Positions 1 through 64,000 of a stretch of DNA of 64,000 nucleotides are shown in pieces (within the stretch, counting starts at the first letter, position 1; the number at the start of each line of letters is the position of its first letter). The stretch is from positions 6,966,904 to 7,030,903 of the forward strand of contig OX457034.1 in the NCBI GenBank assembly GCA_949752745.1, written 5' to 3'. Under the pieces are notes generated by a model. That model searched no databases. It worked only from the letters and a program-made list of their open reading frames with translations, and was not told where the DNA came from. This stretch comes from Protula sp. h YS-2021. Lineage: Eukaryota > Annelida > Polychaeta > Sabellida > Serpulidae. Position numbers and translations under genes: made by a program.

Positions 1-1637
1 ATGGGGCCTAGAATGTATGCAGATTTATAGCAAAAGTCGATTTTACGAAGCGCGGGGACGATGGGCGGGGGGGGGGGGGGCGTTAAATTACATGAACAGA
101 ATTGCCGCTCGCTTTCAAGTACTTCATATACATAAATATACAGAAAAAAAAACTAGTTTGTGTGTGTCCAGTGGAAAGGCCCGTGTGGCCCCGTGCCAGG
201 CCTGTGCAGCCCGTATACTTCAAGATTAACGGCGAAACAAGTTAGACAAGTCGAACTTAAAATAAACACGTCATTCCAATAGTTTGTCGATCAATCGACA
301 ATGTTTTGGATCGTTTTTATTGTTTGAATACCTGTTCTGTTCTGCAGCATATATTTATAAAAGGTACTTGTTTAATGCCTCCCGTATGCGTGCATTTATG
401 CACATGGGGATGCAATGCCGCATTTTAATTATCCGAGTGCAAATCTACATTTATTGTACCGTTTTACTACACACTACAATTGCACCAGCTGACATATCGT
501 CAATTATTGATTAAAATCAATAAGCTATGTGTGGTATGCAGTTTCAAACATGTCTATTCATTGAACAATTCTGCTGATTTTCATGGACATTTGCAATTTG
601 GTATTTTTGGCAGGATCACCGACATTTGCCCCCCCCCCCAAAAAAAAAAAAAGAGGCTAAAAACTTTTCTGCATCGGGCTTTGATTTTGGATGTCAAAGT
701 GAAGATAAAATAGTCGTTTTAGTTACATGTACATAAGCTTATTTCAAATTCTAATCTGAGAGGTCAAAGGTATCGTTAAAATTGAAAGTTGGGCAGATGG
801 GTGGTTGGGTGGGTGGCTGGGTGTTATCCAACATGAGTGAAAATACTTCCAAGATTCGGCTCTCTTGTGAAATGTAATAAGCTTATGTGTGTGTGTGTGT
901 GTGTGTATGTATGTTTGTCTGTGTGTATTAGAAAAAATGAATTTATCTGATAAATACCTTAGCTAAATTTCCTGCAACAGTGCTTATCCCAAGTAACATT
1001 CGCCAACGCACCAATGTACTGACTGTAGAACAGAAATGTTTCGCTTTAATAGTTTGTATGAAGTCGTACCAGGGTCATGCATAGAATATAAGTCTCTCTC
1101 CCACTCTTGGCTTTTTTCAAGGCCTGCACTGATAACAAAGAACTGTGCAGTCGCACAACTTAATACAATGGACACGGCATATCATTTAAAAAAAAAGTCT
1201 GGTGTACTCTTAATAGCGTCTCCGTTCTTGTTCACGAAGTCACAGGATCTTTTTAATTATGTTTTTAGGGGTGGTGTAGGAGAGGTTTTTTCTTGGTTCA
1301 GGACTCAGAAACATTACTTCTAGTGCGCAAATGACAATGGAAGTACCCCTCCACCTTCTCCCCATTGTCCTGGTGAACTGACCATATGGTTGCTCAACCC
1401 GTACCTTGGGTGAGCGAAATATGAACTTATTTTTGCTTGTCACGTTCCAAAACAATTCTCTTTCTAAAGCGGTTTTGCTCAGAGTTGCTGATATGACGAC
1501 GATAAAATATGCAGTCACACGTCCACTATACAAGTAGTGCAATGATATCGCTGTATGTATTTGGGGAAGGGCATTTATTCCAATAAACATTTTAAGGCGA
1601 TGTGCCCCGTAGATTTTACGTTAGACAGAATATAACT
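1..1637. other. No gene seen; simple repeats
   Basis: No coding signature was recognised on either strand; open frames are short and lack domain motifs. The stretch contains a poly(G) run near 67-80, a poly(C)/poly(A) tract at 631-653 and a TG microsatellite at about 888-906. Confidence 0.6.
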
Positions 1638-1923
1638 AGAGCAGTGTGCAGAGCCCACATATTCCCCACAGGCCCCCCATCAGTTCAACACGGCCATCAA
1701 AAGTCAATCAAGAGCTGAAATTTTCCAAGTCCAACTGGTCCATTTTCCTTGGACGAACCTGGCCCATTTACAATACCGATCTGTGTTTGTTCCCATAAAA
1801 GCTACATACCAAGTTTCATTAAAATCCTTGCAGGAGTTTTTAAGTTATCGTGTTAACAAGCTCTTGATGACATACCGACAGACCGACAGGCGGTCGATCG
1901 CATATATTCTCTGTGGGAAATAA
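1638..1923 (+). mobile_element. Short pearl/DINE-like repeat element, copy 1
   Basis: About 285 bp closely similar to 63501-63783. Shared landmarks are the left motif GAGCAGTGTGCA, a segment ending CATTTACAATACCGATCTGTG, the segment AAGCTACATACCAAGTTTCA, a short GACAGACCGACAG microsatellite, and ends that are imperfect inverted repeats (TATTCCCCACAG on the left, CTGTGGGAAATA on the right). The middle is related to the core unit repeated six times at 47240-48180, so this looks like a one-core member of that family. It has no coding capacity. That it is mobile is inferred from the dispersed copies and the termini. Confidence 0.6.
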
Positions 1924-2446
1924 AAAAATACATAAACGAAAGTTCGTATATGAAAGGTTTCACTGTACTAATTTTCAAACACCGTCAAAATACCAATCTG
2001 CACCTCGTTAGCTATGTCTCTGCCTGTAACATGTTTTTTTTTCATTTATCATATACCCTTGGGTATTTTGCTACAGTTGCAGACACGATCAATCAATACG
2101 GGGGCAATAAGCCTTGATCGTTATCGTATCGCACAGGCACAAGTGCACTTCGATAAGTCGTTATATTTGTCAACTATTACAGAACTGTCTTTCATTTCCT
2201 TTATGTGTTAACCTCTCGATATCACGTGACTTCGCTTTGTCTTATCTAAATTGATGAAAGTAAATATTCTTTATGTCATTTATTTACCTGCAAGGGGATA
2301 ATTACCGCGATGTTGAATGTTATCATATATTTCTCAGACAACATTGATCCCAACATTGACCCCACTGACATGCTAGCATGTTTTCGTACGCATGCTGAAC
2401 ATGTACGAAGCTAGCAGTGGTACCGAGGACTAGGGAGGTCGGAGTC

Positions 2447-2735
2447 GATGGGGTGGGGGGGGGGGGGGGGAGGTCTTGGAATCACTGCGGCGGGAGGTGG
2501 GGTTGAAATCAATTTGGAGCAGGATGTGGGTTGGAATCAATACGGCGGGGGTTTGGGAGTTGGAATCAATACGGCGGGGTTTGGGGGATGGAATCAATAC
2601 GGCTCGGGTTGGGAAGTTGGAATCAATACGGTGGGGTTAGGATCAATACGGCGGGGGTTGGGGAGTTGGAATCGATACAGTGGGATTGGGCAATTGGTAT
2701 CAATGCGGCGGGTTTGGGGTTGAATCAATGGGGCG
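2447..2735 (+). repeat. G-rich minisatellite, about 29-bp unit
   Basis: About eight to ten imperfect copies of a unit containing GGGTTGGGGAGTTGGAATCA followed by ATACGGCG. It starts in a poly(G) run at about 2454-2470. Open frames across it, such as glycine- and asparagine-rich ones, are products of the repeat, not genes. Confidence 0.85.
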
Positions 2736-3589
2736 GGAATTGGATGTTTAAATCCCTCCCCCGCCCCGCCCCCACCCAATTAGCTCGAGTAGTTCCCCCA
2801 GAATGTCCCGATGAATCGATAAGAAAAAGTAACAAACATCGGAGAGAGTCGAATTGAAAATAAAAAGCATTACTTTTAGACACAAAGTACAAATGAAATG
2901 GTGTCCAAAATACAGTAGAACCACCCCTGTCACAGTGGAAACAAACCCCGAAAGTAATGAAAACACACCCGTCATAGTAAAACCACCACCTCTTGACATT
3001 ATTCTGAGGGCTTCAACAGTGTACTTTAAAACTTACCTTTGAATTGTATCCCATAAAAAAAATTGACTTAATTTCTTACCTAAGGGCTTAAGCCTATTCT
3101 CGTTCAGTCTCTATGAAATATCCTATAAATATGCCGTGTATTTGCGATAATATTATGACTAAATGAAGTAAACACAAGCAATGGAAGTAAAACAGAGAAG
3201 TGTGTTAGATAGACGGGATGTTATCGCCGTGTATGATTGACACACCTACACAGCTGCCAAATATATGCATATGATATCAGCACGGCTTATACATGCACGG
3301 CTGTTCATTGTTGTCCACGGATTGCTTTCACATGTGTGATACACTTAATATAAGAGGTGATTTCTTTTGAAATTGTATCCACCAGCAGGATGAGCTACCC
3401 TCTGTTCTCCAGAATCATAGAAATGATGGCCTAGATGCTTCCGTACGTGGGTTCTCTTTGTGGGGGTGGGGGGGGGGGGGGTCATATAATACTGAAGGGG
3501 AGGTCGTCACATAATACAGACGAGAGGGAAGACGAGTAAATCTTGATAATTACGTTATTATTTTGTTAACCGTAAGTGCTTTTTCGAGC

Positions 3590-3812
3590 GTCTCTCTCTT
3601 TTTGTCTATCTCTCTCACTCTTTCTTTCTCTGTTTCTCTCTTTCTCTCTGTCTCACACACACTCACTCTTTCTCACTCCCTCACTCTCTCCCTGCTCTCT
3701 CGCTCTCTCACTCTCTCTCTCTTTCTCATACACACTCGCTCACACACACACTCTCTCTCACGCTCTCTTTCTCTCACTCTCACTCTCTCTGACTCTCTAT
3801 CTCTTAGAAATG
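3590..3812 (+). repeat. CT-rich microsatellite
   Basis: Polypyrimidine tract of CTCT and CTTTCT with interspersed CACACA segments. Its open frames read only as Ser/Leu/His low-complexity sequence. Confidence 0.9.
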
Positions 3813-3869
3813 AAATATGTTTATGTTATACGATTATGTCATCAACCGTGAAATGTAATTGGTGGCCTT

Positions 3870-4145
3870 GCTAAAATAACCAACAAAAATTCTACTGAAC
3901 ATGAATCCGGCTAAAATAATTAACATAAATCTTGCTAAAATAACCAACATAACTTCCGCTAAGCATAAACCTGGCTAAAATAATTAACATAAATTCTGCT
4001 AAAATAACCAACAAAAATTCTGCTAAACATAAAGCCGGCTAAAATATACACATAGGGCCTGCTAAAGTAATTTGCATAAATCTTGCTAAATTAATTGCTA
4101 AAATAGTTAACATTCTTTCCTGCTAAAATATTTAACATACCTTTA
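3870..4145 (+). repeat. AT-rich minisatellite (GCTAAAATAA units)
   Basis: Alternating units containing CTAAAATAACCAACA and CTAAAATAATTAACATAAA, joined by AAACATAAAGCCGG-like segments. About ten GCTAAAATA-type starts can be counted. Non-coding. Confidence 0.75.
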
Positions 4146-4934
4146 ATTGTTAATACATTAACTTCAATCTCAACAGCGAAAAGAAAGTGACACAACAGAT
4201 GAGAAAAAAATGAAAGTTCAGCAAGACACAGCAGATGTTATTAAAAGGCTCTCCAATTCACGACATCTTTATCATATTGAAACATTCTTTATGGACACAG
4301 AATCCTAATAATTTCAATGCTATCGATCTTTATAAGCAATCTTTATTGATCTTCATAAGCATTGTTTTTTTATAGCCAACGGTGTGTAAGCCGCGACAGG
4401 CATGCGAAGACTTCGGCCTCTTGCACCAGCATTCTACCTGTAGAACATATAAATGGGCACCGCGGGCATTATACCAAACACCGGCCTTACAAATAGCATT
4501 CAAAGACCCTGAGACTGTATGCATGTTTTAAAATAGACCAAAAACTTACAGCCCGGCACCCACTCGAATGCCTGTATATAATTTCTGTATCTTCAACGAC
4601 CCTGTTTTAAACTGTACTTTTATTTGCTTGGTTTTATTATTAAAATGGTAAGGTTAGGTTGTTACATGTGAACATAACCTTCAATGGCCAATAAATGACT
4701 TGGTCCCTTGTTCCAGTTTAATGACCATCTTCCTTAATACGAAAGAACTAGACCGAATTCCACTAGATACCGGAATGACCCACTTGTATAAAACACAAAA
4801 GAAAATTATGTGTTACATTATATCATATACAGCTTTCAAAATGCAGGTGTTACGTGTCACTGCTTGAAACCCAAGGTGACGACACATATCAGTTAGTTAA
4901 ACTTTACTTCATATTTTATCGGGACTGGGGCTAT
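4146..4934. other. No gene seen
   Basis: AT-rich sequence with no open frame or RNA gene that could be supported. Confidence 0.5.
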
Positions 4935-4985
4935 AACTGTTTTCGAGATAATGGTCGACCTCGGCTTTTCAACCTTGACCGAGAC
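4935..4985 (+). repeat. Dispersed repeat, CGAGATAATGGTC family
   Basis: Contains TTTTCGAGATAATGGTCGAC followed by a CTTGACCGAGACGG segment. Related copies lie at 5180-5350 and 9775-9925 (TTTTCGAGATAATGGTCAAC, AGGTCAAGGTC, GAGGTACCTTTTATGTAACG). The SINE at 4984 appears to sit inside or next to a copy. Confidence 0.55.
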
Positions 4986-5185
4986 GGGTGACGGTCAGCT
5001 CAGTCGGTAGAGCGTTGGTCTTGTAATCCTAAGGTCCCTGGTTCGAAACCAGCCAGGGGTGGAAAGCGGAGGATTGGCTTTCGCTCAAATTGCCTTAGCT
5101 AAACGACTGCACAAAAAATTCACCACCACGGAATTCAAAATTAGCACAAATGAGTCTTCCGGCCATCCCTTTAAAAATAACCTTG
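4984..5185 (+). repeat. tRNA-derived SINE, copy 1
   Basis: The head has an A-box-like stretch (GCTCAGTCGGTAGAGC), an anticodon-loop-like CTTGTAA (would read UGU, Thr) and a perfect B-box-like GGTTCGAAACC. The acceptor stem does not pair, and the anticodon stem has two mismatches, so this is not a working tRNA. A tail follows that ends in GGAATTCAAAATTAGC, GAGTCTTCCGGCCATCCCTT. The same head and tail occur in reverse at 25910-26096, and the tail alone at 14155-14215, which shows a dispersed SINE family. Confidence 0.7.
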
Positions 5186-5350
5186 ACCGAGAAGGTCAAG
5201 TACACCAAGGTATCTCTCCTCTAACTTTTTTTCGGCTGGGAGGGTCCTAATTGAGCTCAAATTCGCCTCATCTCCAACCGTTTTCGAGATAAGGTCAACT
5301 TCTGGTATTTGATCTTGACGTATAAAGCCAAGGTCTCCGAGGTACCTCTT
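5186..5350 (+). repeat. Dispersed repeat, CGAGATAATGGTC family
   Basis: Second copy of the family at 4935 and 9775, including AACCTTGACCGAGAAGGTCA, CGTTTTCGAGATAAGGTCAA and GAGGTACCTCTTACGTAACG. Boundaries are approximate. Confidence 0.55.
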
Positions 5351-8300
5351 ACGTAACGTAAATCTGCTTTTTGCTTACGGTATATGAGATACAAAGGTCT
5401 TGTGATATTTGACCTACAACCTCAAGATCAGTATTTAGTTCTGGATGGTACCCCTGCTCAAAACCGTATTTGTGTTCAAGGAAGTATTTGAGGCCTATAT
5501 TTAGCCATGTCTATCGGTAAAGAGGCATTTTAAAAACATGTTAACCTTAATCTGGCCCTGATCTTTTATATCAAGGTAACGAAATGCGTTGCAGTGAGAC
5601 CCTGTATAAGTGTCACGAATCTGAAGCTTCTAGGAGAAGTTTTCTGGAAACCATTTCTAAGTGAAAAGTAACAAGGATGTAAAAGTATTTTTACCTACTT
5701 TTAAATCATTTCCCATTATTTTATGCTTATTTATAAATTGGTAGTAGGGGTCTCGGCCAGAACCATATTAATGTGTCTATATTCGAAGAGTAGATATTCA
5801 GTGTCACACCTTAACGGAGGACTACTTCCCACTTCTTCTACGGCCCAATGCTTCTAAGTCCAAGTCGTTGTTAGTCCTACTGCTTCCAAATCCCAGTAGG
5901 TAGTTTTATTGCCTACTACTTCTGCGTCTCAATACTTCTCCGATTGTGATATTTTCGGTAAACTTGTAAGAAAAAACTGATAGAAATTTTAAACTTATGA
6001 TCTGGATTTTTACCTGCTACTGCATATATCTTCCTTCTTTCTTTTTAAGATCAAGTGACCTATTTGTCTGTCCTTCTAGCGATGAGTAGATCTCTGTGAT
6101 ATCTTTTATCTTTGCTTAAGGAGCAATTGGTATATTTTGATATCTTTCTATCCATGATTCGATTGGTGTTTTTTCTGTAACTAAAGAGCGATTGATCTGA
6201 ACGTCTTCAAATCAGCATTGAAGCCCACTGATATACCTTTGTTCTTTGTGACACATTTACAGCGGTCTTTTAATTAATAATCGAGCAACGAAACAAATTT
6301 GCCTCACAATTCTTCCTTTATTCTACTGTCTTGATTTTATTTGTAACCTTCAGAATAATTATAGAGATGACATGTTTGAAATACCTATCTGGAACGTGCA
6401 TCAGAGAGATAGCGACAATGGACCATCAAGGGTTGTATAAGTAGTTGGTCGTAGAAGTAACTGTACGTAGAAGAACTGGTAAGTAACTGTAGGTAGAAGA
6501 ACTGGTAAGCTACCGAATACAGTGCTTTGTTAAATAAAATCGAAAATTCAAAAATGACACAAATCCAATTAAACCAAACGACGGTTTAATTGCAAAAACC
6601 CTCACACACGGCTGAAATAACGGGCCACGGATCAGAAGCGATGCTCTTCGCGTAACCATGCCGATCCCGAATCCCCGTATGTGACAGCGACTGTTATCAC
6701 TACGGCAAAGAAACCGAGAACACAGGTGGAATATACGGGACGGTCATGTCGCGATGGTCCTAAATCATGAAATGCCAAAACACACAAAGATGTCCTGTTT
6801 ATGCAAAATGCCTGTGCTCTCATGTAGCACAAGTTTTTCTGGACGAGTAAATGCCCATGTGATTAAAGAAACTGAGATACGACACCCGTGCAACATAAGG
6901 GTCTGACCGCATATTTCATTAGTAACTAAACCCAGAGATGCTCAGAAACACAAAGATGCACTAAATATGCGAAATGATGTGCGGCCTCATGTAACACAAG
7001 CGTCTCATAAAGCCCATAAAGCTATCAATGTTCATTCGAAATTGGATCTGAATTTCGAGTTACAATATGGTCGATAGCGCCCATGGGAAAAGCTTAAAGG
7101 CGCTGATACGCACTTACGCGTGATAGAGCTACTATCATTTTCAAAATAAATATTCTATTCATATCACCTGCAATAAGCATCGGTGATCCCGAAATGTTAT
7201 AGGTTTCTGAGAAATGAGGTAAAATCTAGGATGAAATCCTCCGTTGTGGAGACTGAGTCCGTGTTCAAAGTTCGTGTTCGACATGTCGTCAGTTTCTAGA
7301 AATCAGGTGAAATCTTACATGAATTATAACATGTATCTATTTGCAATTCACTCCTGAATAAAGAGATTATATGTAAATTTTGCGTTATCTAACCCTAAAG
7401 AAATAAGGAAGGAATTACAGGTAGGTCGCTATAGAATTGTGCAGCAGACACCACCCATCGTATCTCCGATCTCTGTGGTTCCGAATTACGAGCACGGCAT
7501 ACGACTAGTCCACTACTGCTAGCAGCCTGATGGCGTATCACTCAACATATTTACGTTCTTCGAGGCAGCCGTAGCCTTGGTGGGACAGTGATCCTATATA
7601 TGTAAGGTCACCTTAAAATCAGCTTACCCCTACGTCAGCCCCAGTTCTTTCTCACAACAATTTACGGGTCTTAACTGGAAGTTCGACGGTGATTCACGAC
7701 GAAACTACGCATATATATGATATACACAGGCCTCTTGTTCGGGGCTTCCTTAAGCGTTGGGACCTCCAAAACGTTTGCTGGATGCTCCAAGCGAAAAGGA
7801 ACCAAGCCGTCATCTGTTATCTCGATGATATTTTCATAACGGTAGAAATATACGGAGACGCACTGAGGGCCACGGGATGTCTCATCCACTTATTAGTTTC
7901 GCTCAGTTTCTCTATCAGCTGAGAGAATTGCATTTCTTTCACCCAATGCCTCACTTTTCCTGGAGTTACAATAAACACACTGGACTGCACCCTCTTAATC
8001 CAGCAGGACAAGCTACAGGACACGCGAGGTTTTATTAGCCGCTGAATTACCACCCGCAGAAAATGAGTTTCGAAAAGCAAGTTTCAGAACTTACTAGGTA
8101 AGCTCAACCTGGTCTATCTGTGCTGAGACTTCACTACGCCGTCGGCACCATTGAGCGTGTATCAAGAATGATATGCACCGCAGTCTTGCAAATATAAGCG
8201 TGCTTTTCAGCCCTTTCAACGGTACCTGAAACTTCGCCATGGAGAAAGCCGCACTTGAACCTGCTCCACACGTCGTTACGGACCCAAGCCCAGAAGCAAT

Positions 8301-9774
8301 GGTCGCCTCTCCCCGCGTCCCGCGAAATCAGTCTTCGCGCAATCGCATGTTGCAAGACTCCATGCTTTTGTGTGGTTTGGGCTTTCGAGAGTGGTCAGAT
8401 ACTCGGAGATATTGGTCGCGGGCGTATGATTTCCAGCAAGTGTCACTGTCTAAGTAAAATCTTCACTGGCTTGTAACTGGTTGAAACAATCCTCTAAATT
8501 CAGCCTGTAATTTTCAGACTTTCACCGCCCTAGGTTCTCGATAGTGAACACACAAATGTCAACCTCAGAATCTTGTCAGCATTTCACCATGCCGTTCAAT
8601 GGACAAGTGCCTGGTACCCTCCAGGGAGTTGCTGCTGTATTTAAATCACCCTTTTTACGCTTCATTCATCAATTGATGCTATGCAGCTTAGGAAACAGCA
8701 ACATCCAGTTCTTTCACCAAAATTCTGCCCATCCCTGTCCCGTCTTAGTCCGTACATAAGCATGAGCATGTCATGTCTTTGCATGCCCAATCTCCACCCC
8801 TTTCCCACACTCTGGTGTCGAATTTTAATGTATAAGTTGGAGCCTCCTTTACCGTATTACTGTCGTACAAGTTACATTGTTTGTTATGTTTATGTTGCTA
8901 CTCGTACCCAATCCCCCTTTATCGTGTTTTAATGTGTACGTTGCACCCTTACCAGCCTCCTTTGTCACATTAAGTGCCTAGCGGGTATATGTAAGTCATG
9001 TTTTCTCTTTGTTTGTACCCCCTTCCCTTCTCATATCATACTTGTTATGTGTAGGTTATTGTTTATTATATAGTTCTGTTAATGTTGCACTTTGGGCACC
9101 TGAAGCACCTCGGCTTTGTGTTATTTGTATCTTCATGTATTGTTCAGTCGAGAAAAGAATACAATTTACCTAAAACGTTCTAATTTTTATTCGAGTTCAG
9201 TTGACCTGATTTTGTGTTACGGCCGCGATTAGGTTACTGTGACATCGTGGCTGGATGGCGTGTTTGTGTGGGGGGGTGTGTGTGTGTGGGTGTGGGTGTG
9301 TAGCTATGTGTGCCTGTGTGTGTGTTGGCTTAAGACTTTAAGTTTTAATGTAATTTCACGAATTATGTTACGTCTCCATGCCACAAACTTCCCACTAATG
9401 ACCTTTCTCTCTACGAGAACACAAACAGTTTATTCCTTTTCCAGATAATATTCCAAATTCTTTTTTCCTTTCGCAACGAATTAAGAGATCTTGCACCTGT
9501 TTTTTATATTGTTTTTTACTTCTTTTGTGGCACAAGAAACAAACGCAGCGAACAGCAGGCGCAAAAAGTAGCAACGAAAATAAAAACTAGACCGAATTTC
9601 GCTACACGTAGTGAAATGACACCCACTTGCAATGGTACAATCTATCTGGTCAAAGACACATTTTAAGTGTCTCGACCTAATTATCAGCTTCCGAATTATT
9701 ATCCTGAATGACGACATCGAGGTAAATATTATGTAATCGCTTTTGGGTACAAATAATCAAATTCAGTTTTCTAA
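5351..9774. other. No gene recognised
   Basis: About 4.4 kb with no open frame carrying a recognisable domain. Short direct repeats occur at 6450-6510 (GTAGGTAGAAGAACTGGTAAG-like). The 7.6-8.5 kb part is more GC-rich, with overlapping frames of 70-90 codons on both strands. None has a family motif or a credible splice-site context. A TG/GGTG-rich tract lies at 9262-9325. Confidence 0.5.
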
Positions 9775-9925
9775 CCTTTTTCGAGATAATGGTCAACTTT
9801 CGGTTTTTGTGCCTTGACCATGACGAAGGAGGTCAAGGTCGCAGAGGTACCTTTTATGTAACGTCTTTTAGGCCCAAAGCGTCGAAAATAAGCTCAAAAT
9901 CTCTAACCGTTTTCGAGATGGAAAA
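9775..9925 (+). repeat. Dispersed repeat, CGAGATAATGGTC family
   Basis: Third copy, with TTTTTCGAGATAATGGTCAA, GGAGGTCAAGGTCGCAGAGG and TACCTTTTATGTAACG, ending near AACCGTTTTCGAGATGG. Confidence 0.6.
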
Positions 9926-10323
9926 AAAGGCAGGAATAAACAGCCAGAATTCTTAGCAAAGCATACCCATTTGCAAAATATGCTTGCAAGTGGGAATGAG
10001 CGAATCACATTTTGGAATTTGGTTGTGGAACTCACACAGACCTCCAACAGACGCTAATTGGGCGTTGTTTTAAAGACTGGGTGGATGTATCTTTGCTACA
10101 GGGTTTCCGGCTGGAGAGGTCATAGACTGAAGTTTGTCTTAACTGATGACGTCACTATGTTCTTTTCTTTCAGTACTACAGTTCCGGTTTGGCTGAGTGA
10201 GAGGAGAAGTCTTGGACGAATCAATGACAACTAAAACAAGCATTTAGAATTCACCACGATTCAAAATTCAGATTAGCTGTGGTGTCAATATTTTGGAAAA
10301 TGATCCCTAATCACAGGAATTCC

Positions 10324-10440
<117 letters not shown>

Positions 10441-10554
10441 TTTCTCTCTGTCTTTCTGTCTTTGTCTCTCTCTCTTTCTCTCCCTCTCTCCTCTCTCTCT
10501 CTCTCTCTCCCTCTCTCTCTCTCTCTTTCCTCCATCTCTCTCTCTACCTATCTA

Positions 10555-10619
<65 letters not shown>

Positions 10620-10775
10620 CCTCCCTCCCTCCCTCCCTCCCTCCCTCCCTCCCTCCCTCCCTCCCTCCCTCCCTCCCTCCCTCTCTCTCCTCTCTCTCTC
10701 TCTCTCTCCCTCCCTCCCTCCCTCTCTCCTCTCTCTCTCTCTCTGTCTCTGTCTCTCCTCTCTCTCTTTAACAAC
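10441..10775. repeat. (CT)n / (CCCT)n compound microsatellite
   Basis: CT dinucleotides, then a pure CCTC/CCCT block at about 10617-10682, then CT again. The 200-codon open frame crossing the AT and CT blocks (Ile-Tyr then Ser-Leu repeats) is an artefact of the repeat. Confidence 0.98.
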
Positions 10776-12642
10776 CGGTCGAGGAACCCTGGAGCCGTGC
10801 AGGAAAATTACTCAATTATCTGCGATCCGTATCGCAAGTCTCGAGATAAACAACAAGTACTATAGTTTTAAGCTTTTCTAACAAGCTACTTTTTTTCATA
10901 TAAAAACAAAATACACAATAAGACAGACAGAGCAACTTTTGTCTGTGGTAAGTTTTTGTTCTTTTTATTATGTGTTTGTTGCAATTGCTATCAGTAATGA
11001 TGGAAACTGCGTAATGAAGAAACCATTCCTAGTCAATGATTAAAGCTTAAAGCGTGAACTTGAATTAAATGTAGATCCAAAGTCTTGATGATACTTAAAA
11101 ATATAACCAAACTACCCCCTTCCATACCATAAACAGACAAACGAATATTGCGATGAGGGCAAGGTGGGTAAGGGAGGAGTTGGGTCGGGGGTCGAATCCA
11201 AAACAAAGGATGTTATAGAATGGGGATCTAGAAATTATCCCAATGCTCTCACCCCTACCCTCCCACCCACTCCGTTCATCCATGTGGGTGAAAAAATGAA
11301 GGACCCGAGGGGTAAGTCACTTATCAATTCTGACGGAGCCTGAGATTTCTTCTATCTTTGGGGTTGTGAGTGGGATGCGAAGGAGGAGGGACTGTTTAGA
11401 TGTCTGGACCCCATCCTTATCTCAGTATCCAAAATAAGTGACGTCAGTCAATAACAATAACATTACCGCATACATATATTCACCCCCCCCCCCTACCATG
11501 AAAAAGAAGAAAAAAAAAAAAAAGGAAAGAAAATTAGCCATCTTTCTTGATAGATTTTTCTTAAATGTTCACAAAGAAAATTCACGAGGTCAGTCTTGCT
11601 TTTATTACGGTCATCACAGTAGACATATCGCAGAGGTACGGACACCAACATACTACTGTGAGGTCACACACTACAGCTACGCACATCTATCAAAACGCTG
11701 TAACATTGTGGTGATTATATGATATTCCTAACAACTTACAACTCAGGGTAAATTTGGGACAATAAAAAAATATTATCATTTCGCTATTCCCTGTTTTTTA
11801 ACCAACAACCACGATTCGTTTCATGTTTGAGTGGGTGAACTCTCGCGGGTAAAACTTAAACTTCGTTTTTAAAATGGATACCTAAAACACACGCAAAAAA
11901 CGTAAATGAAGATGTTTTAGTATATCGCAACCATTAAATTTTACTGGATCCAGAGAAAAAAAATTCGGAGTAATTATTTATTTGAGGACATTTAGAACAT
12001 TTTAGGCACTCCCTCCCAACCCCAACAACCCCCACCAACCTTTCCTAAAATGCAGGCAAAACGCGTAATACTGTAGCCATTTTCTTTCCCTGATTCATAC
12101 AAATATGCAGAGCATCGATGCAGTATTGCTGTCTCATTATCATTGCTGATAAAGCCTAAAAATATTGAGAAAACAATAGACAAAATATGGATAAAATACA
12201 TCCTTAGGATTTAGCACTTCGTGGTTTTCACTCTTCATTTTGAGATCAGGAATTGAACTCATAAAAATAGAAAGTAATTTTTAATAGAAGGAAAACAAAA
12301 AAACAGCAAACATGAACTGAAAACAGTTCTTGCACCGTGGCTGGACAAACGGCAGTTTTCTCAAAAAATACAAGTTTACTGCCGAAAATGTATCATACTT
12401 TCGGAAATATGCGACTACTCTCGAAAACACACGACAAAACTCGAAAACACACGACAAAAAATCGAAAACATACGACAACGCGATTATACTGAGTTCAGTA
12501 ATTCTATAGTTAATCAACTTGGCTCGAAATTTGAATAAAATTTTGAACATAAAACAGGCCAAATTACAACTAAATGTTTATATAGAAATTTAAAAAAAAA
12601 AGTTATATATATTTGAGGGATGTTGTCATTCTTTTAAAACAT
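10776..12642. other. No gene seen
   Basis: AT-rich and gene-free as far as can be judged. It holds short homopolymer runs (poly(C) 11484-11493, poly(A) 11511-11524) and small direct repeats of CTCGAAAACACACGACAAAA at 12418-12470. The right end is the likely 3' untranslated region of the phosphatase gene on the minus strand. Confidence 0.5.
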
Positions 12643-12648
12643 TTTATT
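12643..12648 (-). promoter_or_regulatory. Candidate polyadenylation signal of the DUSP gene
   Basis: AATAAA on the minus strand, about 170 bases after the stop codon at 12815. Position and sequence are right for a 3' end; it is one of many possible AATAAA matches in AT-rich DNA. Confidence 0.4.
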
Positions 12649-12814
12649 ATTCTCCTAAATGTGATAAATGTCTTGAAACGCGCATTTCTTTGGTGTTTAA
12701 AATTCACTTTTTCTTTTAATTTTACATCTTTGATGAGTCGGCAAATTTTGCGCCACACACGTTACTTCAGGAAAATATATATCTGACACAAAAATCTCCC
12801 TAGAAAAGTCAACG

Positions 12815-13972
12815 TCAGAGGCAGCCTTTTTGCCTGGCGTACCGGAGTAACTGGCGTCTAAATCCGCGATTGCACAGGGTGGTGTACCTCCTCTGTTTCA
12901 TTCTTTTCACAGCTTCCAGTAGCGGCATTTTCATGTCAGACATTAGATAGGCACAACACATTGTGCCACTCCTATTAACGCCCATTGCACAGTGCACAAG
13001 CACTTTGCCACCGCTCCACTTGCACCGATCAATAAACGCCTTGGCGCGCGGGAAATGCTGCATGACGTCATAATTCTCGGCATCGTCTGCGTCGAATGAC
13101 TCGTATCCCACAATGCCACTTTCCGGTGGGTAGGGGTTATACGTCGATCTTCTCATTGCCGCTGTATTCAGGACGTGAGTAATTCCCAAACGCTTCAGGT
13201 ACATCCAGTTCTCGGCATCTCTGTACCCTCCCACGTACATGAAATCCGTGACCTGAGACGGCGAGCTTGGGAAGAGAGAACTAGTTGGCTGGCTCACAAT
13301 CTCTTCCATTTTCCTCATGTAATATTCATCCGTTCCAAAGGTTGGTTCTTTGGGATGTAGACTGTAGAGGCTATTCTCTCTTTGTTTGATGGCTAGCATG
13401 TTGTTGCGCATCCGGCGTTCATCACGTGACTTAAGCGCTTCACGTGATTGGCTGTCCTCCTGCGCGCGTGACGGGGAGGTGAAGGCCGTACTGTAGGTGC
13501 TAGCGTAAGGACGAGGAGATGACGTAAGCGGATCGCTTGCCCTGTACGAAGTACCATAATCATTGCTTCTTGACGGAAAGGAGGAAACCAGCGTGGATTC
13601 ACTCTTGACTTGTGGGAATTTATATCCGTTGCTAGATGCCCCGTAGGTGTCTGAATTCGGTGGCTTTGAAAAACTAACTGGTTTTGTTCCATAAGCGCTG
13701 GAATATGTGTCAGTGGGTTTGGTTGCCGCATAACTAGGTGTATATTTGGAATATTCATCCGCCAGCGTGCCTTTTGGAGGCTTTCGAGCTGCTAACGAAT
13801 CGATCGATCGAAGACTATCGAGTAGCTTCGCGGATATAATATCAGTTCCGGTGAGGATGCGGTTGCTCGGGTAGCTAGATTTAGCCTCGGAGGTTTTGGA
13901 GGTTGGGAGGGTGTCTCTGTACCAAGCGGCGGACACTGGGTCGACAGACAGAGGAGGCGCTCCCAGCGGTAC
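12815..13972 (-). CDS. Atypical dual-specificity phosphatase, terminal exon
   Basis: Last coding exon of a DUSP3-like dual-specificity protein phosphatase, which removes phosphate from Tyr and Ser/Thr. Counting from the GTG (Val) codon at 13936, residues 1-220 are Ser/Tyr/Pro-rich and look disordered. The catalytic domain follows at about 225-373. The active-site loop is intact: HCAMGVNRS, with nucleophile Cys316 and phosphate-binding Arg322. A DADD stretch at 282-285 supplies the general acid. NRGFRRQL near the C terminus is typical of the DUSP3/13/26/27 group. The exon reaches 13972, where TTCTTCGCTTTTAG is a good acceptor; it opens in phase 0 with twelve codons (VPLGAPPLSVDP) before residue 1. 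No start codon lies in this exon, so one or more upstream exons lie to the right and were not identified. The group is clear; the exact orthologue is not. Confidence 0.85.
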   Translation of the reverse strand, partial: VPLGAPPLSVDPVSAAWYRDTLPTSKTSEAKSSYPSNRILTGTDIISAKLLDSLRSIDSLAARKPPKGTLADEYSKYTPSYAATKPTDTYSSAYGTKPVSFSKPPNSDTYGASSNGYKFPQVKSESTLVSSFPSRSNDYGTSYRASDPLTSSPRPYASTYSTAFTSPSRAQEDSQSREALKSRDERRMRNNMLAIKQRENSLYSLHPKEPTFGTDEYYMRKMEEIVSQPTSSLFPSSPSQVTDFMYVGGYRDAENWMYLKRLGITHVLNTAAMRRSTYNPYPPESGIVGYESFDADDAENYDVMQHFPRAKAFIDRCKWSGGKVLVHCAMGVNRSGTMCCAYLMSDMKMPLLEAVKRMKQRRYTTLCNRGFRRQLLRYARQKGCL

Positions 13973-16115
13973 CTAAAAGCGAAGAAAGAGACGACCTTTA
14001 TGCGCGCTTAAAATAAAAAAATAACAGCTCTAAAAAATGAAAGAGCAAAAACAAAAGTATTGAGTAAATTTACAATCAATGTCAAAAATGGCAATTTCTT
14101 GGAGAGGTCTGTTATTCTAAACAGGAGTTATTTGGTCGAAAACAGAATAACATTTTTAAGGGATGATCGAAAGACTCAATGGACGATAATTTTGAATTCC
14201 GTGACACCCCCAAATAGCGGGACAAGACACCCCACACAATTTTTCAACAGTCTTATTCTAATAACCTTCTGTATGAAGAACCCATGTAAGCCCATTACAA
14301 AAATTTTATTTCTGCCCAAACTGTGGTCCTATTTCCGAGGTTCAACGGTATATGAAATGAAAAAAAAAGAAGAAAACCTGGGGGCAATTTTGAGACCAGA
14401 CGCGATCCGCGCGGAGTGCCAATTTCGTTATAAAGGATGGCGGAAGGGGGCGGGGGGGGGGGTAATTTTCATTCAATGCTCTGCTTTTTCATATAAAAGG
14501 CGAGTTCTTTCGGATCTGCACTCCACGTTTGGTTCGGAAAGGGGTATTATTTCAATATTAGCTTCAAGAGGTCGTTTTAAAAAGACAAGGAGAGGCATGG
14601 TAACCAGTTAGTACGTGAGTAACCCCCCCTTCTCTTCCCAGGGAAAAAGACGTTATTAGCTTAATTGACTCCTAAGTGGCTGATATGCTTAGCAAGAAAT
14701 ATATCATGGCAGTTTATTTGGTTCTAATTCATTCGCCTGCAATATTAACACAAAAATTGACTTTACAATGCCTGCTGTTAAGCACCCAATATAAACCGCA
14801 GCTGCAACTTTAAAACAACAACTACAATAATAGCAACAACCACAACAACTACTACAACACAACTACTACTACTACCACTACTATGACTACAATAACGCAA
14901 CAGCATTGCTCTCGGAACGTACCGGTTGTGCAGTATTGCCAGGATTGTACTTTCCTATCAAATGAGCCATGGTAACTGAGTTGTTTTCCTAAAGCGTTGT
15001 TCCTGTCAATAACTCCAATCTGTATCTCCCCAAAAAATCAGGTCATTAATATATCACTCCTTGTGTTTACTATCCATTGTGTGTTACTTTTATTATTCCA
15101 GTTTTTACTGTATATTTATCAACTGTGGATTACATCCAGGAGCTTCTTCAAAAATATTATTATTTATTTTTTATTTTTTATGGATCTAAAACAGAAGTAA
15201 TTAATAATGTATAACTGGTAGAATAATAGCTGTTTGATTCTGACCCTCTCAACAATATCAGTCTATTTGACAAGTTACAAGTATTTTATCTAATAAGTGT
15301 TCAATCAATGATACCAGGGAGGCCGAGCATACACCTCAGCTTAGAGCCAACAGCCGACAGTGTTGTGATCCAGAGATTATTCCGATAGCGCAAAACAAAT
15401 ATTGCAAAAGCCTTAATTGTGGCAAAGACCAAGTCCTAGTGGAGAACAAAAAAACGCAGAAATGCTAATGTTCTTTTGTTATTTGATCCTGGCATAAACA
15501 CCTGACAGGTATTGCCATTTAAGGTTGAATATCAATGCATCGCTGACTGCTTTGTGGCTTGGTATTCACATAGGTATTCAGTATTCAGGCCACTATGATC
15601 CAGATTTTGTTCCTTTGCATGAATGGAAATCGATCATCATTGGCTGATCCGGGGGGGGGGGGGGGGAGTTGTGGAGTCCCATCCCTCCTACCCCAAGGCA
15701 TATTTAAAAGTGTCGTGAAAATCAACGATTTTGAGGAAAATAACTTCCCCCCCTTCCCAGGGCACCAATAAACCACCCCCCTCCTACCCCCCCCCCCCCC
15801 CCCCGCGAAAAAAGTACCAACTCCGTCCCTTCAGATTCCTGGTTCTGCTTAAAGTTTCTTGTCTTCTTGTGTGTTCTTTGCATTTTGAACACAGCAACGA
15901 GAAAAACGGCTCCATTTTATCACGTCTTTCTTTATTATCAGTCATTTTGTTTGATTTTAGTTTGCCAAAACACGCAAAAAAAGAACAGGCTCCAAAGAGC
16001 GTGGAGGGGAGCATGGATCAACTTTTTCTTAAACAGTTGTAAGAAAAAAAGCTTGAAAAACCAATTCCGAATCCGTGCCGCAAGAACAAAAACGAGAAGA
16101 ACGAATTACAGAAAC

Positions 16116-16116
<1 letters not shown>
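13973..16116. other. Probable 5' intron of the phosphatase gene; repeats
   Basis: No further exon of the phosphatase was found. The stretch contains a reversed SINE tail at about 14155-14215 (GGGATGATCGAAAGACTCAA, TTTGAATTCCGTGA), an ACA/ACT trinucleotide-rich patch at 14815-14890, and poly(G) and poly(C) tracts at 15650-15667 and 15787-15804. The 183-codon open frame at 14060-14611 runs through the SINE tail and a poly(G) run and has no domain. Confidence 0.45.

Positions 16117-16206
<90 letters not shown>
16117..16206. repeat. (AT)n microsatellite
   Basis: About 44 uninterrupted AT dinucleotides. Confidence 0.98.
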
Positions 16207-16210
<4 letters not shown>

Positions 16211-16439
16211 GGGAAACTATTAGAGATAGCGATAATTTTAATTGATCATAGATATATCCAATTGAATCTCTGGTATCTTGCATAAAATTTATTACATTTT
16301 AGATGTCTTATGTGATGTCAAGATATCTATAGATATTCAGAAATATACTATTAAATTAGAAATATGAAAATTTATAAATTGTGGAAACTGCATTCTAGAT
16401 AACAGTCCCTCCCCCTCCCTGAGCAAAAACATTGCTCTC

Positions 16440-17095
16440 CCAGTAAAAACTGCGACGTTCGGTCAACGCTGGTTAGACGTCGCGCCCGACATCTGATCAA
16501 CCTCGTGTTTTGGTTAAGTATACAAGCAGAAAAAATCTTTTTCTGGGGGATTTGGTAGATGTCGATTATCCGACATTTAATCGAAAACGTTGCGAGTAGA
16601 AGTCTAAAGAACGTCTATTAAGCAACGTTGCATAAACGTCGGGAAAATAATAGTCTAGGATCGCCATTTAGACATTGACAATGATACGTCAAAGAACCCC
16701 TACCTTTGGATTATCCGGTAATGCAGAATATGTATAAAGTCAATGTTCTTGAAAATTTTAAAAAGTAGGCTGAGAAAAAATTGTGCGCTCGTGACATTCT
16801 CCTATTTTACGTTCTGATTTTGGTATATTTTCGAGACGACCTGTCGTGGCTCCCATTTCCGGTGAGCGATAACATCATTAGCTTGTTGTTTGGTAGCGAC
16901 CCGACGGTCATACAACGTTGATTATACGAAGTCTATAAGACGTCGATTTTCCTATGTCTACTTAACGTTGCTTCAAAGACGTTGATTAGACGTTGGTGGG
17001 GTTTTGGCTCAGACGAACAGCAACGTCCAAAACAACGTTGCTTATCCAAGATCCATTACACATTTTGTCAAAGACTTTGATTAGAAGTTAATCTA
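16440..17095. repeat. Degenerate ACGTTG/GACGTC repeat block
   Basis: Many scattered short matches such as AACGTTGATTA, AAGACGTTGATTAGACGTTG, GCAACGTTG and TAGACGTC in both orientations. It looks like an old, decayed repeat. No open frame spans it. Confidence 0.45.
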
Positions 17096-20000
17096 AGAGA
17101 GTGCCCAATCACAGTCAAAATTACAATAAGATTCAATGCTGCAGTTTGGTGAGTCGATTATCGCAAACTCAAATTGAACTGGGGTCGAAGCTCGAATTTT
17201 TAATTGGTTATGCAATGGTTAAATGTAACTCTGCGTACGTTTTGCATTGAAAGTAATAAGTAGTAAAATTCTGAATATCCGGTTGTCTGTTTATTAAGTA
17301 TTTTTAAGCTTTCTAGTAATCAAAATGCCATTAGATTAACTAAAAAACCTAATATCAAACTGATTTGATTTTTTGGGGCTACTCTTGTAAAACATTATTT
17401 TATGTGGATTTTTAATTTTTATTGGTCTAAAATCTGTACTAAGTAGAAAGTTATTAAGCAGTGAATTTATACAAACAAAAACTGTTAAACAATTTGCTTT
17501 GTAAGAAAAAATTTTTAAGAATAAAAAACTAATTATGGAGAAAGCAAAAATCACAAGTTACCAAGACCTTTTTTCCTCGAGAAAGTCAGCATCTGTTTCA
17601 TAAAAGATTTTAAAAAATTCAAATTCAAAATGGCATATTTTAACAGACAATTTACAAGTTGAAGAAAATCCTTGACAAGTGAGCTTTTTTTACTTATTTA
17701 AGGTCTTTTCTAACTGAGATAAAATACTCTGGCCAGTAAGTTTAAAACATACAATTTCAAATTTTGCAAAATTTATTTTATAATGCTTATTAAGGTGAAT
17801 ATAAGGTTTCTTCAGAATTCTAAAGAGAAAAACTCCTTTCTTGTTATAGTGATAATTTTATATGTCAGCATACCTGTTATTTTTTATTTAATTTAGAGTG
17901 AGCATTTGAAGTTCTACAAAGTCGTCATATGGGCGAGTTTGGACTCTTCAACATCTCTGGTGAGCTCAAAAGATTATATTTAAGGGGTCGTCCATAAAAG
18001 TGATATTTTACTTTTTAAATTCAATATTTCATCATAACAACAATGTGAATATTGCACAGATGCCCAACAGTGTTTAAAGCATTTTCCGTTTCGAAACTTT
18101 TGTTCTGACAATGTATGCAAAGCCACACTGCATATTTATTGTTATCAGTCTGTGCCGTTCAGACAACATTTTAGAACGCCAGTGGAATTGTATGTTACCT
18201 GGTGTAATAGCAGGACATGGTTATCGTACGTCTCTGAGTGCTGTATTTGACATGCTTTCATAGAATGACGACCAGAGGCCAGCATTCTCATACATCCAAT
18301 ATGCCCCTTTTGTGGTCTAGAGCGTGACCGCTTACTTTTCAGGGGCATTCTGACCTTGTTTTGATGATGTTTCAATCCGTGGAATTCTTTTTCCTAAACG
18401 TTTGAGTACCTACACTGAAGTAAGAAAGAGTTTCAGATAGAAGTTGAATATGGATCTGCGTAGCATTTCAAAATTAAATAAAAAATCAGAAGTGACAGAC
18501 AACTAACTTTGGATTCAAATCCACCTTGGCTGATTGTTCTTTTTTATCAATGTTTCGAAATTCTCAGATCGAACAGGATGGGGATGGGATGAAGGGGTAC
18601 ATTTATGTTTAATTCTTGTTCACATTTCTGACAAAACACGGAAATTTGGCATATTTTATCGCTCTTTTATAAACATTAAAATGATAGAGTGTTCGAAAAC
18701 TCAGTGCATAGATGCAGCAGGCGTTTCTCACCATTTCTGCTGATCTAACAGTGAAAATATGTGCTCTGTTCTTCTGTAATGGCTTTCTTGGCACTGTATT
18801 ACATTAATTCAACGATAGGGGTGAATTCATTCAATGACCACTCTTTCCATGTGGGTTTATATGAATAGGCCAGTCAACAGAGATAAGTCTTCTGAATTCA
18901 AAATTTCTTGACTATACCATTTCTTTTTAGTTTCAAAAGAAAGATCAGGCTGAAAGTAGGGATCACTTGCGACATAAATATGCAACAACCAATAGAACTA
19001 GATCAGTGTAATATCAGTATTATTTTGCGAAAATTTGAACACTGATATTCATATTTTTAATTGATACATTTCTTCCTGAAATTTTCGTACTTTGCATATT
19101 TTTACATTACCAAAAGGGTAAAATTTTCACTGATGCTTAGTTCAAATAGAACTTGAAACAAGGTCACTGCTAAATTGAGTGGACTATTTATATGAAAAAA
19201 AAACTTGAAAAATGCATCTTTTGAAAAAAATACTAGCATTCCTCTTTTTTTTTTTAACAAAATTAAACTATATAAATACGGAAGCAGCCTTGCACTTTAA
19301 GAAGACGTAGAATTCAGTTGAAAACCAATTCAGTTAGGATGGGCTAACTTTTGGTTATATCAATGGCAGACTATATGTTTTGAGCTAGTATATCAACCTT
19401 GATTAAAAATGTCAAGCATAAAATTCGAGAAAACTCCGGAACATATATAATTAAAGCTTAATATCATCGAGCAATGCATCATTTATATTTTCAATCTCTG
19501 GAATATTAAAAAAATTTAATTGTAGTGGACAAATACATTATAGATTAAAAATAACTATCGCTGTGTCACCCATATGAACAAAAGTTCACACATGCAATTA
19601 CCTATCTCAAAATGGGAAATTTCAAGTAAGACTTTAACAAACGTGTGAAAGCATAATGAATCTGATGGCAAAATGAGGCACTCCTAAAAGGAGAACAGGG
19701 AAGAACTAACAACACATAAACCGTTTAATCAATATCACCATGCAACAACAAAATAAAACCATCAGCAAAATATTTCTTAAATATTTGACATTTTTTAATA
19801 TTCCCTTATAATAGCCAACATTATTCTTTCCAATAAATAGCAAATCTGTTTATCCGATGACGCAGGATACGATAGGTCATAATTTTGTTTAACCATGCTC
19901 TTGATAGTAATATCTGATAATTTGAAGTTGACCGATGTTTCAAAAGTAGCATTGTAAGTACATGAACGACAACCAAACGTACAGGTAATGGATATTTTTC

Positions 20001-22486
20001 GAGAAAATGCAGTTACCGTATTTTGAAATGTAGCATCGCCGTTACCTGTCACCTTTTTTGCCCAACATACATACGCATCAGCTGTATAGTTACGAAGAAC
20101 AGCAAGTTGTTTCGAAAATAGCCTTTTCTTATAATGAAGTTCAGAAAAGTAACCATATATCTATCTTTATGTCTTTAAACTGCATGTTACCTTGTGCGAT
20201 GGACAGAGAGAAGAACATTGATTAGAAGAAATTTCAGCTATTTCCACGAAATAACCCTGGCATTATTTTCCGATAAATTAATGGGCGATAATATAATGTC
20301 TTAAACCACTTTAATGCGAAATGGTACTTTCAACATCTGGTGATTGACCTTTAGATTTGTTAATGTTTAAATACATATAAGTAAATTAATTGTGGTCCAA
20401 TGCCATCTGGTGTATTAATAAACCTCACCACAGTCCCGTGCTTCAGAGAAATCTAGTCATGTCAACCCGTTAAGGTTCGAACAAGCCGAATCACACTTTG
20501 GGTGTTTCGAATAAAATGCGCAAGAATTTTGAATTTCGACTGCGGGTAAAAATGAAAGAAACGATAGGAAAAATAAACAAGAAATATAGCACAGACAGCT
20601 CAAACTCGGAACATAATGGAAATTGAAACTTAAGACTATTTGTTAAAACTTTTCATAGTTTGAAAAAAAAAAAAAGCATACGGGTTGTTAAAAACACGAT
20701 CCCAGTGGCGCAATCCAGGGTTAACTAAATTTTACGATACATTATAACGAACAATTAAAATATGTGAAAAAGAGAAATTTGGGAATATTTTAGGTCTTGA
20801 AAAAGTTGTTAGGTGTAATTTATTCAATTTCAACAACGTTGTCACTTTTTCATATCGTCTTCCTCGTACACAGTGGTGAACACTAGCAAGTAATTCGGTG
20901 CTTATCTTAGTTGATCCCACCTGATGTTGAAAGCGTGATTTAGCTCATTTAATTTATCTCAACATGTTTGATGTACCAGTTAGATGCAACAAAGTCTGCG
21001 CTGGCCCGTAATACAATCTGAACTCGTACAGCAGGCACTAAGAAAACAAAAAGTTACAAAAGTGCTCAGGACATACTTCTAAACAATCTACGCATAATTG
21101 TAGTAAGTCACTGATGGCTGGAGCTGCACTTTTAATCAATATTACATCTGTTATTACTGTAATAACAGTAGCCCTGGATGACTCTTGCGGTCTTCCTATG
21201 ACAGCAAGAGTCACAGTTCCTATTATAGAGTTTGTCATTGATGTCAATTTTGCTGATCTCGGCGCACGACTATGACCAGTGGCGTTAATTTTAGAAAGAG
21301 TGCATCACATAAATGGCTCAAGTACAAATTACGGCGCACAGTTTTTGTGGTCAAATAAAAATTTTGCACTGAGAAAAATATATGCTTTCTTGAGATTGAA
21401 TCCCCCATTATCACCCACAACGACAATGATTCTACAGTTGCAAAACCACTATTTACTCAAGTTCGGTAGCTTCGCTGTGGTCGAAAATGATGCGCCAAGA
21501 TACTTATCAGTGTCCTTTTTAAGAAAAAGTCTGCTAGTCCGAACTTCAGTGTCCTGGAGCGTGCGCCGAAAGACCCAGAGCTTCGAAAGTTGAGATCGGT
21601 GGCCATTTCTCTTACAGGAACTGTGACCCTTCCTATCCTAGGTTGATAGAAAGGGTCCGCTGGGACTATAATAACAGAAATAAACACATAATATTTGTGC
21701 AACTTTCAGTTTTAGTTATTGTGAGTAGCTAAAGCACATATTGTTACATTTTCAGACTTAGCAAAGAATGGTAACGGTTTTGTGATGAACGCAATGGCAT
21801 CCAATGGAATGACAACACAAGCGGTGCTTGTAGTACACGCCACCATTGTTTCCATTATATTCAAGGGTCCGGGTAAGTAGAGCCTTTTGATCTAGGGGCG
21901 GGGGATGGACAATAACTATTATTGAAAGTGCTGCCAGTATGCGGGGGAAGCACACCAAATTTATCGGATTCGTAAGGATTTGTAGCGGTATATTATATCA
22001 TGCAAGATTGGTGACGTTTGGATAGCTTGTGTAAATGGCTCAATATTTGGAAAAGATTTCTGACCTCGGCTTCAAATTGGACCGCCCCCTTTTGATATTG
22101 AATATAATCTGTAAAATAGTCATCGGTACATGTGTGGTTTAAGAAAAAAAAAAACAGAAGTTTTTCTAAATTGTGATAATACTTTTAAATACGAACAAAA
22201 ATTAATGCTTAGAAAACATTCGCCCACACAAGTGAAAGCTAAGCATAAATAAGAACAAAGTGTAGAACATGTGATTGGCAGTTGTGGTGTCTGTGGAGTG
22301 TGGTCTGCCGTATGGGAGATGTCCTGACGGCCCGTGCACCGAGGCGAAGCCACTAGAGGTCAGTCGAAGCAGATTTTTTACTCGAATTTTTATTTGATAT
22401 GGAAATTGTGAAGGAAATGAAAGCCTGGTGTTTTTTTTTTTTGGGGGGGGGGAGCGGTATTCTGGCAGGTCTTTTTTTTCTTTCAG
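17096..22486. other. AT-rich, no gene recognised
   Basis: About 5.4 kb. No exon could be supported. Two minus-strand frames (19795-20052 and 21457-21702) look somewhat protein-like but have no family motif and no matching splice context. The 5' exons of the LDLRAD3-like gene, with its signal peptide, should lie to the left of 22487, but none was identified. Confidence 0.4.
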
Positions 22487-22613
22487 TGCTTTGACGGGAA
22501 GGACTACATCTGTGTGGCGGAGAAGGACATTTGTAACGGCTCGTGCGATTGTTTTCTGCTCTCCTGCGAGGACGAGAGCGATCCCTTGTGCGCCGAGAAG
22601 CGCATTCAGACCG
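22487..22613 (+). CDS. LDLRAD3-like exon: LDL-receptor class A module
   Basis: Acceptor CTTTTTTTTCTTTCAG, donor G|GTAAGG. 42 codons plus one base. The translation begins CFDGKDYICVAEKDICNGSC and ends CEDESDPLC before AEKRIQT. The spacing YIC-x5-IC-N-G-x2-DC and the acidic DESD just before the last cysteine are the class A calcium-binding signature. It has seven cysteines rather than six, so one is unpaired or the module is divergent. Confidence 0.8.
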
Positions 22614-24620
22614 GTAAGGATCGCCCATAAAGTACACACATAAAGGGGACGTCCATAAAGTGCGTACATAAAGGGGCCGTCCATGAAGTTCGTACACAAA
22701 GGGATCGTCTACACAGCACGCACATAAAGGGGCCGTCTGCAAAGTGCTTACATAAAGGGGCCGTCCATAAAGTGCGTACGCAGAGAGATAAGGAAGCAGG
22801 AGGGAGGGTGGGGGCGTAACAAGGGCTTTGCATACGTCAATATTATATTGATTGGACTGAGCCAAACACACGTACATCGAAGGGCGTATTTTACGTATTT
22901 ACTGTATGAATGGTTCCTAACTCTGACAAACTTGACATGAGCTGTATGTCAGTGCACCATGTTAATGCTTCTGTTCACTCTCGTACATTCAAAAACGCTT
23001 CATCGTATGTTTATTTCTCACAGTGAAGAGGGTGCTGCCGTACGCTGGGCTGCTAGCGCTACCCATTGGCATTGCCATCTGCTACTTCTGTATCTGTGGA
23101 GGTCAGTGTCTTGTCGTCTGCCGCTGTGATGCCGCCAATCTCCCGGCAGAGTGCGAGTGTGCTTCCACTCTCCGCGCGAGGGTCGCATTGCTAGCGACAC
23201 GAGTGGTAGAAATGCAAATGAAACCGAGCACCTTCTTTTCGTGCAAGCGCAATAAAATATATATATAACACAAAAGGTGTGAGGACAAGCATAACCAATA
23301 AAATCAGAGGAAAACTCATATTCTAAGTCGTGTGATGTGCCAGATATGGCTGAATTTTAGTAGAAATGCATTGTAAATTGAAAAGATTTTGCACAATCCA
23401 CTTACAGTAGGAGTCGAGTATCTTGCAGAAAATAAATATATACATAAATAAAACGAGGGAAAAAAAACAAAAAACAAAAAAAAAATAAATAAATAAAAAT
23501 CAGTTAAACAAACTTGGACCGTGGTTGTAGATATAGAGTTGTGTTGCTGATGTGGAGCTATGTGGTAGATATGGAGTGTTGTTGATGTGGAGTTATGTTG
23601 CTGATGTGGAGTTGTGTTGCTGATGTGGAGTTGTGTTGCAGGACGGAACAAGCGCCAGGGTGAAGGCAGTGACCAGGAAAGCGCGCTGCCGATCAACGAC
23701 GCGGACGAAGCGTGTCCGCAAATGTGCAGTGACACGCCGCGACACCGCGTCCTGTCAGCCTCCGCCTCAAACCCTTCGTCAAGGTCGAGGTCAAACTCGA
23801 ACATTGCGCTGAGTTCAAGGCCGAATTTTTACTCGTTGCCGCGGCGCGACAGGAGGCATAGGAACCCGGATAGGGCGTATGGGATAGGGTCGGTCAGCTT
23901 GGTGCATAGTCCCCAGGCGTCCGTGACCGGCCGCGCAGGCCACCTTCGCCCGAATCGGTCGCAGAGCGCGCGGGATTACCGTCGCATCGTCGAAGAGCGT
24001 AACATGGGAGGAAGCTTGAGGATACCGCTGTCGTTTGCTGGGCGGAGCGAGCAGGCCGTAGCCCGTAGGCGGAGCCTCACCGACGCCCCACCCTCCTATA
24101 GTGACACGTGTATCCACAGCCAATCAAATTGCCTGACTGTACCGCGCGAGTTTTGGAGCTCCCTCAGGACAGGGAGACCAAAATCGGAGGAAGCTGCCCC
24201 TCCAACATACACAGAAGTATTAGAGGAGAATTATCCACTGTTCAGTTCCGTTCATGACGTAAGTACATATTTATTCATGATTTTTGTGGAGTAAGAACGA
24301 AGGAAAAAATTCTAAAAGCGGGGAGTAACCGTGTCCTCATACATTACGAGGAAAGGAATAAAGAAAATAATAAAAATCGGTCGGCCGGCTGGGGGGAAGA
24401 ATAGATAAAATATATAAAATAGATAACAGAATAAAATCTTATCAGTCCCTTTGGCAGTGAAAGAGTCTAAAAGATGTTAAATCAGCTGTATTCATTGTAG
24501 ATGTTTTGAAATTGTTTAATGTGTGTTGTTTACGAAACTATTAAAGTGTGTTTTTTCCCTCTTTTGTAGATCCAGTGCAGCTCGCAGACAGACGACAGTT
24601 CGGGGCAGCCGAAGGCTTAA
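22487..24620 (+). CDS. LDLRAD3-like single-pass membrane protein (3' exons)
   Basis: Four coding exons: 22487-22613, 23024-23101, 23642-24258 and 24570-24620. All have GT/AG borders, and the phases agree (1, 1, 0). In order they encode a cysteine-rich LDL-receptor class A module, a transmembrane helix, and a cytoplasmic tail of about 220 residues with two PPxY motifs. This is the architecture of LDLRAD3 and its relatives LDLRAD4/PMEPA1, which recruit NEDD4-type ubiquitin ligases through PPxY and affect receptor turnover. No Smad-interaction motif of the PMEPA1/LDLRAD4 kind was seen, so LDLRAD3 fits better. The signal peptide and any further LDLa modules must be encoded upstream and were not found. 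The plasma membrane and endosomes are the expected location. Confidence 0.8.
22620..22790 (+). repeat. 28-bp minisatellite next to the LDLa exon donor
   Basis: About six copies of a unit containing CATAAAGGGGCCGTCCATAA followed by AGTGCGTA. The array starts about six bases after the donor GTAAGG at 22614. The motif GGGGYCRTCCATAAAGT also occurs singly near 17983, 45391 (reversed) and at both ends of the 56297-56667 element, so the array seems seeded by a dispersed sequence. Confidence 0.85.
23024..23101 (+). CDS. LDLRAD3-like exon: transmembrane segment
   Basis: Acceptor TTATTTCTCACAG, donor GGAG|GTCAGT; 78 bases, phase 1 to 1. It encodes VKRVLPYAGLLALPIGIAIC followed by YFCICG: a basic entry, a hydrophobic stretch of about 18-20 residues and cysteines at the inner face that could be palmitoylated. 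Confidence 0.85.
23520..23641 (+). repeat. Minisatellite forming the acceptor of the next exon
   Basis: Five or so copies of a unit containing TTGTGTTGCTGATGTGGAG. The last copy reads TTGTGTTGCAG and supplies the AG used by the exon at 23642. There is no normal polypyrimidine tract. Confidence 0.7.
23642..24258 (+). CDS. LDLRAD3-like exon: cytoplasmic tail with two PPxY motifs
   Basis: 617 bases, phase 1 in and phase 0 out (GAC|GTAAGT). The tail is polar and rich in Ser/Arg/Pro. Two WW-domain-binding motifs are present: PPSY (24088-24099, in DAPPSYSDTC) and PPTY (24199-24210, in APPTYTEVLEENYPLF). The second is followed by YPLF, which fits the YxxPhi endocytosis consensus. The codon bias is GC-rich compared with the flanking introns, which supports real coding. 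Confidence 0.85.
24570..24620 (+). CDS. LDLRAD3-like terminal coding exon
   Basis: Acceptor TTTTCCCTCTTTTGTAG. Seventeen codons in phase 0: IQCSSQTDDSSGQPKA, then TAA. It ends the protein about 30 residues after the second PPxY motif. Confidence 0.8.
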   Translation: MQCSSQTDDSSGQPKA

Positions 24621-24762
24621 GTCGTCGGCATATTTGCGGCATTTGCGTTCACTTGTTTATGATGTTGAAAAGAATTAGGCCCTTCATGTGATCTGCATAG
24701 CACTTTGTTAAAAATATGACCTGTGACACTGTTTCTTATAAGATAGGTTGTGTTTAAAAAAA

Positions 24763-24772
24763 AATAAATAAA
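24763..24772 (+). promoter_or_regulatory. Candidate polyadenylation signals of the LDLRAD3-like gene
   Basis: Two overlapping AATAAA hexamers 143-150 bases after the stop. Another lies near 24874. Confidence 0.45.
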
Positions 24773-24879
24773 ACTTCTGCGTCTTGGAGTTTTATACTGC
24801 GTTGCCGTGACAACGGGTACAGCAACCGCATGCCATAAATCTGACTTTAGACTAATTCTTATTGTTAATTTTAATAAAT

Positions 24880-25909
24880 GGTTCACTACGTTCATTATTT
24901 GGCAGGGCGCCAGGAACGAGTTAATTCCCAGGGGTTCGTATTGTGTTGGGGGGAGCTCTTCTTTATAACGTCATAAGCCCGCCACCTATAGAAAAGGGTG
25001 TACATAGCCAGCGTCATATTGACGTAATAGTGACGTCACAATAGAATAGCTTTAAAACTGTTCCTGATCGCTGAAGCAAGGTGTTGTTTTAAATATGTCG
25101 TAGTTGCTTCTTAACTGTCATGATTATAAGGTATCCCCTCCCCTCAACCCCCCCCCCACCCCCCCCCCCCCGGCCAACGAAAGACAGCTTTTTCGGAGGG
25201 AAGCGACTTCATCAGACATTAAGACTGGAAGTAAATCAGTTGCTTTGATACATAAATTCACTGGCGCCAGGTCACAAATAACTTTAATATCTTTCGGCTT
25301 TTTCGTACAAATAGCATTGAAAAACAAAATAGTAACTTTTGTTGAATCTATCAGATTACAGCATTCACCAAGTCATGTAAGAATGTCTGTTGTAAAGGCA
25401 AGAAGACTCGTGAAATAGTTTGCTCAATGACATTTGTTTATTGTACCAGATGAATGTATTAAAATGTTCAGATCTCAAAACGCCATTGTGTAGAGAGTAG
25501 CAAACGTTTATTGCATTTAACAGTTTCTTTACACAGCAGTGTGTAGAGGCTATGCGACTTATGTTGTTGTTTACTAACAAACAAACAAAAGATATATATT
25601 TATGTTTTCTTTGACTTGTCCTTCTCAGTAAAGAATTTTACGTGTTATTATATTTGGATAATTGAAATAAATAGATAATAAACAATGTTACTACACGTAG
25701 AATATGGTGAGGCGAGTCTCGCGTGAATAACAAGTGTACATTCGAAATACCGAATATTGTCACTTGTATTTGTATAATATCTGACTGCTGATGTTGTTCT
25801 AGTAATGGTATGTTTCTAAATTATCGAGTCTACAGAGTATATAATATATAGTATATAATAGAGTATCGAGTATGCTATATAGATAATAATTATTCAGTAT
25901 TTTCTAAAG
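24880..25909. other. No gene seen
   Basis: Contains a poly(C) tract at 25149-25171 and AT-rich sequence. The 104-codon frame at 25104-25418 begins in the poly(C) tract and has no domain. Confidence 0.5.
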
Positions 25910-26096
25910 GGATGGCCGAAAGACTGAATTTGCGATAATTGTTGAATTCCGTGATCGTTGATCTAACCCATTGCATTCCTCAAGCTGAGAGAGTCAAACG
26001 GAAGTCACTCTCCTGCTCCCCCCCCCCCCCCCCCTCGAACTTTCGGATTATTGGACCAACGCTCTAAGCACCTGAGCTTACCGTCACCCACATTGA
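25910..26096 (-). repeat. tRNA-derived SINE, copy 2
   Basis: Reverse orientation. The tail is at the left (AAAGGGATGGCCGAAAGACT, TTGAATTCCGTGA) and the tRNA-like head at the right; on the minus strand the head reads GGGTGACGGTAAGCTCAGG, then TTAGAGCGTTGGTCCAATAA. A poly(C) tract at 26018-26034 interrupts the element. Confidence 0.65.
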
Positions 26097-26168
26097 GTTA
26101 CGTTCATCAATGCATATCTATGTAGTTTAATAATTTTTTCTTTTCTTGTCTAAGGTGCACTTTTGTTT

Positions 26169-26917
26169 GAATTGTACGAAAGCCTATAAGTCTACTACGG
26201 CAGACCAGTACCACTCAACACGTGGCATAGCTAGAGTATACCTGTAGCATTACCATAGCTCAACCGCGCCTATGCTGTGGTGGTATTCCGCCGACCCACC
26301 GTGGTACAGCCATGCCAAAGCCATAGCAGGTCTGCAGTCTGTAGAAGTGCATTGTGAAAAGACTGGCGGCGTAGAAATTCTCTGCTAAAAAACAGCGACA
26401 ACAAACGAATGAGCCCGTAAATATATTCATACGCATCGTGTTTCTACTTGGTTTAGTTCTTTAAATTATTGCAAAAAGACTATGTTTTTTAAGTAATGCA
26501 GTGAATTATCTTTTTTCGTTGCTTAGTACAATATTATTACAATATCGCTCACTGGCTGTCTCGACCTGCAGTTTTTTTTAATGGGCCTATTTTTATGGCG
26601 CCATTCAGACGGAGTGTTACGGGTGTGAAAGAAAGTCCATTAGCAGCTGTAATCTTTCTAAGGATTTTAACAGTATCAAATAAAAATGAGAAAATTGGTA
26701 GGTAATAAAGATGGTTTTTAGCTGACAAAAGATTGAAGTCATAAACTTGTGCGCAAAAAGTAGTCCGTCAAAATGGGTTCATAATGTACTTGTACACTGT
26801 GTGGACCGGCCATGGATATGCGATGGCTGTGCCATGCTACAGGTATGCTATAGCTATGCCACGTGTTGTGTGGTAGTAGTCTGTCGCAGTAGCCTTATAG
26901 GCTTTCGTAGAATTGGT
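26169..26917. mobile_element. Non-autonomous element with ~90-bp terminal inverted repeats
   Basis: The left arm at about 26169-26258 (TACGAAAGCCTATAAG, AACACGTGGCATAGCTA, TATACCTGTAGCAT) matches the reverse complement of 26828-26917 at roughly 80-85% identity. The interior of about 570 bp has no open frame. Length and structure fit a MITE or short foldback element. No clear target-site duplication was read. Confidence 0.7.
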
Positions 26918-26929
26918 TATTAGGGGTTC

Positions 26930-27748
26930 TATTTCAGGCAGTCTAGCTTTTTAAGTTTGTCGTAAAAATCTTCAACACTGTTTTAATTTGATTGAAAGAA
27001 TAGTGTGGTTGTAGCATTGCCATTAGTACCTGCTTTTACGAACTGCCTGAGATACAGTTACGGTGTGTTGGGTAACCAGGCACCCTTTTACCCACACAAA
27101 GACCATTAGTATTTGGCCAAGCCACTGGGAATTCCGAGAAAATGATACTCTTATTGAGCGAGTGGAACTACTTATCATATTCATCCGCCTGGGGTTTATA
27201 CATAACACCTCCAGAAGCCAGGTGTTATTTCACAATGATTACAGTGAGAAGACTATATTTTATCGGGAGTTTTTCTGTCTTTGTATATATATATAACGGT
27301 GTGTTATTTGAAATAAGAATATATCAAGCAGATAAGGATCTAAAGGGTGTTTTGCAAAAAAAAAGCACTGCCGACAAAGTGAGTCTATTCCGAAATAGAC
27401 TCATGAGGCACAGTCTAACTGAAACATAGAGAATCGTAGAAGTTGAATTGTCCTTAATATCCGTTAGTCTATTCCGGATCATAAACGCACCCCAGTGACA
27501 ATATACTCTCGTTTAAAGAAATAATAAGTAAATTTGACGTTCTGTAACCGTGTACGAAACTTCGCTAGTCGCATACACCCGAACGTCACAGGTATACGTC
27601 AACGTGACGCTGACAAAGGCTGTGTGACGAAACCATTTTTGATTTCCGTGACGAAAGTTGCCGTGCAACACACAGACATGTCACGGTAAAAGGAAGTACC
27701 TGAGAGGGAAAGGAGGTTCATTCTGCTTGGCTATCGAAGACATGCTTG
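26930..27748. other. No gene seen
   Basis: Overlapping frames of 60-95 codons on both strands; no domain, no splice pattern. Confidence 0.45.
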
Positions 27749-28600
27749 TTAGCCCCCAACCGGGGCTTTATGCTCCGGAGGGGACTTATGGATTGGGCTC
27801 TGTCTGTCCGTCTGTCGGGCCGTCCGTTACCACTCATTCCTCTTAAACGCTTAAGCCGTTTGGTCTCATATTTTGCACAACTTACTCACATGGCCGCAGC
27901 TTGATGCACGCCAAATTTGTTGACGGTCGGATAAAAATTGGATTTTTGGCGATTTTTAAAAAATAAAAAAAAATTGCTGCTTTCGGTGCTGCTTTGTTTA
28001 CGCGATATCTCGAATACAGCTCAATAGCTCTTCGTCATACCCTGCAGAAAGAAAGATCATATAGTGCAGATTTACACTGAGGAAACTATTTTGATTTTTG
28101 TCAAAAGTTGAATTTTTGACGAATTTTTAAAATTTTCACTTGGGTGTTTTTTAACTGTTTTGGACCTTGTTTGCGCGATATCTCTAAAACAGTTCATCAG
28201 ATCGTCGTCAAACCTTTTAGAAAGACAGACCATACAGTGAGGATCATCACTAAAGAGTTATTGTTTTTTTTTAATTAAATTTTTCTGCTAACTTTTGATA
28301 TTTTCACTTTGGTTTGTTTATAGCTGTTTTGGAGTTTGATTAGCAATATCTCTAAAACTGTAGATGGGATCTTCACCAAACCGTAGAATAAGAAAGACTG
28401 ATTCTTATCAAAAATTGTATTTATGGGCGATTTTTTAAATTTTCACTTTGGTGTGTTTTTAACTTTTTGACTATGTGCACACGGGATCTCAGAGTCGGCC
28501 AATTTCATTTTGATCAAATCTTGCAGGAAGAAAGACCCCATAGTGTAGATGGTCACTGAAGTACTGGGTCTGTTTGAGGTGACTGATTGGGACGGGGGGA
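27749..28600 (-). mobile_element. Helitron-like (pearl/DINE-type) element with four core repeats
   Basis: Read on the minus strand, the element ends with hairpin GCCCCGGTTGGGGGC directly followed by TAAC, that is a CTAA end as in Helitrons. Next to the hairpin lies a GACAGACGGACAGA-like microsatellite (27800-27832). It is followed inward by about four tandem units of about 175 bp, recognisable by GCGATATCTCTAAAACAG-type segments at 27997, 28178, 28345 and 28478. No protein is encoded. Order (core repeats, microsatellite, 3' hairpin, CTRR) is that of non-autonomous DINE/pearl elements; the assignment is an inference from structure. Confidence 0.6.
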
Positions 28601-28627
28601 CATGTCCGTTTTGGTGTTAGCAAAAAC

Positions 28628-28690
28628 ATTGGCCCCCGACCGGATTTTTATGGGACTTACAGATTGGGCACTGTCTCTTTGTAGTTTATT
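28628..28690 (-). mobile_element. Second, truncated end of the same element family
   Basis: GGCCCCCGACCGGATTTTTATGGGACTTACAGATTGGGCACTGTCT resembles the 27752-27800 end (CCCCAACCGGGGCTTTATG, GGGACTTATGGATTGGGCTCTGTCT) but lacks the core repeats. It is probably a truncated copy. Confidence 0.5.
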
Positions 28691-28771
28691 GATTTATTTT
28701 TAAATCTACTCATCGCCGTCTCCGGTTAGGGGCTGTGCTGTCGACGATAGGTTGTTATACTAGCGATAGAC

Positions 28772-28894
28772 CGTAGGGCTGGTGTGCTTTGTACTGGATT
28801 CGGACACTTGTAGAAATCCAATGAAATCACAGCTGCACAGTCCGCTCACAAACCTTCTACGTGTGTCCGAATCAAGTACGGTGCACCCAGCCCC
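28772..28894. repeat. Long imperfect inverted repeat (hairpin)
   Basis: Arms of about 40 bp: TGTACTGGATTCGGACACTT on the left pairs with the reverse complement of GTGTCCGAATCAAGTACGGT on the right, extended by GGGCTGGTGTGC / GCACCCAGCCCC and TGTAGAA / TTCTACG. The loop is about 40 bases. Flanks are AT-rich. It could be a solo MITE or an RNA hairpin source. Confidence 0.7.
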
Positions 28895-31424
28895 ATTATC
28901 TCTCTCTATAATAGATAACTTTTTATTGTGTTATGAGAATTTTTAAATGATTCTTATAGTGTATTCTTATTTTAAATAATAGTGTTATTGATTTATTTAG
29001 TACACAAGTCAGTTTAGTGACATATATTTGCTCAATGTTTTAAGTTGATAAACCTATATATTGTTCAGAGTGACTCTGCATTTATTTTATTTATTATTTT
29101 GTACTTCTTTCTTGCTTTGTGTTAATATATTCTGCATTTTTTATGATTTCTTTTTAAATCAAGATATTTATTTGCCATAGCGGTGTAAAGGTTGCTGCAT
29201 TTATTTTACAGAATATATTTTATTTTGTTGTGGTGAAAACAAATCAGTAAAGTGCAATCTCAAATTCGAATATCTCGAACACTCGGTTATCCCGAAGCAT
29301 CTATCAGGTCGTAATGGTTGATTTAGTTTGTTGTCCTTGTAAACGAAATTGGTAGGTCAAGTAAAGGTCACAGTACATTATTCCAAACGTTTTACTTGAC
29401 GTCAGATTTTTCGTTCCAATGCTTAGTAGTTGGATCACATTACAGCCACATTACAGTTTGTGACACTGCGCTAAGTCTTATGGATTACGTAGACGAGTTG
29501 GTACAAGTAAATATCAGGCCGTAGGTTGCTGCAAAACAGTCAGCTTTTGATCAGAACTAGAAATGTGTCCGCTGGAACATGGATGCCCCGACCGAACTGC
29601 CATATGGTTTCTGGAATAGGGATTCCTAGAAGACCAACTGTCTAGGTATATTTTTCAACTACAAAACATTATGTATAAAAGCTACATGCCAGGTGGGATT
29701 GAAATCCGCTAAGCGGAACTTGAGGTGTTCACAAACCACTCAGTGACCTTAAACAACGACGCAAGGTCATCACACAACTTATCAGCTCTAGAACATTACA
29801 TATAAAAGCTATATACAAGGTTTGAATGAAATCCGATTTGTAGAACTTGTTCACATTCAGCGTGACGCAGAGAATGACGGACGGTCAAAACCATAATGCC
29901 CCTCCTGACCCCAGTCAGATCGGGGCAAAACATTGAGAGATACGAGCCCATGTTTGTCAGTTCCTGATAAAATAACCCACGATTGTGTAGACTATCCGGT
30001 TAAACCGCCTCAAAAAAAAAAAAAATGCATGAAAATATTCTCATAAATTAGAGCTTCTACCATTTGGTTTATTTAATTCTACTTTGTACAATATCCAGTT
30101 GAAATGGTTTGTCTTTTTTCATATATTTATTGATAACCAAATACCTGTTGTGAAATGGTATTTTCTAGTCCTGTATTTTACAAGTGTTATTTACGTAGTT
30201 AATCGGTAATTGTTGTTTATAATTAAAGTTTGCCAAATTACTGTATTGATATCAGTATGCCAAGAATAAATAAAAGACAGTAATCGGTGTTATTTTGATT
30301 TTATTACATCGTGTTAGCATCTACTTCAGTCGTGGGAATTTCCACTAGATTCTTTCTCAAAAGGAGCCACTCCTGTACGCAATTCGACACCATTGTTGAT
30401 CGCAGTTCTGGTGCAAATTCCCACGCGTACTACAAAAATGGAATGCGACAATAAATGCATATACGAGTTACATTACACAGAAAATGCAAATTACACGAAA
30501 CTGCAGTTAGCTGTAAAAATTACATGAAATACTCGAATAATAGTTTTTAAAAGCGAATGTTTTTGAGCGACAATATCAGTTTTTAAATCGTGCTTTCAAA
30601 ATTATCTTCTATCAATTTACATCTCTGACCGACACACGCACTGATGCCATGCTAACGCCTACTACTTATTTTACAAAAAAAAAAAAGAAAAAGAAATTGA
30701 GACCGTTATACATGCGTCCCTACCAAACAAAATTGACGTCACAAAACCAGTTTTTACTGTTCACACTTCTGCTATTTTGAAACATTTACCAACAGAAGAT
30801 AGCTGGGCTGTGGCTAATGTATTACTGTAACTTCATAGTATGACCAAACAGCATAGATGGAGGTTATCTTTCTCAGATTTCAAGACTGCTTCACGGTAAT
30901 CCGGTGTACAACACAGTACACACCGAAGGCCAAGTCGGCGAGGGCCAACTCACCTCCTGGCTCCTTCGTTGTTGCTGGGAACAGAGAGAGAAAACTAGGC
31001 AACTGCATCACGGCAACGGACTAGTTTTTCATATGCCTTCGTGCCACCTTTTTCAACATTTAATTCGCACCAGCAAAGTAAGACACAATTTTGGCTCAAA
31101 TAACCAAGTAAGGAGCAGACGAACATCCAACAACGACTAGTTATTTTTTTTAGCAAAAGGTGGTAAACACGCTTTTCACTAGCTATTACCTTGCTCTCTC
31201 ATTCCCCGATGCCTAAATAATGAGGTCACCCAATCCAGAAAATAGTGCCTATATATATATAGAGAGAGAGAGGGATTGAACACACCACTTGGGTTGGCGG
31301 AGGGACAGTAACATTTTCATTTAGTATAAATCACTGACAACAGCGAACCCAATATATCAACAATATATCAAAAATTGTAAAAAAAAAAAAAAAAAAAAGC
31401 CCGCATGACCTACATCAAGAGAGT
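28895..31424. other. No gene; decayed repeats
   Basis: 29640-29940 carries repeated segments (AAAGCTACATGCCAGGTGGGATTGAAATCCG and AAAGCTATATACAAGGTTTG, AATGAAATCCG) and an end-like inverted pair, GCCCCTCCTGACC with GATCGGGGC. It looks like a diverged relative of the core-repeat elements. Poly(A) tracts lie at 30012-30024 and 31379-31398. No exon was seen. Confidence 0.45.
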
Positions 31425-31612
31425 TTCTCACTATATACCCTTCACCCAAGGAACTGTGTCATAATTGTTGCTCATTTTAAGCCCCTCACCCAAGAACTTC
31501 CGTCACGTTTGTTGCTCACTTTCTGCTCCTCACCCAAGGACTTGTGTCATGATCATTGCTCACTTTTTGCCCTTCACCCAAGGACTTACGTCATGATTGT
31601 TGCCCAACTTTC
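31425..31612 (+). repeat. 44-bp minisatellite
   Basis: Four imperfect copies of a unit with CACCCAAGGACTTGTGTCAT followed by GATTGTTGCTCACTTT; CACCCAAG occurs at 31443, 31487, 31531 and 31575. Confidence 0.8.
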
Positions 31613-33596
31613 GAACCCAAGCCCAGGACCCACGTCCCCAGTGTAGCCCACCTCCACACCGAGGCCTCATTTTTATACTCTTTTCTAAAGGAGTATTACA
31701 AGAAATAAAATTGGGACGTGAAACCAAAACAACAATGCATGATAAAAATGTTCAAAATAACAAAAATTAAATCTGAGAAGCAGCTGTCCATGGTCAAAAA
31801 TATTACTCAGCAAACGTCCCCCCTCCCCCTCCCCATTTTTGAGAGCGACATGTCCCCATAATGAAAGGCAACAACAATATACTTTATTTTTTGGGGGGAT
31901 GGGGGTGGGGCGGGGTGACTGATAACTTCCCGACTAGTCAGGGGGGACAAACGCCTAGTCTGTAAGCGCACAGTACACCAAGCAAACGACAACACTTACT
32001 CCGGGTGGGGCCACGCTCTGACAGCCTTGACCGCTCTATACAGTGCCTCGTACCAGAGGTTCCCGTCGCTGGCGCACATATAAAGATGTGTAAAAAATCG
32101 CAGATAATTTCAAAAAAAAGGACGCACAAATTTTACACCTTTGCGACCACCTCGACGCACGAAATATCACGGCACTCAATATGAAGTTTTTACCACTAAA
32201 ACTGAGGAACTTTAAAACCGGAAGCGAACGCGCCAGTGACAGCGTACCGTTGCTGGAAAGTGATCCACATTGTGGCCTGTATATCGCCCCCTCCCCCATC
32301 CCGCCCCTCGTTTACCTCTGTCGAAAAACCCAGGTATACAAAGAAATGGCACGGCAGATCACATACGAGACATACAGACAGATCCAAATCACGGGACCTC
32401 GGAATGGGTTTAAACGCGCCTTGCGGAGAAAAAATGCCACTGGCGCCACATACAAGCACGTGGTGACGTACCATAGATTACACGCAAATTCGTCAAATGG
32501 CACCCGATATGGACGACGTCCTTTACTAACAGTCACCAATACGGATTATAAAATTGACAGGGCTTGTTTTAAGAAAAATTTTTTAAAATATTTCACATCG
32601 CAACTTGGAGATCATCCACGTTGCTAATAATCCGACCAAAAGGCATATTAGAGCGATATTACGTGACTAAAAATATATAAAATAACAATCCCCGATATGT
32701 TGAAAACACAAATTCGACATGATAATCGTTGGGCCGTAAACGTTTTATATACATATATATATATACAAGACAATTTCTATTTTTTAAAAAAGCCGTAACA
32801 ACACAAGGAGACAACACAGGGACAAACTTTATCACATGAAAAGCTCTCTAGATGCATGCTTTATAACAGCGCGAAAAAACGTACTGATGTCGTTTCTTAA
32901 CTTAAAAAAACACGGTAAATGGACTCAATAAGATTAAAATTGAATGCCACTGAACAACACGAGACAGAATCCACAAAAACACTCAAAATCAAACGCACTT
33001 CTTGAGAAATATATGGAATGTATGGTCACTAACTGCGCCGCTGATATAAGCTCCTCTCAGCCAACTCCCCAACAAACATTGCAGTGTAAAGATTGAGATT
33101 CTACTTTGATTGGTAAATCCTCTTCCGGACAAAATGATAACAACGTAAAAACAACTACACGCGTCCTAAAAAAACAGCTAAATATGTGTAAAATCTACAT
33201 TAACAAAATACACAAAGAAAGTCATGGGAAGCAACGCGGTGAACACAGTTTTTTGGTGAATCTGCAAAAGAAAAAAAAACTGAAAGCCAGGTAAGTTTCT
33301 TATGAAACAACTGAATCTAATTATTTACCTCTCAATTTAAAACTTCTCTGACGAACCCAATTTTGATTTTTAAAAACAAATAAGAAACAAAGTTCAAATC
33401 TCAGAGGCCATTTTGAATTTAGGAAGAGCTAACCCATAGCTGTTCCGTTAGTCTGAGTCAGTACGATCAGTGCTCTACCACTGCCTTCGGCTTTCCCTTA
33501 ACAAAAGCAATCGAAGAGAACACAGATAAAATTGGTTAACTGCACAGCGGACAATCACACAAATCGGTTAACTGCATACTACGGCAAAACCTCCGT
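31613..33596. other. No gene recognised; one uncharacterised ORF
   Basis: The longest frame is 32181-32627 (plus, 148 codons, basic, ATG start). It has no recognised domain, overlaps three other frames and has no obvious splice or codon support. It is mentioned but not called as a gene. Confidence 0.4.
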
Positions 33597-33968
33597 TAGG
33601 GAACACCTGTCGATTAAGAAAACGTGTGGATAAGGAACACCTGCCGATAAGGAACACGTGTGGATAAGGAACACCTGTCGATGAGGAAAAGGACCTGGAT
33701 AAGGAACACCAGTCAATAAGGAACAGGAGTGGATAAGGAATACCAGTCGGTAAGGAACAGGAGTGGATAAGGAACACCAGTCGGTAAGGAACAGGAGTGG
33801 ATAAGGAACACCTGTCGGTAAGGAACAGGAGTGGATAAGGAACACCTGTCGATGAGGAACAGGACTGGATAAGGAACAACACCAGTCAATAAGGAACAGG
33901 AGTGGATAAGGAACACCAGTCGGTAAGGAACAGGAATGGATAAGTAACACCTGTCGATGAGGAACAAC
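33597..33968. repeat. 20-bp minisatellite
   Basis: About 18 copies of a unit GATAAGGAACACCTGTCGGT / GATAAGGAACAGGAGTGGAT. Alternate units differ in a regular way, a higher-order pattern of two units. Open frames on the minus strand (repeating Ser/Cys/Pro/Leu) are repeat artefacts. Confidence 0.92.
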
Positions 33969-35747
33969 CTCTGACAGGCTGGTAGAACACGCCTTTTAGG
34001 CCCATTCTTATCATTTCTTCAATAATCAACTCTGCAAAACGCCCATTTTTTCCTCGTCCCAAAGGCGGTTCCGTAATGGGGGGTTTCACTCGCAGCCACT
34101 TCACGTTAACATATGTTTAAAAATATATTGGATAGTCGCAAAAATCGGAGAACCGAACAGAAAATGACCTGTGCAACAAACCAGTTTCTGCTGTACAGCT
34201 CTTCGTTTGAACACCAACAGAATCTAACTTTTAAATATCCCAACGGTCAAAATCTTCCCTGTCATTTTCTTTTAATTTAAATTAATATTCACATTATACT
34301 GTCAAAATACAATGACTGACAATGTAATTTAAATAACACCATCAAACCCAAATAAAATCTGTTCACTGACTTAAAAATACGACGCTGATTTTGCATATAT
34401 AAAGGAATGAGACAGATATAGGTTTTAAAAATATGAACACATTTGCATAATATATAATCCGTGTAAATGTATAAAGGAAAAAATGTAAGTAATATTAGTA
34501 TATGTACTTCGAGATAAACAGAGCTTTGCGATTTAAAACTATGTACAAGTATCAATAAAACAAACAACATCTGAACAACTGGGCCATGTACAAAATCACA
34601 AAAAAAACTGCCCTTTTAAAAATTCTATCTTTACTGGTTACGACGAACTTAAACATCGTGGAGTTCATCTCGTTGCCTCTAGATTCTTCGTTCCCACACA
34701 AATACCTTCAGGCTTCAACTTCCGGTCAGAAACACCAGCAGTACCAAAAACTTCAATTTCGATGAGAAGTTCGTTCGGCTAAGAAACACACTCGATCGAG
34801 TCATCCAAAAATTTCCGTCAAGAATAAGCGCACATTGTGATTTCGTGCAAACAATGTTGCTGTTACATAGATACTACCACACTACAAATACTCCCCCAGA
34901 AGCCCACTTTGTAAGAAGAGCATATAGTACCATTACGATATATTTACACGTATAAATGCGTATAATCAGATCTCAAACAACAGCAAAACAAAAAAAAAAT
35001 GCACTTCAAATTCTTCTGCATAGATTTTTCACCGAATATCTTGTGTAAATCGACCGTGTAACAAGCGTAAATACGAAATCCGAACACAGCTTTATACAAA
35101 GTAAAAAAAAAATATTTTATAGCAATTAAGTTTTACATAAAAGCAAGGCAGCATTAGAAGCCGTGTCGTCTCTTTACACAGAAATCTCAGACACCTTTCC
35201 AGTGATATATAACCATGACAAAGACTAATCTGCATCTCCAATGCACCCACGTGATCTCCTGGACTTTATCCATTCGCCACCTAGCGGTAAGCGAATGTGA
35301 CAAGTCCTACAGATCACGTCCCCTCACCACCTGTTTCCTTTAGTTTCTACAGTAAACTCCCGTTACTTTGCGAGAATTACAGCAATAACGGATATAATTT
35401 CAATCCACAGACATACTCAAGCACATGTTAAACCCTTTCGGCACAAAAAAAAATCGCCACAGCTCCATCAAATCCGAGACATGCTTACAACATTTATCAG
35501 GTTTTGTTTTGAGATTCATACAATTAACTATATACACGATTTAACGTTGATCTCACTTGAAGATTTCCCTGCGGTTTGTCATAATGACGATACACTTATT
35601 TCGCAGCATGTTTACACCGCTCTTGACATGCAGCTGAACATCACCACGAATACACTTTCTTTGAATTTTTATCGAGAAAAGCACTCGAACGTCGGTCAAA
35701 ACGCAAAGACGAGCGATAAACCGCAATGCGTAAATCGGCGACATATG
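33969..35747. other. Probable 3' flank/UTR of the zinc-finger gene
   Basis: AT-rich with no coding signature; it lies directly downstream of the zinc-finger stop on the minus strand. How much of it is 3' UTR cannot be told. Confidence 0.4.
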
Positions 35748-38336
35748 TTACGCTGAGAGCTGGCAATTGGCCATAGTATTGAGACTATTCATGGCGTTAG
35801 TTATGAGTGAACTATGGTCCACATTCGCCATCGCCTCCTCGTGTGCATAGCCTCCGTTTTGCGGAGTGGCTTCCTCCTTCAGCTGTTGCCCATAGCCCTG
35901 GCTCACTTGATTGATGTTCTCCACCTGTCCGTAAATATCGCCGTCTGTCGTCGCCTTTTGTGACGGTGCATACGCCTGCCCCATGACGTCAGTGGGAGGT
36001 GTGTACGCATTCCGCACTGACGTCACAGGCAGCGACATGCCTAGATTGATGACATTATTGTTGGAGGTGATGCTGGGGAGATAACCGGCGTTGTTTTCGG
36101 GTTTCACTGGGTTGAAAGCGGCGGTATTTCCGACACCGTTCTCCGACTTGACTGGCAGAGGATAGGACAAGGTGGCGACACCCTCCGACTTCGTGGAAGG
36201 GGGGAAGGGGCTGGCCGTGCTCGTTTCCATCTTGATGGTTTGTGGCTGAAATGCCGGCGCAGAGGTGCTGCTTTGTGGGGCCATGACGGAGGAAATAGCC
36301 GGAAGTGTGAATTGACTGAGGGGGTTGCTTTGATTACCAAAGAAATTGTTCAGTACGGCTTGGCTCGCCGGAATCTGACTGGCTTGTAAACTGACACTTT
36401 GCGGTTGGCTCACAGCCAGACCGTTGCCAAGCATTGGTCGGAAAGCTATTTGATTGGTCGGGATGGGATTCGCCGCCACTTGTCCGTTCTGCAATTGCTG
36501 CTGCATGTTTAACTGGTTCAAGAGCTGACTAATAGGGTGGGTATTCACAATAACATGGCCTGGCGGCGGCTGTGGCAAGTTTGGTAAAATATGCGTGGGA
36601 ATGGTGTTGATTGGAAGTGAAGGAATGGGCACTTGAATTTGCGGGATGGGGTTAGCGATTGAAGGCTGAATGGTGGGATGAGAGGGCGGTGCTGACGTGG
36701 GGGCCGGTGTCTGTACTGGGACTGTAGCCTGTAGCGGGACAGGTGCCGAGCCCTGGGCAGGCTGTGTCGGATGTTGCACCATAGACGCAGATACCGTTCC
36801 CTGTTCGATCGAAACTTGGCTGTTTGGGGTCTCACTTTTCAAACCCTGATTGTCAGTCGTATTCCCACCGTCGGATGTTGGTTGATTTTCCTTATGAGTT
36901 TCAATATGAGCGTTAAGATCCCGCTTAAGCTTGAACCACTTGGGACACAACTTACACTGATGTGGCTTCTCCCCCGTGTGGGTGAGGGTGTGGCGCTGGA
37001 GGTGGTCCCGCCTCGCGAAACACTTCTCGCAGTGAGCGCACTGGAATGGCTTCTCACCAGTGTGGACCATGTTGTGGCGACAAAGCGAGCTCTTATCGTT
37101 AAAGCACTTGTCACATTTGTCACACTGATATGGCTTCCGGCCTGTGTGTTCCAGCACGTGCGCATTGAATGAGGACTTGGTGGCGAAGACGGCGTTGCAC
37201 AACGTACAGTGATGCTGTTGGCGAGGGCGTCTTTTCGCAGGCGCATTGTTACTGCCGACGCTGTTGTTATCATTCGTGTTTGCATAGTCAGGGTTGCTGT
37301 GCTTGAGTACATGCGTGATTAAGTTGCTTTTGCAGCGGAAGCTTTTCTCACAAAACGTGCACTTGTGCGGCTTCTCGCCCGAATGAGTCAACAGATGGCG
37401 CTTGAGGTGTTCCTTCCGACCGAAGGCCTTGTCACACGTGCCGCATTTGTGAGGTTTCTCTGTGCTATGCACCACCATGTGCCGGTCCACATAGGTTTTA
37501 CTGTGGAAAGCTTTGTTGCACACTGGGCAGTGATGTGGTTTTTCGTTCCCGTGAATGTTAATGTGTGCTTTCAGTTTGAAATTGGTACTGAAAGATTTAA
37601 AACAGACTTCACACTTGAAGGGTTTGTCCTTGGTATGAGTGTACTTGTGCATTTTCAATTTTCCGCTGTCTTTACAAATTTTCCCACAAATATCGCACAT
37701 GACTGAAGCATTTGCGTTTATATTCGCGGTTGCATCCGTAAGTGGGCCAACCGCCTCAGATTTAGCTACAACTAAATAAGGAAGTTTTGGTGTCTGAATG
37801 TTTGCTTGCTCGAGTTTCACTTGAGTTAATATATTTACAGGTTCTTGCTTAATCTGAGTATTTCCTGTTGTGGCAGTATTTACAGGTTGCATAGGTTGTG
37901 GTTGGAATGCTGGCAATACTGTTTTTGAATGTTGAGGCAGCCCTTGTTGTTCGCCATTAGTCAGTGGTTTATTTTGAAAAGACTGTGCCATTCCTTGCTG
38001 CACACTGTTCGGATCGTTATATGGGGCATTCATACCATAGTTAATATTTAATGGCACAGATGTTGGCATTACACCCGATGATTTTAAATTAGGTATATGC
38101 AACATATTCTGAAATTCACCCACATTTACTGTGTTGGCATTTGCTTGCGGCAACACAAACTGCGACATGATGTTCCTGGTTTCACTAAGCGACTGTATGA
38201 ACGACTGATTAGTTTGGCCAGGACTGGCCTGAATCCCACTATCTTGACTGGCAAACACATTGAACGACTTATCGAACTGCGTTTGCAACGCATTTTCGCT
38301 ACTGAATTTCGTCGTCTCCATTTTTCTAATCTGCAT
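35748..38336 (-). CDS. C2H2 zinc-finger transcription factor, nine fingers
   Basis: Intronless frame of 862 codons. It has nine classical C2H2 fingers in two blocks: five at residues 214-346 and four at 377-481, separated by a basic, Asn-rich spacer (AKRRPRQQ). Linkers of the TGEKP type join many fingers (HTGEKPF, HSGEKPH, HTGEKPH), which is typical of sequence-specific DNA binding in the nucleus. The N-terminal 210 residues and the C-terminal 380 are Gln/Pro/Asn-rich and likely disordered. They carry seven SUMO-consensus sites (IKQE, VKLE, LKSE, IKME, VKSE, VKPE, LKEE). Start: the first ATG (38336) has a poor context; the second (38321, AAAAATGG, protein METTKF) fits Kozak better. The sequence does not let me name an orthologue. 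A retrocopy is possible since there are no introns, but the long intact frame argues for function. Confidence 0.9.
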   Translation of the reverse strand: MQIRKMETTKFSSENALQTQFDKSFNVFASQDSGIQASPGQTNQSFIQSLSETRNIMSQFVLPQANANTVNVGEFQNMLHIPNLKSSGVMPTSVPLNINYGMNAPYNDPNSVQQGMAQSFQNKPLTNGEQQGLPQHSKTVLPAFQPQPMQPVNTATTGNTQIKQEPVNILTQVKLEQANIQTPKLPYLVVAKSEAVGPLTDATANINANASVMCDICGKICKDSGKLKMHKYTHTKDKPFKCEVCFKSFSTNFKLKAHINIHGNEKPHHCPVCNKAFHSKTYVDRHMVVHSTEKPHKCGTCDKAFGRKEHLKRHLLTHSGEKPHKCTFCEKSFRCKSNLITHVLKHSNPDYANTNDNNSVGSNNAPAKRRPRQQHHCTLCNAVFATKSSFNAHVLEHTGRKPYQCDKCDKCFNDKSSLCRHNMVHTGEKPFQCAHCEKCFARRDHLQRHTLTHTGEKPHQCKLCPKWFKLKRDLNAHIETHKENQPTSDGGNTTDNQGLKSETPNSQVSIEQGTVSASMVQHPTQPAQGSAPVPLQATVPVQTPAPTSAPPSHPTIQPSIANPIPQIQVPIPSLPINTIPTHILPNLPQPPPGHVIVNTHPISQLLNQLNMQQQLQNGQVAANPIPTNQIAFRPMLGNGLAVSQPQSVSLQASQIPASQAVLNNFFGNQSNPLSQFTLPAISSVMAPQSSTSAPAFQPQTIKMETSTASPFPPSTKSEGVATLSYPLPVKSENGVGNTAAFNPVKPENNAGYLPSITSNNNVINLGMSLPVTSVRNAYTPPTDVMGQAYAPSQKATTDGDIYGQVENINQVSQGYGQQLKEEATPQNGGYAHEEAMANVDHSSLITNAMNSLNTMANCQLSA

Positions 38337-38377
38337 CTAATATGACTCGTTTCTTGATAAATATTGCGGTCCGCATC

Positions 38378-38386
38378 TTTATATAG
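38378..38386 (-). promoter_or_regulatory. TATA-box candidate of the zinc-finger gene
   Basis: TATATAAAG on the minus strand, 42 bases before the first ATG and 57 before the better-placed ATG at 38321. If used, transcription would start about 25-30 bases downstream, giving a very short 5' UTR. Confidence 0.4.
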
Positions 38387-38399
38387 CCATTTCCGGTAT

Positions 38400-41300
38400 T
38401 ACTACATGATCTTGGAGTCGCAGTGCTCGCGGCCAGTTTTCATGATCTGTATGGGTAAAAGCATCACAGATTAGACTTAAACGCAAACATCGAAGCTATG
38501 TGATCAGTCAGACAGATAGAAAACTGTAACAATTGAGAGCATATTATTGGCTTTGTGCAAACATATTACCTGGGTTACGGGTAAACGTAATACCGGATCT
38601 TAAAGCAACGAATCCTAGAAGCCAATCCACAATGCCCGGTCTAATAAATTAACTATTCGAAGTTTTAGGTGTATTTTGATTACAAAGCTTGAGATAAAAG
38701 AAATGACAAACTTTATCATTAAAATACTGAATAACGTTATGTGCGGGCATTGACAAAAAATGTCTGATTTTGTACACTATTCGACCGATTTCACAGCACG
38801 ATTTAAAAACAAAAACGCTTTGAGTAAAATCAAATCAAGCTTTGTAAGCTTTCAGGGAGTTTACTTGTCTTTCGTTTATTGTGTCCCCCCCCCCCTCCCA
38901 CTATTCTCGTACAAAACGCCAACTATTAATTTTAAATTGTGAATTGGTTTATAATGGTGAACTTCCTTTCAAGGTGTTTTGTGGTTCATCTGATCCTCGA
39001 ACGGCCAAATTCAAGCTTCTACTGTTGTTACTGCCAAGACAAAGATACACCCAAAATCGAGGTTCATGTGTACGAGGGGATGGGAGCAAATGGCTACAGT
39101 AGATCCAAATTGGTGAAATTGAAAAAGACCGTCTTCCATAGCTGAAAAAAATTATTTATCTGGTATCGCAAAATAGGAATATTTGAGTCGAAAGGGTTGG
39201 CAAATTTGAGTCCGGCTTATTAACTTTAGTTAAAAGTGAACGTTTTGTTGTAACCAATTACGGTCTACTCTAACCAATGCTGTCTCCTCTCCCTCCTCTC
39301 AAAGCTTACTGGATGATATTCAAGAACAGAGACTGAAGGCTACGGAACTCCTTGGGAAGTTTGTCTGATATTGTCCAATAAGACCCCTCTTGAAATTGCA
39401 CCTAAAAGAAACGCACACAGTGCCAGCACACATTTAACACTGTAAAAACGGGTCACGTAGAAGTTAGATCTATCGAACGTTACGCTTCATGACACAAAGC
39501 TTCATATGCACACTTGTAATATCGCTCACCACTCACTTTAGCTTCATTTTGCGGTCATTTATAGCTCCGGGAGAACTTTGAAACCTAGTTTTTTCAACAG
39601 CTTAACAGCGCCATTTCAACCTACATATATTTTTGCACCCAGTAATGGAAATGCATTCGAAATAATTGAAATTGTTGGTTAAGGATTGATTATTGTTCCA
39701 TTTCTATAATTTTCTCACTTCCTTTGTGCATTAACCCGAAGAATTTTATAAAGCATTGCACTGGTCAATACAACGCGTAAGCTACGTTGTCAATGTGAAT
39801 TTAATAAATAAACTAAAAACATATAAATTTTGGTTATTTAATAATGTTAAAAAATAGTTGGGAATTGTATGTTTAAATATCATCTTGTTGCTTACAGGGC
39901 AATACAAATATGTTCGGTTTAAAATATTTTTTAGAACTCTCCCTTACGATGCGTTGCAACTCGTATTGATGATCTTTCACAAATATATACATGTAGGTTT
40001 ATAAACTTGTAAATATGCTCATCTATGGATGCAAAGTATGTATCATATTTAAAAAATACAAGCGTGATAGATATCAGTGGATTAAAGGAGTTAAGTTTTT
40101 GTACTGAGTATAAAACTGCGTTATATTAGAAGGAAAATGTAGCATCGTACGCATTCGACCAGATCTAAATAATTGTAATTATAGCAAAGCGTGGAATTTC
40201 ACATTTATTTGTGCTAGGTGTAACGTTATAAAAATACTCAAACTCATTTTTTCTCGACAATGTGGAACCATTTTCTTTTCTTATTCGTGCTATGATGTTT
40301 CATTTACATTTTGATTACTTTCTGGTAATTATCATCAGATAACAGTAATAAAAAATTACAATCTAAATATAAATAGCTTAAAAATTACACCATAGCCGCA
40401 CTTTCACGACGCAGTTACGTAGGCAAAATGCAAAGCTTTGGAATTTATTAAGTTGTACGCAAATTTGCAGTTTGTTATGCTGTAATATTGAAGGAAAAAT
40501 TGAGGCACAGAAGGTCAACCGGGAATGCATTAAAGCGGGGGAAGAGGAGGGGGCCTGTGAATGTTTCAGCTGGTTACGAAAGCCAGATACAACACTTACA
40601 TTTATGGGTGTGGCAGGTAGGTATATGACCATTATTCCACAGACAACGAAAGACGGGTCAATATGAGTCTAGTAAACTATAACCTTCAATTACCAGTTGA
40701 ATGCTGATTGTTGATCCCTTTTACCGACAGTAGTGCTTGTAGGCAAAAGTTAACCCAGCGCTTGTAGGCAAAAGTTAATCCAGCTTTGTTTAAGGACTGC
40801 CTACCTTCGGATGGTAGATGGTAGGCCTTTTATGTTTAGAACACTTGCGTATTGCACATTTCAGATATTATCCTTTTTAAAACGTACTTTTTAATCAAGT
40901 GTTAATTTGCACGGATAATGTACATAACACAGATGAGCACAGAAATCAACAACAGCCATTTGCAAACCCTAGAGAGGGCATTTACAATCATTTACGCAAG
41001 GATTAAACCCAAAGTTTGCCTCGATTTTTAACGCATAAATTTTTCTTGTCAGGGTATAACTATGACATTAAACATAGAAACCAACAAACAAACGCTGACT
41101 TTCGCTTGCAGAAAAATCAAACACATCACCTGAAGAAAGTGGTTTTCTGCATCTCAAAGGCAAGCAACTTTCCAGTCTTACAAAAATATCACATTAGATA
41201 TTATACAAGACAGGGCGATCAAAATGGTCGGGAGACTCCCGTTGTTCCAACTTTCACTACATCAGCTCGATGACGCCTAATTGTCAATGTAGATATTTTT

Positions 41301-42295
41301 TAATGCTTAGAAATGGAATTGCGGTTGCCAGAAAAACACCAGTCGATGCCATCAAACAATTACACAGCAGACAACCAGGCTTGGTCAACATGAAGAGATA
41401 AGATCTTGCTAAAACTTACATCCCGTGACATGGTATTGTTCCAGGATATTGCTATTGAAGTGAAAATGTGTTCGGAGTAGATATTAATATACAAGTGAAC
41501 CTTGGTGCAGTACACCGTGGCAATAATCTTAGCAATACTTAGAAAGAATTCCTGTTGATTTCACCGCCCCGTTAAAGGGCATATGTTTATTGTTATTGTG
41601 AACGCGCACTCACGATGCCCAGAAAGAGCTACAGCCAACGAGTCGATCAAGGTGTTGCTGGAATATTCCTCAGCTATACCTGTTAATTGTGTTTTGAAGG
41701 GTGCACAGACATGTCATCAGCATACCCATATCATCAGAATTTTTCATCAGCATATCATGTAACATCGTTCGTACTCTGTTACTGCCAAAAATTAACAATA
41801 GAACACCCGTTTTTAAGAAATATTTATTACCGGATTCGCAATGAGCATACGTGGACCTTTACTGTATCTAACTGATATACAATGGCAAGTGGGATTCGAA
41901 CAGTGATTTGGATCTTATAACTGGCACCTATTGTCCGAAATTTATACTATATCAGATCCAAGAAGCCAAATTGTGAATACCACTATTGTATAAAAATAAT
42001 TCATAACTACAGCGAATGCACACCATCAGTGTTCCAAAACACTTTATTAGCCAGCCATTGCCGTTTCTTTGAGAACAGAAATGAATGTTTCCCCGAGACA
42101 TCTACCTCCTCCCCCAATCCTTTTATATCGCTTGCTCCCTTCCCTTCGTAAAGATTTATATTGACAATTTCGTAATTATAAGACCTTTATGTCACGTAAA
42201 TATATGATGTGACTTGAGGGTTGAGAGGGCGAAACCTGACTTGTTGGCATCTTAACCCTTAACTTCTATATCCTCCAGGTGTAAGTTAATCCCTG
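38400..42295. other. No gene seen
   Basis: About 3.9 kb of mostly AT-rich DNA. Short direct repeat at 40732-40785 (GCTTGTAGGCAAAAGTTAA twice) beside a small palindromic patch, CCTACCTTCGGATGGTAG. Nothing else could be supported. Confidence 0.5.
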
Positions 42296-42580
42296 TGTAT
42301 TGTGGTCACTTTAAACTGGGCTTATACTCTGCGTGTTTTCAATTCGGGTCTGGGAGGTGGTCACTACAGAGGTTTTACTGCCTTTTTCTATCCGGGTTGC
42401 GAAGGCAGGTTTTGCTGTTCGTTTTCAAATAAACTTATAGAAGGTGGTAGCTTAAACAAGTTTAACTGTGGATCTCTTATCCGGGTCGATGTGGCAATTA
42501 CAAGCACGTTTAAGTGACATTTTTTATCCGGGCACTGAAGGTGGTCGCTACAAACAGATTTTATCGCAGTCTTTTTTTGA
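42296..42580 (+). repeat. ~75-bp minisatellite, left part
   Basis: Three to four diverged units with ATCCGGG, GAAGGTGGTCGCTACAAACA and a TTTTACTGC-like segment. One further unit (TTTTTTATCCAGGGTCTGAA, ATGGTTCGCAGCACC) lies at 43487-43523 in the same orientation, on the other side of the foldback element. Confidence 0.65.
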
Positions 42581-42584
42581 GGCT

Positions 42585-43476
42585 AGGACAATTGCCTACT
42601 GGACAACTGCCTACCGGATAACTGCCTACCGGGCAATTGCCTACTGCACAACTGCCTACTTAGGACAATTGCCTACCGGGACTATTGCTTACTTTTCAAA
42701 TGATTTTTTTTATTTCCAGCATGTTTCTGACATGTCAAAAAAATCTTTCTCAATTCATAAAATTTTTATTGACAATAGTCACATCTTGACAGATATATCG
42801 CTTGTCAAAAACTTGCCACATGTTTTACTATCTAAAGCTCCATATCTATTGTATAGCAGTTTTGGTTTTCCTCTTTCAGATGTGATGTATTCCATTTTGA
42901 AAGATGCATATTTTAACCAAAACATTGCAGGGTTTTATACATGTTTTAGTGGTTAACTACATTTTGTTAAAGTCCAGCTATTACGAAAGAAATGTGGCCT
43001 GTTCAAAATGGTGACCCATCCCAAACCTTCCCAAATCGCGATTCACTCTACATTGTACAAAACGAACAATTGCAATAAACGGTTTACTGATGTCACTCGG
43101 CTTACTTGAAAGAACATTACAATTCATCACACATTATAGCAAATAACTAATTGCAATTGATTAATTCAACACGGACCCGAATAGACACTCGATGTCTCTC
43201 TAAACGACTTAAAATGAGACTGCATTTTAGCGCACATCGTGGCAAACAACTAATTGCAATTAATTAATTCATCACCGACAAGAAAAGACTATTGATGTTA
43301 CCAGAAAGAACTCAAAAGGGGATCGATTAATTCAACATTCAACATGTCTCGAAAAAATTATTTGAAAAGTCGGCAGTAGTCTCGGTAGGCATTTGTCCTA
43401 AGTAGTCAGTTGTCCAGTAGACAACTGCCCGGTAGGCACTTATCCGGTTGGCCACTGTCCAGTAGGAAATTGTCCT
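42585..43476. mobile_element. Foldback-like element with ~125-bp inverted arms
   Basis: The left arm 42585-42710 is the inverted counterpart of 43351-43476. The arms consist of short repeats of GGACAACTGCCTACC type (six copies on the left). Both end inward with CTTTTCAAATRATTTTTT. The interior of 640 bp has no useful frame. It lies within a minisatellite whose units continue on both sides, so it is most simply an insertion. Confidence 0.75.
43140..43290 (+). repeat. Direct repeat inside the foldback element
   Basis: AACTAATTGCAATTGATTAATTCA at 43145 and AACTAATTGCAATTAATTAATTCA at 43247 with similar flanks, about 102 bp apart. Part of the interior of the element. Confidence 0.6.
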
Positions 43477-43524
43477 CTTCCCCATTTTTTTATCCAGGGT
43501 CTGAAACATGGTTCGCAGCACCAC

Positions 43525-44940
43525 CAATTCCTTATTTCATTGGTGTTTGTCACTGTTTACCGTCACCCCCTCCCACCTAATGAAGGCATGGCCCTGACCG
43601 CGACACGAACCCTTTGAACCTCACGCTGTACGCGTCTGTAACCAAAATGTACTTATACCCATGATGTATACCTTGTTTTCATATATTCTCACCGGCCAAA
43701 AGACACAAGAAAGTCATCCTTCATAACTGGACAGTAGATGACTCACCTCGGTTAAAGGGGGGGGGGGAGGGGCACGTTGGAGCCAAAATGGCAAGCGCCT
43801 TGTAATGACAGAAGATAACAGATGACCACTGAACAGTGAAAAACCAATTCCAGGTACTGCAACCAAATATTAAATAACGTCTCCCATTATACGGCATAGC
43901 GTGGCAATGAGAAAAAAAACTTTTCCGTCAGCAGAGCAGAATCAATAGCTAGCCGAGCAGAAAAGTTCACTGTGTCACGCTATGTCCAGTAGCAATAACT
44001 TGTGCACTGGTTAACAAAGGTATCGCCTACTTCCGCCCTCCCCTTCCATTCACCAAACCCCACTCCCTCACCCCCAAACGGCTTTGCATTTGTACTCCTC
44101 CACCCGCTCATCAGTCTCGTTGCTACAGAACCTTCCTTCCCCATAATTCATAGGAAAAGCGCATATAGCGTGCAATTGCAACCACGCTTTAACGCCATAT
44201 AGCGTTAATCGTTATCTAACAGGCATCAACTACAATAGCAACCCGCAGTCCAACCATCATACCAAGGTTTAATCCCACCAAGTTTGAAGCTGATCTGATT
44301 TGTTGTTCGCGAGTTAATACTGTTAACTAAGTGAAGGGTCCACAGCACGTTTTGACGTCACATGATGTCATGCGTTAGGATGTATCTTCCAAATACAATA
44401 CGAACCATTGGAGCCGTCTAAGGCATATTTCTATCAAGTTTGATCCGACGTTCGGTTCTCGAGTTATTAGCGAGGTTCAGCGAAGGAAAATGTATCACGT
44501 GATATTTTACGTACATACGCCGTTTCATTTATTCCACGTTCGAGTTTCAAGCTGTGCAAAGCCGTTCGAATTCCAGCGAACAACTGTACGTCATGCGCGG
44601 TTTGTACGCAATGACGTCATACATCTAATCTCTAACTTTGCCACACGTGTTAAAAGTTGTCAGAACAGTCTCCAAAAGTCAAGGTAAACCCATACAAATT
44701 TTGAAGTAAATAATGCTTTCCTTTATCGAGATGTTTTGCCAACAAGATTTTATTAACAACATGCACATCATTTAACGTAATGACATCATACGCGGTCATC
44801 ACAACAAAATTTGAAAGAATCTTCCAACTGAACATGAAACATTCCCACCGAATCTGGTGCATCTCCGATGTTCAGCGGCCGAGAAATCTCGTAAATAAGA
44901 TTATAACGTAATGACGTTATACGCCTTGTTGAAGAATAAA
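43525..44940. other. No gene seen
   Basis: Contains a poly(G) tract at 43757-43770 and unremarkable AT-rich DNA. Confidence 0.5.
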
Positions 44941-44976
44941 GTCGACAGAGACGAGACAGGAGGGGACAGAGAGCAA

Positions 44977-45127
<151 letters not shown>

Positions 45128-45911
45128 CAGTGTTGCCACGGAGTCATCAAGACAAAAAGGATAAAAAAGGATAAATTTGGGTAAAAAAAGTATGAAAAAC
45201 AGGACAATTCATATTTTGCTGAAAATTTTAAAACTTTAAAAATACATTCTAAAAGTAATCAAATCATACAATTGGGGGTGGGGGGTGGTAGTTGGTTGTG
45301 TCCTTTAAAGTCAAATTCCACGATGACGTCACAATTTAGTGCAAACAAATACGGGTGTCTGAAATTTAAAACAAATGTGCGTACGTACTTTATCGATGGT
45401 CCCTAGGGACATGCAACTCAAAATTATAGATTAAAGTTATTCAAAATCATTCAAGAAATAAGAACTACTTAACATCATTTAGAACAATGGATATTTTACA
45501 GTGTGATAAGATATTGATTACGTTTATGAAATACATATTTCAATTCCAAGAAAAAATACCCTTTTTCTACAGATGTATCGATTTTAGCCATAGACGCTGC
45601 AAAAAAGTTGGAAATTATATATACATACAGTGTTAGAGCGGTTAATATTATGGCCTAATCAAGGGTAATGACTAGGGTGAGAAAAAATTCTAGCTGAAAC
45701 AAAAAATATAACTAATTAGGAAAAAAATATTTTGAACGAAAAAATGAAAAAAAGTATCAAAATAAAAAAAATGGATGAAAGTGAAAAAAAGTACGAAAAA
45801 AGAATGAAAATTTAAAAAAAGTATAAAAAAAGTATTTAAGGATAAAAAAAGGATAAAATCGCGCTTTAAAAAAAAGGATAATCCTTTAAAAAAGTATGAT
45901 GTGGCATCACT

Positions 45912-45912
<1 letters not shown>
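45128..45912. mobile_element. hAT-type MITE inserted in a GA microsatellite
   Basis: The 785-bp element begins CAGTGTTGCCAC and ends GTGGCATCACTG, so the 12-bp ends are inverted repeats with one mismatch and match the CAGTGNTGCCA-type termini of hAT transposons. Both sides are AGAGAGAG, consistent with the 8-bp target duplication of hAT elements, although a GA tract cannot prove it. Subterminal AAGGATAAAAAAGGATAAA-type repeats occur at both ends. There is no transposase frame, so it needs an autonomous relative. Confidence 0.75.
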
Positions 45913-45942
<30 letters not shown>

Positions 45943-46044
45943 GGGGGAGATGGCACAGGTACAAGACAGGTGGTGGGAACAGGGTGGTGATGAAAGAGTT
46001 CCAACAACTAATTATGCACCCGACACATATTTTTTAACTTGTCG

Positions 46045-46279
46045 TTACGTCACACCGCCAGCAACGACTTTCTTAGACCTCTCGTATTTGAAGACGACAC
46101 TGAACATGTCCCCGCCCAGACGTTTGGCGAGCCAGCGGTTCTTTAACACAGCAGTTTTGATGCTATCACAGTTAAATGCGGCGCTGAAGTTGGTGTGGAT
46201 AGCCCGGCCCATGCCCTCCAGGATGATTAGGTCTACCTCGTACTCACGGATCTTCTCCGCTAAGTCGAAGTCCACATAC
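46045..46279 (-). CDS. PANK4 terminal exon (DUF89 C terminus)
   Basis: Acceptor TGCATTTTTTTTCAG, phase 2 in. It encodes [20 protein letters not shown], then [20 protein letters not shown], then [21 protein letters not shown], and ends [10 protein letters not shown] with TAA. EGMGRA-HTN and FSVVFKYE are family hallmarks. Confidence 0.95.
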
Positions 46280-48721
46280 CTGAAAAAAAATGCAGAGTCC
46301 ACATAGCTGAAACCAACAAAGCCCACATGTGTGAAACATAAAAGATCAACGAAACCCGAAACCAAGTCCACAAACCTGACTCTAGATTCTGACTCTATAA
46401 AAATGCTTCATACTATTCCACATCGAAATATAAGTTGTACATATTCTTTTGCAAAGAATGTTTATTAAATTGTTATAACATTTCAACTTTTGCAAAAAAA
46501 AAAAAAAAAAAACCTCCAGAAAGCAACCTTGCACAATCGGGGGGGGGGGGGGGGGGAGGGGGTTCCCCATTTTACCTGAGATCGAGACAGGGGGATCCCT
46601 GGCCACTCTCCATGACGAGCAGCGTGCCGTCCGTCAACGTGTCACTAATCTCCCGGCAGATGGCGCCAACGCGCTTAGTCAGCAATGACAGCTCGTTGTA
46701 CGTGACGTCATTGAGGGCCGGCCGAGAGTTGGCGCATAAAATCACCTGAAAACAAAAAATCACGTGTGACACTGTGTGCGTTGGAAATCAAAGGCAGCAA
46801 CGGGGAATTGTAAAAGCTGTATATAAGTTCATACGCGGATCCAGACGGGAGAAGGTTGTCGGGGTGGGGGTGGGGGGGGGGAAGCAAGTGACTCCCCTCT
46901 TCTCTGTTTCCTAACAAAACAAATCCTCAGTCTATTTTTTTAGAATCACACAACAGGGTTCGATTTCACAGCATCGAGTGGGTAACAGCCACCGCCTCCT
47001 TGCCCTCAAAACACCCCCTCCCCCCGCCCCCCTCCCCCCCCCCTCCGTTTCGCCACAGCCGCACAAGTCATGAATCAGCATATGACCACGGCTTTCAAAC
47101 AAATCACACAAGTTAAGAACAGAAAAAAAAACAAGTGGGTCAGTGAAACTGACTATGTCCCCCGCCGGCGTACAGTCCCAGTCTTTGATTTTGTTAGGTT
47201 AGACTACACCCTTCGTATCACATTCGTGAATTTTAAAATTCCAGCTGGGCCAATGTCCTTGGGCCAACATGGTTCATTTACAATACCAATTCTTGTTACC
47301 ACCCATACTACCTATGTGTATAACATTTTGCCAATTGTTTCAAAAAATGTAGGCTTGAGTGTGTTAACAAACTCATTCCAGTATGTAAGGGTTGTGAAAA
47401 TTTCTGAAGTTCAGCTGGGCCAATGTTCTTGGGCCGACAGGGCTCATTTACAATACCAACCTTTGTTGGTTACAATACTTCCTATATGTAAAATATTTCA
47501 ACAATCGATCCAGAAATGTAGGCTTGAGTGTGTTGACAAACTCATTCGACCGAGTAAAGATTGGGAAAATTTGTGAAGTTCAGCTGGGTCAATGTCCTTT
47601 ACAATACCGATTCTTGCTTGTTCCAGTACTACCCATATATACAATATCTTAACAATCGGTGGAAAAATGTAGGCTTGAGTGTGTTAACAAACTCATCCGA
47701 CTGAGTAAGGATTGGGAAAATTTGTGAAGTTCAGCTGGGCAAATGTCCTTGGGCCGACATGGCTCATTTACAATACCGATTCTTGCTTGTTCCAGTACTA
47801 CCCATATATACAATATCTTAACAATCGGTGGAAAAATGTAGGCTTGAGTGTGTTAACAAACTCATTCGACTGAGTAAGGATTGGGAACATTTTTGAAGTT
47901 CAGCTGGGCCAATGTCCTTGGGCCGACATGGCTCATTTACAATACCGATCCTTGCTTGTTCCAGTACTACCCATATATACAATATCTTAACAATCGGTGG
48001 AAAAATGTAGGCTTGAGTGTGTTAACAAACTCATTCGACTGAGTAAGGATTGGGAACATTTTTGAAGTTCAGCTGGGCCAATGTCCTTGGGCCGACATGG
48101 CTCATTTACAATACCGATCCTTGATTTTTCCAGTACTACCCATATATACAATACCTTAACAATCGGTGGAAAAATGTAGGCTTGAGTGTGTTAACAAAAA
48201 AAGTGTCGACAGACGGACAGACGGACGGACAGACAAACCCGAAAACTATAGTCCCCCGGCGGGGGACTAATTAGTTTGGCCTTATTGAGACTTATATAGC
48301 AGAAAATGAAAAAAAAAATTAGTTTGGCCTTATTGAGATTTATATAGTTGAGGATGAAGCGGACCTTAGTGCCTCGTGACAGCAAGTCTCGGGCAAACGG
48401 GAAAATGCCCATGATGATATCGACACCACTGTTATCCACAAATATCACTGCGCACTTGTGGGCTTCAGCACTGGCCAGTCTCTGCTGCCATTGGTCGAAA
48501 TCGTCAACCAACCACGGCCGCTCTAAAGCATCACGTGTTAATACAGATATGTTATTTATGAAACTATGGTTCTTTTTACATACTTTTTTTTATAGAATAG
48601 GAAATCCTCTTTTTTAATTTTTTTTTGTTTTAAATCTTTTAGGATAAACTTCAAGTGCAATTTCCGATATTTACCATAAATTTACTATTTATTTTTTAAA
48701 GTTGAACGCACACAAGTATTG

Positions 48722-48777
<56 letters not shown>

Positions 48778-49299
48778 TAAACATGTAAAATCAATAAAAA
48801 CAAAGAAAACAAAACCTTCGTTGCACAGCTCCACTATATAGTCTTAGCATGTGTAAGAGAACAATTGAATCGCTTCAGTGGTTACGGAGATATAGCGCCG
48901 ACAAAAAAGTGTCGACGGACGGAGAGAGGACAGACGGACAGACGAACAAACCCTCACCCTGTAATTCCGACAGCGCCCGTTCAAAGCCCAGCTCTTGCTT
49001 TTCCATCCGGGCGGCCACTTCTTTCGCACCCCAGTCGAATACATTTCCCGCCATGAGGCCCATGACCAATGAGAGCTGTCGCTCCTCAAAGTCCATTTTG
49101 TCCAAAGCTTCCAGGCGGTCAGCCAGTGTTTTCAGAGCTTGTTCGTTCTCGTGCTGCTTTTGCTGGTAAAAATAAAAACAAAGGTTTTTATGTAATAGAT
49201 ATACTATAGTGAGATTCAGATGGACTTCTATTAATAGAAGTACACACAGAGGGAGAGCTAGGGGGGTAGAACTGAGTGAGATGAGAGAGTGAGAGAGAG

Positions 49300-49351
<52 letters not shown>

Positions 49352-49433
49352 GGAGAGAAGGAGAGAGAGAGAGTGAGTGTGAGAGAGAGAGAAAGGAAAA
49401 AAAAACAGTGAGAGAGAGAGAAAGAAAGAAAGC

Positions 49434-49464
<31 letters not shown>

Positions 49465-49471
49465 AGAGAGT

Positions 49472-49527
<56 letters not shown>

Positions 49528-49563
49528 AGAAAGAGAGAAAAAAGAGAGAGAGACAGAGGGAGA

Positions 49564-49631
<68 letters not shown>

Positions 49632-52600
49632 CGAAAAGTGTTTACACGGTACTGTGTGTCAACACATGGGTGACTAGTGAGGAGAGATGTACCCTAGGCT
49701 GTGACAGAAGTCGGGAATGGGTTGGGAGAGGGGGGAAATAGGTGAGAACAGCCGAACCTGAGAATACGGGTCGACGAAGTGGAATTCCTCCAGACAGTGC
49801 TCCCGCGTGTCCAGCAAACTCCTCACCGTCAGGGAGCCGTACGCACTGTAACATGAGGAGAGGTGAGGTGAGGGGGGGGGGGGGAGGCGGGGCGGGGGGG
49901 AGGGGGGTCAGCCGTACGCACTGTAACATGAAGAGAGGTGAGGCAAGGAGGGCGGGGGGTCAGCCGTACGCACTATAACATGAGGAGAGGTGAGATGAGG
50001 GGGGGGGGGCAGATATACGCGCTGTAACATGAGGAGAGGTGAGGTGAGGTGAGGTGGGGGGGGGTGGGTAGGTCAGCCATACGCACTGTAACACGAGGAA
50101 AGGTGAGATGAGGTGGGGCGGGGGGGGGGAGGGGGTCAGCCATAACATGGGGACAGGAGGTGAGGGGCGGGGAGGGACGCGCTGTAACATGAAGAGAGGT
50201 GAGGCAAGGAGGGGGGGGGGGGGGGGTCAGCCGTACGCACTATAACATGAGGAGAGGTGAGATGAGGGGGGGGCAGATATACGCGCTGTAACATGAGGAG
50301 AGGTGCGGTGAGGTGAGGTGGGGGGGGGGGAGGTCAGCCATACGCACTGTAACACGAGGAAAGGTGAGATGAGGTGGGAGGGGTGGGGGGGGGGGGGGGG
50401 GTCAGCCATACGCGCTGTAACATGAGGACAGGAGGTGAGGGGCGGGGAGGGACGCGCTGTAACATGAGGAGAGGTGAGGTGAGGTGGGAGGGGTGGGGGG
50501 GGGGGGTCAGCCATACGCGCTGTAACATGAGGACAGGAGGTGAGGGGCGGGGAGGGACGCGCTGTAACATGAGGAGAGGTGAGGTGAGGTGGGGCGGGGG
50601 GGAGGGGGTCAGCCATAACATGGGGACAGGAGGTGAGGGGCGGGGAGGGACGCGCTGAAACATGAGGAGAGGTGAGGTGAGGTGGGAGGGGTGGGGGGGG
50701 GGGGGGGTCAGCCATACGCGCTGTAACATGAGGACAGGAGGTGAGAGGCGGGGAGGGACGCGCTGTAACATGAAGAGAGGTGAGGTGAGGTGGGGCGGGG
50801 GGGAGGGGGTCAGCCATAACATGGGGACAGGAGGTGAGGGGCGGGGAGGGACGCGCTGTAACATGAAGAGAGGTGAGGCAAGGAGGGGGGGGGGGTCAGC
50901 CGTACGCACTATAACATGAGGAGAGGTGAGATGAGGGGGGGGGGGAGGCAGATATACGCGCTGTAACATGAGGAGAGGTGAGGTGAGGTGAGGTGGGGGG
51001 GGGGGGGGGAGGTCAGCCATACGCACTGTAACACGAGGAAAGGTGAGATGAGGTGGGGAGGGGTGGGGGGGGGGGGTCATGAGGACAGGAGGTGAGGGGC
51101 GGGGAGGGACGCGCTGTAACATGAGGAGAGTTGAGGTGAGGTGGGAGGGGTGGGGGGGTCAGCCATACGCGCTGTAACATGAGGACAGGAGGTGAGGGGC
51201 GGGGAGGGACGCGCTGTAACATGAAACGTCAAAATACAAGTGCTGGGGAGGGGAGAGGGGGGAGCCGCACGCACTGCCACACGAAAAGCCCGTCCACGCA
51301 AAATACAGTAAAACTTCAAATGGGGAGGGCCGAGGGGGTGGCGGGGGGGGGGGGTAGAGGGAACAATCCGTACCCGCTGCAACACGTAACAAGAGCTTAC
51401 CACAAAATATATATTTTTTTTATTATTTGCTTCAGAATTCTTATTTTAAATAATACTGTTGACTGAAACCAATCTCTTCTTAAAACCAGTTTAACTGATC
51501 TTCATTATCTTACAATAATTCCAAAAGCTAAAAATAGAAATCGCTAAAGTATGCCACAATATCCCTATCAATAGAGCCCTGAAAAACTTGTTTTAGCTGC
51601 CTGAGAATTTTCTGGACTTTTCCCCGTATTTCCCCATTTTCCAGCTAATTTCTGATTTCTTTCAGCTCGATTCCGAATTTCACTGATTCCAAATTTTCAG
51701 GGTTTCTCCGCTGATTTCGGGATTTTCCGGATTTTCTCGCTGATCTCGGGATTTTCCGAATTTTCCCGCTGATTTTGGAATTTTCCGAATTTTCCCGCTG
51801 ATTTAAAATTTTCAGGGTTTCTCCGCTGATTTCGGGATTTCCCGGATTTTCTCGCTGATTTCGGGATTTTCCGGATTTTCCAGCTAATTTTGGGATTTTC
51901 CGCATTTTCCCGCTGATTTCAAATTTTCAGGGTTTCTCCGCTGATTTCGGGATTTTCCGGATTTTCCCGCTCATTTTCGGATTTTCCGGATTTTCTCACC
52001 AGGGATTTCTCCTCAGCTCGTGTAACCGGCGCACGTATTTCTCCTTGAAGCGCTTGGCGCGCTTTTCCGCGTCCGCAGTACTCGGCTGACTCATTATGGC
52101 GCGCTTCGCGAACTGCAGACCATAATGAAATTAATTATTCGTTAAAAAAAAAAAACCTTTTTTTCTACCGAAATGCTTTGCTTCCCTGCAATCGCAAAGT
52201 CACACGGGCAGAAATGTAGCACAAGATGTTCTAAATGCTCCGCACAGGTTTTAGTGAGAAACTTGGAGAAACTGTCGACGCCGTGAATTTACTTTTCAAT
52301 TTCACGACTGAACATCATTTAAGGCACGATTCATCCACGACTTTGTTTCATTGACAGCACGACTTAATCTCACTGAGTTACTGAGAGCACGACTTGATGC
52401 ACTAACAGCACGACTTGACATCACTGACAACAGGACTTGACATCACTGACAGAACGACTTGACATCACTGACAGAACGACTTGACATCATTGACAGCACG
52501 ACTTGACATCACTGACAGCACGACTTAACATCGCCCACAGCACGACTTGATGTCACTGACAACACGACTTGACATCACGACTTGACATCACTGACAGCAC

Positions 52601-55600
52601 GACTTGATGTCACTGACGACGACTTGACATCACTGACAACACAACTTGACATCACTGACAGCGCAACTTGACACCATTGACAGCACGACTTGACATCACT
52701 GACAACAGGACTTGACATCACTGACAGAACGACTTGACATCACTGACAGAACGACTTGACATCATTGACAGCACGACTTGACATCACTGACAGCACGACT
52801 TAACATCGCCCACAGCACGACTTGATGTCACTGACAACACGACTTGACATCACGACTTGACATCACTGACAGCACGACTTGATGTCACTGACGACGACTT
52901 GACATCACTGACAGCACGACTTGACATCACTGACAGCGCGACTTGACACCATTGACAGCACGACTTGACACCACTGACAGCACGACTTGACATCATTGAC
53001 AGCACGACTTGACACCACTGACAGCACGACTTTACCTCATCGACGGCGCTCTCGAAGCACTGCAGCCAGTAATTTCGAGCAGCTTCGTCCTGTGTCAGAT
53101 CCATGGTGTCGGGGAGGTAGCTGGCAGGATCCAGCAGCAGCGGGCAGCTGACCAGAGGCTTGGCGAATCGGTCCAGCTCTAACATGTCAAACTGAAAAAT
53201 TCCAGGCACGACGTTTTAATCCAATTATTGTCTGACAACATCCTCAATTCGGTACAGAACGAAACACCATTTCACCTCCTGTAACAGTGACGAAGAACAA
53301 TGTCGATCGAGTTCTCACTTTTTCTTTTTTTTTTTTTGCACTTACTGATTTTTTTTCGATCCAACGAAATATCTCACGTGGTCGAGTCTTGAACTAAACA
53401 AACAATACAACATACTGCCGTTTTTCCCTGGTGCTTTTTTACCCCACAGTGCCGATAGACACCCCATTACTACACACCACCTATCTGTACAGGGTGCCAT
53501 TTTTTCTCAGGAACAGCCTTTTGACCATGGTACTGTTTTTCTCCGCGGTACTTACTATTCTTTCCAGCAGTACTGCTTTTTATTGTGATGCTGAGTTTTT
53601 ATCCTAGTACTGCTTGTATACCCCTGTTTTTTTACACATTATGGAACTACTTACTTACTCGGCACTACTCTTTTGCCAAGGTTCTGCTTTTTACCATGGT
53701 GCCGTTTATTTACCGTACCACTACTTTTCTTACCGTGTTAATGTTCAGTTACTGTGGTACTTCTTTTCCTGCCATGGTGCTGTTCATTTAGAATGGTACT
53801 ACTTTTCTTACCGTAGTACTGCGTGGCCTGGGCAGAAATGGCTGTTCGTTGCCTTTGGGACTCTGCAGACCGGAACTGCGGGCGTAGTTCTCTCCCCACG
53901 TCGTCTGTTTGCCGAACATGTACCGCTGTGAATCTACAACGTGTATAGCTGTGAATCTATAACTTTGTACCGTTGTGAATCTACAACATGTACCGCTGTG
54001 AATCTACAACGTGTATAGCTGTGAATCTGTAACATGTACTGCTATGAATCTCAAACATGTACCACTGTGAATCCAAAACATGTACCGCTGTGAATCTACA
54101 ACACGTCCCGCTGTGAATCTACATGTATCTCTGTGAATTTACAACATGTACCGCTGTGTCTACAACATGCACCACTGTGAATCTATAACATGTGCCACGT
54201 GGAATCTATAACATACCAACACCATCTTCCCGTGAATTCTCACTCACACCCCCGGGACGGACATGACAGTTCTTCACAAGAAATGAAAAAAAAGTTTAAC
54301 CGTGGGATCAGGAACATATCGCTCAAGATAGCAGATGGTGAGAGCACTCATCGGGGGCCTGTGCCGAAAGAGGGGCGACTGCTTGGTGGATTATGCAGAA
54401 AGAGGGGCGACTGTTTGGCGGCGTACGCCTAAAGAGGGGCGACTGTTTGGTGGATTATGCCGAAAGAGGGGCGAATGTTTGGTGGATTATGCAGAAAGAG
54501 GGGCGACTGTTTGGCGGCGTACGCCTACAGGAAGCGACTGTTTGGTGGCTTATGCTGAAAGAGGGGCGACTGTTTGGCGGCTTATGCCGAAAGAGGCGCG
54601 ACCGTTTGGTAGGCCTATGCCTTTTGAGCGGCGACAGCTTGGTGGAACTACCTCCACGTAGTGACGACCGTTTGGCGGGCCTATGCCTTTTAAGGGGCGA
54701 CAGCTTGGTGGAACTACCTCCCGTAGGGACGACCGTTTGGCGGGCCTATGCCTTTTAAGGGGCGACAGCTTTGTGGAACTACCTCCCGTAGGGACGACCG
54801 TTTGGTCAGTCTCTGCTCTTGTACGGCCGGTACCGGTGGTTTGGTAGGCCTATGTCATTCGAGGGGTAACGGTTTGGCAGGACTGTGCCCGAGATGAAGA
54901 AGGACAACTGTACACACGCACACACACACGCGCAGAATGTACAAACCCTCTAAGTCCCCCTTGGTCGACAGACTGACAGACACACGCTCACACACACGCG
55001 CAGAATGTACAAACCCTCTATGTCCCCCTCGGTCGACAGACTGACACACATACATATACAGAATATACAAACCCTCTATGGTTCCCCTCGGCCGACAGAC
55101 TGACACACATACATACACAGAACGTACAAACCCTCCATGTCTCCCCTCAGTCGAGGAGAAACAAAAAACGCTAAGTGAGAGCCGACCAACCTTCTTCCAA
55201 GACGCCCTTCATGAACGCGCCGATGGCTCCCAAGTAGCCCTCGTGACGTAAAAACATGGCCTGCACCTCGCCCTGCCAATGTCAAGGTCATACCAGTCAT
55301 ACGTCACAAGCTCATACGTTTTTAAGTTTCTTTCTTTTCTAGTCATATTTTCAATTCCTTCTGGTCTACCAAAAAAAAAAAAAAAAAGCCAAAAAAATAC
55401 ATTAAAATACCAAAAAGTATGTTTACGACTGATACGACTTTTCTATTATTTTTACTGTTACAATTGAACTATGACGCCAGTACCAACAACAGGGTGATAC
55501 TTATGATGCCAGTACCAACAACAGGGTGATACTTATGACGCCAGTACCAACAACAGGGTGATACTCATGATGCCAGTACCAACAACAGGGTGATACTTAT

Positions 55601-58600
55601 GATGCCAGTAGCAACAACAGGGTGATACTCATGATGCCAGTACCAACAACAGGGTGATACTTATGATGCCAGTACCAACGACAGGGTGAGACTTATGACG
55701 CCAGTACCAACAACAGGGTGATACTTATGATGCCAGTACCAATAACAGGGTGATACTTATGACGCCAGTACCAACAACAGGGTGATACTTATGATGCCTG
55801 TACCAACAACAGGGTGATATTTATGACGCCAGTACCAACAACAGGGTGATACTTATGATGCCAGTACCAACAACAGGGTGATACTTATGATGCCAGTACC
55901 AACAATAGGGTGATACTTATGATGCCAGTACCAACAACAGGGTGATACTTTTCTGCAACTACTGAGGCGAAGTAGTTCTCGTTTCTTATTTTACCGTGTG
56001 TTGCAAGTGGGATGGGACCGTTACACATTATTATAAATAACTTTCGATTTTAGTTTTTAGCTTTAAAAAAATCGTGTGTTGCAGGCGGAGAACCCCCCCC
56101 CCCATATCAACCCCCCGGGGGGGCGGGGTGATTTTCATGAATTCGTTGCATGCGGCTTTTCCTTTCTTACACCAAGCACTTTATTCATGTTTATCCTGTT
56201 TTTGACCAAATTCAAGCAGTTTTTTTTTGGCACCTTGGTACGTACTTTATCATTTTATAGCCGGTTTTCCAAAGAAAATATGTGTTTAATCGGTTTGGGG
56301 TCATCCATAAAGTACGCACGCACGTACACAGGGAAGAGCGGGGTCCGTACGCAATTTTTTAAAACCTGTCTCAAACATATTTTTATGTAAATAAATAACC
56401 AAATACATCGATTTACAAACTAAATACTATACTCTTTTTAGTACAATGAATATTTTAGTCACATTTTAAGGTATGTTGGCATGTACACTTTGAATTTTGT
56501 CACTGATTAATTGGCATTATCTTTAGTTTTTAAAACAAACTGACATTTTTTCAATATAGTACAACATACGTGCGTACAGGAGGGGGGGGGGGGGGGTCTA
56601 GGCCACTGCGTACGGGGAGGGGTTAAAAACTAAAAAAATTTTGCGTACGTTCTTTATGGATGGCCCCTTTATGCGATTTTCCAGTATAAATTATGTAAGA
56701 AAGAACGGTCATGGATTTTACTACAATATACAATTGACCCGCAAAATACAATTGACCGCCGTAGCCCCAGCACAGTGACAAGACACCATGGTTAGCACCT
56801 TCATATGTGAACCAATGAACCAGTGACACGGCTTATATTTTACGTCACTGGTATTGTTATTCCATTCAACTATTCACAAGATGTACTGTTAATGACAAAA
56901 CAACCCACCATAACAAAACAACGCCCATTAAATAAATGGTTGCTAATGTCTTGGCGGTAAATTAACACCTATTCATAAAAGCAGTTACTTTCTCACAACA
57001 AAAAAATCTCTGTTGTTTCCCTGTTGTTTCTTCTACTCATTATTTGAATTTGAATGAAAATGCGCATGCGAATGACGCTAATAAAAAGCTCGCACGTAAC
57101 AAGTCGCCCCCCCCCCACTTCCCGACCCCCCATTGTTTGTAAACAATAAGATGCCAAATGATACGTATTAGATATATCACACCTCTCAGAGAGCGATAAT
57201 AGTGATGTATTCTTTGAGGCGTGACCATAGAAATTAAAGCACATCCTTTTTGTTTCTCTTTTTTGCCTTTTGTTTTGATGGGGCGGCGGGGGGGGGGGGG
57301 GGGGGGAGGTCGAGGAGGAAGCGGGGGCGGGGGGGGGGGGGTGCTGGGTTGTGTAACAAATATGGTTGACGGGGAGGGAGGGGGGCTGTTCTTAAGCAAT
57401 TGGACATTTAATGCCTCATTGGACAGATGATACGAAAGCTGTTGACATAAACATTATATATATATACATAAATATATAAACATATGTAAAAATATATGTT
57501 CATGTTAGTACCAAAATCTAGAAATATTGCACAAATATGGTTGGATGGTAAAAGCATATTTTGGTAATTTTAAAAAAAAATGTTAGTAGGAAATTTCGTC
57601 TCGAAGTGCTGGTGTGGATGATACGAAAATACCTGGCACTTCAGTACACATAAGCACTCGGACCAAGAGAGAAAGTGAAGAACTTGAGTACAATAAGATG
57701 GACATAAGCAGCGCAGATGTATTAATGAGTACAGGTGTACTCGCAGCAGATTGGGCAACCAGTGAGATGAGCAGTCAAAGTCATGTGACCGGTGTTGATA
57801 TCACTGACTTCACGGATTACACAGCAGCACGGATGGGACCGTTTCTGGACGACAACACCAGCTGGGACACCACCCACATCGACGCCAGCCTCGCCACTAC
57901 AATAGCCACGTCGATGGGACACTTTCTGGACGACAACACCAGCTGGGAGACCACCCACATCGACGGCAGCCTCGCCACCACAGCAGCCACGTCGATGCAT
58001 TACAAGCCTGGCTCTCTCGATGACTCGCAGCTCGATTTCGTCGGCAGCGAAGGCGAGCGCTGGATGTTCATCTGTCTGTGCGTCGTCTTCACTTCCGTCT
58101 CGTGTGTGGTCAACATCTTCACGTTCTACGTCATCAGCGCGTACCCGCGCTACGACACGCCGCGCTACCTCATCATCAAGACGTCGACACTCTTCAACCT
58201 CACACTCATCCTCTCGAGCATCGTGGCCCAGGCCATGCCACGCCTTCTGCTGCCTCGCAACCGCTACCCGCTCCTTCTCGGCCGCATCTTCTCCGATTGC
58301 GCCATCATCGCTTTCTTTATGGATCTCCAGTCGACGGCATTGTTGAGTTTAGCACAGTACATTTACTTCTGCCACCCATACAAATACATGCGTCTGGTGA
58401 CGCGGCGGAGCGTACTCGCTGGCTATGCCGCTATAGCCACCATTTCGGCCACCTACACCATAGTAACGGAGATTCTGATTGGACGAGAGCTCAAGTACCA
58501 CAGTCTGACGCACCAGCTGCCACTCACCAAGTTCCACATCCTTTTCCAGGCAATATTCTTCATGCTCCTGCCACTCCTTATTATTTTATTCTGTGCTTGG

Positions 58601-61600
58601 AAAATACAAGCCGTCGTGAAGAGGCACAAGAGTGTTATCCACAGCTCGGGAAAACAGCCCGCTCGGGGAGCCTCCTTCGACCCGAGCCTGAGGAGCGGTG
58701 CCACAGCGGCCGTCCGACTGATCCTCCTCATTTCCGGCGCCTTTGTCGGCATCTATCTGGGTCACTACGTCATCAAATGTATCCTGGCAGTGGCAGGAAT
58801 TGATTATAATGAGATCGAGAGCCGGAGCGACATGAGGAATGGGACCATTCTGCGCGTGGTGGACCTGTGTGTGGCACTGCTCTACCCGACCATCAACCCT
58901 GTCATCTACTTGTTGGTTGACAAGCAGCTGAGATGGTCCCTTGGAATTCTGCGATGTCGCAACAAGCCTCGACCAATCACAACGCTTGCCTAAGAGAGAA
59001 AACGAGATGTTGACTTTGCTGTGGACAGCACGCCTCTATCCAGCACACGAAATTCAGGTCATTTAAAACTCCCTAAACTGTGGCGTAAATCATCTCGAAA
59101 GAACGTATATCCCGAACCAAGAGCCCTTCTATGATGATTAAGAGAGACAAAAGAAAACAATGACTCAGTGAGGCTGTAATACGAGTCACGCCCCCCCCCC
59201 CCACCTGGGGAAGGGTAGGGTTGAAGGTGAGCGTTGCAAAAATCACGAGAAACGTTTTTCACATTCAGTGATAAAAAATCACCAAACTAGCCACTTTCAC
59301 AAACAGCTTTTAAGTTCTGATGCTGAATAGAAAATGGAAAAATTGTTATTCGCGACCGTATGCAACTAATTATTGCCATCATTTCAATCCTCGGCGTGTC
59401 ATTTTTTTATTTCGGGCGCATTACTTTTTATGAAGATCTGAAGCCCTGGCAATTCTAAATATAGAAAAATCCAAGAATATCAAGAAAACTCCAAGAATAT
59501 CAAATCTGCTGCGGGTTCAGCAGAGTTCAAATCTGAATCTCCGTTAAGTTCGAAGCACGAATTTAAATTGTCATATAAATAAGACAGTACATTTTCAGAA
59601 AAAAGTTGTGATTGGGGTAGTCCGGATTCGATAACGGGGGGTCGTAAGTGTGACATCATAGTGTTGGGCTGCCCGAAAAGCCTTTGTACCATAAGGTGTA
59701 TACGGTGAAATGCTGTGCTTATTTTCCGAATACTTATGCCGTCATACCAACTGGCATTTTTGTTGTTATTTATCTGTTATTTTTTTTTAATTTCCTGGTT
59801 GTTGAAACTGAGTTGTTCTTAAATTACGAGACATAACGGTATATATTTTTGTTTTCACAAAACACGGTGTTACCAATACACGTGTAACTTTAATGTTTAA
59901 TGTGAGGTGCCGCTAATAAAAGTTAAAATATGGCGTTTCCTTTTTGAAGTGGAAACTTTATTAAAGCCGAGGATGCCGGACAGAGGCTCCGTGAGGGCTT
60001 GACGGAGGCTGCGTGAAGGCTTGACGGAGGCTGTGTGAAGGCTTGTCGGAGGCTGCGTGAAGGCTTGACGGAGGCTATGTGAAGGCTTGTCGGAGGCTTC
60101 GTGAAGGCTTGACGGAGGCTGCGTGAAGGCTTGACGGAGGCTGCGTGAAGGCTTGACGGAGGCTTCATGAAGGCTTGACGGAGGCTGCATGAAGGCTTGA
60201 CGGAGGCTGCGTGAAGGCTTGACGGAGGCTGTGTAAAGGCTTGACGGGGGCTGCGTGAAGGCTTGACGGAGGCTGCGTGAAGGCTTGACGGAGGCTGTGT
60301 GAAGGCTTGACCGAGGTTGCGTGAAGGCTTGACGGAGGCTGTGTGAAGGCTTGACGGAGGCTTTATGAAGGCTTCACGGAGGCTGGCGAGGTGTTCCGTT
60401 CCAGCCAAGGCGTTGTCATTAATGTCAAGAAAGACTACACTATGGACGCGTTCTTTATTCGTTGTTCAGGGAAAACACTCCGTTTAATTGTTTGAAAAAG
60501 AAAATAATAAAATAAGAAAGTTATGAGGTGAATGAGGAAAAAAATAGTGTTAAAAAAAAGGACGAAAAAGACCAAAAAAAAAAAGAGTTTAGGGGGAAAA
60601 GTCATTCCATTGCTGAAACAGTCCCCACATTGAGAAAAAGTCCTTTCATGAACAAAATGTGGTAAATTATTACTTTTTTTTAAATAACGGATTTTGATTG
60701 GGCTGGGGTTGGGGTGAGAGAGGGCGTGGGAAATGATCACTTATTTCAGTGTCACATGAGGTGAAACCCTGGTAACGACGGTAACGAAATTCACGGTTAG
60801 CAGGAAAAAAAAACATCCACACTGATTTCCTTCTCTAAAGCCCAGTAAACAAAATTACTTTTCCTTATTAAGTGTTACTTTATTTATTTGTTTTTATGTC
60901 TTTATTTCTATATCAACTTTGAAAATGAAATTCCTTACCTTTGACCAATAATTAATGGCATACGATATTGTGTGCATTGTGATGGGATGTCCGCGAATAA
61001 AATAGCCACCGAAATAGATCTTCTTCAGGCCGTGCAGTTTGGCGTTGAGGCAGGCGATCTGGCCGATGTCGTTGCTGATAGAGATCAATAAGCCTCTTAG
61101 CTGTGTCGGCATCTCGGAAGGCCGGGACTGAAACGCGACATACGCGACTTGAAACATACCCCATCTTTGTTCTCGCGACCCCCCCCTCCCGCCGATCCTC
61201 GCCCTTGCTCCCTCCCCCCATCGCCCCTACTCGTCTCTCCCCAGCCATACTGCCACAAATTTTCCTGCGCTCTATGGAAATCGCACCCCTCCAGTTCTCC
61301 TCATCACCCCTTTCTTGCCCCTCCCCGCTGCTCACCTTCACCCCTTGTCTCTTACCTTCACCCCCCTCGCCCCTCCTCCTTGACCCCCCCCCCCCCCCCA
61401 ACCCCTAGTCCCTCTCTTTCGTCCCTCCCCGAGTAGCTTCGCTATGCACCCCCCCCCCCTCGTCCCTCCTCCCAGCAATACTCACACTTCTTATCATGTG
61501 CGCTGCAGAAGCCGAGCACCCCCCCCCCCACGGTCCCTCCTCCACAGCAATACTCACACTTCTTATCACGTGCGCTGCAAAACCCGAGCACCCCCCCCGT

Positions 61601-64000
61601 CCCCCCTCCCCAGCAATACTCATACTTCTTGTCACGTGCGCTGCAGAACCCGAGCACCCCCCCCCCGTCCCCCCTCCCCCAGCAATACTCACACTTCTTA
61701 TCACGTGCACTGCGGGCGGCCTTGCCGAAGCTGCAGGCTATGACGTCACCGGGCAGGCCCAGCAGGTCGTACGAGCCACCGTAGATGTCCTTCACCAGCA
61801 TGTCCACGTTCCTGTGGTCACCCGCTGCCGCTAGCTCCAGCAGCTCGTCGAATCCCTATCAGTATCGTAACATATAAGTTTCGTGTAAGACAGGAAGTGA
61901 ATACAACGTGAACACATGTGACGTCACCACCTGACCATACCATCACCCTAGGCACCCCCCCCCCACCCCGATGCGGAAGTATTTCCCAAATGTCCGTTTA
62001 TCCTGTACAGTATAATCTCTTAATTGTGAACAGATTTTTGCGATGAGGCAAAATGTTGACGTCACTTATGAGAACGGAGCTTAAGATACAGCAAGACAGG
62101 CTCGATAGAAAACACGATCAAAATATCTTCGCGAAATTAAACGCTTGCACTGCACCAAAATAATCCGACAAAGCCAGCTTTAGTAAGCCTTTTCAGTCTT
62201 TTTTTTTTCACTGCTGGTTGTAAATGAATACACTGAGGTGGGTGAAACTGAAGGAACACAAGTTGTTTTGGGATTGCTGGATACGTGGAAAGTTTTTTTT
62301 ATTAACACATGGTTTGAAAAAAAACTCACAAACTAATTTAACTTGAATAGGACTTGAAAACCAAAATAAGCAACAACGCCAAACAAAAAAGCCGCAGTTT
62401 CTAACAGGCGTTACCTTGGCCTGAAATTATAATTCGAACAACATGTTTTCCATAAAAAGTTCAGTTAGAGTGATAAAAAAAAAACAAGAAAAAAAACAAA
62501 AAAACAATAACATATTTCTGTTAATTAAACTTTAATATTCAAGAATCAATGCTCAGCTCTGTTGTCCAAAATGAGATGGTAAAATATCAAGGAAATACAT
62601 AAGCCCATCTTCACCAAATATCCAGTAAATGCCATGGCCCCATCTCGCGAAAAATCCAGTAAATATATAATCCCATCTTCACAAAAAATTCAGTAAATAC
62701 ATGATCCAATCTTCACCAAATATCAAGTAAATACCTGATCCCATCTTCGCAAAATATCTAATTAGTAAATGATCTCGTCTTCCTAAAATATCCAATACGT
62801 ACATGATCTCCAGCTTCATCAGATTTGTCTTTACTGCAATCCCAAGCAGTCTCATTAGTTTTCTTTTTCTACTAAATGAACTTACAACAGTATAAAGCAC
62901 GATACCTTCGCTTTGGTGAGTATTGAACCCAGACCCCAGAAGGTGCCGCCACCGAGAGAGGTACCGCCTATCCTCTCGTACTTAGTCTCTGACTCCACCT
63001 GAAGAAAGAAAAAAAATAAGAAAAAGAAAAAGGACCAAAAAAATACTTAAAGACTGGTCTGAACTAAGCAAAGTAGGAATACCGTGAGGACTTCCGGATT
63101 GTACAATCACGCCTCGGCAATTTCCGGATAATCAATAATGCCCAATGATTGGCCAGTTGTTCACACGAGATTTGGTAAATTTGGGTACATGAAACATTTC
63201 GCATTGTGATATTTCCGGAAGTTGCCGAGGTGTCCCGAAAATCCCGATGATAATATGGTAGTAATCCTGCCTGAAGCACATATTTTTCGATAATACATTT
63301 GAATGACAAGAATGCTTTTCCTCTAGCAAGGGAAGAGGACCCAGCCCCTCTATTTCGGCTCCTAAATATCGCCCGCCCACCTTTAAGATGCTGGCATAGC
63401 TAGCATTGTCAACTGGCAGGTACAGGAACACAGACACCACCCCCCCGCCAGATCCTACCTCCTCCACCTTAAGATGCACACGTCACCACCAGTGTTAACC
63501 AGAGCAGTGTGCAAGCCCACATATTTCCAACAGCCCCCCCCCCCATCAGCTAAACACGGCCATCAATAGTTGAAATTTCCAAGTCCAGCTGGTCCATTTT
63601 CCTTGGACGAACCGGGCCCATTTACAATACCAATCTGTGTTTGTCACCATAGAAGCTACATACCAAGTTTCATTAAAATCTTGCAGGAGTTTTTTAAGTT
63701 ATCGTGTTAACAAGCTTTTGATGACAGACCGACCGACAGACACACGCGCACGATCGCATATATTCCCCCCTGTGGGAATAAACCAGCAAGTACGGAAACA
63801 CAGAAACCCTCATCCCTCTCCCCTCCACTACATGTCACCCCCAACCTTTAAGATGATGATGTTGACCGATGTTGACCAGCAGGTTGGAGAAAACAGTCCC
63901 CCTCCCCCCCCCCCCCCCCCACCAGATACCACCACCTCCCAGCCTACCTTTAAGATGCTGATGCCGCTGCCGATGTTGACCAGCAGGTCGGAGAAAACAG
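46045..64000 (-). CDS. PANK4, thirteen coding exons, 5' end beyond window
   Basis: Exons (minus, 5' to 3'): 64000-63948 (partial), 62998-62906, 61855-61693, 61127-60939, 55272-55191, 53933-53812, 53191-53036, 52112-52000, 49845-49758, 49162-48958, 48522-48365, 46745-46576, 46279-46045. The first five encode the later half of the pantothenate-kinase-like domain, the rest a linker and the C-terminal DUF89 phosphatase domain, which in human PANK4 removes phosphate from 4'-phosphopantetheine and related metabolites and so restrains CoA synthesis. The metal-site motifs FVDNSG (48425 region) and NSRPALND (46720 region) are intact. All phases agree except exon 61127-60939, which has one extra base. 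Several junctions abut tandem arrays that copy them. Family identity is very secure from motif-by-motif agreement with vertebrate PANK4. Confidence 0.95.
46576..46745 (-). CDS. PANK4 exon 12 of those visible
   Basis: Acceptor TTTTTTGTTTTCAG, donor CAG|GTAAAA. 170 bases, phase 0 to 2. Contains [20 protein letters not shown] and ends [10 protein letters not shown]. The Asp of PALND is a metal ligand in DUF89 proteins. Confidence 0.95.
47155..48270 (+). mobile_element. Pearl/DINE (Helitron-like) element with six core repeats, in a PANK4 intron
   Basis: Left end near GACTATGTCCCCCGCCGGCG. Six tandem core units of about 169 bp follow, marked by TTCAGCTGGGCCAATGTCCT at 47240, 47411, 47578, 47728, 47897 and 48066; the third has lost about 19 bp. 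Then come a GACAGACGGACAGACGGACG microsatellite (48209-48237) and hairpin AGTCCCCCGGCGGGGGACT followed by AA, so the element ends CTAA at 48270. The order of parts is that of bivalve pearl-type elements. Single-core relatives lie at 1638 and 63501. Open frames inside are not genes. Confidence 0.7.
48365..48522 (-). CDS. PANK4 exon 11 of those visible
   Basis: Acceptor GATGCTTTAG, 158 bases, phase 1 to 0. Encodes [16 protein letters not shown], then [20 protein letters not shown] and [10 protein letters not shown]. The DN of VDNSG is the metal-binding pair. The donor, AAG|GTCCGC, is unusually poor. Confidence 0.93.
48721..48776. repeat. (ATA)n microsatellite
   Basis: About 18 AAT/ATA trinucleotides in a PANK4 intron. 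Confidence 0.97.
48958..49162 (-). CDS. PANK4 exon 10 of those visible
   Basis: Acceptor TTTTTATTTTTACCAG, donor CAGG|GTGAGG. 205 bases, phase 0 to 1. Contains [20 protein letters not shown], a DUF89 signature, after a charged helix. Confidence 0.95.
49280..49629. repeat. (GA)n microsatellite
   Basis: Purine-only GA tract with GAAA and GTGA interruptions in a PANK4 intron. Confidence 0.97.
49758..49845 (-). CDS. PANK4 exon 9 of those visible
   Basis: Acceptor CTCTCCTCATGTTACAG, donor CAG|GTTCGG. 88 bases, phase 2 to 0. Encodes [20 protein letters not shown] and FHFVDPYSQ, one of the best conserved stretches of PANK4. Confidence 0.95.
49846..51240. repeat. G-rich array of splice-acceptor copies
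   Basis: About twenty units built on GCTGTAACATGAGGAGAGG, TGAGGTGAGG and poly(G), each preceded by GTCAGCCATACGCG/GTCAGCCGTACGCA. On the gene strand each unit reads C-rich tract, CTCTCCTCATGTTACAG, then CGCGTATGGCTGA or TGCGTACGGCTGA. This copies the real acceptor and the first 10-12 exonic bases of the exon at 49845. Two unit types alternate (one with GGACAGGAGGTGAGGGGCGG). The plus strand has many G-runs able to form quadruplexes. Confidence 0.9.
51620..51995. repeat. ~29-bp minisatellite (CCGCTGATTTCGGGATTTTC)
   Basis: About thirteen units of GCTGATTTCGGGATTTTCCG GATTTTCC type. The array ends directly at the donor of the PANK4 exon 52000-52112. On the gene strand it is purine-rich (GGAAAATCCCGAAATCAGCG). 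Confidence 0.88.
52000..52112 (-). CDS. PANK4 exon 8 of those visible
   Basis: Acceptor TTTCATTATGGTCTGCAG, donor TG|GTGAGA. 113 bases, phase 0 to 2. Encodes [20 protein letters not shown] and [17 protein letters not shown], a basic helical linker between the two domains. Confidence 0.9.
52325..53035. repeat. ~22-bp minisatellite at a PANK4 donor
   Basis: More than 25 units of GACTTGACATCACTGACAGCAC. A block of about 270 bp is itself duplicated (52420-52640 and 52690-52910 nearly identical). The right end coincides with the donor of the exon at 53036: GATGAG|GTAAAGTCGTGCTG on the gene strand against GATGTCAAGTCGTGCTG in the repeat. Confidence 0.92.
53036..53191 (-). CDS. PANK4 exon 7 of those visible
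   Basis: Acceptor GGAATTTTTCAG, donor GAG|GTAAAG. 156 bases, phase 0 to 0. Encodes [40 protein letters not shown] and [12 protein letters not shown], which follows vertebrate PANK4 nearly residue by residue. Confidence 0.95.
53480..53810. repeat. Degenerate TACTGCTTTTTACC repeat
   Basis: Diverged units such as TACTGCTTTTTATTG, TTCTGCTTTTTACCATGGTG and GTACTACTTTTCTTACCGTA. The right end contains the donor (CTTACCGTAGTACT) of the exon at 53812, and an almost identical CTTACCGTG lies at 53729. Confidence 0.6.
53812..53933 (-). CDS. PANK4 exon 6 of those visible
   Basis: 122 bases, phase 1 in, phase 0 out, donor ACG|GTAAGA. Encodes [50 protein letters not shown] matches vertebrate PANK4. The acceptor ACACGTTGTAG is the only one that gives the right phase; it lacks a pyrimidine tract because the preceding intron end is a minisatellite. 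Confidence 0.88.
53934..54215. repeat. ~23-bp array of splice-acceptor copies
   Basis: About twelve units of ACATGTACCGCTGTGAATCT followed by ACA. On the gene strand each reads TGTAG|ATTCACAGCGGTACATG, that is, the acceptor AG plus about 17 exonic bases of the exon at 53933. Confidence 0.9.
54345..54880. repeat. Compound minisatellite (GGGGCGACTGTTTGG)
   Basis: First about eight 32-bp units (AAAGAGGGGCGACTGTTTGG), then 66-bp units (GGCGACAGCTTGGTGGAACT, ACCTCCCGTAGGGACGACCG). Intronic; frames with repeated [16 protein letters not shown] are artefacts. Confidence 0.88.
54904..55145. repeat. ~60-bp minisatellite
   Basis: Four units containing CAGAATGTACAAACCCTCTA, CCCCTCGGTCGACAGACTGA and a CACACATACA tail. 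Ends about 45 bases before the PANK4 donor at 55191. Confidence 0.88.
55191..55272 (-). CDS. PANK4 exon 5 of those visible
   Basis: Acceptor TGACATTGGCAG, donor GAAG|GTTGGT. 82 bases, phase 0 to 1. Encodes [27 protein letters not shown], the end of the kinase-like fold ([11 protein letters not shown] is invariant in the family). Confidence 0.95.
55467..55950. repeat. 32-bp minisatellite
   Basis: About fifteen nearly identical units of ATGATGCCAGTACCAACAAC followed by AGGGTGATACTT. High identity suggests recent expansion or active homogenisation. Confidence 0.97.
55951..57589. other. PANK4 intron, left of the nested receptor
   Basis: No exon seen. Holds the MITE at 56297 and G-rich tracts at 56580-56597, 57283-57307 and 57328-57340. 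The last 150 bases before the receptor are AT-rich with TATATATATA near 57456, but no promoter can be assigned. Confidence 0.5.
56297..56667. mobile_element. MITE with GGGGYCATCCATAAAG ends
   Basis: Left end GGGGTCATCCATAAAGTACG, right end (inverted) GGGGCCATCCATAAAGAACG; about 25 bp of terminal inverted repeat with two to three mismatches. Interior about 320 bp, no frame. No convincing target duplication. The end motif is also the unit of the array at 22620. Confidence 0.65.
57590..58993 (+). CDS. Divergent seven-transmembrane receptor (nested in PANK4 intron)
   Basis: Intronless frame. Counting from 57614, residues 1-149 are an acidic, Ser/Thr-rich extracellular N terminus; helices lie at about 150-174, 184-208, 226-252, 266-289, 306-332, 365-393 and 411-435. 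Class A marks that remain: Asn in helix 1 (VVNIF), Cys at the top of helix 3, CHPYKY after helix 3, Pro in helix 5 and NPVIY in helix 7. Lost: the helix 2 Asp, the Arg of DRY (AQY at 247-249), Trp of helix 4, CWxP of helix 6 and a cysteine in loop 2. N-glycosylation sites NTS occur at 81 and 108. The open frame runs back to TAG at 57587; the first ATG is Met29 (57698, AAGATGG), the likely start if unspliced. A lineage-specific orphan or chemoreceptor-like GPCR is the best description; ligand and G-protein unknown. Confidence 0.85.
   Translation, partial: EISSRSAGVDDTKIPGTSVHISTRTKRESEELEYNKMDISSADVLMSTGVLAADWATSEMSSQSHVTGVDITDFTDYTAARMGPFLDDNTSWDTTHIDASLATTIATSMGHFLDDNTSWETTHIDGSLATTAATSMHYKPGSLDDSQLDFVGSEGERWMFICLCVVFTSVSCVVNIFTFYVISAYPRYDTPRYLIIKTSTLFNLTLILSSIVAQAMPRLLLPRNRYPLLLGRIFSDCAIIAFFMDLQSTALLSLAQYIYFCHPYKYMRLVTRRSVLAGYAAIATISATYTIVTEILIGRELKYHSLTHQLPLTKFHILFQAIFFMLLPLLIILFCAWKIQAVVKRHKSVIHSSGKQPARGASFDPSLRSGATAAVRLILLISGAFVGIYLGHYVIKCILAVAGIDYNEIESRSDMRNGTILRVVDLCVALLYPTINPVIYLLVDKQLRWSLGILRCRNKPRPITTLA
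57833..57994 (+). repeat. In-frame 81-bp duplication in the receptor N terminus
   Basis: Two units (57833-57913, 57914-57994) each encode 27 residues: [20 protein letters not shown] and [20 protein letters not shown], each followed by ATT-ATS. Both keep the NTS glycosylation site. Nucleotide identity is about 88%, so the duplication is fairly recent. Confidence 0.95.
58994..59984. other. Receptor 3' flank within the PANK4 intron
   Basis: No gene seen. AATAAA occurs at 59915, more than 900 bases after the receptor stop, and could serve as a distant polyadenylation signal. Confidence 0.45.
59985..60385. repeat. 22-bp minisatellite
   Basis: About eighteen units of GGAGGCTGCGTGAAGGCTTGAC. Frames on the minus strand ([19 protein letters not shown]) are artefacts. 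Confidence 0.96.
60386..60938. other. PANK4 intron remainder
   Basis: AT-rich, poly(A) patches; nothing else seen. Confidence 0.5.
60939..61127 (-). CDS. PANK4 exon 4 of those visible, with a one-base frame slip
   Basis: Acceptor TATGTCGCGTTTCAG at 61128-61129, donor AAG|GTAAGG. The exon joins the previous one in phase 1, giving [17 protein letters not shown]. Its 3' part must be read in another frame to give [20 protein letters not shown] and [20 protein letters not shown]. The switch is near 61080-61090 (GATCTCTATC on the gene strand, where one base, about 61083, is surplus). Length 189 does not fit phase 1 to 0, which needs 188. Frame B before and frame A after the slip both match PANK4 without a gap. 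It is either a real frameshift, an allele, or an assembly error. Confidence 0.9.
61128..61479. other. PANK4 intron, C-rich
   Basis: Strongly pyrimidine-rich (CCCCTCC, CCCTTGTCTC) with a poly(C) run at 61384-61399. Frames rich in Pro/Ser are artefacts. Confidence 0.6.
61480..61692. repeat. ~67-bp array of splice-donor copies
   Basis: Three tandem units (starting about 61480, 61547, 61612), each with AGCAATACTCACACTTCTTA, TCACGTGCGCTGCAGAACCC and a poly(C) tract. On the gene strand each reads CGCACGTGATAAGAAGT|GTGAGTATTGCT, a copy of the real donor and the last 17 or so exonic bases of the exon ending at 61693. Each copy also gains an upstream TTCTGCAG. Confidence 0.9.
61693..61855 (-). CDS. 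PANK4 exon 3 of those visible
   Basis: Acceptor GATACTGATAG (weak tract), donor AAGT|GTGAGT. 163 bases, phase 0 to 1. Encodes [40 protein letters not shown] and [21 protein letters not shown] and SFGK are kinase-fold hallmarks. Confidence 0.94.
61856..62905. other. PANK4 intron
   Basis: AT-rich; 62570-62800 carries about eight degenerate units of CAGTAAATACATGATCCCAT, CTTCACAAAATATC. Nothing else seen. Confidence 0.6.
62906..62998 (-). CDS. PANK4 exon 2 of those visible
   Basis: Acceptor TTTTTTTCTTTCTTCAG, donor AAG|GTATCG. 31 codons: [31 protein letters not shown]. It carries the substrate-binding [10 protein letters not shown] loop. The Arg of YERIGGTS (codon 62972-62974) aligns with catalytic Arg207 of human PANK3, a position changed to Trp in human PANK4. 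Confidence 0.95.
63379..63500. repeat. Decayed tandem copies of the PANK4 exon-1 end, part 1
   Basis: ACCTTTAAGATGCTGGCATAGC ... GGCAGGTACAGGAACACAG at 63379-63433 is about 65% identical to the real exon end at 63946-64000, followed by CGCCAGATCCTACCTCCTCC, which matches the intron beside the real exon, and a further CACCTTAAGATGC at 63468. None is a usable exon. Confidence 0.7.
63501..63783 (+). mobile_element. Short pearl/DINE-like repeat element, copy 2
   Basis: Near-collinear with 1638-1923 (GAGCAGTGTGCA start, CATTTACAATACC, AAGCTACATACCAAGTTTCA, GACCGACCGACAG, end CTGTGGGAATA). It interrupts the tandem copies of the PANK4 exon end. Confidence 0.65.
63784..63900. repeat. Decayed tandem copies of the PANK4 exon-1 end, part 2
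   Basis: 63844-63896 is about 85-90% identical to the true exon end but two bases shorter; on the gene strand it would read [10 protein letters not shown] and then lose the GSGIS motif and the frame. 63782-63802 holds a further fragment (CCAGCAAGTACGGAAACACAG). Confidence 0.8.
63948..64000 (-). CDS. PANK4 exon 1 of those visible (cut by the window edge)
   Basis: Ends at donor AAG|GTAGGC in phase 0. Encodes [25 protein letters not shown] is the nucleotide-binding loop of the pantothenate kinase fold. The 5' part of the gene, including the position of catalytic Glu138, lies to the right. Confidence 0.93.

Follow-up and report, generated by a model that had tools for sequence, protein, structure and literature searches.

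Junction-spanning minisatellites in PANK4 and in unrelated genes of a spiralian, probably annelid, genome

Four splice junctions of the gene PANK4 abut tandem arrays made of units in which the splice site is accompanied by 6 to 46 exonic bases, and the pattern extends beyond PANK4 to unrelated genes of the same genome. We read these arrays as junction-spanning minisatellites ("mirages"), in which DNA would have been duplicated across the exon border, then expanded and tolerated, with the exon-side site mostly used; we put the probability of this reading at about four in five.

Results

The PANK4 gene

The window is a stretch of 64,000 nucleotides at C11:6966904–7030903 in an assembly of 218 contigs totalling 863 Mb, and its right third is occupied by PANK4, which is encoded on the minus strand. 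The gene model of 13 exons was built in the window and verified by alignment to ten animal homologues with identities of 63–70% (63% to Branchiostoma, 70% to the annelid Ridgeia). The highest-scoring among the best 120 of 2883 matches came from Ixodes, Ridgeia, Lingula, Lamellibrachia, and Owenia, and we take the host to be a spiralian, probably an annelid. Exons 1 to 13 are numbered as the original prediction counted them within the window; the "exon-4 donor" at 65114 follows the numbering of the full gene. The following exons were placed by alignment to the homologues, with the junction test as additional evidence for exons 2 and 3.

62906–62998, minus strand: exon 2, without junction copies
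61693–61855, minus strand: exon 3, donor copied
60939–61127, minus strand: exon 4
55191–55272, minus strand: exon 5
53812–53933, minus strand: exon 6, acceptor copied; begins ATTCACAG
53036–53191, minus strand: exon 7
52000–52112, minus strand: exon 8
49758–49845, minus strand: exon 9, acceptor copied
46045–46279, minus strand: exon 13, the last exon

The frame of exon 4 (60939–61127) is broken by one base relative to the homologues, which is either an assembly error or a real variant. A rhodopsin-type GPCR gene (PF00001) in a single frame lies within intron 4 of PANK4 and runs in the opposite direction (57590–58990, plus strand); its N-terminal part contains a tandem duplication of 81 bp (57832–57997). 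A 169-bp array of intron 11 (47242–48198) resembles by eye single copies at 63580–63760 (intron 1) and at about 1636–1920, and its unit looks like a dispersed element. Elsewhere in the window, a weak Rfam tRNA match was found at 4997–5057 on the plus strand (33.2 bits, gathering 29).

Copies of splice junctions in PANK4

The terminal 20 exonic bases of each of the 24 window junctions were aligned to the junction's own intron (up to 2.5 kb), and the scores were compared with those of 3000 equal-length stretches elsewhere in the window (BH q). Four junctions beat 3000 of 3000 null draws (q = 0.002), namely (i) the exon-1 donor with a score of 14 out of 20; (ii) the exon-3 donor with 18; (iii) the exon-6 acceptor with 19; and (iv) the exon-9 acceptor with 12. 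These scores match the original prediction's statement that four junctions are copied with at least ten exonic bases. It had counted a fifth junction in junction-containing units, the exon-7 donor, which dropped out: its exonic copy scored 7 (p = 0.61), and the array there is limited to the intron side. The check proposed with it, alignment of the array units to the exon borders, was carried out and found copies at the four junctions.

Three junctions absent from the earlier list were borderline (exon-6 donor, p = 0.011, q = 0.051; exon-13 acceptor, q = 0.053; exon-8 donor, p = 0.021, q = 0.073), and the other 16 window junctions had no junction copy (p > 0.13). An earlier run, in which 26-base queries across the junction were compared with 100 shuffled introns and 200 other stretches, singled out the same four junctions; in it, intron bases brought the exon-7 donor to p = 0.015 to 0.02, and p = 0.04 to 0.05 was obtained for the exon-2 acceptor. 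TRF detected arrays at four of the five sites named beforehand, with its boundary at the exon-9 array 28 bases short of the exon border. Within the window it reported no array at 63379–63900, where degenerate copies do align, and the 1165 bases past the window clearly show the continuation of this array. Over the full PANK4 gene, four of 30 junctions are firm.

Homologue searches of the next 20 kb past the window located the true exon belonging to this array. It ends at 65114, 1.1 kb past the window, and the stretch that had been taken for exon 1 (64000–63948) turned out to be a decoy copy. A 95-bp array follows the true exon-4 end, with 15 decoy donors after 65114 (found with a pattern demanding GT or TG), and in 11 of the 15 the final 46 exonic bases are matched at 42 positions or more without gaps. 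When retested, the true exon-4 end reached the full score of 20, whereas the highest of 1000 null draws was 11. In this retest, for which the limits of PANK4 exons 1 to 4 were off by 1–4 bases at five places and the exon-4 donor was exact, no copies were found at the six further junctions of the upstream exons (p = 0.13 to 0.92).

Anatomy of the arrays

The arrays at the PANK4 junctions are listed with the methods that support them.

63372–64000, minus strand: tail of the exon-4 donor array, containing three degenerate decoys and a good one, whose donor follows 63948; alignment
61446–61713, minus strand: 66-bp array at the exon-3 donor, four units including the true one, each copy with 21 exonic bases and the donor; TRF and alignment
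53915–54214, minus strand: 23-bp array at the exon-6 acceptor, its units including the acceptor plus at most 19 exonic bases; TRF, alignment, and junction test
53720–53818, minus strand: 39-bp array at the exon-6 donor, with a borderline copy of the exon end; TRF and junction test
52380–53044, minus strand: 22-bp array from the exon-7 donor, intron side only; TRF and alignment
51683–51997, minus strand: 29-bp array from the exon-8 donor, exonic copy borderline; TRF and junction test
49846–51284, minus strand: exon-9 acceptor array of about 50-bp units and higher-order units; TRF and alignment
46296–46379, minus strand: two degenerate copies of the exon-13 acceptor with 11–12 exonic bases, borderline; alignment and junction test

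The exon-9 array has 23 decoy acceptors besides the true one, with 6–15 exonic bases aligned; all 23 aligned copies keep the AG. In the separate comparison of units collected with an anchor motif, the splice-site bases of exon 9 belonged to the motif and were thus invariant by construction. A pyrimidine-rich stretch (0.68 to 0.84) is present in 22 of the 23, the outermost having 0.52, so that the unit resembles an entire 3' splice site. At exon 6, the AG is present in eight of ten decoy units found by the anchor motif and in seven of the eight in the alignment. Two of the three exon-3 decoys have GTGAGT, and the remaining one has ATGAGT. The median unit identity is 0.85, 0.83, and 0.88 for exons 9, 6, and 3, respectively, with pairwise identities ranging from 62% to 100%.

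Two arrays in an LDLRAD3-like gene had been put forward as similar cases; inspection by eye found adjacency only, with units that contain no exonic bases.

22625–22779, plus strand: 28-bp array in the LDLRAD3-like gene, its start about 10 bases past a donor; TRF and by eye
23524–23641, plus strand: array in the LDLRAD3-like gene with an acceptor at its end; TRF and by eye

The upstream exons of this gene were not placed, because it has one weak homologue only. A DSP gene at 12818–13972, considered as a control, was unsuited as it consists of a single exon.

Junction copies in other genes of the genome

PANK4 had been picked for the pattern; therefore, two further families were sampled that were chosen only for their many exons. 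The chaperonin sample (PF00118; 67 genome matches) comprised nine loci with 77 predicted junctions, with a tandem cluster (C8:61.29–61.50 Mb), an intronless copy on C6, and two single-match places excluded. The adaptin sample (PF01602; 28 genome matches) comprised five of eight places with 30 junctions, and at two of these places only two matches each were used (two of three and two of five). Junctions in both families were predicted from the profile matches and simple splice matrices.

Copies at p < 0.01 were found at six of the 77 chaperonin junctions (five scoring 18 to 20 of 20) and at four of the 30 adaptin junctions (all scoring 18 to 20 of 20), that is to say, at 10 of 107 junctions in 14 loci against about one expected, nine of them scoring 18–20 of 20. 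Donors as well as acceptors are duplicated, the units measure about 23 to 149 bp across PANK4, the chaperonins, and the adaptins, and the GT or AG is kept in 91 of the 96 spanning copies of the two families. A single exon of one chaperonin locus (C8:7.10–7.12 Mb) is preceded by 29 decoy acceptors and followed by 30 decoy donors, the latter with 30 exonic bases aligned. Exon-interior 20-mers had an intron copy in 11 of 817 cases in the two families, all inside border-spanning arrays. One predicted acceptor of CCT_F (14803) proved to be a decoy copy and was corrected to 14832, and the CCT_F match at 19552 represents a copy, located upstream, of the exon at 20011; the array at junctions 20011 and 19552 was counted once.

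The pattern also occurs in a neighbour of PANK4 about 9.3 kb past the window end (L009:9330–9826, plus strand), in which an exon end and its donor are repeated 4.8 times; the exon ends in ...RPDNATFHIW with the donor GTATGT, about four copies follow, and this gene is excluded from the counts.

Two observations on the chaperonin genes stand apart from the arrays. The tandem cluster at C8:61286312–61498541 contains seven chaperonin-like matches that all cover one stretch of the profile and score equally or almost so. At C8:7105346–7105495 and C8:7107231–7107395 lie two diverged versions of one coding exon within a single gene, in the manner of mutually exclusive exons.

Placement of the arrays relative to exon borders

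We asked whether arrays prefer exon borders. Borders are not richer in repeats than intron interiors: a local copy (score of at least 15) was found for 38% of the 1892 intron-interior 26-mers of PANK4 (low complexity removed) and for 5 of 24 junction-spanning ones, and this candidate was rejected. Only 3 of 414 exon-interior 26-mers had such a copy, and all three came from the decoy exon. As plain coverage does not favour borders, the question was recast as one of the placement of seeds, with a model that collapses the intron, places a single seed unit in it at random, and lets the array grow from that unit.

In PANK4, 4 of 13 arrays span a border against 1.8 expected (P = 0.08); with two sub-threshold arrays the count is 6 of 15 against 2.4 (P = 0.017), a count that is biased by the manner of discovery. 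Cruder null models gave 0.00008 to 0.007. With the shortest TRF period as the seed, the chaperonins had 5 border-spanning arrays against 2.0 expected, the adaptins 4 against 0.8, and both families 9 against 2.8 (P = 0.0026, or 0.0073 with 15% of the length removed as coding); taking the shortest period of a merged array as the seed lowers these expectations. Adding PANK4 gave 13 against 4.1 (P = 0.0003), where the four PANK4 arrays include the exon-7 array, whose exonic part is unsupported, and miss the exon-9 array, for which TRF ends 28 bases short. In a recalculation that took the best-scoring and the longest period, the values for the best-scoring one were 5 against 3.2 (P = 0.23) for the chaperonins, 4 against 1.2 (P = 0.03) for the adaptins, and 9 against 4.4 for both families (P = 0.037), or against 5.2 with coding sequence removed (P = 0.083).

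The excess at borders, 1.7- to 3.2-fold, is therefore suggestive and not secure, and we give a true preference about even odds. Chance placement does equally well: the introns may be so rich in minisatellites that some arrays cross borders, an explanation that accepts the mirages and denies the preference. It draws on the large share of locally copied intron-interior 26-mers (38%), the PANK4 arrays (4 of 13 against 1.8, P = 0.08), the chaperonins (5 against 2.0 to 3.3, P = 0.06 to 0.23), and both families under the best-scoring period (9 against 4.4 to 5.2, P = 0.04 to 0.08), whereas the adaptins (4 against 0.8 to 1.2, P = 0.009 to 0.03) and both families under the shortest period (9 against 2.8, P = 0.003) speak against it. 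The original prediction of tandem duplication seeded at exon borders thus holds in that exon sequence is copied into introns, and is weakened in that a preference for borders is not secure (P = 0.003 to 0.085). A repeat-rich intron accounts for much of the picture, given that 38% of the intron-interior 26-mers of PANK4 have local copies. The reality of the junction copies is independent of any preference for borders.

Discussion

Comparison with known systems

The name mirage reportedly goes back to a paper by Canestro et al. from 2002. It designates tandem repeats that span exon borders and was given to those of the amphioxus alcohol dehydrogenase gene (Adh) (PMC3087553); the original prediction had known of no named description, and mirages are thus already named in amphioxus (PMC3087553, PMC3902484). 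In the passages on the amphioxus globin genes BflGb6 and BflGb9, the mirages have units of 150–160 bp and lie at 5' and 3' boundaries, RT-PCR points to regular splicing, and two haplotypes have 6 and 3 units (PMC3087553). Further lancelet mirages are described for PGBD5 and troponin C (PMC3902484), and the units reported in these accounts measure 10–160 bp (PMC3087553, PMC3902484). The present arrays resemble amphioxus mirages in that (i) the unit spans the boundary with exonic bases and the authentic exon lies at the array edge; (ii) either the 5' or the 3' boundary is duplicated, with units of minisatellite size; and (iii) many, not all, copies retain the AG or GT (here 91/96 in the two families, 2/3 at exon 3, 7/8 at exon 6, and 23/23 at exon 9). 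By contrast, the host is a spiralian, up to 30 copies occur here compared with 6 and 3 in BflGb6, and several junctions in one gene are affected.

An earthworm metallothionein gene, for which the relevant passages describe intron minisatellites and fourth-exon duplications missing from the transcript (PMC12783039), may be an unrecognised mirage case. A C. elegans minisatellite has been tied to alternative splicing by its motif content, with copied borders going unmentioned in the portion of the article concerned (PMC4039745). Among the matches listed, the literature on mirages described lancelet cases only, and the listed matches for annelid or mollusc mirages included none.

The minisatellite of the human gene 6-16 (IFI6) supplies multiple splice donors, as reported by Turri et al. 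in 1995. This case shares with ours a tandem array at an exon border with several donors; its extra donors are reported to be used, whereas those described here are candidate donors. Intron gain by tandem genomic duplication was reportedly proposed by Rogers in 1989. It has in common with our arrays a duplication across splice-like sequence, as outlined in PMC3443670, whereas here existing introns grow. Internal tandem repeats at human exon borders in segmental duplications can create new introns (PMC2812944); these are likewise minisatellite units at exon borders that are able to shift splicing. Unlike those young paralogues with novel introns or alternative transcripts, the genes affected here are conserved housekeeping genes.

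Origin of the arrays and choice of splice site

We propose that a tandem duplication of about 20–150 bp would cross an exon border and that the unit would then expand via slippage or unequal exchange. The original exon and its own splice site would remain at the outer end and the new copies would all be intronic, which would make the array tolerable. If the cell mostly uses the exon-side site, the gene product would stay the same and the intron would gain a row of decoys; a slip to a decoy would often lead to a premature stop and thereby be removed.

The direction of copying was probably from exon to intron, and the conserved codons point firmly to it in two cases. Strong conservation marks the codons copied at the exon-4 donor and at the exon-9 acceptor (CAYGS), and since these codons are common to other animals, the flow there would have been from exon to intron. 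The copied part at the exon-3 donor (ARSARDKK) is moderately conserved, and the codons copied at the exon-6 acceptor lack conservation and do not give a direction. At two junctions, the exon-4 donor and the exon-9 acceptor, joining at the exon-side site gives a protein without gaps relative to the homologues; the borders at exons 3 and 6 fall in stretches that differ in length from species to species. The exon-side site would be the one that the animal uses.

Alternatively, the decoys might be used, forming families of alternative donors or acceptors that selection keeps for transcript diversity. The splice dinucleotide is kept in 91 of the 96 copies and in 23 of 23 at exon 9, and each of the three exon-3 decoys keeps the frame and has no stop over 207 bases; together with these three, an exon-4 donor decoy at +198 is in frame and stop-free, so that a harmless extension of the protein is possible there. 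Nevertheless, we consider this alternative improbable. A premature stop follows within 18 codons in 22 of the 23 exon-9 decoys and within 31 codons in all eight exon-6 decoys; several columns of the unit alignment outside the anchor motif are as invariant as the splice site, with no selection on the decoy sites visible; and RT-PCR in amphioxus indicated regular splicing for the mirages treated in PMC3087553. Selection on frame was tried as a candidate, since all seven of the donor decoys at exons 1, 3, and 6 are in frame when measured from the predicted exon 1, and was rejected because the 15 decoys of the true exon-4 donor occupy all three frames.

Still less probable is an assembly artefact in which a false read overlap multiplied the junctions. 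The one-base frame break in a PANK4 exon may be a base-level error (or a real variant), and a misassembled mirage in the amphioxus draft is mentioned in PMC3087553, whereas the copies described here differ at many sites (62–100% pairwise identity), unlike assembly stutter, and affect unrelated genes on several contigs, each of 33 to 114 Mb. The least probable alternative is intron gain through a tandem genomic duplication that spans a splice-like site, an event of the same kind as sketched in PMC3443670, since the partner exon ends of the four PANK4 introns lack a clear copy (p = 0.99, 1.00, 0.14, and 0.02, the last belonging to a separate array), so that the intron ends are unlike copies of one duplicated AGGT site.

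Significance

Junction-spanning minisatellites, which remain our preferred reading, are new here in their host group, in affecting several unrelated genes of one genome, and in up to 30 decoys with near-identical exonic context. They present a hazard for annotation, as decoys may be called as exons, the stretch taken for PANK4 exon 1 and one predicted chaperonin acceptor being examples. A more far-reaching and rather unlikely idea, which we offer tentatively, is that in this lineage border-spanning duplication is a main route of intron growth and that, where as many as 30 sites have near-identical flanks, position or exon definition alone leads the spliceosome to the one on the exon side. If it were true, these genes would be a natural assay of splice-site choice with the sequence held nearly constant. 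The arrays are natural constructs in which one splice site and its near-constant exonic context are repeated many times, and they could be used to test for non-sequence cues in the choice among copies and for the growth of introns from their edges. That several spiralian genes are affected suggests that mirages can arise wherever minisatellites are active.
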